Positions 1 to 64,000 of a stretch of DNA of 64,000 nt are shown here, piece by piece. The stretch lies in the NCBI GenBank assembly GCA_039720395.1, contig CM077832.1, forward strand, positions 124,001 to 188,000. Direction: 5' to 3'. Made by a program: the position numbers and the translations under genes. The DNA is from Liquidambar formosana. Lineage: Eukaryota; Streptophyta; Magnoliopsida; Saxifragales; Altingiaceae. The notes beneath the pieces were generated by a model that was not told where the DNA came from, made no database searches, and saw only the letters and a program-made list of their open reading frames with translations. Within the stretch, counting starts at the first letter, position 1. Each line of letters starts with the position of its first letter.

Positions 1-503
1 GCCCATATGCAACATTTTGGGTCAATTTATCATAATAGTTGTTCTGTAGTTCTGTTGAACTAACAGCTTAAAAGAAATCAAGCACCATGTAGTCACCAGA
101 ATGGCAGTATCATTGATGCATGTGACCTCATATGGATGTTGTTGCTCATTCATTTGCAACTATAATTTGCTGATGGTATGTTCAGACAACTCAGGTATGC
201 AGTTCACCCCACCAACACAAGTTACAGATCTTTTCTCTACAACTAACCTAAAAGGGGAATATAGCAGTGGAAGGCCAACCTTCTTGATTTTCTGCTCTAG
301 GATATACTAGGATACGTCCCACCACATTGAGAAAAGAAGCACAAACATGCTGTTCTGCACTAATTCTTCATCTAAAACATCCCAAACATATCAAAAACCA
401 CCTAAGACCATATTCATTAAAATATTCTTTTATCAAATCCATCCACATTCTACTAGACTATTCCCTCACTTTTTACATTTTACAACATCCAACTTACACT
501 TAC

Positions 504-551
<48 letters not shown>

Positions 552-1147
552 ATCCAACTTACAAAAGATGAATTCTCATTGCCATTACCATTGGTGTTTC
601 TTTGAAATCCTAAGCCATTTAAATCCAATATTGAAATATATCCCACAAAAAATCATTAATTTAATTATAAAAAATACTAAACTTTTATGGAACCATATCA
701 AAACATCCATGTGAGCTTGACAAGAAAACATTTTTCAAGAATCCTCACCAAAGAGATATGCAAAAGTGTTCTGCTTATTGAAAGGTCACCATCAAATTCA
801 TAAATGGAGGTCTAAACAACTGTATGTCATGGGTTTTAAAAAAAAGCCAAACAAAACTTGCAGAAGAAGGATAGCACTATCAATATGTAATACCATCTCT
901 TCTATGGGAATGTTCATCCAAGAAAATTATTTTGTTACAAAAAAAAAAATAAAAATGACGATGATGATTGCAAAAGAACAGTGACTAAAACCCGTGCTGA
1001 TGAATATGTTGCACATGTTTTTATTGGGCATTTAATGCAAAAAAAATTGTCTAAAAGAAGAGTGTTGAAAAACTGGTTAAGAAAACAATAAAGTAGCACA
1101 AGTTACACAAAAGCTATGTATAACTATTAGGACAAAGAACACAACAC

Positions 1148-4100
1148 CTTATCAGCTGCTGCTTGTAAGGTAACATGGTCACCCCATTCACCAGATCTGC
1201 ACCATGCAGGAAATTAGAGTTAGAAACAGAAATCTTTCCTACCAGTACATTGATGAAGTACAAACAAACCATGATGTAAATGCATTATCTAAAGGCTTCT
1301 TAATGCATTGAAATGATGGAAGTAATGACCCTTGGATAGTACCCTACTTTGCCATTTTCTTGTAATAGCGCTTGTACTTCATTGGGACATAGCCTTCATA
1401 AAGTGAACGGTAGTCTTTGAGCTGGAACCAGAAAAATTAATGAAGCAAAAGCAAACCCAAATTAGTGTTTTCACTTATCTGATAGATTACTTACTGCACC
1501 CTCCACCTGCCCCCGACATGGAGGCTTTGTAAGCAATCACATAGAGGCATGTCAACATCACAATGGGATAAACCATCATATAATGGATCAATTTGGTATA
1601 TAAAGTTTACCAGCCAAAAACACAAAACAAAACAAAAAGAACACAAAGCGATCATAACAATTGCAGAATTCGTCAACATCACTAAAACACACACACACAG
1701 ACACACACACACACTTAAGAAGACTAGATATAGCACATGTGCGTTGCACGTGAATATTTTTAAATAATATTAGTTATACAAAATAATAAATACATAAAGA
1801 TTTTATATTTTTTCATAAAAGATAAAGTTTAAAATTCAAAAGTACTTTTTTTTTTTTTTTTAATAATCAAAGTTGTCAATGAAAGATTAAAAACTCTTTA
1901 GATATACATTTAGAATTTTTTTTTCTTCTTCATAAAACGGAATATTCAAAGAGTTTATATTCATATATATTATCATGCAACTTGATAGGTGCTCTAGGAA
2001 AAAGAATTTGAGTAAGAATTCAACTTTAATTTGTTAAGAGTTTGACTTAAAATATAACTTTCATTTGTTACCAAATGATAAGAATGTTTACTATGTGTTT
2101 CAATTAAAGGAAAGGTCGATATGTATTTTTTTTTTTTTAAATAAGGGTATATTTGTCGTTCAAAAGTTTTTCTGAGATTCAGCCTTTTATAGGTAGTACA
2201 GATAAAATGATAACCATTAGGGTCCATTTCTCTTGGGGAATTGGATTTGATCCTTGGATTTCAAATTCAAATAACTAAAAATCATTGGATTGGAGATATG
2301 TGAAATTAAAAATCGACTGTTTGAATGAACCATGTGAAATCCTTTAAAAATTAGTGCTGTAAGTTTAATATGAATTTAATATTGAAGCTAGAATTGGCGA
2401 TGAAGACAAGCTGGTGGTGGTTATGGGATTTTGAAAGTAACAGGGGCTGTGGGGGGGGGGGGGGGGGGGGGGGGGGAGGATGGTTGCGATGGTAGGGTGG
2501 GGCTGATGGTGGTGTAAGATTGCACAGGTGATGATTGGGGTGGTGGAAAAATGGTGATGGTGGTGGTGGCAATGATGAAGCTTTGAAAGTATTAGAATTG
2601 GCAGCTAGCCGGCTGTGGTGGTGGTGGTGGTTGTAGTGAAAGGTAGAGATGGTGGCAAGATGGTGATAATGGTGGAGGGGTTACAAAATGAGGTGGTGGT
2701 GGCTATAGTGTCTTGGCGACACTGGTGGAAATGATATATTGGAGGCATTTACATTTAGGCTATGTTTGGTATACCGGATAGGTCGGATAGGATAAACATG
2801 TCATTTTTATATGTTTGGTGCTATTTTCAAATTAGGGATTTACTATCCATAGGATAGTTATATCCTCCATATGTGGGATATAACAAACCCGCCAAGGGAG
2901 GTGGTATATTTTTATCCTAGGATACTATCCCATTTAAAAGAAACAAGGTGATAGAAAAATGTCACCATCTTCCCCATTTCAAACAAAGCAACCAAAGACT
3001 TTTTCTTCATAAAAAAATTCTATCCTATCCAACATTTTAATCCAAGGTACCAAACATAGCCTTAAGGATGTTGTAGCAGAGCAAGTGACAAGTTGCCAAA
3101 GGTGAGGTTAGGGTGGTAGTTATGCTGACTTAAAAGTGGTGGTTCATAAGATGGTAGTGATGGCGGCTATAATAGTTAAAGGTCGCCGAGGTTATGGGCC
3201 ACTTGCAGTAAGTTGAGGTTATTATGAGATGTGAAGGTGGTGCTTGTGCGGTGGTAGGGAAGCTTCGGCATTGGAGGCAGTGATGGGCTGTTGAAAGTGA
3301 AAACAGTGATTGTGGTATTAGAAAGGTCATTGCAGATGGTGGCAGGGAAGTAGTGCGCAATGGTGTCAGGTCAATTGGAGTGGTGGTCCAGTGAAGGTGG
3401 TGGCAGTGCATATGGGTTAGCAGTAGTTGTAACAATTATTGGTTATGGGTTGCCAGTTGTGGGAGGAGCAATGGTGGTCACACATCACCTCTGGGGCTGT
3501 CAGGCAGATCATGCTAGTGGTTGTGGTGGTGATGGTGAAGGTCGCGACAAATTCTCTCATATCCTCAAGAATTTGCAATTATCATCACCAACCTAATATT
3601 TGCAAATCTCCTTTCTTCTAAATAAAATTAATTCTTGAATATGGGGTGATATTCCAGCATCACTTAGTGGATTTTACCCAAAATACAATATTTGGAATAG
3701 AGGCCCCCAATTCCTTGAACGTAATGCACACCTAGACAAATATGATGGCCACTTCAAAGACATTGTACCTGTCTCACTATCTCTTTCCGAACATGTTTGT
3801 GATACTCGGGTGACTTGTACAGCTGGTCTGAAAGTGCACGAAACTGCAGAATAAGGGAACAGATCAATAAAAATCCAAGGATGGGTTTCCAAATTAGTTT
3901 AAAACTCTCACACACCTGACAATTTCCATCTCCTGAGACCTTCACTTCATATAAACCATAAACATTCAGCCTGGGAGAAAATGACAAGCCATGCACTCAG
4001 TAACTTACCCGAGATGAAAAGCTAAAGAAAGCATAATCAACGTATCTCCTAGTGCCTTTATATCAAAAAATTCTAGCATGGGCTTGATAAAACTACAAGT

Positions 4101-4975
4101 TGTAGAACAATTTTGAAGGCCAAAGCAAGAAACAAATCTTCATAAACTTTGTAAGAGTGACGTGTAAGCCTTGAGGCTTTAAAAGAAAAAATCTCATTTA
4201 AAATGTTGGATCTTCTTAGATCTTAAAAGAAAAAAAAAATTGAAACAGTCATCATTGTTAATGTTAAAATAATATCATGCTACAAAATGTATATTTACAG
4301 TTGTAACTAATAAGAGCAGATTAATTTTAATACAACTTTCTCTGATGCACAATTTAAAGGTTGAATTTTAAAGTTGTGCAAATACATTAAATAAGGTTTC
4401 TAAACATAATAAATGATTTTTTTATTTTTTATTTTTTTTTATATTTGTATTTGAAATCTTTCAATTTTCAATATTTTAAGGCCCTGTTTGGGAAAACTGT
4501 AGCTTTTGCTTTTAGGCAAAAACAAAAAAGAATAAAAAGTTACGAGTAGCAGAAGAGAATCAATCTTTGTTTGGAATCTGTTTTTCAAAAGTGCTGTTAT
4601 AGCTGGAAGTGATTTTTTTGTCTGTTTGGGAAGAATATTTGCTAAAGTTGTAATAACCCTGAATTGACTGAACTGCCCCTTATAATAAATGATTCTTTTT
4701 TTTTTTCGGTTGCACTATTTGGTATTAGTAATGATCTTTTTTTCTTTTTTTTTTTTTAATTTATTTATAAATATTAATGATTGGAGGTATCCTAGGCCGT
4801 ACTCTTATCGAAATTTGAGCTCAAACTATTCCCCTGACAGCCTATGTGAGATGTACCCACACAAACAACAATAGGTGCGAGGAGTCAAAACGATAACCTC
4901 TGGAAAACATAATCAAGACTTGACTGCTCGACGAACCCCACAAAGGTGTATTACTAGGGATTTTGCTTATGTTAT

Positions 4976-5007
<32 letters not shown>

Positions 5008-7775
5008 CGCTTAAAACAAAGAAAGAAAGAAAAAAAGGAAAGAAAGAAGAGAGCATGAATTGATATTTTTTCAAAAAAATTATTACAAATCCAAATTTTA
5101 TAGAATCAATTCTTGAAAAAATTCTAACAAGTATAAATCAATAAATATAGGAAGGGAGGAAAAAAAAAAAAAAAAGATTTGAAGTTTAAATTAAATTCCT
5201 ACGGGTCCAAGTTGGTTGAGGTTACCAACATATTAATGCCGGTAGGAGAGGAGAGGACTTGGGTCTAAGGTGGGGCTATTATCGTTTTGTTAAAAGATAT
5301 GGGTGGAAAAAATTGCTTCCATACTCAAGCATTAAAGGTAGTTTTGGAAATATGAAAAGTTATTAAAATTCTCTGCAAAAGCTGACGCCTTGATTCTGAT
5401 TAGAAACTGGGGTAGTCTGCTTATTATAAAATCACTTTTTGAGCTTAGAATTGATTACGATTAAGGCTACCAAACAGGACCAAAAGTGATTTTGGACTAT
5501 CTAAAAGCTTAGCCAAACAGGGCCTAAGAGTCTTTCAAGCAATTTCCCCAAATAAGACAGGTTTTTTTTTGGGGGGGAGAGAGGGGGGGGGGGGGGGGGG
5601 AATCAATACTTCTAAGGAAATTGCTTCGCTACAACCTTCTACTAAGTCCAAAGATTATGAAGTCTGGGACATACCTTTGGAGCAACCGTTGGTGATCAAA
5701 ACTGGCATCGTTGAAGTTAGGGATGTAGGAATTGATCCGTGGTATATGCTGAAATTTAAAATATTTATAATTATTATTACAATGATAGGAGAAATTCACA
5801 AGATCTTCTTTCTTTCATTGAAAAACAGGCAATTTAGATCAATTAAACTACATAAAATCCGAGAACTAAAGAATTTTTCATGCAATGATCATATGGGTCA
5901 GTCAGAAGATAATGCAAAATACAGAAAAATGAAAACTTTCCTGTAGTGAATACACATCATTGTCATCATTTTCATCTAATCCAACTAAAGAAAATCACTT
6001 CATTTCATTCCTTTAGGTATAAAAAGACAAGTGGCAAAATCAAGCCTTACTGTTCCAATCAATCAATTATACAATTAGCTCAATTATAAAGAATTTGCAT
6101 TTATTTAAATGTTGAGAATTTGAGATTATGAGGACAGTGCCAACTATAGAAGACGTCGAGAGATTTTTCGCTCCTGACAGACAAATCCAGAACAATGCTA
6201 CTTTGACTAAATTCCCCATCTAAGCCAAGAATCTCGTCCCCTCTTCCACTCCATTCCCAAGAGGGGGATTCAACTGTCTTCTGAAAAGAAATGCAGCATT
6301 CTCCGGTTACATTTTATTTTCCTCAAAATATTAGGGGAACAACTTGCCCCTTCTGACCTCATCTTAGGCCCAGCCATTGAATGGCTCCCACCTAGAAGAA
6401 ACAGATATTTTTTCCCGTAATAATTTTTCTGGAGAGTATATAGTGCAGACGGCAACACCACGGCTCTCAAAAGGGAACACTACAGGTTCAAATCCTGGTC
6501 CAAGGATATGGTGGGACTCAGCAGTCATTATAAATTCAGCCTATCATGGTGTATGGAACCTTTAAATGTGGCTCTCAAATATATTGTCACAGGATATGAG
6601 ATTATTTCTTAAATTCCCCCTCCCTCAGTATCTCAATGGTCACCATCTACCATGGGCTGCAATTCCTTCCAATGACAGCCCCTCCCTCTTCTTTAATGAA
6701 TAGGGAAACTCATAAAAAGATTGGCCTTTTAACACCCCCTTTATTTAGTGGGTTTGAGTCATACAATCTTTTACTGGATCCCTTTTTCTTAAGAGTGAAT
6801 TTCATCAAGAGGACTCATATAACCTAACATGGAAGCACCTCAACCCCAAGGGATGAACCAGTTTTGGTTCTTGTGGATCCTAAGTCAAGCCCAGTCAACA
6901 GTTTGAGCTCTATCTTTGGAACCGGTGAATAAAGAAATAAGTTTGTGACACTGCACTCAATTAGGAGTGAGTTGAATATCTTAATGCCTCACCTGAGGTG
7001 GAAGCACATAATTGTACAATCAGGTATTCACACCATTCATTTCTAGCCCTGCGGTAGGAAGACTCAGTAATGCCAGTAAAGCACATTTCTCATAGAGATT
7101 TGGTCAGAGCTGTTCAAGAGATAATAAGGTCTTGTAAAATTAAGAATAACAAAAATGAACAGTTATGGTTAAAAGATGAATCATAGTGCAAGAAATGCTA
7201 CCGATTTCCTGGAATGATAGCAGAATTACCAAAAGTAGGGGTTTTAATAATTTTATGCAGAAATATAACAGTGATCAAATAACCTTCTGATGCCATTAAT
7301 AAATAAATTAGATTAAAATTGAACTCTAACCCAATAGGAAACTGCTCAATTTCTCAACCTCAAGTCCTCAACATTATGGATGTGATTCCAATGCGATATG
7401 ACATAAGTAATCTTTACTTTGTAATCAGTGAAAATCCATATTTCTAGAGAGAGAGGAGGGGGGGGGGAATCAGGAGTATAACAAAATTTTGGAATGGCTA
7501 AATCTCATAATAAACAAAATTTACATAACAGAAGCAAAGATTTATATGCTCTATGTACCAAAAAAATAAGCTTTATATGTCAAGGCATTAAGAATGATCA
7601 ATGGTCTTACAGGAACAGGTTCCAGGTTGGAAAGGCGTCTACCGACTGCACCATCTAACTTAGCATACTCTTCTGATAGTACAGCAGCAATCATCTGGTC
7701 ATCCTCAATATCACGTTGACTGCTTAAAGAAGTTGAGCTAGAACATTCACCCACACTCTGGGTTCCATTGCTCAT
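1148..7775 (-). CDS. OTU-domain cysteine protease (deubiquitinase), OTU9/11/12-like; 3' end beyond window
   Basis: Assembled from six minus-strand coding exons: 7775-7611, 5748-5675, 3970-3916, 3843-3769, 1421-1348 and 1196-1148, all with GT-AG borders and compatible phases, giving 164 codons in the window. Residues 1-55 are a Ser-rich N-terminus ending NLEPVP. The OTU fold then starts (HIPRINSYIP, DHQRLLQRLNVYGL). The catalytic Cys motif DGNCQ is at residues 94-98 (Cys97), followed by FRALSDQLY, YEGYVPMKYKRYYKKMAK and GEWGDHVTLQAAADK. The exon with the catalytic His was not found in bases 1-1147 and must lie to the left. Known for the family: plant OTU proteases remove ubiquitin from proteins, mostly in cytosol and nucleus. 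The ATG at 7775 (MSNGTQSVG) was chosen because no upstream in-frame ATG is visible. A noncoding 5' exon probably ends at the donor at 9822. The introns are large and hold MITEs and GGT-rich repeats. Confidence 0.92.
2420..3540. repeat. GGT/GTG-rich low-complexity region with a 26-base G run
   Basis: Degenerate GGTGGT and GATGGTGG triplets recur on both sides of the 2758-3061 MITE. A run of 26 consecutive G occupies 2451-2476. Such runs can form G-quadruplexes and are also prone to sequencing and assembly error. Confidence 0.7.
2758..3061. mobile_element. Tourist/PIF-Harbinger-like MITE (304 bp)
   Basis: Terminal inverted repeats GGCTATGTTTGGTA at the left and TACCAAACATAGCC at the right are perfect over 14 bases. 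The element is flanked by a TTA target duplication (2755-2757 and 3062-3064). The inside is AT-rich with repeated GGATAGGATA-like words and no ORF. TTA duplications are typical of the PIF/Harbinger superfamily. Confidence 0.88.
4480..5524. mobile_element. Tourist/PIF-Harbinger-like element (1045 bp, non-autonomous)
   Basis: The left end GGCCCTGTTTGG and right end CCAAACAGGGCC are perfect inverted repeats of 12 bases, flanked by TAA on both sides (4477-4479 and 5525-5527). It sits inside an intron of the OTU gene. The inside is AT-rich with long T runs (about 4977-5007) and no transposase ORF. A second, imperfect end-like motif (CTACCAAACAGGACC) at about 5467-5481 hints at a nested or degenerate terminus. 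Confidence 0.85.
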
Positions 7776-8389
7776 AATGTAGCCTGGCAATAGCTGACAG
7801 CTTCTTCACACAGTAAGACCAACACCAACAACAACAACAATAGTGGCTGTTCACTGATAAGCTGCAAGAGTAAAAAGCCTCACTGATATGATTCCACAAA
7901 TATGATACTGATATTAAGTAATGAAGAATATAACCTATTTCTATCTATTTAATCTGAATGGCATATCGTTGTAAGTTGATAAAAGGTGAAATATAATAAA
8001 TAATGAAGCTCAAGACCACCCAATCACGAGATACTCATTCTGTTCATGTGTCCATCGTCAAATAATGGTTAGAAATAATAGGATCTCTATATATGACCAT
8101 GGTTGAAGTAATAGCCTTTCTAACCCACAATGCAGTGATTAATAACTTTGCACCTCATAGAAGTGTTGCCCCATGTATTTAGCAACCTAAAATTCCATAT
8201 TCTGTCACATAATCACATTCCACCCTTTCCCTAGCAAAGATATTGTCCGCTTTGGGTTACTCCTCACTGTTGAGTATGGAGCCTAATAAAATGAAGAATA
8301 CTGAAGGGGCCCTTTTCTGAGAAGCAGAGCAGAACCAGCTCTCTACTCACTATTCGGGCGGGCCCATCTAGGGGTTCAAGAGGCAAAAT

Positions 8390-8960
8390 TTTGAACAGGT
8401 CTTGTAAGGGTAATTTCGGATTTTTAACTAGGGCACACTTCATAACCCTCGATGTGGGCTATATATATACTGCTAAGCCGTCAGTGGGTGTGTGTGTGTG
8501 TTGTAAAAACACAGATTTTTTTTCTCTCTTCTATAGTGGATTGGGTGTGGGCCTTGAACATAGGCGAGTTTGCTGAACCACGTATATCGTTGTTTTTGTG
8601 TTCTATATTTTCGTTTGCTTGCTATAGGTTTGCGTAGTTGAGATAGACTAGGTTATTGTTTATCTCCCAACACTCACGGCTTTAAAACGCATCGTTGCAA
8701 ATTAAGGATGTGAGTCTCCATATATAGCCCAATGACCCTCTCTACCAAACGATGTGAGACTAAGTACATGGACTTAGCACCTCATCCATCTTGGCTTCTT
8801 TGCCTCAGGAATCTTAGGTCTTGGATCTTGGGTCTTGGTCACCACCATCCACCCGCTGAAAGGCCACACTTCCTCATGTGGGACTCGCCCCACCACTACG
8901 AGGTAGCTCTAACTGTAATACCATGTTAAGTTTCCAAGCTAAAAGCCTAAGCTTTTCCAA
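8390..8960. repeat. Possible degenerate interspersed repeat upstream of the OTU coding region
   Basis: This stretch, in the long 5' intron of the OTU gene, has phrases that look like old plant repeat sequence: a GT run at about 8488-8501, repeated 'gatgtgagtctcc'/'gatgtgagac' words, and a CCACCACTACGAGGTAG segment. I see no clean terminal repeats or target duplication, so this is only a suspicion. Confidence 0.25.
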
Positions 8961-9821
8961 CAAGGGATGTGGTGCTTCTGCAACAAGAAGATCCCAAGGT
9001 CAAAGACTGGGATCAAATGGACGGGGATGATTATGACCATTTCAATAGGTGGAGTATATATTCATTAAATGGTTAAATATGGTTGTCCCCAAAACCAACC
9101 CCACCCCACCTCTCTTCCCCTCCCCATGGAAGAAGTCAAGTAACAAAAAATTATGAGGCATTCCCAACGAACACAATCGGGAATACAAGGAAAGAACAAT
9201 TTAATCAATAGGTGGCCTACACCAAATAATAAAATCAATTCAATTGATCGGTGGAAACCTAACCTTCCCTCAAGGGCACCAGGTGCAGAAAAAAAGCTCA
9301 AATAAATTAAGGGAAATCGATACAGGACCAAGGGGCATCATCCATACTGTAAAACAATATAATCCCACTGATTTGGTGACATTTGATAAGCTATGATTTC
9401 GCTGCAGTTAATCAAATACCAACTGAACTCGGGAAGTCCAGACCAGGTCTAGGGCATCTTCGTCAATAAACTTTGACTAGAAAGCTAGATCAAATCAAGC
9501 TAGATCGAATCAAGCTTAGGAAGGGGAATGGCAGCTGAAGTAAGAGGTTCCAGAACGAACGAGGAACAACTCAGAATACAAAATTCAAACAAAGCCATGT
9601 ACACTAGAAAGAATGAAAAAATATACACAACACCAAAACGAGATGCAGCGGGGACGAAGAAACTTACAACATAGCAAATAAATAAATAACTAATCGAGAA
9701 AAAGGAAAATAAAAAATCGACCCTCAATCTGAATTCAAACAATATATGTAGTCATGTAGAAATTGGAGAAACAGAGATTCCAGAAGAACACAAAAGGAGG
9801 AAAAAAATGTGAGTCATTTAC

Positions 9822-9960
9822 CTGGGACGGATGATCTTCTTTATGATGTTGGAAATAATGGATTCGACATAAAGACGAAGGAATGAGATTGATATACTGA
9901 GACAACACGCGACGCGTAAGACTTTTCGGCGATGGTTGGGTGGATGGAGGGGAGGCCTAG
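9822..9960 (-). other. Probable 5' UTR exon and TSS region of the OTU gene
   Basis: Read on the minus strand, this stretch ends in a strong donor (CCCAG then GTAAATG at 9822/9821) and lies just downstream of a TATA-rich stretch (about 9985-10003, minus-strand TATATATATAG). It contains no long ORF. It is positioned as the noncoding first exon of the OTU gene. The exact start is a guess. Confidence 0.45.
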
Positions 9961-11859
9961 AGGGAGTTTGGAACAAGATATATTCTATATATATATAAAT
10001 TTATTTTTTGAAGAAAGAGGCGAGGTAATAGGGCCGTGACTGATTCGATTCGATTCGTGTCTAAATAAATCTGCCCAAAGTAGCAGCTGATGGGTGATGG
10101 GGGTGGTGGTGGTGGTTAGCTTTCGCGGTTTCTGGTCTGGGAAAAAGACATCTGAGGGTACATTAAGGTATTCGGGCACGACACGTGGTTTTTTGTTTTG
10201 TTTTGGGTGGGGTTGGCCCAACTTCCTAGCTTCTCTCTCTCTCTCTCTCTTTGTTGGGTACTTGGGTGGGCCCAAACCGAAATCTTTATTTCACATGGGT
10301 ACTTGTGATACTCGCTTTGGTTTAATATCTATCTCCAATTTAGTTCGTTTTATCTTATTTGAGGAAAAAGGAGATTGGGAATGACAATGAATTTTTTTCT
10401 TAATCTACTATCATTTGCTTATCCGGAAAAAGGAAACCACATCTAAACTAGAAAAGTTATCAGTCTTTAACTCTATGAATTCCCCCTGCCCCTGCCTCTG
10501 CCTGGCTTCTTATCATACTACTGTGATCGCATAACTATTGAAAGAAATTTTAGTATTACATCAACATAAACAATATTGTCATTCCTTTTTAAATATATAA
10601 AAAACCAAAAAATAATAATAATAATAATAAAATTTGCCAACTTTTTTTATTAAAAAAAATACCAGCTTCATATTCCAAGGTCATGAATGTGATAGCTTCA
10701 TATTCCAAGGTCGTGAATGTGATGGATCCTGATCTAGTTGAAAATAGTTATAATTCATTTCCTTATATATCATGTTTTTGCATGCATAAGAGTTTATGCT
10801 AAGAGAAAACCACATCTTATACCATATTCCACTAAATAGATATCGGTGTTATGATCCAAGTCTAGGTCTTGACAAAAAAAAATGGATGAGATTTGGTCCC
10901 ATCAGATCTGAAAATATCTCGCTTTTTTTTAATAGGAAGAGATAAAGACTACCTATAAAGTTTGTTTGTTTGTTTTGTAAAAAGGAGAAAGAGAGGAGGA
11001 CTGCTATAATGTACAGCCGCAAGTGGAGAGACCCTTTGCTGCATGATCGATCATCGCCAACACCAACGATGACCGCATCTGCACGAGTCCTCCTAACTCG
11101 TCAACCTTTGTACGAAATAGATACCTACTACAATAGTCCCTTTACACTTCCCATCCCACCTCTGGCTTCTGATATGATAAATCAAATTGATAATATTTTA
11201 CATAATCCTGGTTATTTGCCCCTTTTTTTCTTCTGTCCTCCTCCTTCCTATTGAGAGATCATTATCCTAATTAACTATTTCTATACGATTGATTGAGGCA
11301 ATAATCAACTGCTGGGGCATGTCCTCGCATCTTGTAAAATGACACCGCCATTGAGATTACATGACGTGATAACGTCCTCATGCAATGAGGAGATAAGGTT
11401 GGGTTTGGCATCATAATCTAAGGGGATATAAAAGGAATTTTTTGTTTATATATTGAAATAATGAGGGCATCTTTGGACTTTTCAAACACTCATTGAAGTG
11501 ATCCACAGCTTCCCCCATTGCATTTTGAGAAATGCGCCCCAGATGGTGCTTCTCGCAAACAAGCATTACGGTGCGCCAAACTCCACATTCATGTCCACCC
11601 AAAATGCTCAAAAGAACTTTTGTGCTTCAAACGCAGTTTTTGGCATTTGAAAAGCCCTCGCAAACAGGCCCGTGCGCATGAATTTTTCTGATGTTCAGTA
11701 CAGTAGCATGTTTGCAAAAACGGCAACATGCCTAGGACCAAATACACTACTATATAGTATCTATTTTTCCCTTTCTTGGCAGAACCATAAAGAAGGTTTA
11801 TAGAATACAATATAGAACAAGTAATAAATTAAAGGCTTTACCAGATTCTTACCAAATCA
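9961..11859. other. Intergenic region between the OTU and INTS7-like genes
   Basis: No supported gene. It holds GGTGGT and CT microsatellites (10094-10120, 10232-10250), an ATA run (about 10612-10630) and a perfectly placed 30-bp tandem duplication (10664-10693 and 10694-10723, one base different). Short ORFs here are not conserved-looking. The right part would contain the 3' UTR of the minus-strand INTS7-like gene. Confidence 0.6.
10664..10723. repeat. 30-bp tandem duplication
   Basis: Two adjacent copies of a 30-bp unit beginning AGCTTCATATTCCAAGG differ at one position (TCATG versus TCGTG). Confidence 0.85.
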
Positions 11860-14800
11860 TCATCCAACAGTAGGAGATCTCTGTACAGTAAAGACAGGAC
11901 CAGCACTCAAAGGGACAAGGCTCCAATAAGAACCCTGATTGTCAATACAACAGCTAAACCATTTCATTCTGTAAGAACCCACGGGAAAACTAGAAACATC
12001 AAGCATGCAAGTTGAGAACCCCTGCCCTCTCTTGTTTGGTTCAAAACATACACATGCATTCACAATTCCACCATCATTATTAGTATCCCTGCAACGCTTA
12101 CCATTAGTCTTTTTGGTGTAGTCCATCACATACTGCAATAGTTTTTCATTCAGATCTACCATATCATCATCTCCCAAGCTCGACAACCCAACCAAGTTTG
12201 CCCCTTGTTTTCTCCATTTGGTCTCGGTATCTGAAAAGATGTTTTACAATGAAGAATGCAGTACAACTTTGTCAGCCGAACTGTGAGATCTGGTGGCACA
12301 TTTTTCAATTGAAGACACAGATTTAGTGAAAGGTGGAAGCCCAGCGAGACAGATATATTATCTGGATTCCTGGTGTCAGTGTTGAAAGCAAAGAGCACTG
12401 CGCCAGCACAAGGCCTGAATTTTGATATTAGTTTCAAACATTAGAAAGATTTGTTGAAAGGAGAAACAGAATGACACTAGTGGAACAGGGGAAAGGGGGG
12501 AAGGAAGAAAATGAAAATGAATTAAATAACTACCAGGAACTTGATATTGTGGTTTAAAGTCCCGGATATTGGGGATTTAATAAATATCAATTGATCATCA
12601 TTACTACTGATTCTAAAATTATCACAGTAGATTGCTGAACCCATTGCCTGAGAAAGCACATTAAAAGGTAATTTGCTCCAAAAGTGATCAAAGCTAAGCT
12701 ACCACAATTTTTTTTTTTAATGATGAGGAAACCCTTCAGGCAAACCCCGGGTCCACCATATTGACTCACTAAAACAATACAAGTCTAGAGATTCCACCCA
12801 GACAGGTAAAGAAAAAAAAATCCATTTGAAAAACACATGTTTGAGATTCCAAGCACAATCAACACAGGTGACTAACCTTAGAATTTCTTGTCCATAGATC
12901 CTTCCTTGAATTGGCTAATCATTTGGGCATTTGGTGTACAATATATAAAAGTTGCGACTGCATTTTATGATTTTATCCACTAAAGCTCAAGCTAGCAGGA
13001 GAATGGCCACTATGCATATAGCGGCCACAATATTAATAGATAAAAAGAGCATTAGGTTTGGTCCCTTGCTCAATTTATAGATAAGAGTTACAATGACTAT
13101 ATATATATTTTGTGTGTGTGTGTGTGTACATATCTAGGTAGGAATCCTATAGACCCTTAGTGGGAGTATTTTTCATCATACCTCACTTGAAAGAAGTACT
13201 TGGGAGTCCGGAAAGGGATGCACATCCATTTCTTAATTATGTCCGACAAAAGTTGCAAACCGTCCTTGGCGACTCGGGATAGAATTTCCTCACTACGTAC
13301 TCTGTTTACCTCATTTTGCAAGCGAATAACCCCCGTAACAGCATAACTACAAACGCTCAAAATATATCTTGCTTCGCAACCAATGCTCATTATTTGATTT
13401 CTAGACAGCAAGTGAAAACTGGTATTGGGATGTCCACTAACCTTCAAAAGAAACCAGAGATTTGTAATGGTCTCATGATCTATATGCCACAACCGCCCAA
13501 CTAAATTTTGTACTAGCATTGCATGTGAAGAATTCCCCAAATTTTCTAAACCACAGCTAGGTAGGTTTTGAATAAAAAGAGCAAATCCAGTACTAAAGGC
13601 CAATAGTGAACAACTTAATGCAAGTGATGAAATGATTTTCAAACTTTTGCCATCCATGCCAATGAAACACGTGGAAATTAGATCAAATTCTTGTGCTAGC
13701 CTCTTCAACCTAAAAGATATTTGAGTAAGAGAATACAAGGAGTTGATTTGTTGATGAAGTTTCGGGCTATTAACCTTATCGCTACTCGCAACCTGTTCAC
13801 TGTTTGTAATGTTATCCTGGTTTAATGGAGAAGTCCCCAAGAGCTTTAGTATATCCAGCACAGTTTCTAAAACCTTAATCCTTATAGCCAGAAACCATCT
13901 TTGAAAGTAAAAGGCTTCACCCGAAGTGACAATGGTTTCTAATCTTTCCTGTGAAAAGGAAAGACTCTCATAAGCCCTAACAAGCTTTTCACAGCAGTCT
14001 GGCAAGTTGACATTCCCAGCAGCATCTTGAGTAGCTTCACATAAATCATCCCAGGAAGGTGTGATAAAGATCTTGTTTACCTCTAACCAATTAACTAAAG
14101 ACGAGCCTAGTTTGGGTAAAAATAGAAGTTGAATTTTTCTTTCAGAATGAGCTAATTGAGCCAAGAATTTTAACCAGCAGTAACAGGAATGAGATTGAAC
14201 CTTCGTCACTAGCTGCTCAAATATAAAACTAGCTGTCAACCATGCTCCCTGACATGCTGCATATTTTCCAGCTCTGTAAGCAGACCAATTATCATTTCCT
14301 GGCAACCTCTTGACTCCAGGCTCAACCAAGTTAACAAGAACAGACATGTCCAAATTTCTGTCAAGCTTGTAGCTTTCCTCATTCTCATTTTCTATGCTAT
14401 CCCACATTACATGAAAATGCAACAGAAGAGAATAAATTGTGTGTGTATACCAATCAAATACGCTGCATTGATGTACATGTTTGACCATAAGCTTCACTTT
14501 GTGAAGTACTTGCTTAGTAATGGCACCAGCTTCATTGAGAATTTCAAGGCATGCCACCAGAAATTTGTGTACATAAAACATAAGTTTGGATCTAATGGAT
14601 GTGCTCTTTTCTCCTTCGTACTCCAGAATCTCATTAACCAACTCTGGTTGTATTATGGCCATGACTCTGTCATGCATCATATTCACCATACTTTCCAGGG
14701 CAAAAATGCCCAGGTTCGGATGTTCTACAACCAGAAGAAGAAGAAGATTGAGCAATCTTTGACCTTCTCGCACCACTTCAGAGTCAGTCTGACAAAACTC

Positions 14801-17800
14801 CAGCACTTGTTTCACCAACAAGTTTATCTGAACTATGGCAAGTGAGATGACCCTTGATGGTAGAGAAGTGAAACTAACCTTTCCTGATTCCAATTCTGTT
14901 CTTTCCCTAAGCTTGCTTGATATATTTACTAGAACACTGATGGCTAAGAGTCTCTTCAACCTGATTGGAGACTGGGATGCATTTTCAACATTTGTTAACA
15001 GCTTAGAAAATTCAAGCATGTCCATGCAAGGCAGATTAGGTAGATTATATAAGAGGATCTGCAAAAAGCCCAATGTAAGTCAAAGATGTAATTTATTAAT
15101 TTAATTGTACATCACAAAACAACCATACAAGCTCAAAAATGACCTTATGCAAAATCAACAGAGCTTCGCATTGCAAGGCTGATGAAAATTTGGGCTCATC
15201 TAGCATGCTGAACAAAGTTGTGACTAAATGTGCAGTAACAGGGAAATCAGACACAACTCCCCATACAAGAATGAAGTGCACGCATCTTAATGCCATAGCT
15301 TGCATACGCAAGGTTGTTTCTTGAGTAAGAAACGTGTAAAGCAACTCTACCTGCATGCAGAAGAAATAATTATACTAAACAAATGAACACTCATTTAGGG
15401 TAAAGTAAACATAACTCTTGACGACTTGTTTGTATAGGCAAGCAAGTTGAGTGGTTCATCACTAAAACCAAACTAGCTTTAACCCCTTTTTTTAAATTTA
15501 AAAAATAAATAAATAAATAAAATTTACCTCTATTACAACCTTAAACTCTATGAGGTATCAATGGAACAAGTAACTCGATAAAATAAAAAATAATACCAAT
15601 AGGTATTCTGTTAAATCTGCCCACAGGCCCCACATGATAATTGCCATAGTTCATTGGTCTTCAGCTGGATGCTAAAGTAGGCAATCTAGATAATCAATTG
15701 AACCCAGATTCCCTCGCACCACTTAGAGAATGTCTCTTCCAACACCAGCCAAATATTTTATCATGTATTAATTTTATGTAAATGGTTTTTACTTCAAAGA
15801 ATATTTAATATCTTTTAACTACGTGGTAGAAGCCTCTGGACTGGACACTATCCACATTGAGAGGATATAAACAGGCAGTCCTCTAGGTCCAGCCAACTCA
15901 ACTAGAATAAGCATTACCATAGAAGATTGGACTACCTGTTCAGAAATCAGGAGCATTGATTTGCAAGCAATTTTTGAGAGTGAAATCAGCATCGCAACCG
16001 AAAAATCCTCCTCTGAAGAATCCAGTACCAGCTTTACACCTGCCTGCAATAAACTAATGGTGAGAGTCTAATCAACAAACCCATATAAAGGTAATGAAGT
16101 TTAAGTTAGTCATTAATCTTAGTCATCAGAGATAAAACATTATGAGTATGAATACCATTTGGATATGATGTAATCCTATATATTCCCTGCATCTACTTGT
16201 TTGATGTATATTCCATCAGACCACTAGTTGGATAGGCTCAATTGACCATATTTTTTTCCCACTATATCAGTAGTATACTCCTTAGAAATGAGCTTTATGT
16301 AATCTAGAGATTCTAAACATAAACTCCTGCACATGGGAATCCATTCCTGCTCTGTGTGAATCCCTTGTAGACCAAACAGCTAAAATGAAGTTTAGAAAAG
16401 AGACAAAATTGATTGCTTATAGAATTAATAAGCAGAGATCTCTCCTTGACTAAACAACTTCCCTCACTAACAAAGATTTTAATGCTGGTAGTCCAACATT
16501 CCCTAAAATCACACCAATTCATATTGCAGCAGTTTTCAAAGGTGGAAAGGTTTTTAGTTGACAAAATCAGAACATTATCCACAAGTGGGAAATGTGAAAC
16601 TCTGACATATTTTCCAAATGCCTACATATAAAAATATATAAATAAGCACACAAGTTTAATAATCAAGAACATATGTTATAAGAGTACATAAGTTCATTAC
16701 TGAGTGATCTAGTTACATGATAACATACATGAGCTCTTCACAACCCAATCTATATTATTGTTGGGAGTTTGTTGGGTCCTCCATGCTCGGTGTTGGGTCC
16801 TTTTTGTGGTTGGAGGTTACAAGAGGAGGAGACTTAACACCACTTTGTCTTTTGTGGGTAGTGTTGACTCCCTTAGCTCTTATTAGTTGTTTTGGGGTGT
16901 CTCCTTTCTTGTGGTTCTTTTTGTATAGTGAGCCATGTTGGTTATTTTCTCTTGTATATGTCTCATGTACGAGGTTTTCAGGCCCCTTCTTTTTATATCA
17001 ATACATACTTTACTTGATCAAAAAAAAAAAGATTAACGATCATTGCTAGAGATGAAAGAGCTCCTTCTCAAGACTCCATTTCTTTGGTTTGGGGCTGCAG
17101 ATGTTGGTCATAGAGTTCCCTTTTTGGAGTTTTTAGATAGTCGTTTGGGGGCTGGGGGGGTTGAACATAGCTTTTTTGTTCTTTTTTGTATACATCATGT
17201 GTACTGGCCTAAGGCCCTTTTTCTTTTCATATTAATAAATTCAAGAAAAAAAAAAAACTCATACCAAAGTGGGAATCTAGGACAACAACCTTTCATGCAA
17301 TTTTACCTACACATCTATATCTAGAGGTGACAAGGAAGAAGAAGAGATGCAGAACCTTGTAAGTTCTATATGCAAGTGAAGATGAGGACCCCGTTTTAGC
17401 AAAAGCTCGCACACCTGCTAACCTTACCGCCGGCAAAATTTTAGATGAAGTCACCATGTTAATCAGTATCTCTAAGACAACAGATGCAAAGTCATCTGAT
17501 AACTCACAAAAGCATCCTGCTGCAAATAAAGAAGCTTTTACCTGTAGAAACCAAATTGAAGATTTCAGATCAGATTCCTCTGAATTTTGTTTCGATAACT
17601 GATTAATTACACGATAAAGAATGGCAAAGCATAGAATGAGATAGCGGTTACAGTACTTAGAATAGCTCAAGCGTGTAAAGAATTACATTAAAAACCGCAA
17701 TGCCCATAACTGATAATATGATATCAAATTTTCCATGATAAAAGATGAGGTACTGATCGGTTGTCCATACATGGGTTCCTGACTATGTCACCCATGAGAA

Positions 17801-18768
17801 AATTCTATAAATCACCAATTAATTTTTACCAGAAACTTGCTTCCAAAACCCAAAAACACAAATGCATATATATATATATATATATATAGTGTATGACAAT
17901 AGTAACTGTCTGGGTATGTACTGTTATTCTTAAAGATCTAAAGAACCAATGTGAACCCACAGAGAGAGAGAGAGAGAAGGGGGAGAATAACAAGGATGAT
18001 TACAATGAAGAATCAATTGAGTTTCAGAAGTAACATTGATAATAGAAGACAACAGATACTAACCTCACCTCCAAAACATGAGAGGAAACCAAACTGGACA
18101 GTATCAAGTATCGTATATCAGGACTGTCTTTTGAGAAATGAGCCCAACAACCGAATAGAACCAAAGAAAATGCTCTCGATTCAACATCCCCGGAGTAAAA
18201 AACAAGCTTCACCCTTCTGAGCAGTTCTAAGTGGTTGTCTACCCTGAGTTTCGACAAAATCCCACTATATGGTCTACTTTTCTGGTTGTTACGGTGCCTC
18301 ACCTCAGATAAGAAAACCTTAACAACGGAGAGCCTGGTATGCTTGTCACCCAACCTAAAAGCATCCGCAAGCCGGAGGAGGATGGTGTTGGCAAACAGCC
18401 TATCCTCCCCTGGAATTAACCCATACATGTTATATGCAGCCATTGTAAGTTGGGGTTCAGCATTCCATTGTTCAAGTCTTGGCCCAATCTCTAGTATGGC
18501 TTCGACAGATCGACCTGAATAGATTGTAATGCATATATGATAAAAACTCTTCTCAGTACTAATAAACATACAAAGCTGTCAGAAATCTCTTCTCAACCAA
18601 ACCAACCAACAGCAAATTGATATTGCATTTGTTAAGTGGGAAAAAAATAAAATAAAATAAAATTGAAGGTTGAAAAAAGTTGAGCAACTGACCAGGCTTC
18701 TTGGAACGAAGGCCCTTCTCAAGCTCAATGCTCCATTCCATGGCGCAAGCTGCAGATATCCTCTCCAT
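11860..18768 (-). CDS. Integrator complex subunit 7-like ARM-repeat protein (EMB1895-like), frame broken near the C-terminus
   Basis: Seven minus-strand coding exons: 18768-18693, 18514-18069, 17541-17356, 16043-15936, 15350-15144, 15058-13182 and 12414-11860. They total 3455 bases, about 1151 codons, close to the length I recall for Arabidopsis EMB1895. The N-terminus MERISAACAMEWSIELEKGL, the helical ARM/HEAT-like body (NTILLRLADAF, LFAAGCFCELSDDFA, LCLQLKNV) and the C-terminal GQGFSTCMLDVSSFPVGSY all fit that family. Known for the family: Integrator binds RNA polymerase II and processes snRNA 3' ends, and the Arabidopsis gene is needed for embryo development. The total is one base short of a multiple of three. 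In the last exon the frame ending KGQTWLGCRAWEMMIW runs into a stop, and the conserved frame resumes as LVGLSSLGDDDMVDL within 12156-12195. Intron 3 (16044-17355) contains LINE remnants. Confidence 0.85.
16745..17029 (+). mobile_element. 5'-truncated LINE (L1-type) 3' end
   Basis: Within an intron of the INTS7-like gene and in the opposite orientation. It shows the usual plant L1 tail: TTTTTGTATA, CTCTTGTATATGTCTCATGTAC, GGCCCCTTCTTTTTATATC, then a poly-A run at about 17020-17029. Only the untranslated 3' end remains. The 5' limit is approximate. Confidence 0.6.
17041..17258 (+). mobile_element. Second 5'-truncated LINE (L1-type) 3' end
   Basis: Directly behind the first LINE tail. It has the same layout: TTTTTTGTATACATCATGTG, TGGCCTAAGGCCC, TTTTCATATTAATAAATTC and a 12-13 base poly-A run ending at about 17258. 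It is more diverged than the first copy. The border between the two is approximate. Confidence 0.5.
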
Positions 18769-20040
18769 CCAGCCCTCTTCTTACTGTCTCCAATCCTTAT
18801 TACCACCAGGAGAATAAACCCTAAACTCTCCTTTCTTTTTCAGTACCCAACAAAATTAAATAAAAGAAATCAACTCGGCTAACTGAGTTAACCTGAGTTT
18901 TCTATTTTATGTTCTTCGATCAAATTTTTTTCCCCCGTTTTCCATGCGACCAACATCACGAAATCTAATTCAAATAACCCAGATAGAACATGCCATAAAA
19001 AGCATGGATCAGCCAAAAAGAAATGTAAATAAAATTCATATCATATTCAAAATAAACTAAGGCAATGTTTAAATATCATTTCGGAAGTACTTTTATTTCT
19101 TTTGAAAGCAAAATTTGTTTGAATTTTGCTCCTAATTAAAAGGGGAAAAATGCTATTGGATTGTTTCACTTTCACGTTCAGATCAATCCCAAAAATCCGA
19201 ATTTGCCTGCTTTAATCATAAAACTCAACCACCAGTAGCTAAAACACATCATATTCAAAATAAACTAAGGCAATGTTTAAATATCATTTCGGAAGTACTT
19301 TTATTTTATTTCTTTTGAAAGCAAAATTTGTTTGATTTTTGCTCCTAATAAAAAGGGGGGAAATGTACTTTCAAAATTCTCAACTCCGAATCTCCGTCAT
19401 TCTACATATTATATCAATATATATATAAAAGTGATCACATCGACCGACCTGAACTTGATGCCGGTTCTGGGACACGGGGAGGGACCTGATGAAGATTGCG
19501 AGATATCTTGAAGGGTTGTTTTTGCGAAGATTGAGGAGGTCTGGTCTATGTATTACTGTCTTTTGATTTTCATATATCATAATATTGAACAAAAGTTTTT
19601 AATTTTTTATTGTTCAAACACATTGAGTGAGCGATCTCAAGTTCAAACTTATGAAGAAGCATGGATACTCATTTGTTCGATACTAGAGAAGCATTCAATG
19701 GTCTAAACAGTCAGACAGAGCAAGAGCCAAAGAGAGAGAGTAGCTTGAAAACCCAAAACCCATTCTCCAAAAACGGCAAAACCCTTACACCCAAACACTG
19801 AAACACTGGTAATCTACAGGAATAGAACACAGAGATAGGGATTAGCAAGAGGAAGAAAGAGAATGCGAGAAGAGTTGAGGAAAGCTGGAGTCTTGGAGAG
19901 AGGAATTGTACCTTCGACGACAATCGCAGTGATTAGGGCTCGTCGACAGAATCGGCAACTCCGGCCGTCGAGAGAGGCCGCGAAGGAGAGAGGGTGAGAG
20001 AAGCAAGGGTGAAGCTCCCTGTTTAGCGAGTGTGATCACG
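18769..20040 (-). promoter_or_regulatory. Upstream region of the INTS7-like gene with a possible noncoding first exon
   Basis: Immediately upstream of the ATG the minus strand has a TTTAGGGTTTATTCTCC-type leader. At 19912 a CT-rich minus-strand stretch ends in GTCGTCGAAG followed by GTACAATTCC, a plausible donor, so 19912 to about 20035 may be an alternative 5' UTR exon. The ORF there opens only with GTG, so I do not call it coding. A CACGTG G-box lies at 20037-20042. The middle holds a direct repeat (19039-19362). Confidence 0.35.
19039..19362. repeat. Direct repeat of about 115 bp, two copies, 208-bp period
   Basis: Copies at about 19039-19150 and 19247-19362 share ATCATATTCAAAATAAACT, GGCAATGTTTAAATATC and TTTCGGAAGTACTTTTAT. 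The second copy has a 5-bp TTTTA expansion and a few substitutions. It looks like a local segmental duplication. Confidence 0.85.
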
Positions 20041-22238
20041 TGAGAGTGGTCGAATACGCCACAAGAAGTATTTCAAAAAAATTTAAAAGCGCTAGTTATA
20101 AAACCACTTTCAAAAGCCCCATTCCGACCAGCCCTTTCGATGTAATTTTATTTTTGTTTTTTCTATTTTTTTTTTTTTTTACACCGAGCATAGTTTAGGC
20201 TCAATTTGGATATTGGAAAGTTGAATAAAAAGGAAAAGGAAAATATTTGAAATTATTTATAAAATATTCCCTTTCTTGAGCACTTTTTTATTATTTTTCT
20301 TTGCTCCCTCTTACTTCCAGAATAGAGATGGGAAGCCTAGGGTTGCTGAATCCAAATGTTATGAAAATAAAATAATAGCAGTAAGTTAAATAATGTTATG
20401 TGGGTGATTTATTTTTTTATTAGTAGAATAAAACAAAAAGATGAGGTATTGGCCCTGTTGTTGGGCGCTAGTGCCAATTAAGACAATATTTATATGTGTA
20501 TTGAAAACAAATAAACCAAAAAAAAAAAAGTTAAAGAATCATGTTGAACGAAGCAGCAGCACTTACAACATTAATGTTATGAGCTCGGCCGTCCAAGGCA
20601 ATGCAAGTCCTTTGGTACTATACTTAGCACTAATTTATACTAATAATCAAGCACACACATCAACAATACATTTTTTCAAGTTTCTTAAACCGCATGTGTG
20701 AATGTATAAGAGATAATTAAAGGAAAATAGGTTATGGTGGATTTTTTAAAATTGGTAAAATTATTAAATCGTCTCTCAAATTTATTAACTTGTAAGAATG
20801 TTTTAATATTTTTAGGTGCAATCCAACCATAAAAGAATTGATTTTATAGATAGTATAGATAATATGGATACTCTTTAACTTTGCAATACAACGTGCAACA
20901 TCTTTTTAATTCAAAAAGTGATAAAATTGATTGGCAATTTCTATCTTTAGCACGATTTATTCTACAACATTACCTCAAGAGTTTCTCTCCATAAAAAAAA
21001 GTCTACATCTGATTAGGATGAAATCGGGCTCCCAAAGAACAATACAAGGGTTTTTTTTATACTCCTACTTTAATCAGTTCTGCCTATAAACCATAGTTTC
21101 CAGGAAACCACCGTCTTTGCAATCCTGCAACTCAGGCAGGGAACTAAAGGTCAACCCAAACTCAACCCCATCGGCTGGAAACCTCTGCCTTGGGCCGCAT
21201 ACCTCAACCCAAACAAACCTCCAACCCGCCCTCAATTTTGTAAGCTCGGGTTCGGGTCGAGCGGGCTTACATACAATGGTAACCTCTGATTAATTAGTAC
21301 AAATAATGAAGGAATAGACATAAATTGGAATAAAAATATTCCGTCAAGAGTGTCTCCAATTATGTGGACGATGAATTCCAAATGGAATGCATTGCGCCTA
21401 GAATTCAAGTACATGGAGCTTTAAAAAGATGATCCAACCAAAAGGTTTCCTATTCCTACTACTCCTATGTATGAAAAAAAATACGGCACGTCAATAAAAG
21501 GGAGTTTTTACCTTTGTACCAATCAATTCCATTATTTTACAGCGAAATTTCCCCCCCGGTCTAAGTACCCTAACAAGCAACATTTCTTAACGGAAAGAAC
21601 CAATATCTTATCAACTCAATTAAAAAATTCTCTATAAATGAAGCATGTGGATCATGAGATGAAAAAATAAAAATAAAAATAAAAACAGAACATTTCTACA
21701 TTTCTGCACTTTCCGACGAGAGCGCACTGTTTTTGTATTTCCAAATCAAAATGCATCCTTTTTTTGTTTACCAGTCTATTACAATGAATAGTTTACAAAA
21801 AAGATATTGACGACGAGTGTTCAGAGTTAGAATTAGGGCCATGTTTGTTTGGTTGGAATGGAATGGATGGAATGGAATTTCATTCCAAACAACATGTTTG
21901 GATGAAGTAATTATATCGGAATGGAATCAAATAGTAATAGTGAATTATAATGATATTCATTCTACAATGTTTATTTCAATCTCATTTCATTCCAGACTAT
22001 TTTGAGCATGGAATCGGATTCCATTCCCACCCATTCCATTCCAATCAAACAAACATGGCCTAGGTATAATCTGATCCGAGCTATTCTAATATTAACCAGA
22101 TTTTTGGTGCCTTATGGGACCCACTTAATCAAGGGCTACAGAAACAGATCAGGCTTGGCCACTCGACTCAATTAGTAGTTCGAGTTCAAGCTCAAGCTCA
22201 AGCTTGTTTTTGTTTTATCAAGTAAACGTGATTGCTCA
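20041..22238. other. Intergenic region, mostly AT-rich, with one MITE
   Basis: No gene supported. It contains T-rich tracts (20160-20180), scattered A/T repeats and the foldback element at 21836-22060. Short ORFs are not conserved-looking. Confidence 0.6.
21836..22060. mobile_element. Foldback MITE (about 225 bp)
   Basis: The ends GGCCATGTTTGTTTGGTTGG and CCAATCAAACAAACATGGCC are inverted repeats. The match continues inward through repeated GGAATGGAATGG and its complement, so most of the element can form a hairpin. The flanks are TTA at the left and TAG at the right, so the target duplication is unclear (TA is shared). Confidence 0.75.
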
Positions 22239-22390
22239 TTAGCAGAATTGCTTCTTGTCCTTGCTACAGAAGGCTTCCAACACTGTCATATCATCCGATG
22301 AGCCAACACCAAGAACTGCTTCTTGATGCAAAAGCATTCGATCCCTCATGCATCTCCTAAAAGCACCTGCATTATATGGACCATCACAAG
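22239..22390 (-). CDS. Candidate 3'-terminal coding exon of an unidentified minus-strand gene or isoform
   Basis: A good acceptor (TTTTTGGTTGCAG) at 22391 opens a 152-base frame that encodes CDGPYNAGAFRRCMRDRM, then LLHQEAVLGVGSSDDMTVLE and AFCSKDKKQFC, and ends with TAA at 22239-22241. The composition looks like real protein. I do not recognise the family. The stretch 22990-23130 (minus) has a similar protein-like frame, LGFVILNDEYLVFGRR then SSSENLHYKWCSALSTR, and could be the preceding exon. Both lie just 3' of the RH41-like gene, so they could also belong to a longer 3' isoform. Confidence 0.35.
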
Positions 22391-23339
22391 CTGCAACCAA
22401 AAACAAAGTAAATGACTACTAAGAAGTAATGATGAAACAAAACACCAGACTGGACAAGCCTCATCTACTAACTCTAAATTTTTTTACAACAAACCGATTC
22501 ACAATTCTAATCAATGCTTACTACGATATTTCTCTGTAGTCTCCCCTACGGGACACACAGTTACGTGATGGGGTCTTTGCCATTTAATGCTCATCATGCT
22601 GAGGAACCATGACTCCATTTAATATTAAACAATGGACCAGGGCGGGGGGGAATGAAAACAGAGTCGATAGTGTCAGTAAAATCGGTACTTTCTACTATTG
22701 TTCTCATTATAATTCCCCTAAAAAAGTCTCTGCTTTTCAACACTTGTACATAATGAGGCTCCATTGGTTTTGATGGAAAAAAAAAATGAAGAAATGAAGT
22801 GCAACCATGCTGTTGTGTCAGTTATTGTAAAACTGTTGAGCCATGTCAAATAAATTGCATAACATCACCTAGACACAACTGGTTCATGCAGCCTATTTCC
22901 AACAAAGTGGCAACCCAAAAAATTAAAACTGAAAAGGGAACAGGGAGCCACTTGTCATCATTTTTCAATTAAAGAGTAAAATTCCTATCAAGATGGTACC
23001 TACGTGTTGAGAGAGCACTGCACCACTTGTAATGTAGATTCTCCGATGATGACCTTCTTCCAAACACTAAATATTCATCATTGAGGATTACAAAGCCAAG
23101 CATCTCTTCTCAGTTGCCATCATCCTCAAAAGTATTTAGAGAAAATGAGAGAACAGTGAGACTTGTGAATGACGTGGAGTTTTTATTGAACACTACATAA
23201 TTCAAATAATATGGGTACCCCCAGATTGGGTTTCCTCGGGTTTTTTTTTTCACAGTCAAATTGTTGCTTCACACTTTGCAAGAACTAATGCAAATCTGAA
23301 TAAGAATTTAGGCAGCAAACGAATGAAGCTCCAGAAACT

Positions 23340-25293
23340 TTAGAAACCATGCTTCCTTTTCTTCTGACCCTTGCCAACAGAGAAAGAACCTACAGTGTAG
23401 CGAGAATTAGAAAGCTCCCGAGGAATAGCAGCTCCAGAAGATCTCAAAACTTCAACCAACTCCGGAAACACATTTTTATTCTCTTCATTCACAAACACAA
23501 ATGCTCTACCCTCCTCTCCCAGTCTGGACGCCCTCCCAATCTGATGGACATACTCCTTAATCGAATTCGGCATGTCAAATACAATTACCTGTCTCACACC
23601 CAAGAGATCAACTCCCCGACCCAAAATCCCAGTAGCCACAAGCACAGGGACCTCTCCCACCAAGAATGTTTTCATGATGTCTCTCCTCTCCTTCATGGAT
23701 TTCTCCCCATGGATTGATAGAGCTTTCATCCCAGTGGTGACCTTTATTGCTTCAGACAATAGATCTGCCCCAAATCTCGAACCCACAAATACAACAACAG
23801 GTGGCATAAAATGCTGCTTGCTCATCAATATGTCAAAAAGCTTTTGCTTCTTTTGCTTTGACTCAACCCAAATAGCCAGCTGCTTCACAGCCCCATTTGG
23901 CCTGTTTCGCTTCCCAATGGAGACAACAACAATGTCTTTCATCATCGAGCTGGCCATCTTCTCAACCTCTTGTGGGATTGTGGCAGAATACATCAAAATC
24001 TGAGGTCGTGATAGAGCCCTAAAAATCTGCATTACCTGATCACGGAAACCCTTTTGGAGCATGCAGTCCACCTCGTCCAGAACAAGAGTCATAACATCAT
24101 CTAGTTCAATGTCATGCTTAGTTAAAAGATCAATTAGCCTGCCTGGAGTTCCCACAATCAGTTCCACCCCTTGCTGAATGCGGTGGAGTTGTCCAGCCAT
24201 GGCATCACCACCAACCACAAGTGCAGTTTTAAAGGGCAAACCCTTTCCAAGCAACTTAGCTTGTTCCTCTACCTGCATACATAGCTCTCTAGTTGGTGTT
24301 AGAACCATTGCTAATGGATTTTTCTGCTTCGAAAAGTGCTGAAGACGAAAATTTGCACAATGAGAAATAATAGGAACCAAAAAGGAAGCAGTTTTCCCTG
24401 AGCCTGTGTCAGCGGAAACAAGCAGGCTTTTGCCAATCAAAGCAGCTGGGATTGCCTGCATTTGGACAGGCATGGGCATTTCATATCCTGCAGCTTCTAT
24501 ATTTTGGAGGAGCTTTTGAGGAAGATTACAAGAAGAGAATGACAAAATGGGTGCAGAAAGAATGTCTCCCCTAACACAGATTTCAAGTTTCCTTCTGAGC
24601 AATTCAGTCTGCTCATTATTTAATTGAGATTCTGACTTATCACTACTGTCTGTAACATAAAAGCACTCATCAGTTGTGAGTACTCGTTTTGGAGGTGGGA
24701 GACCAGCTGGCAATCGGGAGTTGGCAACCCTGCATAGGAGAGCCTGTTTACATTCCAAGCTGCAAATATCATCATCTGTCTCATCACATATATACTCACC
24801 ATAGCGGCCACATATAACACACTGAGGCTCCCCTGGAAGAGCTTCTCTCTGGTCCCAACACCTAGCTTTGACATTATTTGCAGCATCGGGGACTGAAAAC
24901 AAATACATCAGGAAATGGATTTAAATTTTTTTATCTCAAACTACTTGCAAACTTAAAATGCAGGATGAAACCATCAACACTGATGTAAAGACAAATTATT
25001 TAAAACTTTTGAGTGATCACCACTGACAAGAAAAATCCTAGCTTCTATAAGCTTACTCAACAAAATCTTACATCAGGTAAAGTTATATTGGGATCAGGTA
25101 ACACAATGAAGCCAGAAATAATAATAACAAAACAAGATCTTCCAAGTGTTGATGGTTTCAGTTGATGCACTCCAAAAGTCACAGGAGTAAAACAAAATGA
25201 ATTTGGGAGGTCGGCCTTGTTACCTGTGGTCTCATCGCCATCTGTTACTACCATTGAACTTCTGCTTTGATTACCCTCATTTCCATCTTCCAT
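23340..25293 (-). CDS. RH41: DEAD-box ATP-dependent RNA helicase 41-like with N-terminal HIT zinc finger
   Basis: Two exons (25293-25224 and 24892-23340) encode an intact 540-residue protein. A HIT-type zinc finger spans about residues 48-71 (CVICGRYGEYICDE, then CSLECKQALL). Helicase motifs follow in order: Walker A ADTGSGKT 184-191, PTREL 223, GTPGR 271-275, DEVD 296-299 (Val where DEAD has Ala), SAT 326-328, ATGILGRGVD 443-452 and HQIGRASR 473-480. A basic KKRKHGF tail ends the protein. The zf-HIT plus DEAD combination and the DEVD variant match the plant RH41 family, slightly longer than the roughly 505 residues I recall for Arabidopsis. The general role is ATP-driven RNA unwinding; the specific substrate is not known to me. 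ATG 25293 (MEDGNEGNQ) was chosen because the upstream frame has no ATG. Confidence 0.96.
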
Positions 25294-28200
25294 GATTTGA
25301 ACTTGATACAAATCCCACTTAATATAGAGTTAGGATCATGCAAGCAAGGACAATCCTGAGAAATGCAACACCCCAAAGAAGAATCAGTGCTATAAAAAAT
25401 CTATAACGGATTAGATCTAAAGTACTTCATCCAAAAAAAAAAAAAGACGGATTAGATCAACAATTATTAAGTAGGTGAGAAACAAAAGAGTGCCCTACGT
25501 GTAGCTCTAATTTTAGCAACCGAGTGTTTATTCTGTATTTATCTAATCAGCTAGAATCTGAGAAAAAACACAAGCCCAAAATAGACCAATGAGGATAGAA
25601 GGTCCCCACATTTTTGGCAAAATAAACTGATCCAAGCTTAAAAAATTACATAGCTCTCAAAATTTAAAAAGTCAAGAATATTACTAACTTCAAGATATTT
25701 CATCAACTTATCCATTATCAAAGCTTATATTCAGACAATGTAACTAAAAAGATATGTGATTTAGTAGAGAACCTCTCTATCCAATTAGAAAAACAAAAAA
25801 TAGGGACAGAGGAAGGAATATACAATACTTAAATCCCGAAAAAGGGAAAGATAAAAACTTTGAAATTATTTATTAGGAAGACAAGCCACAACATGGGAGA
25901 GCAAAAAGTGATGAAGATGATGAAACAATGGTACTTTAGATTCTATTTAGTCATTGAAAAATGTGAGAAAATAAGATAAATAAAACTATTTAAACTTAAA
26001 GGACCAGTGAAAACTAAAATTAAAATTAAAAATCCCCTCAACTAAGCCTAGTTGAACTATATAGCATTGTTAAGTTTTTCACCAGCTTCATCACACAGAG
26101 GGCATAAAACCCAGACTCTGTTTTCTTTTCTTTCAATCCATTTTCTCGGCAACCCAATGGAGTGTTAGTCTCCCACCAAAATTGATAGATATTGTTGTAC
26201 ATCTGCATTCTAGCAACCAAAAGTTTCTTGAACAAAGCATCATTACCACAAAAATTTATGGCGGCCATGTATAATAATATGTGATACCTTCAATTTGAAA
26301 CACAATCAAGTGTTAATGAAACTGGAAGCAACATATCAACTTTTTTTTCCTTCTAAATTACATGGACAGCACCCTTACCGTAGTCACCACCCCACACTGA
26401 CCCTCCCTAACCCATCTGCTAGGTAGTGAAATCAAGTAATCAACTACAAGGATATATTTTAGACTTTAACTTAAACCTGTGAATTAAAAATGAATAAATT
26501 GAAGGTCTACAGTTATTATCAAGAGCTGTGCCAAACTATTGACAACTATAATCTAAAACTCTAAATTTGAAACTATATAAGATAGAAGAAGAAAATGCAA
26601 AGTTTGTAATTCCAACCAAATCTGTATTTCAGAATAAGCATTTTTCCCAATGAATGTATGACCACAATGACAAGAAAATAAAATTGAAATTAACATCAAT
26701 TTCATCAACATGTTTGAATTTCTATTTCTGAAGAAGTTTTAGCAATAAAATATTGACATTGACATTCAATATATATGAAAGATGGACAAAGCCCAAAGCC
26801 ATTAGCCATACCAAAACCAAATCAAAAAGGGTTCTCATCAGTCATCGATCAAAAAGAACTTTCATTTCCACAGTCTTGTACGATATTGATATTTATATTG
26901 ATCAAGAGGAGATCCAGGCCCCTGCCTATAGAATGAGACTAATAGGTGTTGGAAACATTCCACCCCCAACCCACAACCAAATGATACAAATATAAAACTC
27001 AATAACTCATGTCCCACTAAGCCCGACACGTGTTACAACAATAACAAAATTTCAAAAAAAAAATAATATATATATATATATATATACACAACAGTTTCAT
27101 TTGATATGAATTTGACCACTTCATCACAACCCAACAGTCATCTACTGAGCTTGATTGAAAGACCATCCCTCGAATCATTATAAAAACTATTTCCAAGTGT
27201 TTCAGGGTAAACCGGAATGTCACAAGTGCCCCATATAGATAGGAATTTGATATAATTTAAGTGAATGTAGCACGGGCAGCAGCTAATTAGGGATAAAATC
27301 AAGTAATTTAACCCTAGCTATTCAAGTTTGAGAATTCCAAAGGACCATAAATATTTAATAGAAGCGAAATTCGGACTCAATCATGCAAACCAGCCTTTTT
27401 GGTGCAGCAACAGTTGACTATTTTCATTGTACGGCTTTGATTACATGAACACTTCTAACTCCGGGCGCTGGTTTATCAATATAAATACAATACTGATATG
27501 CGTAAAGCTTACCCAGAAATATACAGACAAAGGGAATATGGTATTAAAACTGTTGTATGGGAAGATGAAGCCGATTGATGATCCGAATGCTGTAGAGTGT
27601 AGACTGCTATGACGATCCGCGCCGGGTAGTGGGTGAAGGAACCGACATAGATACCCCTCAAACTCGCAATTCGATCGGCCAACCAAGTCAACCTAATAAC
27701 GAAGGGGAACAGGATCCTCTGCCATAGTATGATTACTAGAAATCATATTACCTGTCCAACTTCCAACTCATCTAGTCCAAGCAAATGCATAAAACAACCT
27801 ACTTATTATGTCTTTTATCCAATTTTTTTCCTTTTGGCTAGCCACCTACTTACGTTGTCACATTTAAAAGATGCAGTCTAATTCCATCAACTACTCTAGG
27901 GCACTATTTTTGGCCAAAATGTCTTAGTGCCTGAGCTTTGGTGTTGACAGAAGAGCAAGTGCTAAAATGATGACGATTCCATGTCACGCATGTTAAAATT
28001 TACAGAAAGTTACATTCCTTTTATTTTACTGTTCACTGTAACAAAAACTTAAAAGGAACTTCCAAGTTTATAAGATTCCAATTGACGAAAACCCTTACCG
28101 ATATTAAGACTGTCCCACATCAGTTATTATATACTACAATTGACAAGAAAGTTTGAGTCTTTCAGTTTTCCTAGTTTTGAATCACGAATAAGCTTTGTTG

Positions 28201-29241
28201 AAAAATTAAATAAATATATGAATGTTCTTGACAAGAGTTTGAATTTAATTTCTAGCTTTTAAAAGAGATACAAGTTCTCATCTTTTTCCGTAAAACTAGT
28301 TGTCCATACTTCATGCCAAACAGGTCATTAAGGATTCGAGAAAAAATGTCGGAAAATCTAGAGAATTGATGTGGAAAAATTTCATAAGGAACCCAATTGA
28401 AAGGTCTGAAGAACAAAAGGATCTCCGAACAACATGATAAATAGAATAGTATTGATTATTATCAAGAGAAAAATGATATTTACATTATAAACCTTCAACT
28501 TTGACTAAACCTTGGTAATTCCAGAAGGGAAATCATTCACATGCCCTTCTTTCGGGTGTGTATTATTATTTCCTCATTCATTCCAGCCTAACTTGCCTCC
28601 CAGACATGCCCTTTATTGTGATGAATCACACTTGAAAAAGGAGAAGACATTCTGGTAATTAAGCAACATATATACTCTTTGGACGCTTATCTCCATTTGA
28701 CAATTCCTTTCGCAAAATCAGTCGCATGCAGATGTAATTGAACAAGTAAACCGTGATCAAGCAATATTAATCAAAAATTGATATTGAGGAGGATCAATAT
28801 AATAAAAAAAATTGAGCAAATTGACCGCTTCATCAGCATTGATTCAATTTACGCATCAAAGAAATGGAACGAATCAACAAATTTCCAGAATACAATGACG
28901 ACGAAGATGAGTCTTATAGTACTCCAATTCAACTCGGAGATATCGATAGCAGAGCTTGGCGTAAAAAAAAATAAGCATGATGGAGATGCGGAGAATTACC
29001 TGATCGGAGATGTCGCCGGAGAGTCACCTGGGAATATTGGAATCGAGTTGCAGAGCGACGGCGATTATACTTCCCTAGGTGCGTCTGCTGAGCAAAAGAA
29101 CTTAGGAATTTTGATGAGCTAAAAAATTGTGGGCGATGAAATGCAGCTATACGCCTATACTAGTTTATAACCCGTGCGTCGCATGGTGAGGTTTGTAAAA
29201 ATAAATATTGCGAAAAATATAAATTATATATATATATATAT
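25294..29241. other. Upstream region of the RH41-like gene; no confident gene
   Basis: AT-rich DNA with scattered short ORFs. A more GC-rich patch at about 27600-27720 and another at 28890-29120 contain protein-like frames and donor-like sites on the minus strand (for example GATCAG/GTAATTC near 28998). They may be distant 5' UTR exons. A TA microsatellite lies at about 27065-27090. I recognise no domain. Confidence 0.45.
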
Positions 29242-30226
29242 GGGTTAGGCTATTGCCACCACTCAAAATACTCTAAGCTCCCCAATATTTAAATTATTTG
29301 TGAAATTCTTTATATCTAAGTATAAATTTACCAATAAGGACATGTCTACTTAAAGACTTTAAAAATTTCCTCTCCCCAACCCACTCCACCCCCAACTCCA
29401 AAAACATTCCACCATCTATAGATTTTATGCTCTGACAAACCCTAACAACCTTGACATCAAATCCATATTTACATAAAAAATTAGTGTTTCTCATGTTATA
29501 TTGAATAATGGACAAAAAAGGCATTGATAGAGATGATATTAGTAATCAAAAGCTAAGTATTTATACACTTTTTTTTTAGTTTAACTTCAGTTTTTCGTAT
29601 GTTGAATTTCGTCTTGTTCGGTTTTTTGACTCCGAACATGTTTACAATGTTCATTTCTGTAACACCGAACTCTTTTAATGCGTTCTAGCTTCTAAGTCCG
29701 AACAAAGTTATTTTGTTCCATTTTTCAACTCCGAACAAATGGATATTGTTCGGTTATGTAACTCCGAACAAATGGATATTGTTCACCTGTAGGAGTCTGA
29801 ACAAAGTTGTGTTGTTTTATTTTAAAACACTGAATAACTTAACTATACAACAATTGAGAATTGTTCGTATATGCAATTGTGAATAGATTTTAAGTGTTCG
29901 TGTTTATAAGTCGGAACAAATAATAAAAGTTCAGTTTTAAAGGTCCGAATATTTTTATATTGTTCTTTTCTATAAAGCCGAACGTATATACTTTGTTCTT
30001 ACTAATAAGTCTGAACATATATAATATGTTCTTACTAATAAGTCCGAACATATATACTTTGTTCTTACTAATAGATCTAAACAGGTTGGGGGTGGGATGG
30101 AAAAATGTTAAGGAATTTTTTCTTAAGGGTATTTTAGGAAGATAAGGGGGTGCTTTCAGTAAAATATGAGGGGATTTAATTAGTGGGGGGCTTAGAGTAT
30201 TTTGAGTGGTGGCAATAGCCTGGCCC
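29242..30226. mobile_element. Mutator-like non-autonomous element (985 bp) with internal CCGAAC repeats
   Basis: Terminal inverted repeats of about 40 bases begin GGGTTAGGCTATTGCCACC at the left and end GGTGGCAATAGCCTGGCCC at the right, with CACTCAAAATACTCTAAGC shared inside. The flanks are TA repeats, so a 9-base TATATATAT duplication fits but cannot be proved. The middle (about 29590-30090) is an array of degenerate units built around TCCGAACAAATGGATATTG and TTC. There is no transposase ORF. Confidence 0.8.
29590..30090. repeat. Degenerate tandem repeats with GAACA...TGTTC palindromes
   Basis: About a dozen units of roughly 35-45 bases each pair a CCGAACA (or CTGAACA) word with a nearby TTGTTC, e.g. 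CCGAACAAATGGATATTGTTC-like units twice near 29733-29785. Each unit is therefore a small inverted repeat. The array lies wholly inside the MULE-like element. Confidence 0.7.
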
Positions 30227-30238
30227 TATATATATATA

Positions 30239-30412
30239 TAGGATGATGATTAGGTAAGCACGTGTTGATATATCTTATATCAAAACCTGCATTGGGAGTT
30301 GTACCTTGTGCATTAGTGAGATGTAAGGTGCATTGAATCAATGCAAAGGGTACAACTCCCAATGCATAGTGCTGATGTAACTTATATTAGCACATGCTCA
30401 TGGGATCACCTC
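30239..30412. mobile_element. Hairpin MITE, copy 1 of a two-copy family
   Basis: The arms of about 70 bases pair with each other: left GCACGTGTTGATATATC and GCATTGGGAGTTGTACC, right GGGTACAACTCCCAATGC and TATATTAGCACATGC. The flanks are TA-rich. It starts only 13 bases after the 985-bp MULE-like element. The same family recurs at 40703-40889. Confidence 0.75.
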
Positions 30413-31547
30413 TATATATATATATATATAATACACACTTGTAATGGTAGTTTAGATGGTAAAGAATCGCGACTTAAGAATCATAAATTTTAAATTAATT
30501 TCTTGGCTCCTTTACTATCGAATGCATGGACTTGTGGATGATTTGTGCATCATGGGGATTAATTGGGGCCTAACGGTTTGAAATATCTCTCGTTGGGCAA
30601 AAATATATTAGCACAATTTTTTAAGCATTTTTATAATTTTCTAAACAATTTGATATATTAATACATATTCTAGTGTGTCGCGTTTTCTTTTTTAATCATC
30701 ATTGTCTCTATTTGTTTCTCTTTCTGATTATAACTATTTATAATTTTATACGTTCAATTTTTTGGAAATGAGATTAATAGACATAAAGAAAATGAAAAAA
30801 GATGGTATAGTTTACTAAGTTTGGATTGAACATTGTACAGTGTAGGTTTTCAAATTCTCTTCCATAAAAATAAATAGATATGCAGTATACACCAAGTGTC
30901 AACCTACCTATACCGCGTGAAAAAGAGCAAAAAAAAAAAAAAAAAGTTAGAGAATTTACCTTTTGGTGATCACTTCTCAACTTAATACCAAACATGAAAC
31001 ATTAGTAATCCTTTTGAAGCATGTAAAGGTCAATTTGTAGTAAGTTGGCAAAGAATATTCTTTCTTTCGTATTAAGTAAAAGGTAATTTCTCCAAAAGTC
31101 ACTAAAAGTAACTTTCTTTTTGGGAAAATTACCTTTTAGTGAATCTTTCCTAACTTAATATGAAAAAAAAAAACTGACAGTTATTTTGTTGTAAGCATAT
31201 AGTTAATTTGTAGCAAGTTGATATATATTATCCTTTTTTTGGTATTAGATTGGAAAGTGGTCACTAAAAGGTAATTTTTACCTTTTTCTCTAACCGTTCA
31301 CGGATTCATCATGTGATTTGAAAAAAAAAAAAAAAAATTCATAAACTAACACGTGGCATCAACAGGGAGTCATTCCTCCGTTACACATATATATATTATA
31401 TAGATATATAGATAGATGGCATAGGGAGATCATGCCATACTTTTCACCATAAAGTGACACATGTCCAAAGAAGGGATCCAACGGTTAAAAGTCATCAACT
31501 ACTCAAAACTACGTTTGATAAACTTTTTTCCTGTTCTCTTTTTTTAC
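30413..31547. other. AT-rich spacer
   Basis: TA microsatellite at about 30413-30432, poly-A runs at about 30930 and 31320, and direct repeats of GGTAATTT and CACTAAAAG motifs. No ORF worth calling. Confidence 0.6.
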
Positions 31548-32544
31548 TTTAGGGGAAATTAGCAATTATCCCTATTAGGGGACTACTTTTAACCAAAACC
31601 TCACATTGGGTTTTTTTAATCTCCATAACCCCTTTTTTAATAGCTTTTTTTGTGATAAGGTAAGTAGCAATTTTTGTATACCTATTTTACCCTTTTTTTT
31701 TACTTTTCAATATTGTTTTTGCTAGAATTTTGAGAAGATCGGATTCTATGCAAGATGTATAACGGTTTTTTTTTGGGGGGGGGGTTCTATTAGTGGGAGA
31801 GGTGTTTTTGGGATATTGTCTCTTTCTCTTCATTTTAGCATTTCTGCGTTGCATTTAATTTTGGATTTGAATGTTCTCACTTATATCGTCTTCTCCAATT
31901 TCAATCAGCCATTTTCCTTGCCTTTTTCGAAGTTTGAAAAAAATTATGTTTTGGTTTTGTTTGTATTTTCTAAGTTCAGCAACAACAACGAGGGATTGAA
32001 AGGTGTTCGAGCATCAGATCCAAGTTTTCATTGTTTTCATTGCTTTGTTCTGAAAATTCTGAGTTTTCGACGTAAGTTTGTTGAATCGTTTGTGTTAAGA
32101 ACTCCATTTTTTGTTGTTCTAGTATGTTTTCAATTTAATCTCAAGGTTTTTAATGGGTTTAACAATAATATCACCAAATTTTGTGTTCATGTTATTTGTT
32201 TTTAGTGTGTTTTTGGTTGATTTTTTATACAGCCAAGAGGAGTAGATCAATCATTTTTGTCTTTTGCTGCATTTTTTCTGTTTGTGTTATTCACATATGC
32301 TGGTTTGTGTTGTTCACGCATGGTGTTTTTAGATGGTAGTAGGTGTAGTTCAATTTTTTATACTGATAACAATACCACATTACTATCAACAGTTCAGTAT
32401 ATGATTTTTTAAACATAGTGGATAGTAACATGTTACTGTTGGGTTTATGTTATAATTGATGGCATGTTTTCATACACACAAGTTTTGTGTGTGTTTCATT
32501 TCTATATATACAGTAATGTGATACTATTTGTTTTGTAAGTCAGG

Positions 32545-32745
32545 ATTTGACGGCTTTAAAACCAGCTGTCAGTGAAGAAAATTGTGATATTGTACTTATA
32601 CCCAGCACGAAACGACCATCGAGGAAGCCCAAAAAGAGTAGAATACCTTATAGAAGGGAGAAGATTAGATAAATAAAATGCAACAAATGTGGAAGGTTTG
32701 GAACCCATAATAAGAAGACATGCCAAGAACCAATTTCGTCCGCGA
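32545..32745 (+). pseudogene. MuDR-type transposase zinc-knuckle fragment
   Basis: The basic linker KRPSRKPKKSRIPYRREKIR is followed by a stop codon and then CNKCGRFGTHNKKTC, a CX2CX5HX4C zinc knuckle. Family knowledge: this linker and knuckle sit at the C-terminus of plant Mutator transposases after the SWIM domain. The stop and the missing upstream domains make it a pseudogene. Confidence 0.75.
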
Positions 32746-33501
32746 TGCTAGCTACTTTGAGTTGTTTTACCATTTTTTAAATGTTGGAGTTTGTTGGGAG
32801 GTTGATTCATAAAGTCCAAGTTGTTGCCTTGGTGTGTCATTTGTTTTTGTGTACAACTTATGAACATTAACTATCAAAGAATGATGTTACTGTTATAAAT
32901 GGGAAAAAATAAACAACATCACATTACACACCTGCTGCATTTTTGTTGCGAGAAATGCTGTTCCTCTTTATATTTATCCTTTAAAGTTTATACAATCAAT
33001 AGTAAATTGTTACCATTTTAAGTGAAGAAAGTAACCAGCAATACATTATAAGTGAATATCCGATTTCATCCTGCTGGCATTTTGATAGACATCACTACTC
33101 ATCTTTCACCATTATTACATTTTTCGAATTGGTAGTGAGAAATAATATCAATAGTAAACTATTATTGTTACGATTGTAAAAAATAAACAACAGCATAATA
33201 GTAATGAAATATTTGCACACCTCTATTCACATTTCAAGCGAATATCTACTTTTGTACAGACTGCCCATCACATTACTCATTGTCCACCCCTTTCTCTTTT
33301 CGTTTGTCCCTTTTAGTTTTTGGATATGTAATTAATAGTGGCTTGGCATCTCTTTTGTTTTTTTTAGCATCCTTAACGCGTATTCTTTTTGCTAATTTTG
33401 GTGTCTTTAAGTTGCCACCTTCTACTGTTGTTTCTATATGCAACAATGAATTTAAGTAATAAGTCAAATGGATAGCAGCTATGCGAGTGTAAAGCATAAT
33501 G

Positions 33502-33927
33502 TTGCAAAATATTATATGTGACAGTAACAGCATATTGTTTGAAACAAAAACATGATAGCAAAACACACTGTTGCAAAATATAATATGTGACAGTAATATC
33601 ATACTGCTGTAAACAAAAAACATGATAGCAAAAGCACATTTTTGCAAAATATAATATGTGACAGTAACACTATATGGTTGGAAACAAAAAACATGATAGC
33701 AAAGGCATACTGATGCAAAGTATAATACTCAACAGTAATAGCATACTATTTGGAAACAAAAACATGATAGTATAAGCATATTGATGCAAAGTATTAAAGT
33801 CAATAGTAATAGCATACTATTTGGGAAACAAAAACATGATAACATAAGCATACTGATGCAAAATATTATATGTAATAGTAATAGCATATTGTTGGATGCA
33901 AAACAAACATGAATGTGAAAGCATACT
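33502..33927. repeat. Tandem array, six copies of a 70-73-bp unit
   Basis: Each copy begins with G(T/A)TGCAAA(A/G)TAT, continues with CAGTAATAGCATACTG-like and AAACAAAAACATGATAGCA words, and ends AAGCATACT. Copies start at about 33502, 33571, 33642, 33713, 33784 and 33855. The array creates long repetitive ORFs on the minus strand that should not be taken as genes. Confidence 0.88.
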
Positions 33928-34535
33928 GATGCAAAAGCGTATTGATACAATTCAATTTTCCTAAAATCTGAAAAATTGGGAATAAAAACAACCCAAAGCA
34001 TATTGATTTACTCTTCCCAGTCTAAAATCTCAAAAAAGTGGAACAAAATCAACTAAAAGCACAGCGATTTACTATTCCCAACTGAAAATAAAAAAGCCGA
34101 CAAGAATTGTAATAAAATAGAAGCATTATACTCACTTCTTTTCGGCATTTTGCTTCTTGAAACGAATCCAAATCTCTTCAAATGGTTTTCGAAAAACAAC
34201 TTGAAACGCACGAACGGGGGTAATGAAACCCTAGAATTGTTGCTTGATACGTTTAGAAGGTGTTTTTTTCTTGTGTGGAAAGTGTATTTTGTTTGGGATT
34301 TCCTTCTATAATGTCACCAGAAACAATGGGAATTTGAAATCCCTAATTTTCGGGTATGAAGAGGATAGTGGCACAGTTGTAAATAGGTCAAACAGTAAAA
34401 TGAATAACTTTTTGGTCCATATGAGGTTGAAAGGGGTTTTTAAAAAACTGATTATTATTTAGGTCCTATTGTAAGATGAGTCTTATACATAGGGGTTATT
34501 ACCAAAATTTACTTTACTTTAATAGCCACACTAAC

Positions 34536-34980
34536 CCTATGTTTGGTTAGGGGGGAAAAGAGGAGGGAAGGAAAAAGGAGGATAGAAAAGGGAGGGATAG
34601 AGATAATTAGGTGTGTTTGGTAGAAGGGAAAGGAGGAAGGATGGAAAGGGGAGGGAGGATTGGAAATCCCTTATTTTCACTTTTTATAATCCCCCCAATT
34701 TTAAGGGGATGAGAAGAGGGAAAGGGGATTTTGTGGTTAAAATGACACATTTATCTCTATGTCCATAATAATTCATCTACCACTATTATAAATATGAGGA
34801 CAAAATAGTAAAATTAGTGTTTATTATTTCCCTTATTTCATTTGTAACAAACACACAGGAATGAAGGAAACTGCCTTTCCATCCATCTTACATCCATCCA
34901 ACCAAACAAATAGGGATGGAAATCCATTCTCCCTGCCTTTCCTTCCTCCCACTTTTCCATCCTCCTAACCAAACATAGCA
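34536..34980. mobile_element. Foldback MITE (about 445 bp)
   Basis: The ends CTATGTTTGGTTAGG and CCTAACCAAACATAG are inverted. The left subterminal part is G/A-rich (GGAGGGAAGG) and the right is its C/T-rich complement. The CTATGTTTGGT start recalls the Tourist-like element at 2758, but the flanks (CTAA and TTAG) do not give a clean TTA duplication. Confidence 0.7.
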
Positions 34981-35598
34981 TTAGACAAACCGATAAAAGT
35001 TATAACTAGCAGAAGAAGGGAAAAAAAGAAGAAGAAAAGGACAAATCAATGATGTTGAAGACATATATAGCAGCTTTGATAAATTTTTGTTCCACAAAAT
35101 CACTCTAAAGACAAAGTTTCATGGACGAAAAATGAAAAAAAAATGAGCTAGATGATCCGATAGAAAAAAATAAAGCAAAGGATGTGGCCGATTTATTAGA
35201 TGAAAGGGTTGCAACCACTAACCCAAAGATGATGAGGTTGAAATTTTTATAAGCAAACCCAAAAATAAGGTTTTGTTCTAGAAATTGGAGAAAATTTCAT
35301 GGACTTCCCTTTTCTTTTTAATATGGAGTAAATTTCCTTTTTTGGGTGAGTGATATCGGCAAATAAAAAAACATTGCATCCATGTTCCATATAGAGCATT
35401 GACTATTTTGCCCTTCTATGCTTCAGCAAATTGCTTATGGGATGTTAGAGCATGCAAGTTATTTAAGGGGCCAAAGTTGGAACATTAAAGTGGGTGGATC
35501 CATCATCCATGTATAATGTCACTTATCTTGATATTGATTAGCCCTATGAGCCTACCTCTCTTAATCCTTATTAGTTTGTAACACCACATGGCTCAGTT

Positions 35599-35638
35599 GC
35601 ATGGAAGTTCTTTTTATTTTTATTTTATTTATTTTTTG
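35599..35638 (-). mobile_element. Target duplication and tail fragment of a split SINE
   Basis: The 16-base GCATGGAAGTTCTTTT at 35599-35614 is repeated exactly at 37533-37548. Next to the left copy, on the minus strand, is an A-rich tail (AAATAAATAAAATAAAAAT) ending at 35615. This is the distal part of the SINE at 37409-37532, separated from it by the Mutator-like insertion. Confidence 0.75.
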
Positions 35639-37408
35639 GTTAATTACTTTTTAATACCTTCAACTTTGGAGGTAGTTTCAATTTGGTCCACAAACTTTGA
35701 ATTGTTTCAATTTAGGACAATTTATAACTTTTTGTTGCAATATGGTCCAGAGGCTGACGTCCATTAGGGTTTTTGACGGAAATGGCATGTGCCGTGCACG
35801 TGATGCTTACGTGGAGCCTATGTGGCATCTACCTGTGTTATAGTCGATTATAAGTTTTAAAGTTTTTATAGTCGACTATAAGTTGTTTGAAAAAAATGAT
35901 GTAGGCCAACTATATATTCTGGCCAACATCTGGCCTTCTCCATTTTTTCTGACGTAATCAGTTATGGGGTTTTCTTAATCTTGTAAGAAGCTAAGATAAG
36001 AGAAAAAAGTTTTTAAAAAAATCCAAACCCCCAGATCCAAACCCTAACTTTAAACCCATCACCATAGGTACTGGAGTCAAAATATAATACAGAGTAAGCG
36101 ATTCATATAGGTGAGTAACAATGACCTTCAGCGATTAAGCAGATGAGAATGGGACGATCGGCGAAGGCAGGCCTTTTGAAATTGGCTGCGGTGGTGTTCG
36201 GAGCCTTAGCGTTTGGGTGGCTAGCCATAGGGCTGGCGTTGAAGCCGTTTCTAGACAAGGCTTGAGCGGCCATGGACAAGTTTGACCCCACTCGCGATCC
36301 CGACGAGGTCGACGGCGACGGCGACACTTCTCTGAAAAATTCAACGTCCGATGAAGATGCCTTCGGCGATCGCAAGTAGCGGCCGAGGTATTTTAGGTAA
36401 AATGCCCTATGTAGGTATGTTTCTTATAGAGGTTTTTGGGGGTTATACTAAGAGGCACTCTATGTTCTAATCACAGAAAAATGTTTAGAGTCAATTGAAG
36501 GTACTGGAGCCTTCACGCATTAAAATTGTTATAACTAAGGCCGCCTTGTTATGCTGCTTCAAATCGTCACCTAGACATCTATTTTGAAGGGATAAAGAGA
36601 GATCGACTACAGGCGAGGTGCTGAATAAAACCCAAAAATTGAAAATCACACACATGCTCTGTTTCTTTCTACCCTCGTCACTGTCGGTAGGCACTACCAT
36701 CGCCAACCGCCAAAAATGGGGGCAAGGTCCATAGTGCCGTTTCCGGGCATGTCAACACAGTACATAGTACGCCAAAAATGGGTTTTTTATGCTAGCTTAA
36801 TTTGCTGGATTTGGTTGAAGTCAAGCTTAGGGATTTTAGATTCTTCTCTAGCAATTTTGTCCAGTTCAATATTAAGCCTTCATGTAAAGAAGAGGGTTTT
36901 ATATATATATTTTAATTAGCAGTCAACGTCTCCTGTTGAATGAGAAGCAGAATCGCCATCAACCTCAACCTCATCGCAATGAGTCTTGTCGCTTGCCGGA
37001 CAGTTGCCCGACGTTCTCCATTACTGTTAAAGCCTTGAAACCCTAGATCTCTCTGGTTACAACCTATCTGGTTCCATACATCCCTCCCCAACTTTGCTGG
37101 TTGTTGTTTGCAAGAATGATCACGTCAGAAAAAATGGAATTGGTTAGAATATATAGTTGGCTGGAGACTTATAGTCAACTATAAAAACTTATAGTCGACT
37201 ATAACACATGTGGATGACACATAGGCTTCACATAAGCATCACTGTGCGCGGCACATGCCATTTTCATCAAAAATTCTAACTGGACGTTAGCCTCTGGACC
37301 ACATTACAATAAAAAGTTATAAATTGTCCTAAATTAAAACAATTCGAAATTTGTGGATCAAATTGAAACTATCCCCAAAGTTGAAGGTATTAAAAGTTAA
37401 TTAACCCT
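35639..37408. mobile_element. Gene-capturing Mutator-like element (Pack-MULE) with terminal inverted repeats of about 300 bp
   Basis: The left arm (35639 to about 35965) and right arm (about 37105 to 37408) are inverted copies. They share GTTAATTA, TTTTAATACCTTCAACTTTG, ATTTAGGACAATTTATAACT, TGGTCCAGAGGCT, GGCATGTGCC and TTATAGTCGACTATAAGTTT. The flanks give TTTATTTTTTG at the left and TTTATTTTTTTG at the right, in keeping with the 9-11-base duplication of Mutator elements. The inside carries an OEP7-like coding copy (36149-36379) and more GC-rich, gene-like sequence up to about 37100, but no transposase. Confidence 0.85.
36149..36379 (+). pseudogene. Captured outer-envelope protein 7 (OEP7)-like gene copy with premature stop
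   Basis: From ATG 36149 the frame reads MGRSAKAGLLKLAAVVFG, then a membrane segment ALAFGWLAIGLALKPFLDKA, a TGA at 36263-36265, and in the same frame AAMDKFDPTRDPDEVDGDGD and a tail to TAG at 36377-36379. This is the layout of small chloroplast outer-envelope proteins of the OEP7 type: one transmembrane helix, a WLAI..AFKP-like core, then a DP(T)RDPDD-like acidic end. The TGA stands where relatives have Arg, fitting a CGA to TGA transition. A few codons upstream another in-frame ATG (36143) exists. Lying between the inverted repeats of a Mutator-like element, it is a transduplicated copy. Confidence 0.75.
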
Positions 37409-37532
37409 TTATTTTTTTGTTTTGGCTAAGCGAGAGGAACTTACACACACCAAAAGAGTTGAACCTAAAACCTCCTCAAAAGCCTACACTCTTTTGAGGT
37501 GGGACATGCCACCCGGCCTATAGGCCACTCGC
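37409..37532 (-). mobile_element. tRNA-derived SINE, tail interrupted by the Mutator-like element
   Basis: Read on the minus strand from 37532: GAGTGGCCTATAGGCCGGGT (box A-like) and, about 60 bases on, GGTTTTAGGTTCAACTCTTT (box B-like GGTTCAACTC), followed by a body ending GCCAAAACAAAAAAATAAA. The 16-base duplication GCATGGAAGTTCTTTT flanks the SINE plus MULE composite (35599-35614, 37533-37548). Confidence 0.65.
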
Positions 37533-37548
37533 GCATGGAAGTTCTTTT

Positions 37549-37712
37549 CGAAAACTACATAATCCGGTGCTTAAGTGCGTCATTCATTGGATTGGGTGGA
37601 TCCAACGACCATGTACGAGAAAAAAACCAAAAGATGTGGATGCGTGTCTACTGGTATCCGACGCTGATGTCACCCCCACGCATTTGGCAAGGTCCAATCT
37701 CTCTTTCATTTT

Positions 37713-37743
<31 letters not shown>

Positions 37744-39260
37744 TCGCTCTTATGTATACGTTTCGGCTGCTTTAACTCCACGTGCGGCCCACTGTTTGCT
37801 GCTAGCCGTCTCGTGGTCTCTCTTCTCTTGTAAGAGAGGCAAGTGGCTGGTGACTTCCAGGTGGTCAATTCATTGCCACCGGCGAAGGTGATGTTGCTGG
37901 CTCTTGCAATGGCAAAAGTTTTCTTGTTCCAATGCCGCCTTTTCTCCTGACGATGGTAAATTGCCGGACCTGCTTCCAACACTACTACTCAAAATGACTA
38001 TGCTACCCATTAAATTTTGCTACCAATAAATATCTCTACTATTTTCTACATTTACACACCACTTTGTTGCAAGCGTTTTCAAAGAAAATCAATTCCCAAC
38101 CTTTTACTCTTTTAGTTTTCTTTACGTTGATACGTTTCCTATCCTAATAAAGTGGGCGAATATGACATATCTGTCCTATACCCCATTTTACATCACAGGA
38201 AACTTTTATTTATACAGAGTATATTTTAGTCAATTGGGTATTTAAACTTTTGATTCCATTAAAACATGAGCTTTTTAAATAATATATATCATTTTCATTG
38301 TGTATTGGAGTCATTTATGTGGTAGATCATGTGTGCATTTTTATTTATTTATTTTATTTGTTGTTTTGATTATTTGTATTATTTGATCTCAATCGAATTC
38401 TAGATAGCAAAGCATCCTTAATCAAATCACTATAAAGAGATTACGCATATAAAATGATTAAATCCCATCTACTTTCATAGTAGATGTCTAATGCATCACA
38501 CGATGATATTTTGTGCTAAAATTTTGAGGACAATAAAGCTCAAAAAAAATTGGAAGGGAAACATACAATTTCACTATATATTTGGTCAAACAATGATATT
38601 CTAAAACCATTCTCATTGAGGTTTGAAACCAAACTAGTTACCCGCGAGACTGCGAGGCATAATACACTCGATAAATAAAAAAGCAAAAACTTAAACTTGA
38701 AACCTTCAATTCAATAATTGAGTAATGTAGTCTTTTGTCATTCACAACTCTTTTGAGTTATAATATAATATTCACAGACTTATTTGAACCTCCACCCACC
38801 AAGATAATTACTTAACCAAAGGCTGGTTGGGTAGAAATCATAGATTTGAACCCATAGGGTTAATTCCATACACTAGAGCCAAGAGAGGTACAAGTGTGTT
38901 CAATGACTCAATTTGGGGGGCTCGTAAGGGTAAGTAGCCGATTAAGGAAAGTGGTAACTGTAATTATAGGATTGCCAAAATCTGGAAAAAAAGGCGTCAT
39001 AAAAGTTACGGCCCTAAATAGGAAAAGAATTACTGCTGGATGTAGGTGGCTGCAGCGCCTGGTATGGCATAATCTAATTAGGTGGGGAAGGGAGGGGAGG
39101 GGATTTATAACTTTATTATTATTGTTATTATATATATATATATATATCTATCGTGAGCAGCTCTCGTCTGGTCTCTGATATTATCGTATCTTTAGAACCT
39201 AATCCAAGTCTTCTATATATAATAGGATGAATAGGATATAGGAGGAGTATTTTATATATC
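37549..39260. other. Spacer upstream of the TSN gene
   Basis: Contains T-rich tracts (37708-37730) and AT-rich DNA. The ORFs at 37499-37891 have no recognisable domain. The last 150 bases include two TATA-like stretches (39127-39148, 39250-39261) that may serve the TSN promoter. Confidence 0.5.
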
Positions 39261-39443
39261 GTTCCCAGTCCTCTCTTTAGGTTGCAGAGAGATCTTCTTC
39301 CTCCTCTTGTTTCTCTCTGGGGTGGGTATTTATTCACCATTTCAGAAGCAGTCTATATATATCAGATCCCGTTCCTATTCTAATTTATCTGGTGAATTCA
39401 GACCCACTGCTTCCTTGGATCCATCGTAATTCAGGCAGAGGAG
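39250..39443 (+). promoter_or_regulatory. TSN promoter/5' UTR exon region
   Basis: A TATA-like ATTTTATATATCG at about 39250 is followed by CT-rich leader sequence. The leader ends in a strong donor GAG/GTAAGTC at 39443/39444. The acceptor TTGTAG at 40241-40246 joins it to a short leader before ATG 40262. The leader intron holds a (CT)n-(TA)n microsatellite at about 39775-39827. Confidence 0.5.
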
Positions 39444-39773
39444 GTAAGTCTTCCTCCGATCTCCCATCCGCGATCCCATTCATTCTCTTTATTATTTGTC
39501 CACAAATCTCCTCATATAATCCGTTTTTTTCCTCCATTGAAAAAAACACCAGTTTTGCTTTCGTTATTGTTTCATCTGCCTGAAATATTATCGATTCAAC
39601 ATATTAAAATACATATTCATTCCCTGTACCATGTTAATGTATCTGATTTGATAGTGCAGTTAGGTTTGTTTTTTTTTTTTTTTCCTTCCTGCAGTTTATG
39701 TTGATTGAGGAGTCCCCTTTTGTGGATTAGATAAATTGTAAATGAGCATGATGGTGGTTTTGTTAGAAATTTG

Positions 39774-39827
<54 letters not shown>

Positions 39828-40261
39828 GAATAAATGGATGAACTATTAAAAGATATTTTTTCTCATTCATATTAAATATTTGCTATATATAGCAAGGTAG
39901 TATTGGCTGATGCATGAATGTTTTTATCTAATTTGTTTCCCTGAGAAAAAGATTGTATTTTGATTAGTCAGTCCTTGGGAATTGAGATCTTCTTCTTTGT
40001 TTCTCCAATATGATAGTGATGCCATTGATAGCTATGGATCTGCGTTTGTAGCATTGATGAGCTCCATTTTGTATTGATCATCGTGTTGTTTTCGCTTTTC
40101 GCACGTTTAACATTTACCTCTGATCTCCAACGCTACTTTCTGCAGGTATATAATTGATTTAGATCCCGGGTGAAACGATCTGTGCTTATTCTGCGTGCCT
40201 TATTTGTTTATTTATTTTTATTTGATGTAAAATTTCAATCTTGTAGATCTGAGAAGGTGAG

Positions 40262-43200
40262 ATGGCGGCCGCTACACCGGCAAACTCCGTTTGGTACAGG
40301 GGAAGAGTGAAAGCTGTCCCTTCAGGGGATTGTTTGGCGATAATAGCGCTCGGAAAGACGTTCCCGCCACAAGAAAGGACAATCACATTATCATCCATCA
40401 TTGCTCCTAGATTGGTTTGTTGTCGCCCCTTTGAGTTTCTCACTGTCATCATGCAGCTTAAATTTTCTCAACTGCATCATACCTTCTTTATTTTTTATTT
40501 AATTTTAAATATTAGTTTTTGGGTATTCACTGGTAATTATCTTTACTATTGTGTTTTTGGTTACCCATTTTGTACCTGGTGGATAATTTTTTATATTTTT
40601 TCTCATTGAAAAGAGCATATTAGTTTCATATTTGTCCATTTCAATCATTTGGCAATAAATTTATCAAGCAGAAAAAGCAAATACATATCCTGCCATATAT
40701 ATAGAACTGTTCCTATGTGGACGTGCTGATGTAAGTTACATTAGCACCATGCATTGTGGGTTGTACCCCTTGCATTGGTGGGTTATAGGGTACATTGGGC
40801 CAATGCAAGGGGTGCAACTGTACAAATGTACAATGCCCAATGCATGGTGCTGATATGACTTATATCAGCACATCCTCATAGGAACGGATATATATGAGTT
40901 ATATATCGAAGCTACTGTCATTATCTTTATCGCTTTGACGCAGCCTCTGCAGGGGTTTTCCACAATACAGTGTTCATTATATGCATGCTTGATATGTTTA
41001 CTGAGATTTGGAATGACATGATTCTAAATTTCCATGGTTTGTTAAATCCCATTGTTGAACTCTCTATGATAACTCGATAAGACCACAAACTTAGGAAATC
41101 TATCCTATATTTACTATTCAATTTCTTTCATAGATTCAGATTGAAATGTTTGTTGAAACTCGTTTCCATGACTGCTTTAGTTTTAACCATGCATTAATAC
41201 TGCACTCTATTATTTTTCCTTATCATAGTAATGTTCTGGTAAATCTGATTTCTTTGAATTTTTATCATATTGTAGGCTCGTAGAGGTGGTGTTGATGAGC
41301 CATTTGCGTGGGATAGTAGAGAGTATTTAAGGAAACTCTGCATAGGAAAGGTTCGTTTATTAGAACTTTTCTTTGCTGTATTGAAATGTTAGATCTCTTT
41401 TGAACCAGTAAATTAGATGATATTTTCTTGTCTTGGTTACAATAGGACGTCACCTTCAGAGTGGAATACATTGTATCATCCATAGGGAGGGAATTTGGCT
41501 CTGTCTTCTTGGGTGATAAGAATGTTGCATCCTTGGTTGTTTCTGAAGGCTGGGCAAAGGTACTATCTGTATGCCTCCATTTTTACATAGAATCTGTACA
41601 TATTGTGTTTTTCAGCTGTAAATTTTCTTATCAGTTACAATGCATACATTACCTATAGCTTTTCCCAGCTAAATGAACCTGTTTCCTGCAGGTTAGAGAA
41701 CAAGGCCAACAGAAAGGTGAAGCCAGTCCATTTTTAGCAGAATTGCTACGCCTTGAGGACCAAGCTAAGCAGCAAGGCGTAGGCCGGTGGAGCAAGGCTA
41801 GTTCACAATCTCATCGTTTTTTGTTCCCTTTTTTTTTTGGGGTGGGGATGTTGTGTGGTTGCATTGCAAAATTGAGGTTATGTGGGTGTGCTTTAGTCTG
41901 CATTCTGGAAGTTCAGTGAGTTCATCTGGCCTAATCGAAGCCTAACCTGGCCAATAGGCAAGCTTGGACTGAATGTTTGTTCTGAGCATTTGTCTTCGAT
42001 TGAAAATCTAACCTGACTGGAGGTCAGCCTTAGGTTGCATTGGGCTTGGGTTGAGGTCATGGGCAATCCTACCCAACTTGTTGTTTTTCGTTTTTGGTAA
42101 ACTACCCAACCTGAACTCAATATAGTGCCAAGTCACTGCCAGCTAATACTACATATAATGGAAGTATGTTATAGTTTTATACATAAAATATAATGGGTAG
42201 TGTCTATAGACTTGGGATTAAATTTTCAATGCATTTCTACTTTTTATAGTAATTTTGGTTGGTTGAACATCATTGTTGTTTTTTTCACTTTGTGAATGGA
42301 TTTTTTTTTGGAATTTTTCCTGGATACTTTTTGTTTTCTTTTTAATTGATATGCTATTTTTGTAAATCATGGTCCAGACTTTGTTTGATTGATGGATCTG
42401 TGGTTGAGGTACCAAAAGAAATACAAAGTGCGCAAATTGTGTGCATAAAAAGTAATTATCTCAGTTCGACTAACTTAACATAACCCTCGCTTGGGTTGAG
42501 CACCTTCAACAGAGTTAGGGTTGGGCTGGGTGCGGCATCCCTGTCCACACCTATGATTAAGGTCGTGTTGACAGCACGTGAATTTTAAAAAGTTAAGAAA
42601 AGCTGACGGCATGTGCACTTGAAGCATGTGATATTGCTTAAAAAAAACTGCCAACTTCTTGTGTTGGCATAGTGAACCTTTATATTGTGCATGGTACCCT
42701 TCTCTCCGTTTTTCCCAGGGTTTCACTTATTAACTTTGTATCCAATTGAATCCCTTTAGAGGAGCATAATCTGATTATATATTTATATGCATAGGAGGAC
42801 AAGCTGATAAATTGCTTGCTTTTTTTTTTTTTTCCCTCACTTCCCTGTGTAGCTACCTGGCGCTTCTGAGGCATCTATCAGGAAATTACCTCCCTCTGCT
42901 ATAGGTGATCCCAGCAATTTGGATGCCATGGGTCTTTTAGCTGCAAACAAGGGCCGGCCTATGCAGGGCATTGTTGAGCAGGTTCGTGATGGAAGTACTG
43001 TGCGGGTGTATTTACTTCCGGAGTTTCAGTTTGTCCAAGTTTTTGTTGCAGGAATCCAGGTAATGACTTCTTTACTTCATTAGCATTCCTCTGGACTATG
43101 CGTCCTACAAAGGTGTGGGATAGGATATGTGTACGATTGTTCCACACTCTTTATCTATATAATTCTATGTTGTCTTAAATAGGCCCCCTCAATGGGAAGA

Positions 43201-46200
43201 AGGGCAGCTATAGATACTGTTGTTGAACCTGAAATAAGTTCCGATGAACCAAATGGAGAAGCTTCTTCTGGACCGCGTGCCCCACTAACTTCAGCACAGA
43301 GACTTGCTGCATCCAGTGCATCATCTGCAGAACTCGCCCCAGCTCCTTTCGGGCATGAAGCTAAACACTTTACAGAGACAAGAGTTTTGAACAGAGATGT
43401 GAGTAGATTTTTTTCTTTGGAATTGGTAGTTGGTCATTGCATATTTTGTACATGGGCTCAGCTTTATGTTGGATCCTACAGGTACGTATTGTTCTCGAGG
43501 GAGTTGACAAATTTAGCAATCTAATTGGTTCAGTGTATTATCCTGATGGAGATTCAGCAAAAGACTTGGCATTGGAGCTTGTAGAAAATGTATGTTCTGT
43601 TATATTAAAATAATTGTATTGCCTGTAAGATTCTTTTGGAGAATAGGTAATAGCTAGTTTTATCTCTATGTTAATCACTTGATTTCAGTGTTAATGGAAG
43701 TAACTTTTCGTATCTGCTGCTGGTTATGCATTGTATGTCTTTGTAAACGGTGATGTCTATATTTTTACAATCATTGCCTTCAACTGATAAGGAGCCTTTT
43801 GCATAAAAGCTCATTGGTAAGGAAAAAGGAGCATAATATTAATCTTTAGCTCTTCATAAAAAATCTCAATCTTTAGCTTATATATAATTGAGGATGTTTC
43901 TCAAAAATTACATGAGTTATATGGTTCAGAGTCTCAATTGCCAGCAGAAAAATCTTACTTCTTTGCGTTTCTTTGCATTCCTTCTTTCCTCTTCCTTTTC
44001 TTAATTCTTATTCTATTTTCTATTTTATATCAAATTCAAGAAATCATTTTATGATTAAAATATCTTTCCAAGTTAGCGACCGCTTGGGTCATCAGTATGG
44101 ATCTTGTCTATCCTTGTCAGTCTTTTATAAAGCATGACTTCAGGCAGAGAGGGACCTATCCAATTGTGCTTTCTTATGGTGGCTTTTTATTAAATGCTTC
44201 TGTATTGGTCTGTCCCATATTCATTAATGCCATTGGTGAATTTTTTTTAATTATTTCTTTTTTTCAGCGGGCTACTCAAATGTATTTATTTATTCTTTGA
44301 ACAATTCTAATTCCATATCTAGTGGTATCTTGGTTTGACGAATCAGAATTAGTTCCTAGATTTCCAATTCAAGGATTTATTTATTTATTTATTTTTTGGG
44401 GTGGGGGTGGGGGGGGGGGGTGGTCAGTGGGATTGTATAATTTTAACTTTTGGATGGGCTTGACTAGGTGTTAGTCCATTTTTTTATTTTTATTTTTAAT
44501 TTTAGTAACTAATTCAAATTCTTTGAGATAATATTAGTCACTCCAGAATGAGAATCATCTAACAGATGCAAAAACCCTGCATCAATAGCCTATTGGTTTC
44601 TATGGATATGTAAGAAGCCTATCAGTCTATTGCCATGCTATTGAACCTGAAATTCCTTGAATGCAAGAATTTAGATACTCTTTGAAAGTTTGTTTGCTAT
44701 CCTTTGCATTAGTTTGATCCCATGGTATACTTGAAAGTTTTGTAAATTCTGTACAAGTTGTGGATCGTGTCTTATTTTGCACATGCCAAATCTTAGATAT
44801 GATTGTTTCTGGGCATCCATCGACCAGTAGGATTATGCAAAGTAACAATGTTAGGAGTTTGTCGTCCATAAGCTTGGAGGCTATCATCCTACTAGTTTCC
44901 TTAAGAACTTGGAAGCAATGGTGGGAGTTTGAGCACCAGCTATTGGTGTTTGACTTCAACTCTGCAAAATTTCAAAGTCATCCCCACTTTTTCTGAATGT
45001 AATGCAATTGGGTGTATGAAATTGCAATCTCTGTTTACGTTTTTTCCATTTAGATTTGGAGATTAAAGATCCATATTCTCTTTTCAGTTCTTGTTTTATT
45101 TTAGATTTCTTCACTTTATAAAATTAAGAAGTTGGTACTTTGTTCCGGCATATGGTAAACCTTCCTTTTTTGTGCAATTGGAACCATGGCTTAACTTCAA
45201 GAATGCATGCTTTACTCAGCGGTGATCTTTCCTTGGAACTCGGCATTTAATTGATCTTTGCTACTTCGTCTGCGACACCATTTTCAGCCTTTTCCTTTAT
45301 ACTGTAAAATTATCATTCTTTCTTCCCCTTTTTTTATTTGTTCACTTATTTAGGTACAGTGGAACTGAAAAGTCCTGATCCACCCATTGAAACATGAATC
45401 TTTATTCTCATACACGTAGGGTTTGGCTAAATATGTCGAGTGGAGTGCAAATATGATGGAAGAAGAGGCCAAGCGGCGGTTGAAATCAGCTGAACTTCAA
45501 GCAAAGAAAGATCGGCTAAGATTTTGGACAAATTATGTGCCCCCAGCAACAAACTCTAAGGCAATTCATGACCAGAATTTTACAGGAAAGGTAAAGGGGT
45601 TTTCATGTGCATGTGTTTCAACTTATTCATCCTGTCAATTAAATTCTTTAATAGCCTTCTATCGATACAAATCCGCTTTTCTCCAGGTTGTGGAGGTTGT
45701 AAGTGGGGACTGCATTATTGTTGCTGATGACGCTGCCCCATATGGTAGTCCATTAGCAGAGCGACGAGTCAATCTCTCTAGTATCAGGTGTCCCAAATTG
45801 GGCAATCCTCGTAGAGATGAAAAACCTCATCCATATGCCCGCGAAGCGAAGGAGTTGCTACGCTCACGCCTTATTGGTCGTCAGGTATTGATTATTATGA
45901 ATATTTACTACATCCCATCCATCCATCCATCAGTCTGTTTAACTATGAATGTAATCCAGTTTAATTAATGATTTACATATCCCAGGTGAATGTTTCAATG
46001 GAATATTCAAGAAAGGTTGGCATGGCTGATGGAACTGTTACAATTGCTGGCATAGGAGATTCCAGGGTAATGGATTTTGGATCAGTTTTCCTGGTGTCTC
46101 CATCCAAGGTTGAGGGTGATGACACCTCACCTGCTCCACCTGCTGCAGGCGGCCAGCAGGCTGGGATAAATATTGCTGAGCTAGTGGTTTCCCGTGGCTT

Positions 46201-49200
46201 TGGCACTGTCATCAAACACCGAGACTTCGAGGAAAGATCCAACTATTATGATGCCCTTTTGGCCGCTGAATCACGTGCCATCTCTGGGAAGAAAGGGATT
46301 TATTCTGCCAAAGATTCTCCAGTGATGCATGTTACAGACCTTGTGACGGTTAGAATTGGAAACATTTTTTTTCCTTTTTGAGGTTATTTTCTTTCTTTCT
46401 TGAAGAGCTGCCAGTTTATCACATTCACTATTTTTAAATACTTCATACATCTCAGGCATCAGCAAAAAAGGCCAAGGATTTCTTGCCATTTCTGCAACGG
46501 AGTAGGAAGCTTCCTGCTACTGTCGAATATGTTTTTAGTGGTCATCGGTTCAAACTGCTAATTCCCAAGGAAACATGCAGCATTGCATTCTCAGTTCTCT
46601 GGTGTTAGATGTCCTGGTCGTGATGAACCTTATTCAGATGAAGCCATTGCATTAATGAGACGAAAGATACTACAGAGGGATGTTGAGGTACTACTTCTCT
46701 ACTACCCTTATTCTTGATCACTGCGCTACCCTGCTAATTTTTTTGTTTTCTTACGCAGATTGAAGTAGAAACTGTAGATAGAACCGGAACTTTCTTGGGA
46801 TCTTTATGGGAATCAAAGACAAACATGGCAGTCGTACTTCTTGAAGCTGGACTGGCAAAGCTTCAAACTGCATTTGGTGCTGACAAAATAGCAGATGCTC
46901 ATCTTCTTGCACAGGCTGAGCAATCAGCAAAACAGCAGAAATTGAAGGTTAATATAATACAGTGCATGTGTGTGTGTGAGTGTGTGTTTTAGGTAATAGT
47001 AACTTGTATTTTGTTCTCTGTCCAACCTCTGTGCTGACGGGTATTTGGTAGCAGATATGGGAGAACTATGTCGAAGGAGAGGAAGTTGTAAATGGCTCAG
47101 CCACTGAAAGCAGACAAAAAGAAGTGTTGAAGGTGATTGTTTATGAATGTATTATGTAGCTTCCCTTCAGTGCCTCTCTATTAAGTGACTGACTTGTAAT
47201 GTCACTGTGGTCAGGTTGTGGTTACCGAAGTCTTGGGGGGTGGTAAGTTTTATGTCCAAACAATTGGAGATCAGACGGTTGCCTCTATTCAGCAGCAACT
47301 TGCTTTGTTGAACCTTCACGAAGCTCCTGTAATCGGTGCCTTCAATCCTCGCAAGGGTGATATTGTTCTTTCTCAGTTTAGTGCGGATAATTCCTGGAAC
47401 CGAGCTATGGTAAGACTATAAGAGTGATGCACCTTAGATTATTACTTGTCACTTACAAATCATTTGGCATAATCTGTTAACTACTATTTGTATTAACCAT
47501 CAGTGTAGGCAAATGGCTGAATTAATGCATTAATTGAATTGTAGACTTTTCTTTTTAGTCTTAATAAGTCACATATATTTAATCAATATAATATAGGCAT
47601 CTTGTTCCCTACTAGGAAGCACGGATACTCCAAAACCCCCTTCGAATCCGTATCGGATACCGATACGCCCCAATATGTATTAGATATGTTCCGTATGTAT
47701 TAGAACAGTGTCACAGCATCGGATACGTCCCGATACACCAAGGATACTGCACCAATACGTTTTGGATACGGTGGGATACAGCTAGGGGTCATTTCGCAAT
47801 TATTATTTTAAAAAACAAGAGTTTAAATGAAAATTTTAAAAAGATCAGGGTAAAATTTGAAATAAAATATATGTGATACATATAAATATGTATGTTTTTA
47901 TAGTGGTGATTAATTGATTATTAATGATTTAATGATGCTATATTGATATGTGAATATGTGATACACTAATATTGTTTACATCTTTGTATTTGTGGCTTTA
48001 TTATAATGTAGTACTATGTACAAAATAAAGTCATATTATCATACATCTTTGTATTTGTGGATTTATTGATGTTTTAGACTAAATATACATATTAAAATAG
48101 TTATTTATTAATATATCCCCGCCGTATCGTATTCTACATTTTTTTTAGAATTGCCGAATCGGTGTATCCATATTGTATTGAATCCCGTACCTGTATCCGT
48201 ACCGTATCTGTGCTTCTTAGGTTCCCTACCATCGGATATAATAAAAACTAGTCTGGAGGTTGAATCAATGAGGAGACTAGGTGATGGGGACAGCATGCAC
48301 GTGGTTCAACCGGGTGGTCCAATACGGCTTATTAACTTGAAGACCAAGGCTTTAGCATATTTATTTTAGGCATATTTATTTTTAAGAATAATTAAATAAA
48401 TGCCTTTTAAATTCCTAGGTTTTAGGGTTGAGTTTTACTTTATTTGATGTAATTGGGACCTATATATAGGGCTCCAATAACTCTTTAATATTTATCTTAT
48501 TATGAATTAAAATTGGGTTTTCCCACGTTTGGGTTTCGACTCCAAACAAACCCTAGCTAGGGTTCCTGCTTCTTGCTTCTTCCAAGCTTCTTTTCTTTTT
48601 TTTTCAAACTTCTTTTCTCTTTCATTATTCTCAAGAGGGTTGTCCTGCATCAGCTTGGTATCAGAGCAAACTTTGATCCATCCACTGAAACCGTTGTCTC
48701 TCCTCTGTCAAAGTGCGAGCCGTAAGTGAATCACCACCGTTAAGCAGCCCTCTCCATTCCGTTCGTCAGCATCGTCACCGTCAGTCCACTGTCAGCTTCA
48801 CGGCATCTCCACCGCTCACTTCATTGAGCCCTCTTCCCTTGAAGCACAAACCCAAAACCCTCACGGTGCAGCCGCGAGTCAAGGAACCCAATGGATCAAA
48901 AGGTTAAGTCGATCCAGTTCATCAGTATCACCGGCGACCTGCCTCTGCCATAAATCTTCACCATCACCATCATCGGCGCAGCACATCGTCGCTCTGACGC
49001 CAGCGCCGACAACTCCTCTCCCTCTCACGATCTACAGAACCACCACCGCAAGTCCTTTTGTGCCATCTATCACTCACCGTTGATTCTCGCCGTCGATAAC
49101 TTCTGCCGGCGACCCCCCTTTTGCCGTCGCTTTCCACCGCCGGTGCACAACCTCGTTGCTGTTGCCGTCGCCACCATCCACCAGCCTTGTTGGATCATAC

Positions 49201-52200
49201 GGACCCCTGCCGGTGACCCTTTTCCGGTGAGACCCCTTGCCGGCGATTCCACCCCTTTTCCGCCGTCGACCCGCTGGGAGCTCTCTCTATTCTCTCTGTC
49301 GGATGCTTCGAGAATGCATCAAGAGGCCAATAACGTATTTGAGATAAAGGAGAACAGGCTTGTTTGGTTACAACTTTTTGAGTGTTCCAGTTGCGAATAA
49401 GGAGTTGTAGACCTTGGACAGGGCTATCCCAACTACGGATTAAAGTGTTCTATTCAACTAGGCTCTGCTATCCAATCCGTGGATAGGGTTATCCCTGACT
49501 CAGTTTCAAGAATCCTAATCGAGGAAGGTTATTGCAATTGGAGCTAGAATCGCGGATGAAGTTATCCCCATTCCAATCCAAAAGTATCAAATTCCAATTT
49601 TGGGCAAGATTATCTTCAATTCAATTCAGGCTATTCTAACCAAGGATAAGCTATTCTGGTAGGCAAAAATCATGGACAGGGTATCCTACCCCGAATCAGA
49701 ATATTCCGGTCCAGGTTATCCTAATCTAGAATACTTAATTCCTATTCTTTAGCTGATTTGTTTTGTTTATTTAGAATTGTATCAATTAATTTCTCATGTT
49801 TGATTAAAAAAAAAAAAAAAAAAAGAGTGTTTTGAAAAAAAAAAAAAAGAGAGAGAAAAAGAAAAACGAGAAAGCTTTTAAAAAAAAAAAAAAAAGGAAA
49901 AAAAAGAAAAGAAAAATGAGTTGAAAAAAAGAAAAAAAAAAAAAAAAAAAAGAGATGATTACTTCAGAATACCAACTTGAAAAGCTACTCATAGATTTTG
50001 GGAGAAAACTTATAGTTCCTCCATATTATGTTGGTGAGCTTCGCTGTCTACTTAATAAGCTTGTATACAACTTGTCCAAAGTAGAACCATTCCCATCTCA
50101 GTTCATGCAAGATGCACTTGGGCCTTCAATGATTGCATTAATATCTCCTAGGCTTTTGAGGCATCCGAATATTGATGTGAGAGTTTCAGTTGCATCGTGC
50201 CTCTGTGAGATTTTGAGGATAGCTGCACCAAATTCTTCTTATAGTGATGAGCAAATGCGGGAAGTTTTTCAAGTCATAGTTGCAACATTTGGTACATTAC
50301 TTCCTGAGTATAAATATTATTACACATCTTTTGCCATTCTTCATAAAGTTGCAAGGACCAAGTTATGTCTAATGATGCTGAATCTTGGGTGTGACAAGTT
50401 GTTTATTGAGATGTTTCAGTATTTTCTAACAGTGGCTCAATTCCATTGTCCCGATAATATGTTTGCCAACATGGAAGAAATCATGACTATGGTTCTACAG
50501 GAAAGTAATGACATTTCTAGGGAGCTTCTATATCCTCTTTTGGATAGTGTGAGAAAGGATTATGGGAATGTGGGATCTTTGTCTTGGCAATTGGGAGAAC
50601 AGGTCCTCATGAATTGTGCTGAAAAATTGAAGCCCTATCTTATGGAAGCAGTACAATCCTTGGGTTCTGTTTTAGATGATTATGCTCCAATTGTTACTTC
50701 TATTTGCAAAGATAGAGCTTGTGTAAATCTCGTGGAAGCGACTCCAATGGACTACTCACCATGGGAGTCCATAATGAAACTAATTCAAGACATGAGTGCC
50801 AAGCTCGATGCCCAACCACAGTCGGATCTCGCCAATGAACCAGAGCCTATGCCACAAGGAGTTGTTTCATTCCCTAACCCTATGCCAACTAAAGACAATT
50901 TGGAAGAGGATATTGAAGTCGTCACTAAAGTTGACCATTTATGTGCTGAGTTTGTTTCTACAGTGGAACATTGGTGTACTGCGGATGCTAGTTCTTTCGA
51001 GATTCAAGAAGGAATAGTTGCAAAGGATGAGTCTTTGGCGCCAAGAGTTGTTTCAGAATTTGCGCATGGTACAAAGGATTTGGTCATGGATCTTGCACCC
51101 ATTGCTGATAATTTGGGTGTTGAAGAAATTGTTGTGCAAGAATCTCATCCTGAGAAGACCAACTTGTCAAAATTTATTGCTTGTCCGTCCGGCCTACTCG
51201 AGGTCCAAATCATAGATTTTCTTGGTGTTGAAAATTTTGAGTTGACATGTGACCGCTATTTGCTCGAGTTCTTTGCTAAATTGAAGATTTTACTTCGGGT
51301 TGCACAGTTTGCAGTGGAATTAACTCAACGACTCAAACAATTGGCCTATTCAAAGTATCTGTTTATTTGGAATGGACGAATTCAGTATCTCCATCCAAAC
51401 TCAAACTCGAGGTCGAGTTTCTCCCACCCCGGGAGAGTTGATGGGGACAGCATGCACGTGGTTCAACCGGGTGGTCCAATACGGCTTATTAACTTGAAGA
51501 CCAAGGCTTTAGCATATTTATTTTAGGCATATTTATTTTTAAGAATAATTAAATAAATGCCTTTTAAATTCCTAGGTTTTAGGGTTGAGTTTTACTTTAT
51601 TTGATGTAATTGGGACCTATATATAGGGCTCCAATAACTCTTTAATATTTATCTTATTATGAATTAAAATTGGGTTTTCCCACGTTTGGGTTTCGACTCC
51701 AAACAAACCCTAGCTAGGGTTCCTGCTTCTTGCTTCTTCCAAGCTTCTTTTCTTTTTTTTTCAAACTTCTTTTCTCTTTCATTATTCTCAAGAGGGTTGT
51801 CCTGCATCACTAGGTTAGTTTGATCTGGTGAAATTTTTGGTTCAATATGTGTCAGATTATGAAAATAAGTGGATTAAATTCTGAGAGAAGAAACCAATGA
51901 CCTGTTGGTCTAATGCTGTTCAGTGTTCACGGACTGGGAAGGGGAGGGGGGTGGCTTTCCAAGAAATAGCTGTGTAAAAGTTGGGAGATCAAGCCACAGA
52001 AAGTTGGGAAAAAACTGAAAAAAGCTACCTTGTGCCATGCTGGTTAAAGAGGTGGGATTAAAGGTGAATATGTGATGCTATGTGCTGAAGTTCTCATATG
52101 TCCTAAATGGAAATCAAAAAGGGAAAAGAAAAGGAAGGCAGAAAAAGGCCAGTTGCACCTGTTCAATAGTTAAGTCCTGTTCAATAGTTAAGTTCTTGGC

Positions 52201-54159
52201 TGCTTGCTGGTTTTCGCCGGTTCAAATCCCAACCTGGTGTAGTCGTTCGCAGAAAGGGTTATGGTTGACATTCTGACTGCTTCAACTGGCCTGTCTGGTT
52301 TTTTTTCTTGGTTTGCATGATGGATTGTGGATGGTTATGTGTAATTTGTGCATCAGGTGTATAAATATTAGGCTTATTGTCTAATCATCCTATCAATACA
52401 ATTCTAGACAATGTGGTTTCAATATCAAACACACATCTATTGATGATGTAGAGAAGGGCTTCAACCCAATATACCATTGTCCATTTTGTCCCCACACCTT
52501 GTTTTGATGCTCCAATAGTCAACAACATTTCATGTTTACCAGAGTTTTCTTTAGGGGTACTGTAATCACCGTTCGTGTTTGAACTTTAAGATTACCATAC
52601 CAAAATCTGAGCAAACATTTTGTCCTATAAATATTGTTACACGAGAGAACTCTATGTGTATGAGACGTTGAGCCCCTTAAGCAAGCAATGTTGGTAATCA
52701 TTCAGCCACATTTTTTTTGTAGCCAAGGGATCAAGATTCAAGAATGATATTGAGTTCAGGGTCATAACTCATAAGCATACAGGTGCAATACATACGGCTT
52801 ATAATTTTCTGAACAAACACCACACACTTGCTTAAACTGTTTAAGGCACACAAACCTAAATATGGTTTCTTTTTAACTATTTATTTAATGTATAAATTTT
52901 GATTTTTTGTTTAATGTGTAAATTTTGACCTTTTTGTTCAATGTATAAAGATTGTAAATGCACCAAGAGGAGCTGTTGAGTCCCCAAAAGATGAATTTGA
53001 AGTGTTCTACATCGACTATGGGAACCAAGAGGTAGTTCCCTATAGTCGGTTGCGTCCTCTTGATCCTTCCGTATCATCTGTACCTGGCCAGGCTCAGCTA
53101 TGCAGCCTTGCATACATAAAGGTTCCAAGCTTAGAGGAGGATTTTGGTCAAGAAGCAGCTGAGTATCTTAGTGAATGCACTCTCAATAGTTCTAAAGAGT
53201 TCAGGGCCATGATCGAGGAAAGGGATACTTCCGGAGGGAAAGTGAAAGGACAGGGTACTGGGACAGTCCTACTCGTAAGTCTGGTTGATGTTGAAGCTGG
53301 TACAAGCATCAATGCAGCTATGTTGGAGGTTTGTACAGTTGCTTGTCCTTTGTTTTTTCTTCTTTGTAAATTGGTAGCTTCTTTTTCCATTAAACAAAAT
53401 AAAATAAATTCGTAGCTCTTGATTTTTCACTTCCACTGTGACTTTATCTTCTGAATGCTATCTATAATTGTGAATTGATATAAGGAGGAGGGCCGCCGGG
53501 GGGGGGGGGGGGGGGGGGTGGGGAATTGAACTCTTCTACATAGGTCAAATGCCAACGTCCAGTAATGTGGCTCTTGTATGATCACAGATTTATCTGCCAA
53601 GCTGAGAAACTCCTATGATATGCTTAGATTTGTCTTAGTGGGCTGCCAACTTTTAATGTAAAACTGTGATCATTTGGCCAAATATCTAGGTTTGCAAGGC
53701 ATCCTATTTTTGATGTTTTAACTATTCAGTTTCCTTTTAATTGTGAATTTGAATTTGAAAAAAATGATAATTTTTGGGAGCCTTGCATGGTGTCTGACGA
53801 CCATCTAAGCATGTAGTAGCATTGATGAGTGGTGATTTGGATCTTTCTTGTTTAGATTTGGTTGCTAGGAACCGAGGAAAAGAGTTCATTTGCATGTTAA
53901 TCTCTTTCTGTCAGGATTTAAAATTGCATTCTTCAAAGTTAAATCTGAAAATTGGTTGTTAAAATTCCAGGCAGGGCTTGCAAGATTAGAAAGAAGGAAG
54001 AGGTGGGATTCCAAGGAAAGACAGTCTGCCCTTGAAAATTTGGAACAATTCCAGGACATGGCAAAAACCAACCGACTGAATATGTGGCAGTATGGAGATA
54101 TCCAGTCCGATGATGAGGATCAAACTCAACCTATGAGGAAAGCTGGTGGTCGGCGTTGA
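40262..54159 (+). CDS. TSN: TUDOR-SN (Tudor staphylococcal nuclease) protein, one-base frameshift in exon 11
   Basis: Sixteen coding exons: 40262-40414, 41276-41350, 41446-41559, 41692-41796, 42853-43059, 43183-43398, 43482-43589, 45420-45590, 45687-45884, 45986-46348, 46456-46687, 46759-46947, 47055-47132, 47215-47409, 52951-53328 and 53971-54159. The total is 2971 bases. Without one extra G at about 46594 it would be 990 codons, the size of Arabidopsis TSN1 (about 991 residues as I recall). Four SN-like domains fill about residues 10-665. A Tudor domain ([17 protein letters not shown], then [20 protein letters not shown]) spans about 775-835, and a partial fifth SN domain and basic tail GGRR end the protein. 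The family binds RNA, supports mRNA stability under stress and acts in stress granules. The extra base turns IAFSFSGVRC into [12 protein letters not shown] at about residue 620, removing the Tudor part. Intron 4 uses GC-AG, and all introns are phase 0. Intron 14 is 5.5 kb because of two transposons. Confidence 0.95.
40703..40889. mobile_element. Hairpin MITE, copy 2 of a two-copy family
   Basis: In the first coding intron of TSN. The left arm TGTTCCTATGTGGACGTGCT pairs with the right arm AGCACATCCTCATAGGAACG. Inner arms GCACCATGCATTG and CAATGCATGGTGC also pair. It shares GCATTG..GGTTGTACCCCTTGCATT with the copy at 30239-30412. TA-rich flanks. Confidence 0.78.
47613..48220. mobile_element. 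Mutator-like MITE (608 bp) in TSN intron 14
   Basis: Flanked by a perfect 9-base target duplication GTTCCCTAC (47604-47612 and 48221-48229). The ends TAGGAAGCACGGATAC and GTATCTGTGCTTCTTAG are inverted. Subterminal regions repeat the words GGATACG, CCGATACG and CCGTATC. The 9-base duplication points to the Mutator superfamily. No ORF. Confidence 0.88.
48282..48652 (+). repeat. 5' LTR (371 bp)
   Basis: Begins TGATGGGGACAGCATGCACG and ends GGTTGTCCTGCATCA. It contains a TATA-like CCTATATATAGGG at about 48468-48480 as a promoter candidate and CCCTAGCTAGGGTTCC further on. It matches the right LTR along its whole length by eye. Confidence 0.96.
48656..48667 (+). promoter_or_regulatory. Primer-binding site complementary to initiator Met-tRNA
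   Basis: TGGTATCAGAGC, three bases after the 5' LTR, is the usual plant LTR-retrotransposon site that pairs with the 3' end of tRNA-iMet. It fixes the element's orientation as plus. Confidence 0.93.
49955..51526 (+). CDS. PDS5-like (cohesin cofactor) ORF inside the LTR retrotransposon
   Basis: An uninterrupted, intronless 523-residue ORF. Residues 1-255 resemble the N-terminal HEAT repeats of plant PDS5C/D-type proteins: a [18 protein letters not shown] helix, [14 protein letters not shown] at 79-92, [17 protein letters not shown]-like [25 protein letters not shown] and [12 protein letters not shown], then [12 protein letters not shown]5 binds cohesin and controls its loading and release. 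Residues 256-494 (acidic, with [15 protein letters not shown]) match nothing I know. The end [15 protein letters not shown] is typical of sequence before the 3' LTR, and the last 28 or so codons run into the LTR itself. The lack of introns suggests capture through a spliced RNA. Whether it is translated is unknown. Confidence 0.8.
   Translation: MITSEYQLEKLLIDFGRKLIVPPYYVGELRCLLNKLVYNLSKVEPFPSQFMQDALGPSMIALISPRLLRHPNIDVRVSVASCLCEILRIAAPNSSYSDEQMREVFQVIVATFGTLLPEYKYYYTSFAILHKVARTKLCLMMLNLGCDKLFIEMFQYFLTVAQFHCPDNMFANMEEIMTMVLQESNDISRELLYPLLDSVRKDYGNVGSLSWQLGEQVLMNCAEKLKPYLMEAVQSLGSVLDDYAPIVTSICKDRACVNLVEATPMDYSPWESIMKLIQDMSAKLDAQPQSDLANEPEPMPQGVVSFPNPMPTKDNLEEDIEVVTKVDHLCAEFVSTVEHWCTADASSFEIQEGIVAKDESLAPRVVSEFAHGTKDLVMDLAPIADNLGVEEIVVQESHPEKTNLSKFIACPSGLLEVQIIDFLGVENFELTCDRYLLEFFAKLKILLRVAQFAVELTQRLKQLAYSKYLFIWNGRIQYLHPNSNSRSSFSHPGRVDGDSMHVVQPGGPIRLINLKTKALAYLF
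51431..51437 (+). promoter_or_regulatory. Polypurine tract before the 3' LTR
   Basis: GGGAGAG lies immediately before the 3' LTR, after CTCCCACCCC. It is short for a polypurine tract but correctly placed for priming plus-strand synthesis. Confidence 0.6.
51439..51809 (+). repeat. 3' LTR (371 bp)
   Basis: Same sequence as the 5' LTR on visual comparison, including length-variable T runs. It is followed directly by the CTAGG duplication (51810-51814). Confidence 0.96.
51815..52950. other. Remainder of TSN intron 14
   Basis: No exon or complete element recognised. A GGTTCAAATCC box B-like word at about 52219 sits in possibly old SINE-derived sequence. The acceptor AAAG/ATTGTAAATG at 52950/52951 ends the intron. 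Confidence 0.5.
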
Positions 54160-55960
54160 AAACCTGCTGCTGTGACTTAAGTTTATTTAAGTTGTAGTGG
54201 TGACGACAGGCTTTTAGAGAACTAGAACAGAGGTGATGCAGGGTTAAATTGAACTTCGAGTGAGTAACTATATGATCCAGTTTTTGTTTAGCTTGTTCCC
54301 TTCATTTTTTTTTTTTTTTTTTTTTTTTTCTCAAGTGAGGAGACAATTTTTTTTAACATGTTCATCAATAATAAGCTAGCTCTGTTCAGTCTGTCTCCTT
54401 GGCACTTTGCTGGGGCGGCAGAAACAATTTTCTCAGCTTAGCTGTGTCAATGTTATCTGTAGTGTTTAAACGTTTTCATAAGAGATTTGAACTCGTGTCA
54501 TCCCTCCGTTTCAAACATCCGAATTCAAAATAAGAAAGGAATTTCTTCCCATTCCTTCCAAATCCCTCCTTCCCGAACAGTGTTAAAAGAGTTACTGAAA
54601 AATTAACTTAATTTTGTAATCGACACCGAACATCAAGAGTCCCGCAGGCTACAGGTTTCAGTTTGGTTGGTCGCCAGCCCAGGTTTTAAGTGTACGTAAG
54701 GGCTAATCAGCTTGCGAGTGGCCCAATTTAGCCCAACCTCCAACCCAAGAAGTTTCCAGCCGGAGCTTTGGTTATGTTGGGTTCAATTGACTGGGTTGGG
54801 ATATATTGCAGCAACTCTAGTCGTGGGAGCTAATTTGGAGAAGCCAAATCCATTTTTTAGCTCCCTATAGTGTCAAAAATCTAAAATTTGCATCAAGCAA
54901 CTTCAATGGTGCAAAGCAAATATTTTTTGGTTTGAATGGTGAGAAGTATTGCATGATCCTGCAGTATACACGAGGAGTTCATCTCCAGCATTGAAAATTT
55001 ACCTTGGAGCAAAATCTTGAGCCAAGCTTGGCTTCCCCAATTGGAGAAGCACTTTGTATAGGGGGGGAGGAGCTAAAATTTGCATTTGCATCCTCAATGG
55101 GTCTCCCATTGGAGTTGTTCTTTTGATTTACATTTGAATATCATCTTGAATATATGTGATTTATAACCTATGACACAGTGTGAAATGATAAAAAACAGAA
55201 TGGGCTGCAAACTGGGAACAAGAAAATGTTAAAAAATATAATGAATAAACCTGAGCCAGGAAACCCAAGTTACAAAGAGTTTGATAGAGCTGGATTAAAG
55301 GGTAGGTGTGACATGAACAATTTAAGCAAGATGGGCATGCTTTAGTTATTGTGGAAACAATTTTATAGTCCAATTCAAGTGCATACGTGAGAGTCGGATG
55401 ATCAGCTTGGGACCAGGCGGCAACTACTAGCGTCAACGGGGGGGTCTAACTCAAAAAGGAAAAAAGTCGGGTTTCAATTTTAGTGTTGACACTGTGATAT
55501 AATCCTATTGTTACGGAGCAACCCTGTTTAGCAATCAGCCCATGGGTAGGATGGACGATGGAGGAGGCATGACATTATTAGAGTAGTTAGGAGTAGTTGT
55601 AATGGGAGTGATGGGGGTATTGAGGAACCTTACGGTTGTGTTTTCTATGAATTTTTAATGAAGTAGATTAGACAAATAGACAGTGATTGTCCAATGTCCA
55701 AGACTGGCCTCATTCCGGGCGGGAAATTTGGGAGCTCTAGTGGGGCGGTAAAAATTCAAAAAGAAAGAAATACTCCTACCTACTAGAAAATAGGAATAAG
55801 GAATAATGCCCGCCCAATTTAGACTTTTGAACCTCTCAAAAATGTACTTCCAACTTCCAAGGGAAGTAAGGATAGAAAAACATTCATTTTGATTTTCGAG
55901 GCAAGGAATCAACGGTTCAGATGGAATGTCACACGGATCACTCGTTATCTCCACAACTCT
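54160..55960. other. TSN 3' UTR and intergenic spacer
   Basis: The first 250 bases are probably TSN 3' UTR, with a T run (54306-54330) and an AATAATAA-type polyadenylation candidate near 54366. The rest contains no supported gene. Weak inverted similarity between about 54810 and 55125 (GGGAGC...AATTTTAGCTCC words) may mark an old MITE. Confidence 0.5.
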
Positions 55961-55962
55961 TA

Positions 55963-55976
55963 CTGTCTATATAAAT
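55963..55976 (+). promoter_or_regulatory. TATA box of the histone H2A gene
   Basis: CTGTCTATATAAATAAAG lies about 115 bases upstream of the H2A ATG (56087), a suitable distance for a short histone leader. Confidence 0.65.
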
Positions 55977-56086
55977 AAAGAGGGGGTTGCAATTTACGGC
56001 GTCGTCTCCCAACACCGATTCGTTTCATTCCTCAGAGAAGAAAGAAATTGTGAGCTTTCCAAGGAGACAAGTAGAGATAGAGAGAC

Positions 56087-56643
56087 ATGGAAGGGGGGAA
56101 GACTGTGAAAGGGGCAGCAGGAAGGAAAGGATCCGGGAAGAAGACATCAGTGTCCAAGTCTGTAAAGGCAGGGCTTCAGTTCCCTGTATCAAGGATCGCC
56201 AGGTACCTCAAGAAAGGCCGTTATGCCCAAAGGCTCGGCGGTGGTGCCCCCATTTACATGGCTGCCGTCCTTGAGTACTTGGCTGCTGAGGTGCTTTTAT
56301 TTTTACTACCCCACTCTCTCTGTCATCTTTTCTTTTCTTTTCCACAACTAGTTTATGGTGATCACGTCTGCTTTCTTATGTATTTGCGGCCACTTGTGGT
56401 TGGGAATTTATTGGGCAGGTGTTGGAACTTTCTGGGAACGCAGCTAGGGACAACAAGAAGAAGACCATCAATCCCAGGCATGTTCTGTTGGCTGTGAGGA
56501 ACGACGACGAACTTGGGAAATTGCTGTCTGGGGTGACCATTGCTTATGGTGGTGTTCTGCCCAACATCCACCAGGTCCTTCTTCCCAAGAGGACTAACAA
56601 GGCTGCTGCTGATGCTGAACCCAAATCCCCTAAAAAGGCCTGA
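56087..56643 (+). CDS. Histone H2A, H2A.W-like (SPKK tail)
   Basis: Two exons (56087-56290 and 56419-56643, phase-0 intron of 128 bases) encode 142 residues. The core [40 protein letters not shown] and [20 protein letters not shown] then [14 protein letters not shown] is standard H2A. The N-terminus [18 protein letters not shown] and the C-terminal SPKKA are features of plant H2A.W, the variant that marks and compacts heterochromatin. The intron within the AAE/VLEL joint is usual for plant H2A genes. The residues IARYLKK and [10 protein letters not shown] differ slightly from the H2A.W proteins I know, so the variant assignment is less sure than the H2A call. Confidence 0.95.
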
Positions 56644-58841
56644 ACTCAGAGAGGCCTTTTTTCTTATGCCATTCTTTTGTTTTTGGTTTTTTGGGGTCGT
56701 AAATAGATGGAAGAAATCGATCTAAACAAGGAGGTTTCTCTTTTTGTTTTTGCTTTACCTGTAACTGAATAGGGATTGCTGTGACAGATTTTATGCGGGA
56801 TTACTAGGCCTTGTAAATCCATCCATCCATCCATCTGTCCTTTTTTTCTTGGTAGTTATTTCAGCCCTGCGATACTTTATGTTCTTAAGGAGTATGCTAA
56901 TCGATTTCAACTTTCTTAAGACTTTTGGTTTCTAAATTGATATCAGTTGTGTCCTCTCTCCCACAAACACAAACACAAACACGCACAGTGATGCTTTTCG
57001 TCATCAGCAGGTTGTTTGTTGTTGCCTCGATGCTGATTCAGGATCCTGTCAGATATGCATGTTTTCTCAGTGATGGTAGAAAACTCTTTTCATAACATTC
57101 TTTGTAGTGATTGAAGATAACTCCGACAAAACACAATATGGTGGATTTGTAATGCTCAATGTAATAATGATATGAGACTATGTGTAGCATTTTGAAGAAA
57201 ATAAAAAAAACTCAATTGGGTTTTTTTGGTTGTCTAATTTGAAATTAAATAATTTAAGAGATTTTATATTGTATTGAAGATTGATATACTATTATTTTGA
57301 ATTAACAAATTAAAAAGAAGTGATAATTATTATCACCAATAAGAGTGAGAATTTAAAATAGTAGTATTTTATGATTTTATTAGTATTGATTCTATAATAT
57401 CAATTATAGTGATAATTATAATATTTTAAAATATTTTAATTCAAAGTAATAGGTTTATGCCTTTAATTTATGTGATAACTACAAATCTATTATATTGTAT
57501 TTTGTTGGAGTATTATGTTATCTTCAATCACTACAAAGAATGTTGTGAAAAGAGTTTTCTACCATTGTTGAGAAAACATGCATATCTAATAAATTGTTAT
57601 GATATGGAATGTTTATACACTAGAGCATAACACAAAGAATGAGAGTGCATATCCTGAAACCATGCATGTTTCGGAATCAATTTGTCATTATTTTTGTAAT
57701 GATAAATTGTTATGCAAGTGTCTTTCTTTAGTATAGTGTGTCAAACTTGTTAGGGTGGTCATAATATGGGCTGCCCTTATAAAACCATTGGTATGGAGCC
57801 CATCTATGTGTCGGACAGGGCCCAACTCTTGTGTCCGTATGGTTGCCCTAAACGGGCCACCCATCATTTTCCTTCGGTTTAAGGTACCTAGTAACTTTTG
57901 GCAAAGAACTCTGCGAGGGAAGTTGCGGTGTGCTTGCCAGCAAGAAGGGAAGAAAAAGGGGAATAGAGATCCTTCGCCCCTGCTTTATGCCCCCTTTTCA
58001 TTCCCCTCCCCTCGGCATGATTAGGTCATGTTAACATCATTAAAATAACATTGGCACCTTTCAAGTATTGAGTCTCGCTTATTATGTTTTATTCTTAGAA
58101 GATGACTCATTTAAATGGTCAAACCATTTGATGGAAACCTCCTTTTTTTTTCTTTTTCTTTTATTTGAAGTTTCATCACCTTTCAATTAACTTGATTAAA
58201 ATTAAAATAATCAAATACTTAAGATAATTCAATGAAATTGATGCTTTGAGGATACATAACATATTTGGTATGATTTATTATTTAGTGAGTCCCAATAATT
58301 TGTCGATGATGAATTCCAATTAAATGGACGGGACATATAAAGGAGGCATTATTAAGGAGGCATCTTTCATTTAAAAAAAAAAAAAAAAACAAAACAAAAA
58401 AAACAATGAAAAGCAAAGATCACTGCTGTGCTTAAGTGCGGATGGGTGTATAATGGACACGTACACCCGCAAACATGCATGTGTTACTGTAGTATATATA
58501 AGTGGCTCGATCAAGTTCTTTTTTTGCTTTTGTTAATAATAATAAGTATAATTAATGGGTTAAAAGCAAGAATGAATCTACAATTAGAGTACATCACCAT
58601 GAGAAGACAGCGCAAAACCTAGAGACGAAGATATCCCACCAAAATCGAAACGATTTTAATGAAGGAGTAAGTCATCCCTTCCAGGTTCCAAGTAATTATA
58701 AGCGGGACATCAGTGTGCAGATGTGGTTGAAAAAATTTGAGCGACAAAAAATGAAAAGAAAAGAAAGGGGAGGCCGGGCGTCGTCTTGATCGAATTAGGT
58801 ACGTAATGTACGTGAAGCAGAGAGGCATGAAAATGAGTAGG
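56644..58841. other. H2A 3' UTR and intergenic spacer with a large foldback
   Basis: H2A 3' UTR with a CATC run (56818-56834), then a foldback element (57051-57587), then AT-rich spacer with poly-A at about 58373-58390. The ORF at 57755-58024 has no known domain. Confidence 0.5.
57051..57587. repeat. Long inverted repeat (arms about 105 bp, nested inner pairing)
   Basis: The left arm (57051-57155) AGATATGCATGTTTTCTCA, GGTAGAAAACTCTTTTCA, AACATTCTTTGTAGTGATTG is repeated inverted at 57481-57587. Inner segments such as CTATTATTTTGAATT (about 57289) and AATTCAAAGTAATAG (about 57438) also pair, so nearly the whole 537 bases can fold into one hairpin. It is probably a foldback MITE; I see no clear target duplication. 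Confidence 0.8.
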
Positions 58842-59414
58842 CTAGGCGCTCCTCTGAAGCATCTCCTGATACCTTTTGAAGGACTGCTGTTTCTGCATCC
58901 TCATCTGGCGGTGGAACCTCCTTATGAACAAGTCCGCCACGTGATCAATCTCGTCTTCCAGCTTAAATTCCTCACCGCCTTCTTCCTTTGAATGCCTCAC
59001 CATTTCGATGACAGAACCAGACCCGCCCGGGTCTTCCAACTCCAGCTCTTGATCCGACTCCTCAAACAGCGAGTGGGTCAGGTCTGGGTACGTCTTGTCC
59101 TCCGCGGTGTGAGTCGGGTTGGGGTACTGAGACTCCCTCGTCATGGCATTACACACAAGTGACACAACAATAGCGTGGCGGCTTTCGTCATCATCTGATT
59201 GGTTCCTCCTCGCCTCCTCCTGCCCCAGCAAAGCGTGGAGCTTGTGAGAGATGGAGGTGAGCAAGACTTTTTTGTTTCTGAGCAAGGAGAAAATAAACAA
59301 GCGAGTCTTGATGGCTCTGGTCTTGTTCTTAAGGGCCAGGGACTTTGCCTTGGCCATGGTGGTCACCAGTGATATTACCTGCTTTAGGAAACCTAGTGAT
59401 GCCCCGTTCTTCAT
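58842..59414 (-). CDS. DUF761-domain plant protein (single exon)
   Basis: An intact 190-residue ORF starting at ATG 59414 (MKNGASLGFLKQVISLV). The N-terminal half is basic and helical (AKAKSLALKNKTRAIKTRL, SLLRNKKVLL). The middle is acidic (FEESDQELELEDPGGSG). The C-terminus DEIDHVADLFIRRFHRQMRM, then QKQQSFKRYQEMLQRSA, is the DUF761 signature (D.LADLFI.RF..Q...Q). DUF761 proteins are plant-specific and largely uncharacterised, some called cotton-fibre proteins. A TATA box lies upstream at 59683-59690. The intronless structure and length agree with the family. Confidence 0.9.
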   Translation of the reverse strand: MKNGASLGFLKQVISLVTTMAKAKSLALKNKTRAIKTRLFIFSLLRNKKVLLTSISHKLHALLGQEEARRNQSDDDESRHAIVVSLVCNAMTRESQYPNPTHTAEDKTYPDLTHSLFEESDQELELEDPGGSGSVIEMVRHSKEEGGEEFKLEDEIDHVADLFIRRFHRQMRMQKQQSFKRYQEMLQRSA

Positions 59415-59682
59415 CTTTTGACGTACGTTTACGTTCTAATTTACCTAATTAATTACCTAGATTTCGACCTCCAAATTAAACCAAGCCAAACCAAAGATAT
59501 ATGGAGAACGTACCTACGACAGAAGGTAGCTACAAGAATTTGATATCGTTTGAATTGAAGATGGGATATACACTAGCTATAGGAGGGAGGGTGGGATATG
59601 GCCTGAGAGAGAGATCTAGAATAATTAGTGCTGTAAAAAGCAGTGATTTGGCATGAAGGAGTACAAGATGGTAGAGGGGCTT

Positions 59683-59690
59683 ATATAGTG
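59683..59690 (-). promoter_or_regulatory. TATA box of the DUF761 gene
   Basis: On the minus strand CACTATATAAGCCCC stands about 270 bases before the ATG, implying a 5' UTR of roughly 240 bases. A GA microsatellite (59723-59742) lies just upstream. Confidence 0.65.
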
Positions 59691-59699
59691 TAAATGAGG

Positions 59700-60306
59700 G
59701 GATGCCTTTATTTCAATTTGCTGGAGAGAGAGAGAGAGAGAGGAAGAGTGGGGGTAAAGGAAAGAAAAGAAGAAGGTCTGAAAGTGAAAGTAAAAGGCCA
59801 TAAAGAGATGGACACGTGGCTCCATACCTCAGGTTTGGGTTTGGGTTTGGTTTTGGTTTTGGTTTTGGTTCGGTGATTTAGGGAGCTACGATTTTTGGGA
59901 CTCGTGCGATATTTTGTGTCATATGTTGGGTGTGTTTTGTATGTGTATATAATGTATTAGGTGGGGAGGTGGGAGGACTTGCCTTTTCCTTTTTCCTTTT
60001 TCTTTTTCTTTCTCCTTTTATATATAATATATATGTATATATTATATATTGGCTTCCATTCAATATTGATTCCCCTTGCCCATAATAAAAACCGGAAAGA
60101 GAGTTTGGGGGCGCGGGAGAAGACCTTTCCTTACTACGGAGGGCAATCTACCACTTAAAAGCTAGATTTCTTATTTTCATTTTTGGTTGCTTTTCATTTA
60201 AAAATTATAACATCAGGAACCCATAATAATTGAAAGCATGACAATAACCATAACCATAAGCATTAGTTATTCTTCAGAATATCATGCTAGGCCGGTTGTG
60301 ACTATA

Positions 60307-60347
<41 letters not shown>

Positions 60348-61673
60348 GAAGAATTTTGCTTGGTTGAGTCAGGCTGCTCAAATTAGGGAGGGCAGTTGGT
60401 CAAAAAGTATGAGCACCGCCCCTTCTTCTCAGGTCCTATTGATGGAAGCCTACCTTATTCCATTGTCCAACAACTTCCTAATGCTAGTTTTGCTTCACAG
60501 CTGCATGCAGTCTGTGACAAGTTTGTCATAAGTTTCAAATTGTATTTTAAGGTCATTCAAAAGAGAAGAAACGATATGTTTAGACAAGTTTTCAGTGGAA
60601 ATTAATTCTGTAAATTACATTTTATGTGTCATTAATTAATTTATCTGTAAAACCGTCATGATTGATAAGGCCGGGTTTCAAACTTTCAATGCAGTCCTCA
60701 TAGGCCCCATAATAATTCAAGGCATCCCAATGACTTTGAGTCATAATTAATTGAAGCAATAAAGCTAGGCACGTTGGCAACATATTAAGGGTTTCTTATG
60801 GATACCAATCATTAATTATATATACAGAATCATACATACTTAAAGAATAGTTTAAGCACAAATTCTTTGCTTAATTTATTTATTCGTGGAAAAAAAAAAT
60901 GTAAATAGGGTAGGGCTTAATTAACTTTCTAGTTGTCACCCTTCCAAAAGCAGGAAAAGTTAAAAAGGGCAAAAAACAAGAAAAAGAAAAGACATGTTAA
61001 GACGCAACAGGAGTTGGTACATATAATACCATTGGAGATTATTTTGGGTACATGAGGCTGTGCACAGTGCATTTAGGGCTGTAAAGCTCCATATAGATCA
61101 ACTAAAGTTGATTAAGGCTATGATGCCTAGCTAAGTTCTTCCAATATTCCACCCCTATCTCTTCCTAAGTTGCAACGTAGAAATTTCCCACATATCGAGA
61201 TTGAGAACAAGCACGTGCAGTAGGTGGCCTGGCCTAACGACATGCATATCATATATGGTAATCTAGCTAGTAAGGGTGAAAGTAATCTTGTGAGGTTAGA
61301 TCATAGGTGAGTGAGGTGACATATATATATATATATATATATGAATTCACAAAAGCCTTGTGAACTTACCAGTCGTCTATTTGAAATTAAGCCTTAACAG
61401 GCCTGGTGTGACAAATCAAAAATAAGAACAAGACTATCAAATTATGTACGTGTGATCCAGCAAAAGATTAACCGGAAATTACACATCACAACTCCATTTC
61501 TAATATTTTCATATATAGCGATCGATCAACTGCAGCCAAATAGACCTTCCCTTTCTCTTTTGTACTCTACGTACGATTATGGTTTGTTAGGTAGATTCAA
61601 GTGGAAGAACAATCGGACAAATATCTGCTCAACTTTTGCAAAAGCTGAACCAATGTGGAGTCCAAATGAGTAC
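59700..61673. other. Intergenic spacer
   Basis: GA run (59723-59742), GGTTTT repeats (about 59832-59868), TA microsatellites (60309-60343, 61321-61342). A protein-like frame at about 60390-60540 (KKYEHRPFFSGPIDGSLPY, SIVQQLPNASFASQLHAV) has no recognised domain and could be a gene fragment. Confidence 0.45.
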
Positions 61674-63206
61674 GTACATGCACTTGCTATGTCTACGATA
61701 TTTTTTTATGTTCGTGGGGCACCCATCTTTTATATTAATGCGCATGCAGTGCTTCCAATGTCATTTCTTAAACATCTTTTACATGGATCTTGTATTCTTG
61801 TTATATTATATATTCATCATTTTAATTTTAAAAGAAATTATTTCTAATATATAAGGAGCTACCTAAGGTTTTGAGTTTGTGCCAAAGCCCTTTGATTCGG
61901 CCTAGTTAGGCTCAGATCTAGCCCAAAGTTAGCTAGTGGACTCATACCCGACACCCTAGACCAGCCCAACCCAACCCAGCCTGACCAAAACAAATCTTTT
62001 AATTGGAGCAATCCGCCCTAAATCGATCACTCCATCCAAATCAAAGATGGACGATTTGTTTTGCTTTCCCCTCAAGGCCACCTCCTATGAATTTTGTTCA
62101 ATAATCAATAATTCTCAACACATATAGGATAGGAGAATTGTATGTGCCAGAGAATTAGTCAAGGGCAAAGCATTTATAACCTCCTAATATATATATATAT
62201 ATATATAAAAGTAACAATAAGGTAAAAGCCATTGTGAAAAAGGGGGTCTTTTGAATTAACAAAGAAAAAGGGGGTCTTTTGTCTTCTTCTTTCTTTTTTA
62301 TTTTTTCCTATGATTTAATCTATAATTTTCTATATACATATTTGGGTCGGTCGGGGAAAAGAAGAGAAAGCTAAGTATGAGAAACATGTGCTGCAAAAGA
62401 AGCGAAAAACCAAAATTAAAGGAGGGAAAGCCCATCCAATGATGAGAAAGGTGTGTGGTTGTGGAAGGTAAGAGTTTTTGTTTTTTTATTTATGGATAAA
62501 AAGAAAGATACAATTATTTTCACATTCTTTTTTACTTCATTTACGTCCCTTTCATGAGTAAAAGAATTGCAAAAATAAACTATGAAAGGCATTGACAAAG
62601 CCAAAATGAGTTTGAAAATATAATGTCCTTAGATTTATAGCATGAGAAAATACAAGGTAAAAGACTCTTGATGGCAAGGCGTTTCTGTCTTTTATTTATG
62701 GATAAAAGAAAAACTCTTGATGGCAAAGGTACTTATGTACATGCACTAGCTATGTTTATGATATTTTTATGTACGTGGGGCACCCAATCTTTTATATTAA
62801 TGCGCATGCAGTGCTTCCATTGTCATTTCTTAAACATCTTTTACATGGATCTTGTATTCTTGTTATAATATATATTCATCATTTTAATTTTAAAAGAAAT
62901 TATTTCTAATATATAAGCAGCTACCTAAGGTTTTGAGTTTGTGCCAAAGCCCTTTGATTCGGCCTAGTTAGGCTCGGAGCTAGCCCAAAGTTAACTGTGG
63001 ACTCATACCCAGCACCCTAGACCAGCCCAACCCAACCTGACCAAGAAATATCTTTTAATTGGAGCAATCGGCCCTAAATCTATCACTCCGTCCAAATCAA
63101 TGATGCACGATTTGTTTTGCTTTCCCCTCAAGGCTATTCTCATGAATTTTGTTCAATAATTATAAGACAGGAGAATTATATGTGTCAGAGTATTACTTAG
63201 AACCTC

Positions 63207-63245
<39 letters not shown>

Positions 63246-63506
63246 ATAATAATAATAAAGTAAAAGCTACTGTGAAAAAGGAGGTCTTTTGAATTAACAA
63301 AGAAAAAGGGGGTCTTTTGTCTTCTTCTTTCTTTCTTTTTTTTTCCTATGATTCAATCTATAATTTTCTATATACGTATTTGGGTCGGTAGGGGAAGAGA
63401 AGAGAAAGCTAAGTATGAGAAACATGTGCCGCAAAAGAAGCGAAAAACTAAAATTAAAGGAGGGAAGGCCCACCCAATGATGAGAGAGGTGTGTGGTTGC
63501 GGAAGG
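61674..63506. repeat. Tandem segmental duplication, copies 61674-62468 and 62737-63506
   Basis: The two copies share GTACATGCACT, ATATTAATGCGCATGCAGTG, TTTTACATGGATCTTGTATT, TTTGATTCGGCCTAGTTAGG, GGGGGTCTTTTGTCTTC and AGCTAAGTATGAGAAACATG in the same order, offset by 1.04-1.06 kb. Differences are scattered substitutions and TA-run lengths. A 268-base unique spacer separates them. Both copies end in the same protein-like frame (see 63381-63542). Confidence 0.9.
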
Positions 63507-63542
63507 CATGGCGATTTTCCAGGGTTCAAACCGTGTGGGTGA
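63381..63542 (+). CDS. Candidate coding exon, unidentified, duplicated at 62343-62468
   Basis: The frame reads VGRGREEKAKYEKHVPQKKR, KTKIKGGKAHPMMREVCGCG and RHGDFPGFKPCG before a stop. The copy in the first repeat unit keeps the same frame up to VCGCGR, where AG/GTAAGAG looks like a splice donor. Most base changes between copies are synonymous or conservative, suggesting coding constraint. I do not recognise the family, and no acceptor upstream is convincing. Confidence 0.35.
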   Translation, partial: WVGRGREEKAKYEKHVPQKKRKTKIKGGKAHPMMREVCGCGRHGDFPGFKPCG

Positions 63543-64000
63543 AGAAGGCAGCTAATAAGTGGAGTAGTCGTCAATCAGTCAGTTTGAAGTGACGGTGAAG
63601 GAAGAAGAGGGCAAGGGTAGAAAACCCGTCTATCCTTCCAAATGTGCTTTCGTGGCATTTTCCCCATGCTTATGGTTGGAAAATCATCTCAACATAATAC
63701 ATATGTGCAAATCAATCTGTTAAGACTCATCTAATGAGATTTACTTACAGTCGGGTTTTATTTGTTAAGATGCTGGCGGGCATGATAAGATTCTACTCAC
63801 TGCCCACATGAATGAAGGGTATATAGATATGATAGCTTTAAGAAAATTCAGTGGAGATGGGAGGAATCAGAGGAGGCAAGTCTGTCGCTGCTGTGATCCA
63901 TATGTCCTTCCCCTAGTTGATGATTCTCCAAATGTATCACATTTGACTTGTCTCCCTTGAATTAGTCTCGCATTTTCTTGAATCCAGCAATGCCCAAAAT
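63543..64000. other. Right-edge sequence, nothing identified
   Basis: Short reading frames only, with no known domain or repeat. A gene continuing beyond the window cannot be excluded. Confidence 0.4.

Follow-up and report, generated by a model that had tools for sequence, protein, structure and literature searches.

Capture of host genes by plant LTR retrotransposons is already known. In maize, the element Bs1 includes host-gene pieces within a chimeric ORF, which undergoes transcription and translation, and the account given of this element in a review describes a full-length ORF in none of its transduced segments (PMC13317346). Host genes located between LTRs are counted as 672 in rice, 1,343 in sorghum, and 424 in maize; some captured genes were multiplied by the element, many of those in sorghum are said to be under purifying selection, and the main text of that study contains neither "PDS5" nor "cohesin" (PMC3726574). 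Capture accompanied by selection is hence no novelty on its own. VANDALs are DNA transposons. In Arabidopsis, VANC of VANDAL is described as a transposon-encoded protein that acts against silencing of the family it belongs to (PMC5735166, PMC10398659). On the host side, RDM15 (AT4G31880) is described as combining an N-terminal ARM repeat with a C-terminal Tudor domain that reads H3K4me1; it interacts with the Pol V subunit NRPE3B, the description giving no contacting region of RDM15, and a subset of loci depends on it for RNA-directed DNA methylation (RdDM; PMC8184781).

The element described herein is a non-autonomous LTR retrotransposon of 3,528 bp at positions 48282..51809 of a 64-kb window, i.e., the whole stretch of Liquidambar DNA that was analyzed. 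An earlier note, made from the sequence alone, had proposed such an LTR element without gag-pol, with a tRNA-iMet primer site and with one intronless 523-codon ORF whose residues 1–255 resemble PDS5. All parts of this description stand, as detailed below. The element and its surroundings are organized as follows:

47200..47421, + strand: open frame with the last Tudor-SN-like exon upstream of the element (by eye)
48277..48281, no strand: left target-site duplication CTAGG
48282..48652, + strand: 5' LTR, 371 bp, TGATG...CATCA (TG..CA ends)
48656..48667, + strand: primer-binding site TGGTATCAGAGC, beginning three bases past the 5' LTR
48668..49954, + strand: leader with no recognized gene, A-rich at its end, variable between lineages
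49955..51526, + strand: sole long ORF, 523 codons plus stop
49955..50719, + strand: ORF residues 1–255, without introns, HEAT repeats from the N-terminal part of a PDS5C-class protein
50056, + strand: site of host intron 1, absent from the element (alignment to host gene)
50225..50239, + strand: APNSS, residues 91–95, at the site of the host APD/EAP docking motif (alignment)
50260, + strand: site of host intron 2, absent from the element (alignment to host gene)
50440, + strand: site of host intron 3, absent from the element (alignment to host gene)
50566, + strand: site of host intron 4, absent from the element (alignment to host gene)
50720..51436, + strand: ORF residues 256–494, second half common to the family
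51431..51437, + strand: short purine tract GGGAGAG, putative PPT, just before the 3' LTR
51439..51809, + strand: 3' LTR, 371 bp, same sequence as the 5' LTR
51810..51814, no strand: right target-site duplication CTAGG
52915..53415, + strand: open frame with the next Tudor-SN exon (TUDOR domain, E = 9.9e-11)

The two LTRs, both with TG..CA ends, show 0 mismatches over 371 bp. Because Tudor-SN exons lie on both sides and on the same strand, the element is located inside an intron of a Tudor-SN gene. The primer site TGGTATCAGAGC presumably pairs with plant initiator tRNA-Met, whose 3' end we take it to match; TGGTACCAGAGC replaces it in one of 11 copies, and in copy L069 it ends in ..GAGA. The short purine tract before the 3' LTR reads GAGAGAG in 2 of the 11 copies compared. 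By eye, a TATATATA motif was seen near position 48459 within the 5' LTR. An Rfam search of the window at gathering scores gave no match.

Across the ORF, the remaining two forward frames contain 32 and 42 stops. The ORF end reaches 88 bp into the 3' LTR, and the final 28 codons are LTR sequence. The Pfam PDS5 family PF20168 matches residues 31–229 with an E-value of 5.3e-39 (profile positions 5–203 of 1053), and a sequence search against structure chains returned human PDS5B (5hdt, E = 3.4e-12) and yeast Pds5 (5frp, E = 3.7e-11). The predicted fold of residues 1–255 is supportive only: AlphaFold without an alignment gave a mean pLDDT of 66, and the top three fold-search matches of this model were all Pds5 at E-values of about 3e-3, none being at or below 1e-3. 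The likeness to the host genes stops at about residue 255; the full PDS5 solenoid is not present in the ORF, and Pfam gave no match to a Tudor domain in it.

Residues 256–494 matched no Pfam family above the cut-off (only DUF1284, E = 0.23) and no later exons of the host PDS5 genes in the host DNA compared; AlphaFold returned an unusable model of this half, with a pLDDT of 38. The photosystem I subunit PsaD was considered for the ORF tail and rejected, its E-values of 0.55–1.9 being at chance level. No gag-pol Pfam family was found in the window ORF, its second half, one leader ORF, or the ORFs of four other copies. The gag and pol of an autonomous Ty3 or Ty1 element are hence lacking from the ORFs scanned by Pfam. 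The viral and prokaryote contigs searched contained no relative.

This ORF is repeated at numerous loci in the 718-Mb genome of the source assembly and therefore lies beyond chance, forming a large family. Of the 30 loci with the best protein matches, 10 contain an ORF of at least 500 codons, and many copies are partial or contain stops. Exact 5-bp target duplications flank all 12 LTR pairs examined, 9 of which have identical LTRs; the LTR retrotransposon family is recently active. Its lineages A and B differ by 2.4–4.3% in the LTRs and by a dS of 0.48 in the ORF, and their leaders are alignable only in parts. Copies of type C consist of an A2- or A-like front joined to a B-like back. Such mosaics, together with the similar LTRs of A and B, are the expected outcome of template switching within shared particles. 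Copy L069, itself mobilized, has lost most of the HEAT core and retains exact duplications and an open frame; the core is thus not necessary in cis for every copy. LTR spacing revealed no enzyme donor: among the matches listed (100 exact LTR starts, up to C12), all 36 neighboring spacings are at most 4.73 kb, and a further 41 listed LTR matches contain no wider pair.

A search of the assembly for host PDS5 genes yielded three, all with introns. The four intron sites given above fall where exons of matching length meet in the host genes C7 and C8, and the absence of these four introns is the mark of a spliced host gene, as in transducing LTR elements of the Bs1 kind. In the tree, all 21 element ORFs compared fall into a single clade (100/100) that groups with the host gene on C7 (100/98). 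Moreover, A and B have in common a homologous second half and a one-codon deletion that sets them against all three host genes. The single clade sister to C7 and the four missing introns argue for one spliced PDS5C-class message that was captured once. The dS between the element ORFs and C7 is about 1.1, near saturation, which places this capture long ago. Other loci were rejected as host PDS5 genes, with no PDS5 front exons in the stretches of adjoining DNA examined: the Tudor-peptide matches at C7:1148918 (by eye MSH6) and C12:25851082 (by eye enhancer-of-polycomb-like), and C12:32747914 and C2:7021179, which are other Tudor genes.

For the PDS5 part, the A–B comparison yields a dN/dS of 0.36 (p = 5e-8, bootstrap 0.24–0.55), and three pairs within B yield 0.13, 0.20, and 0.23. 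The five pairs with controls (A–B, the three B pairs, and A–A2) span 0.13–0.36, as opposed to 0.63–1.96 in the wrong frames of the same pairs, A–A2 included, which served as control. This difference points to purifying selection inside the element. One of 12 pairs, A_win–C_C5, has a ratio of 0.56 that is not significant. The second half is only weakly constrained (0.35–0.73), not clearly apart from wrong frames. TRIM and LARD elements are non-autonomous and without coding capacity; the window element, with its constrained 523-codon ORF, is not of this type. The earlier note's idea of a family that captured a PDS5 fragment and kept its frame open is supported. The several open copies, the Ka/Ks below 1 between copies, the PDS5 match in a profile search, and a donor-type gene whose introns interrupt it at junctions that fall within the ORF, all of which it anticipated, were found, and neither gag homology (by Pfam) nor a chance assembly of the PDS5 part, which it had named as counterevidence, was seen.

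The best explanation, with a probability of roughly 85%, is a recently active non-autonomous family with an old, single PDS5C capture, mobilized in trans and carrying an ORF useful to the element. Long ago, the spliced mRNA of a PDS5C-class host gene, of the lineage of the present C7 gene, would have been joined to retroelement RNA. The remaining HEAT-repeat part would represent the first five exons, the fifth being partial, placed between the leader and the second coding segment. As no gag-pol was seen, the enzymes are presumably borrowed in trans. Judging from dN/dS, new copies arise from copies with a working ORF, so the protein probably helps the element. Mobilization in trans, with an ORF serving the element, is most likely. 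A PDS5 piece that was kept under selection and spread recently suggests a benefit to the parasite, and it may let the element dodge or exploit host chromatin control.

The role that we prefer, tentatively and at well below even odds, is that of an anti-silencing decoy of RDM15/PDS5C in RdDM. Comprising the protein-binding HEAT/ARM part without the chromatin-reading Tudor domain, the fragment would compete with the host RDM15/PDS5C-type protein and lower the silencing of its own family. Selection would maintain such a decoy, and recombination would exchange it between lineages.

It is rather unlikely that the protein is instead a chromatin or cohesin adaptor, riding cohesin or replicating chromatin and thereby aiding nuclear retention or integration of the cDNA. 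The ORF does start with the N-terminal part of a cohesin regulator, and this part is constrained. However, A-P-D/E-A-P, the WAPL-docking motif of PDS5 (PMC8198109), is intact in 3 of 3 host PDS5 genes but in none of the 21 element ORFs, where it is altered, most of the solenoid is missing according to the profile positions matched, and the window copy is located inside a gene intron. Doubtful, too, is a cytoplasmic RNA or particle accessory that brings element RNA into the virus-like particles of a partner. This would suit the sole long ORF of an element dependent on the particles of another, and the mosaic copies point to co-packaging; yet no RNA-binding or gag-like Pfam family was detected in the second half of the ORF or in the ORFs of other copies. 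Disfavored, and improbable, is a functionless passenger whose frame is open merely through youth. The many partial or stop-bearing copies and the mobilization of L069 without its HEAT core would fit such a gene piece, but the capture is old as judged by the distance to C7, open frames of 523 and 482 codons persist in separate lineages, and the five controlled pairs stay below their wrong frames. That A and B each acquired a related PDS5 gene independently, with the A–B signal stemming from host selection before capture, would agree with the partly alignable leaders but is highly improbable in view of the one clade, the common deletion and second half, and the constraint that is found also within B and for A–A2.

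The preferred reading, an old capture that serves a recently active family, resembles maize Bs1, in which pieces of a plasma-membrane H+-ATPase and other genes form a chimeric ORF of an LTR element. Unlike in Bs1, one PDS5C-class gene forms the ORF front in a large multi-lineage family, and the Liquidambar family shows recent insertions and measurable purifying selection. In contrast to the captures counted in the three cereals, the comparison here follows a single old capture across diverged lineages, with the host gene as outgroup; as this capture is common to these lineages and constrained, selection on a captured host gene becomes measurable inside a retroelement. With RDM15/PDS5C and the PDS5 cohesin regulators, the ORF has a homologous N-terminal HEAT/ARM part in common, whereas it comprises only about 255 such residues, lacks a Tudor domain, has a changed docking motif, and is mobile. 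Since PDS5C-class genes are tied to cohesion and RNA-directed DNA methylation, a direct test of retroelement counter-defense is possible. The likeness to VANC concerns the proposed role only, the present ORF being a host-derived HEAT fragment with a putative anti-silencing role; if true, the decoy would be a retrotransposon anti-silencing protein built from the silencing machinery of the host itself.

The element in the window is a 3,528-bp non-autonomous LTR retrotransposon with the following features:

48282-51809, same strand as the surrounding Tudor-SN-like gene: complete LTR element
Both ends of the element: LTRs of 371 bp each, identical, starting with TGATG and finishing with CATCA
Abutting the element at both ends: CTAGG
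Beginning three bases past the 5' LTR: primer site of initiator-tRNA type, 12 bases
49955-51526: sole long ORF of the element, 523 codons

Across the ORF stretch, the other two forward frames contain 32 and 42 stops, and in both halves of the ORF G+C is highest at first codon positions compared with the other two. The open frames flanking the element on both sides contain SNase and TUDOR domains and are read as Tudor-SN exons, the gene name being assigned by eye; hence, the element lies inside an intron of that gene and on its strand. Elsewhere, the window contains Integrator subunit 7-like exons and a HIT-zinc-finger DEAD-box helicase gene (13157-24920, minus strand), an inverted repeat (35638-37406; 137-nt arms, 88% complementary, 1,495 nt between them) that is possibly a DNA transposon remnant, and a direct repeat (61722-63506) of a segment of about 1 kb at a spacing of about 1,050 bp and 91-97% identity.

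The front of the ORF is PDS5-like. Residues 31-229 match Pfam PDS5 with an E-value of 5.3e-39, and the top PDB sequence matches are human and yeast PDS5 chains. In a fold search with a single-sequence structure model of residues 1-255 (mean pLDDT 66), the three leading matches are Pds5 chains at E of about 3e-3, and nothing reaches 1e-3 or better. Four more element ORFs match PDS5 at 6e-36 to 5e-44, and neither gag nor pol families come up in them at E-values as high as 1. A family search with residues 256-494 of the window ORF returned nothing above the cut-off.

Three host PDS5 genes were found in the same genome, named here by their location:

C8, about 6,786.6-6,803.7 kb: host PDS5 gene
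C7, about 12,373.6-12,376.7 kb: exons 1-5 of a host PDS5 gene
C16, near 622-625 kb: exons 2-5 of a host PDS5 gene, of which a Tudor match at 608 kb is probably the end

C8 and C7 share a five-exon front followed by a long charged open frame, with a Tudor exon further on in C8; they resemble the PDS5C class, and C16 resembles the PDS5A class. Exons 2, 3, and 4 are 204, 182, and 127 bp long in all three genes. All four C7 exon junctions lie intronless in the window ORF, at residues 34, 102, 162, and 204. In the PDS5 part, the window copy is 52.5% identical to C7, 45.9% to C8, and 33.2% to C16, and element lineage B 58.8%, 51.8%, and 37.4%, respectively. In the tree, 21 element ORFs fall into a single clade (100/100), which is placed together with C7 (100/98); the C16 branch is flagged as long by the program. 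The dS values, near saturation, are 1.08 for C7-B, 1.28 for C7-A, and 1.57 for C7-C8. Junctions, tree, and dS are explained by a single capture, long ago, of a spliced message of C7 type. Two further lysine-rich frames with Tudor-like domains (G000:C12:32747700-32756700, locus L064, and G000:C2:7014000-7021500, locus L063) are by eye unlike PDS5, MSH6, or EPL genes.

The 21 ORFs were drawn from 60 loci of the LTR and ORF searches, leaving out same-place duplicates, loci lacking a long ORF, and broken or short ones. They fall into four lineages:

A: nine copies, 523-528 codons
A2: one copy, 522 codons
B: seven copies, 454-482 codons
C: four copies, 338-474 codons

A and B differ by 2.4-4.3% in their LTRs and by a dS of 0.48 in their ORFs, and their leaders, between primer site and ORF, are alignable in parts only. 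The C fronts are A2-like in three copies and A-like in one (C_C5); all four continue B-like, in C_C9 only for a short stretch. The simplest account of these patterns would be that segments were swapped between co-packaged RNAs. A further lineage, L069 (L069:1528-4593 = G000:C6:17191127-17194192), has lost most of the HEAT core; it retains the first 86 residues and the rear part, which are read in one frame open over 405 residues.

Selection was assessed on 12 ORF pairs by Nei-Gojobori dN/dS and Fisher test; the pairs have a common history and are not independent, and the ORFs were picked for open frames, which excludes stops and leaves missense changes in. In the PDS5 part, dN/dS is 0.13 to 0.56, with p <=0.02 in 11 of the 12 pairs; the remaining pair, the window copy with C_C5, gives 0.56 (p 0.1). 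Bootstrapped values are 0.36 (0.24-0.55) for A-B, 0.36 (0.21-0.60) for A-A2, and 0.13 (0.05-0.29), 0.20 (0.08-0.45), and 0.23 (0.10-0.48) for three B pairs, whereas the values for these five pairs in wrong frames lie between 0.63 and 1.96. Pooling all pairs over most of the ORF yields a pN/pS of 0.46 for the 36 pairs in A and of 0.33 for the 21 pairs in B. The second half, at 0.35-0.73 versus 0.38-1.65 in wrong frames, shows no clear separation.

All family copy counts are lower bounds from one genome. Searches gave at least 41 matches with the LTR (40 of 836 candidates scored), at least 135 with the ORF (87 of 963), at least 44 with the PDS5 profile (44 of 275), and at least 150 with the host exon-2 peptide (150 of 209), three of these 150 falling in C7, C8, and C16 and the other 147 being unsorted matches. 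The LTR-start 20-mer, at one mismatch or fewer, occurs at 100 or more forward and 100 or more reverse sites, and its reversed control at none. Thirty LTR loci were excised, 22 of which make up 11 LTR pairs. All 11 pairs have exact 5-bp duplications; LTRs are identical in nine and differ at 1/372 and 6/371 bases in the remaining two. Hence, the family moved recently, in both main lineages. L069 is a twelfth pair, with the duplication TAAAG and eight mismatches between its LTRs. At G000:C1:4090107-4094190, three LTR copies stand in series, two of them head to tail, a pattern that unequal recombination between LTRs would leave. The widest of 36 LTR-start spacings counted is 4.73 kb (G000:C12:5047846-5052576); over 500 bp, its leader is 93% like that of another copy, L017, and its similarity to the leaders of the window copy and the B copy B_C16 is confined to the first bases. 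No enzyme donor is among the LTR matches listed.

No description of a PDS5 piece captured by a retrotransposon was found in the open-licence literature. The words "PDS5" and "cohesin" are absent from the available parts of the main text of a 2026 gene-capture review (PMC13317346), a rice-sorghum survey (PMC3726574), and a host-factor review (PMC12786077). The sorghum survey already reports purifying selection on LTR-captured genes (PMC3726574), so that aspect is not new in kind.

The captured part differs from its host relatives at the A-P-D/E-A-P motif, by which PDS5 docks WAPL and others according to a review (PMC8198109). The three host genes read APDAP, APDAP, and APEAP, and the motif is altered in all 21 element ORFs (APNSS, SPNSS, APSPS, ATSPS, or APTPP). 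Moreover, the element ORF contains no Tudor domain. RDM15 is encoded by AT4G31880, which is PDS5C. This agrees with the description of PDS5C as a protein known to recognise H3K4me1 (PMC11519323). RDM15 (AT4G31880) is described as combining an N-terminal ARM repeat with a C-terminal, H3K4me1-reading Tudor domain; it has the Pol V subunit NRPE3B as an interaction partner and, at part of the RdDM loci, is required for both siRNA and methylation (PMC8184781). Compared with RDM15, the element ORF has the binding half but lacks the Tudor reader, which is how a competitor would be expected to look; hence, the PDS5 fragment of the element may act as a decoy competing with host RDM15/PDS5C.
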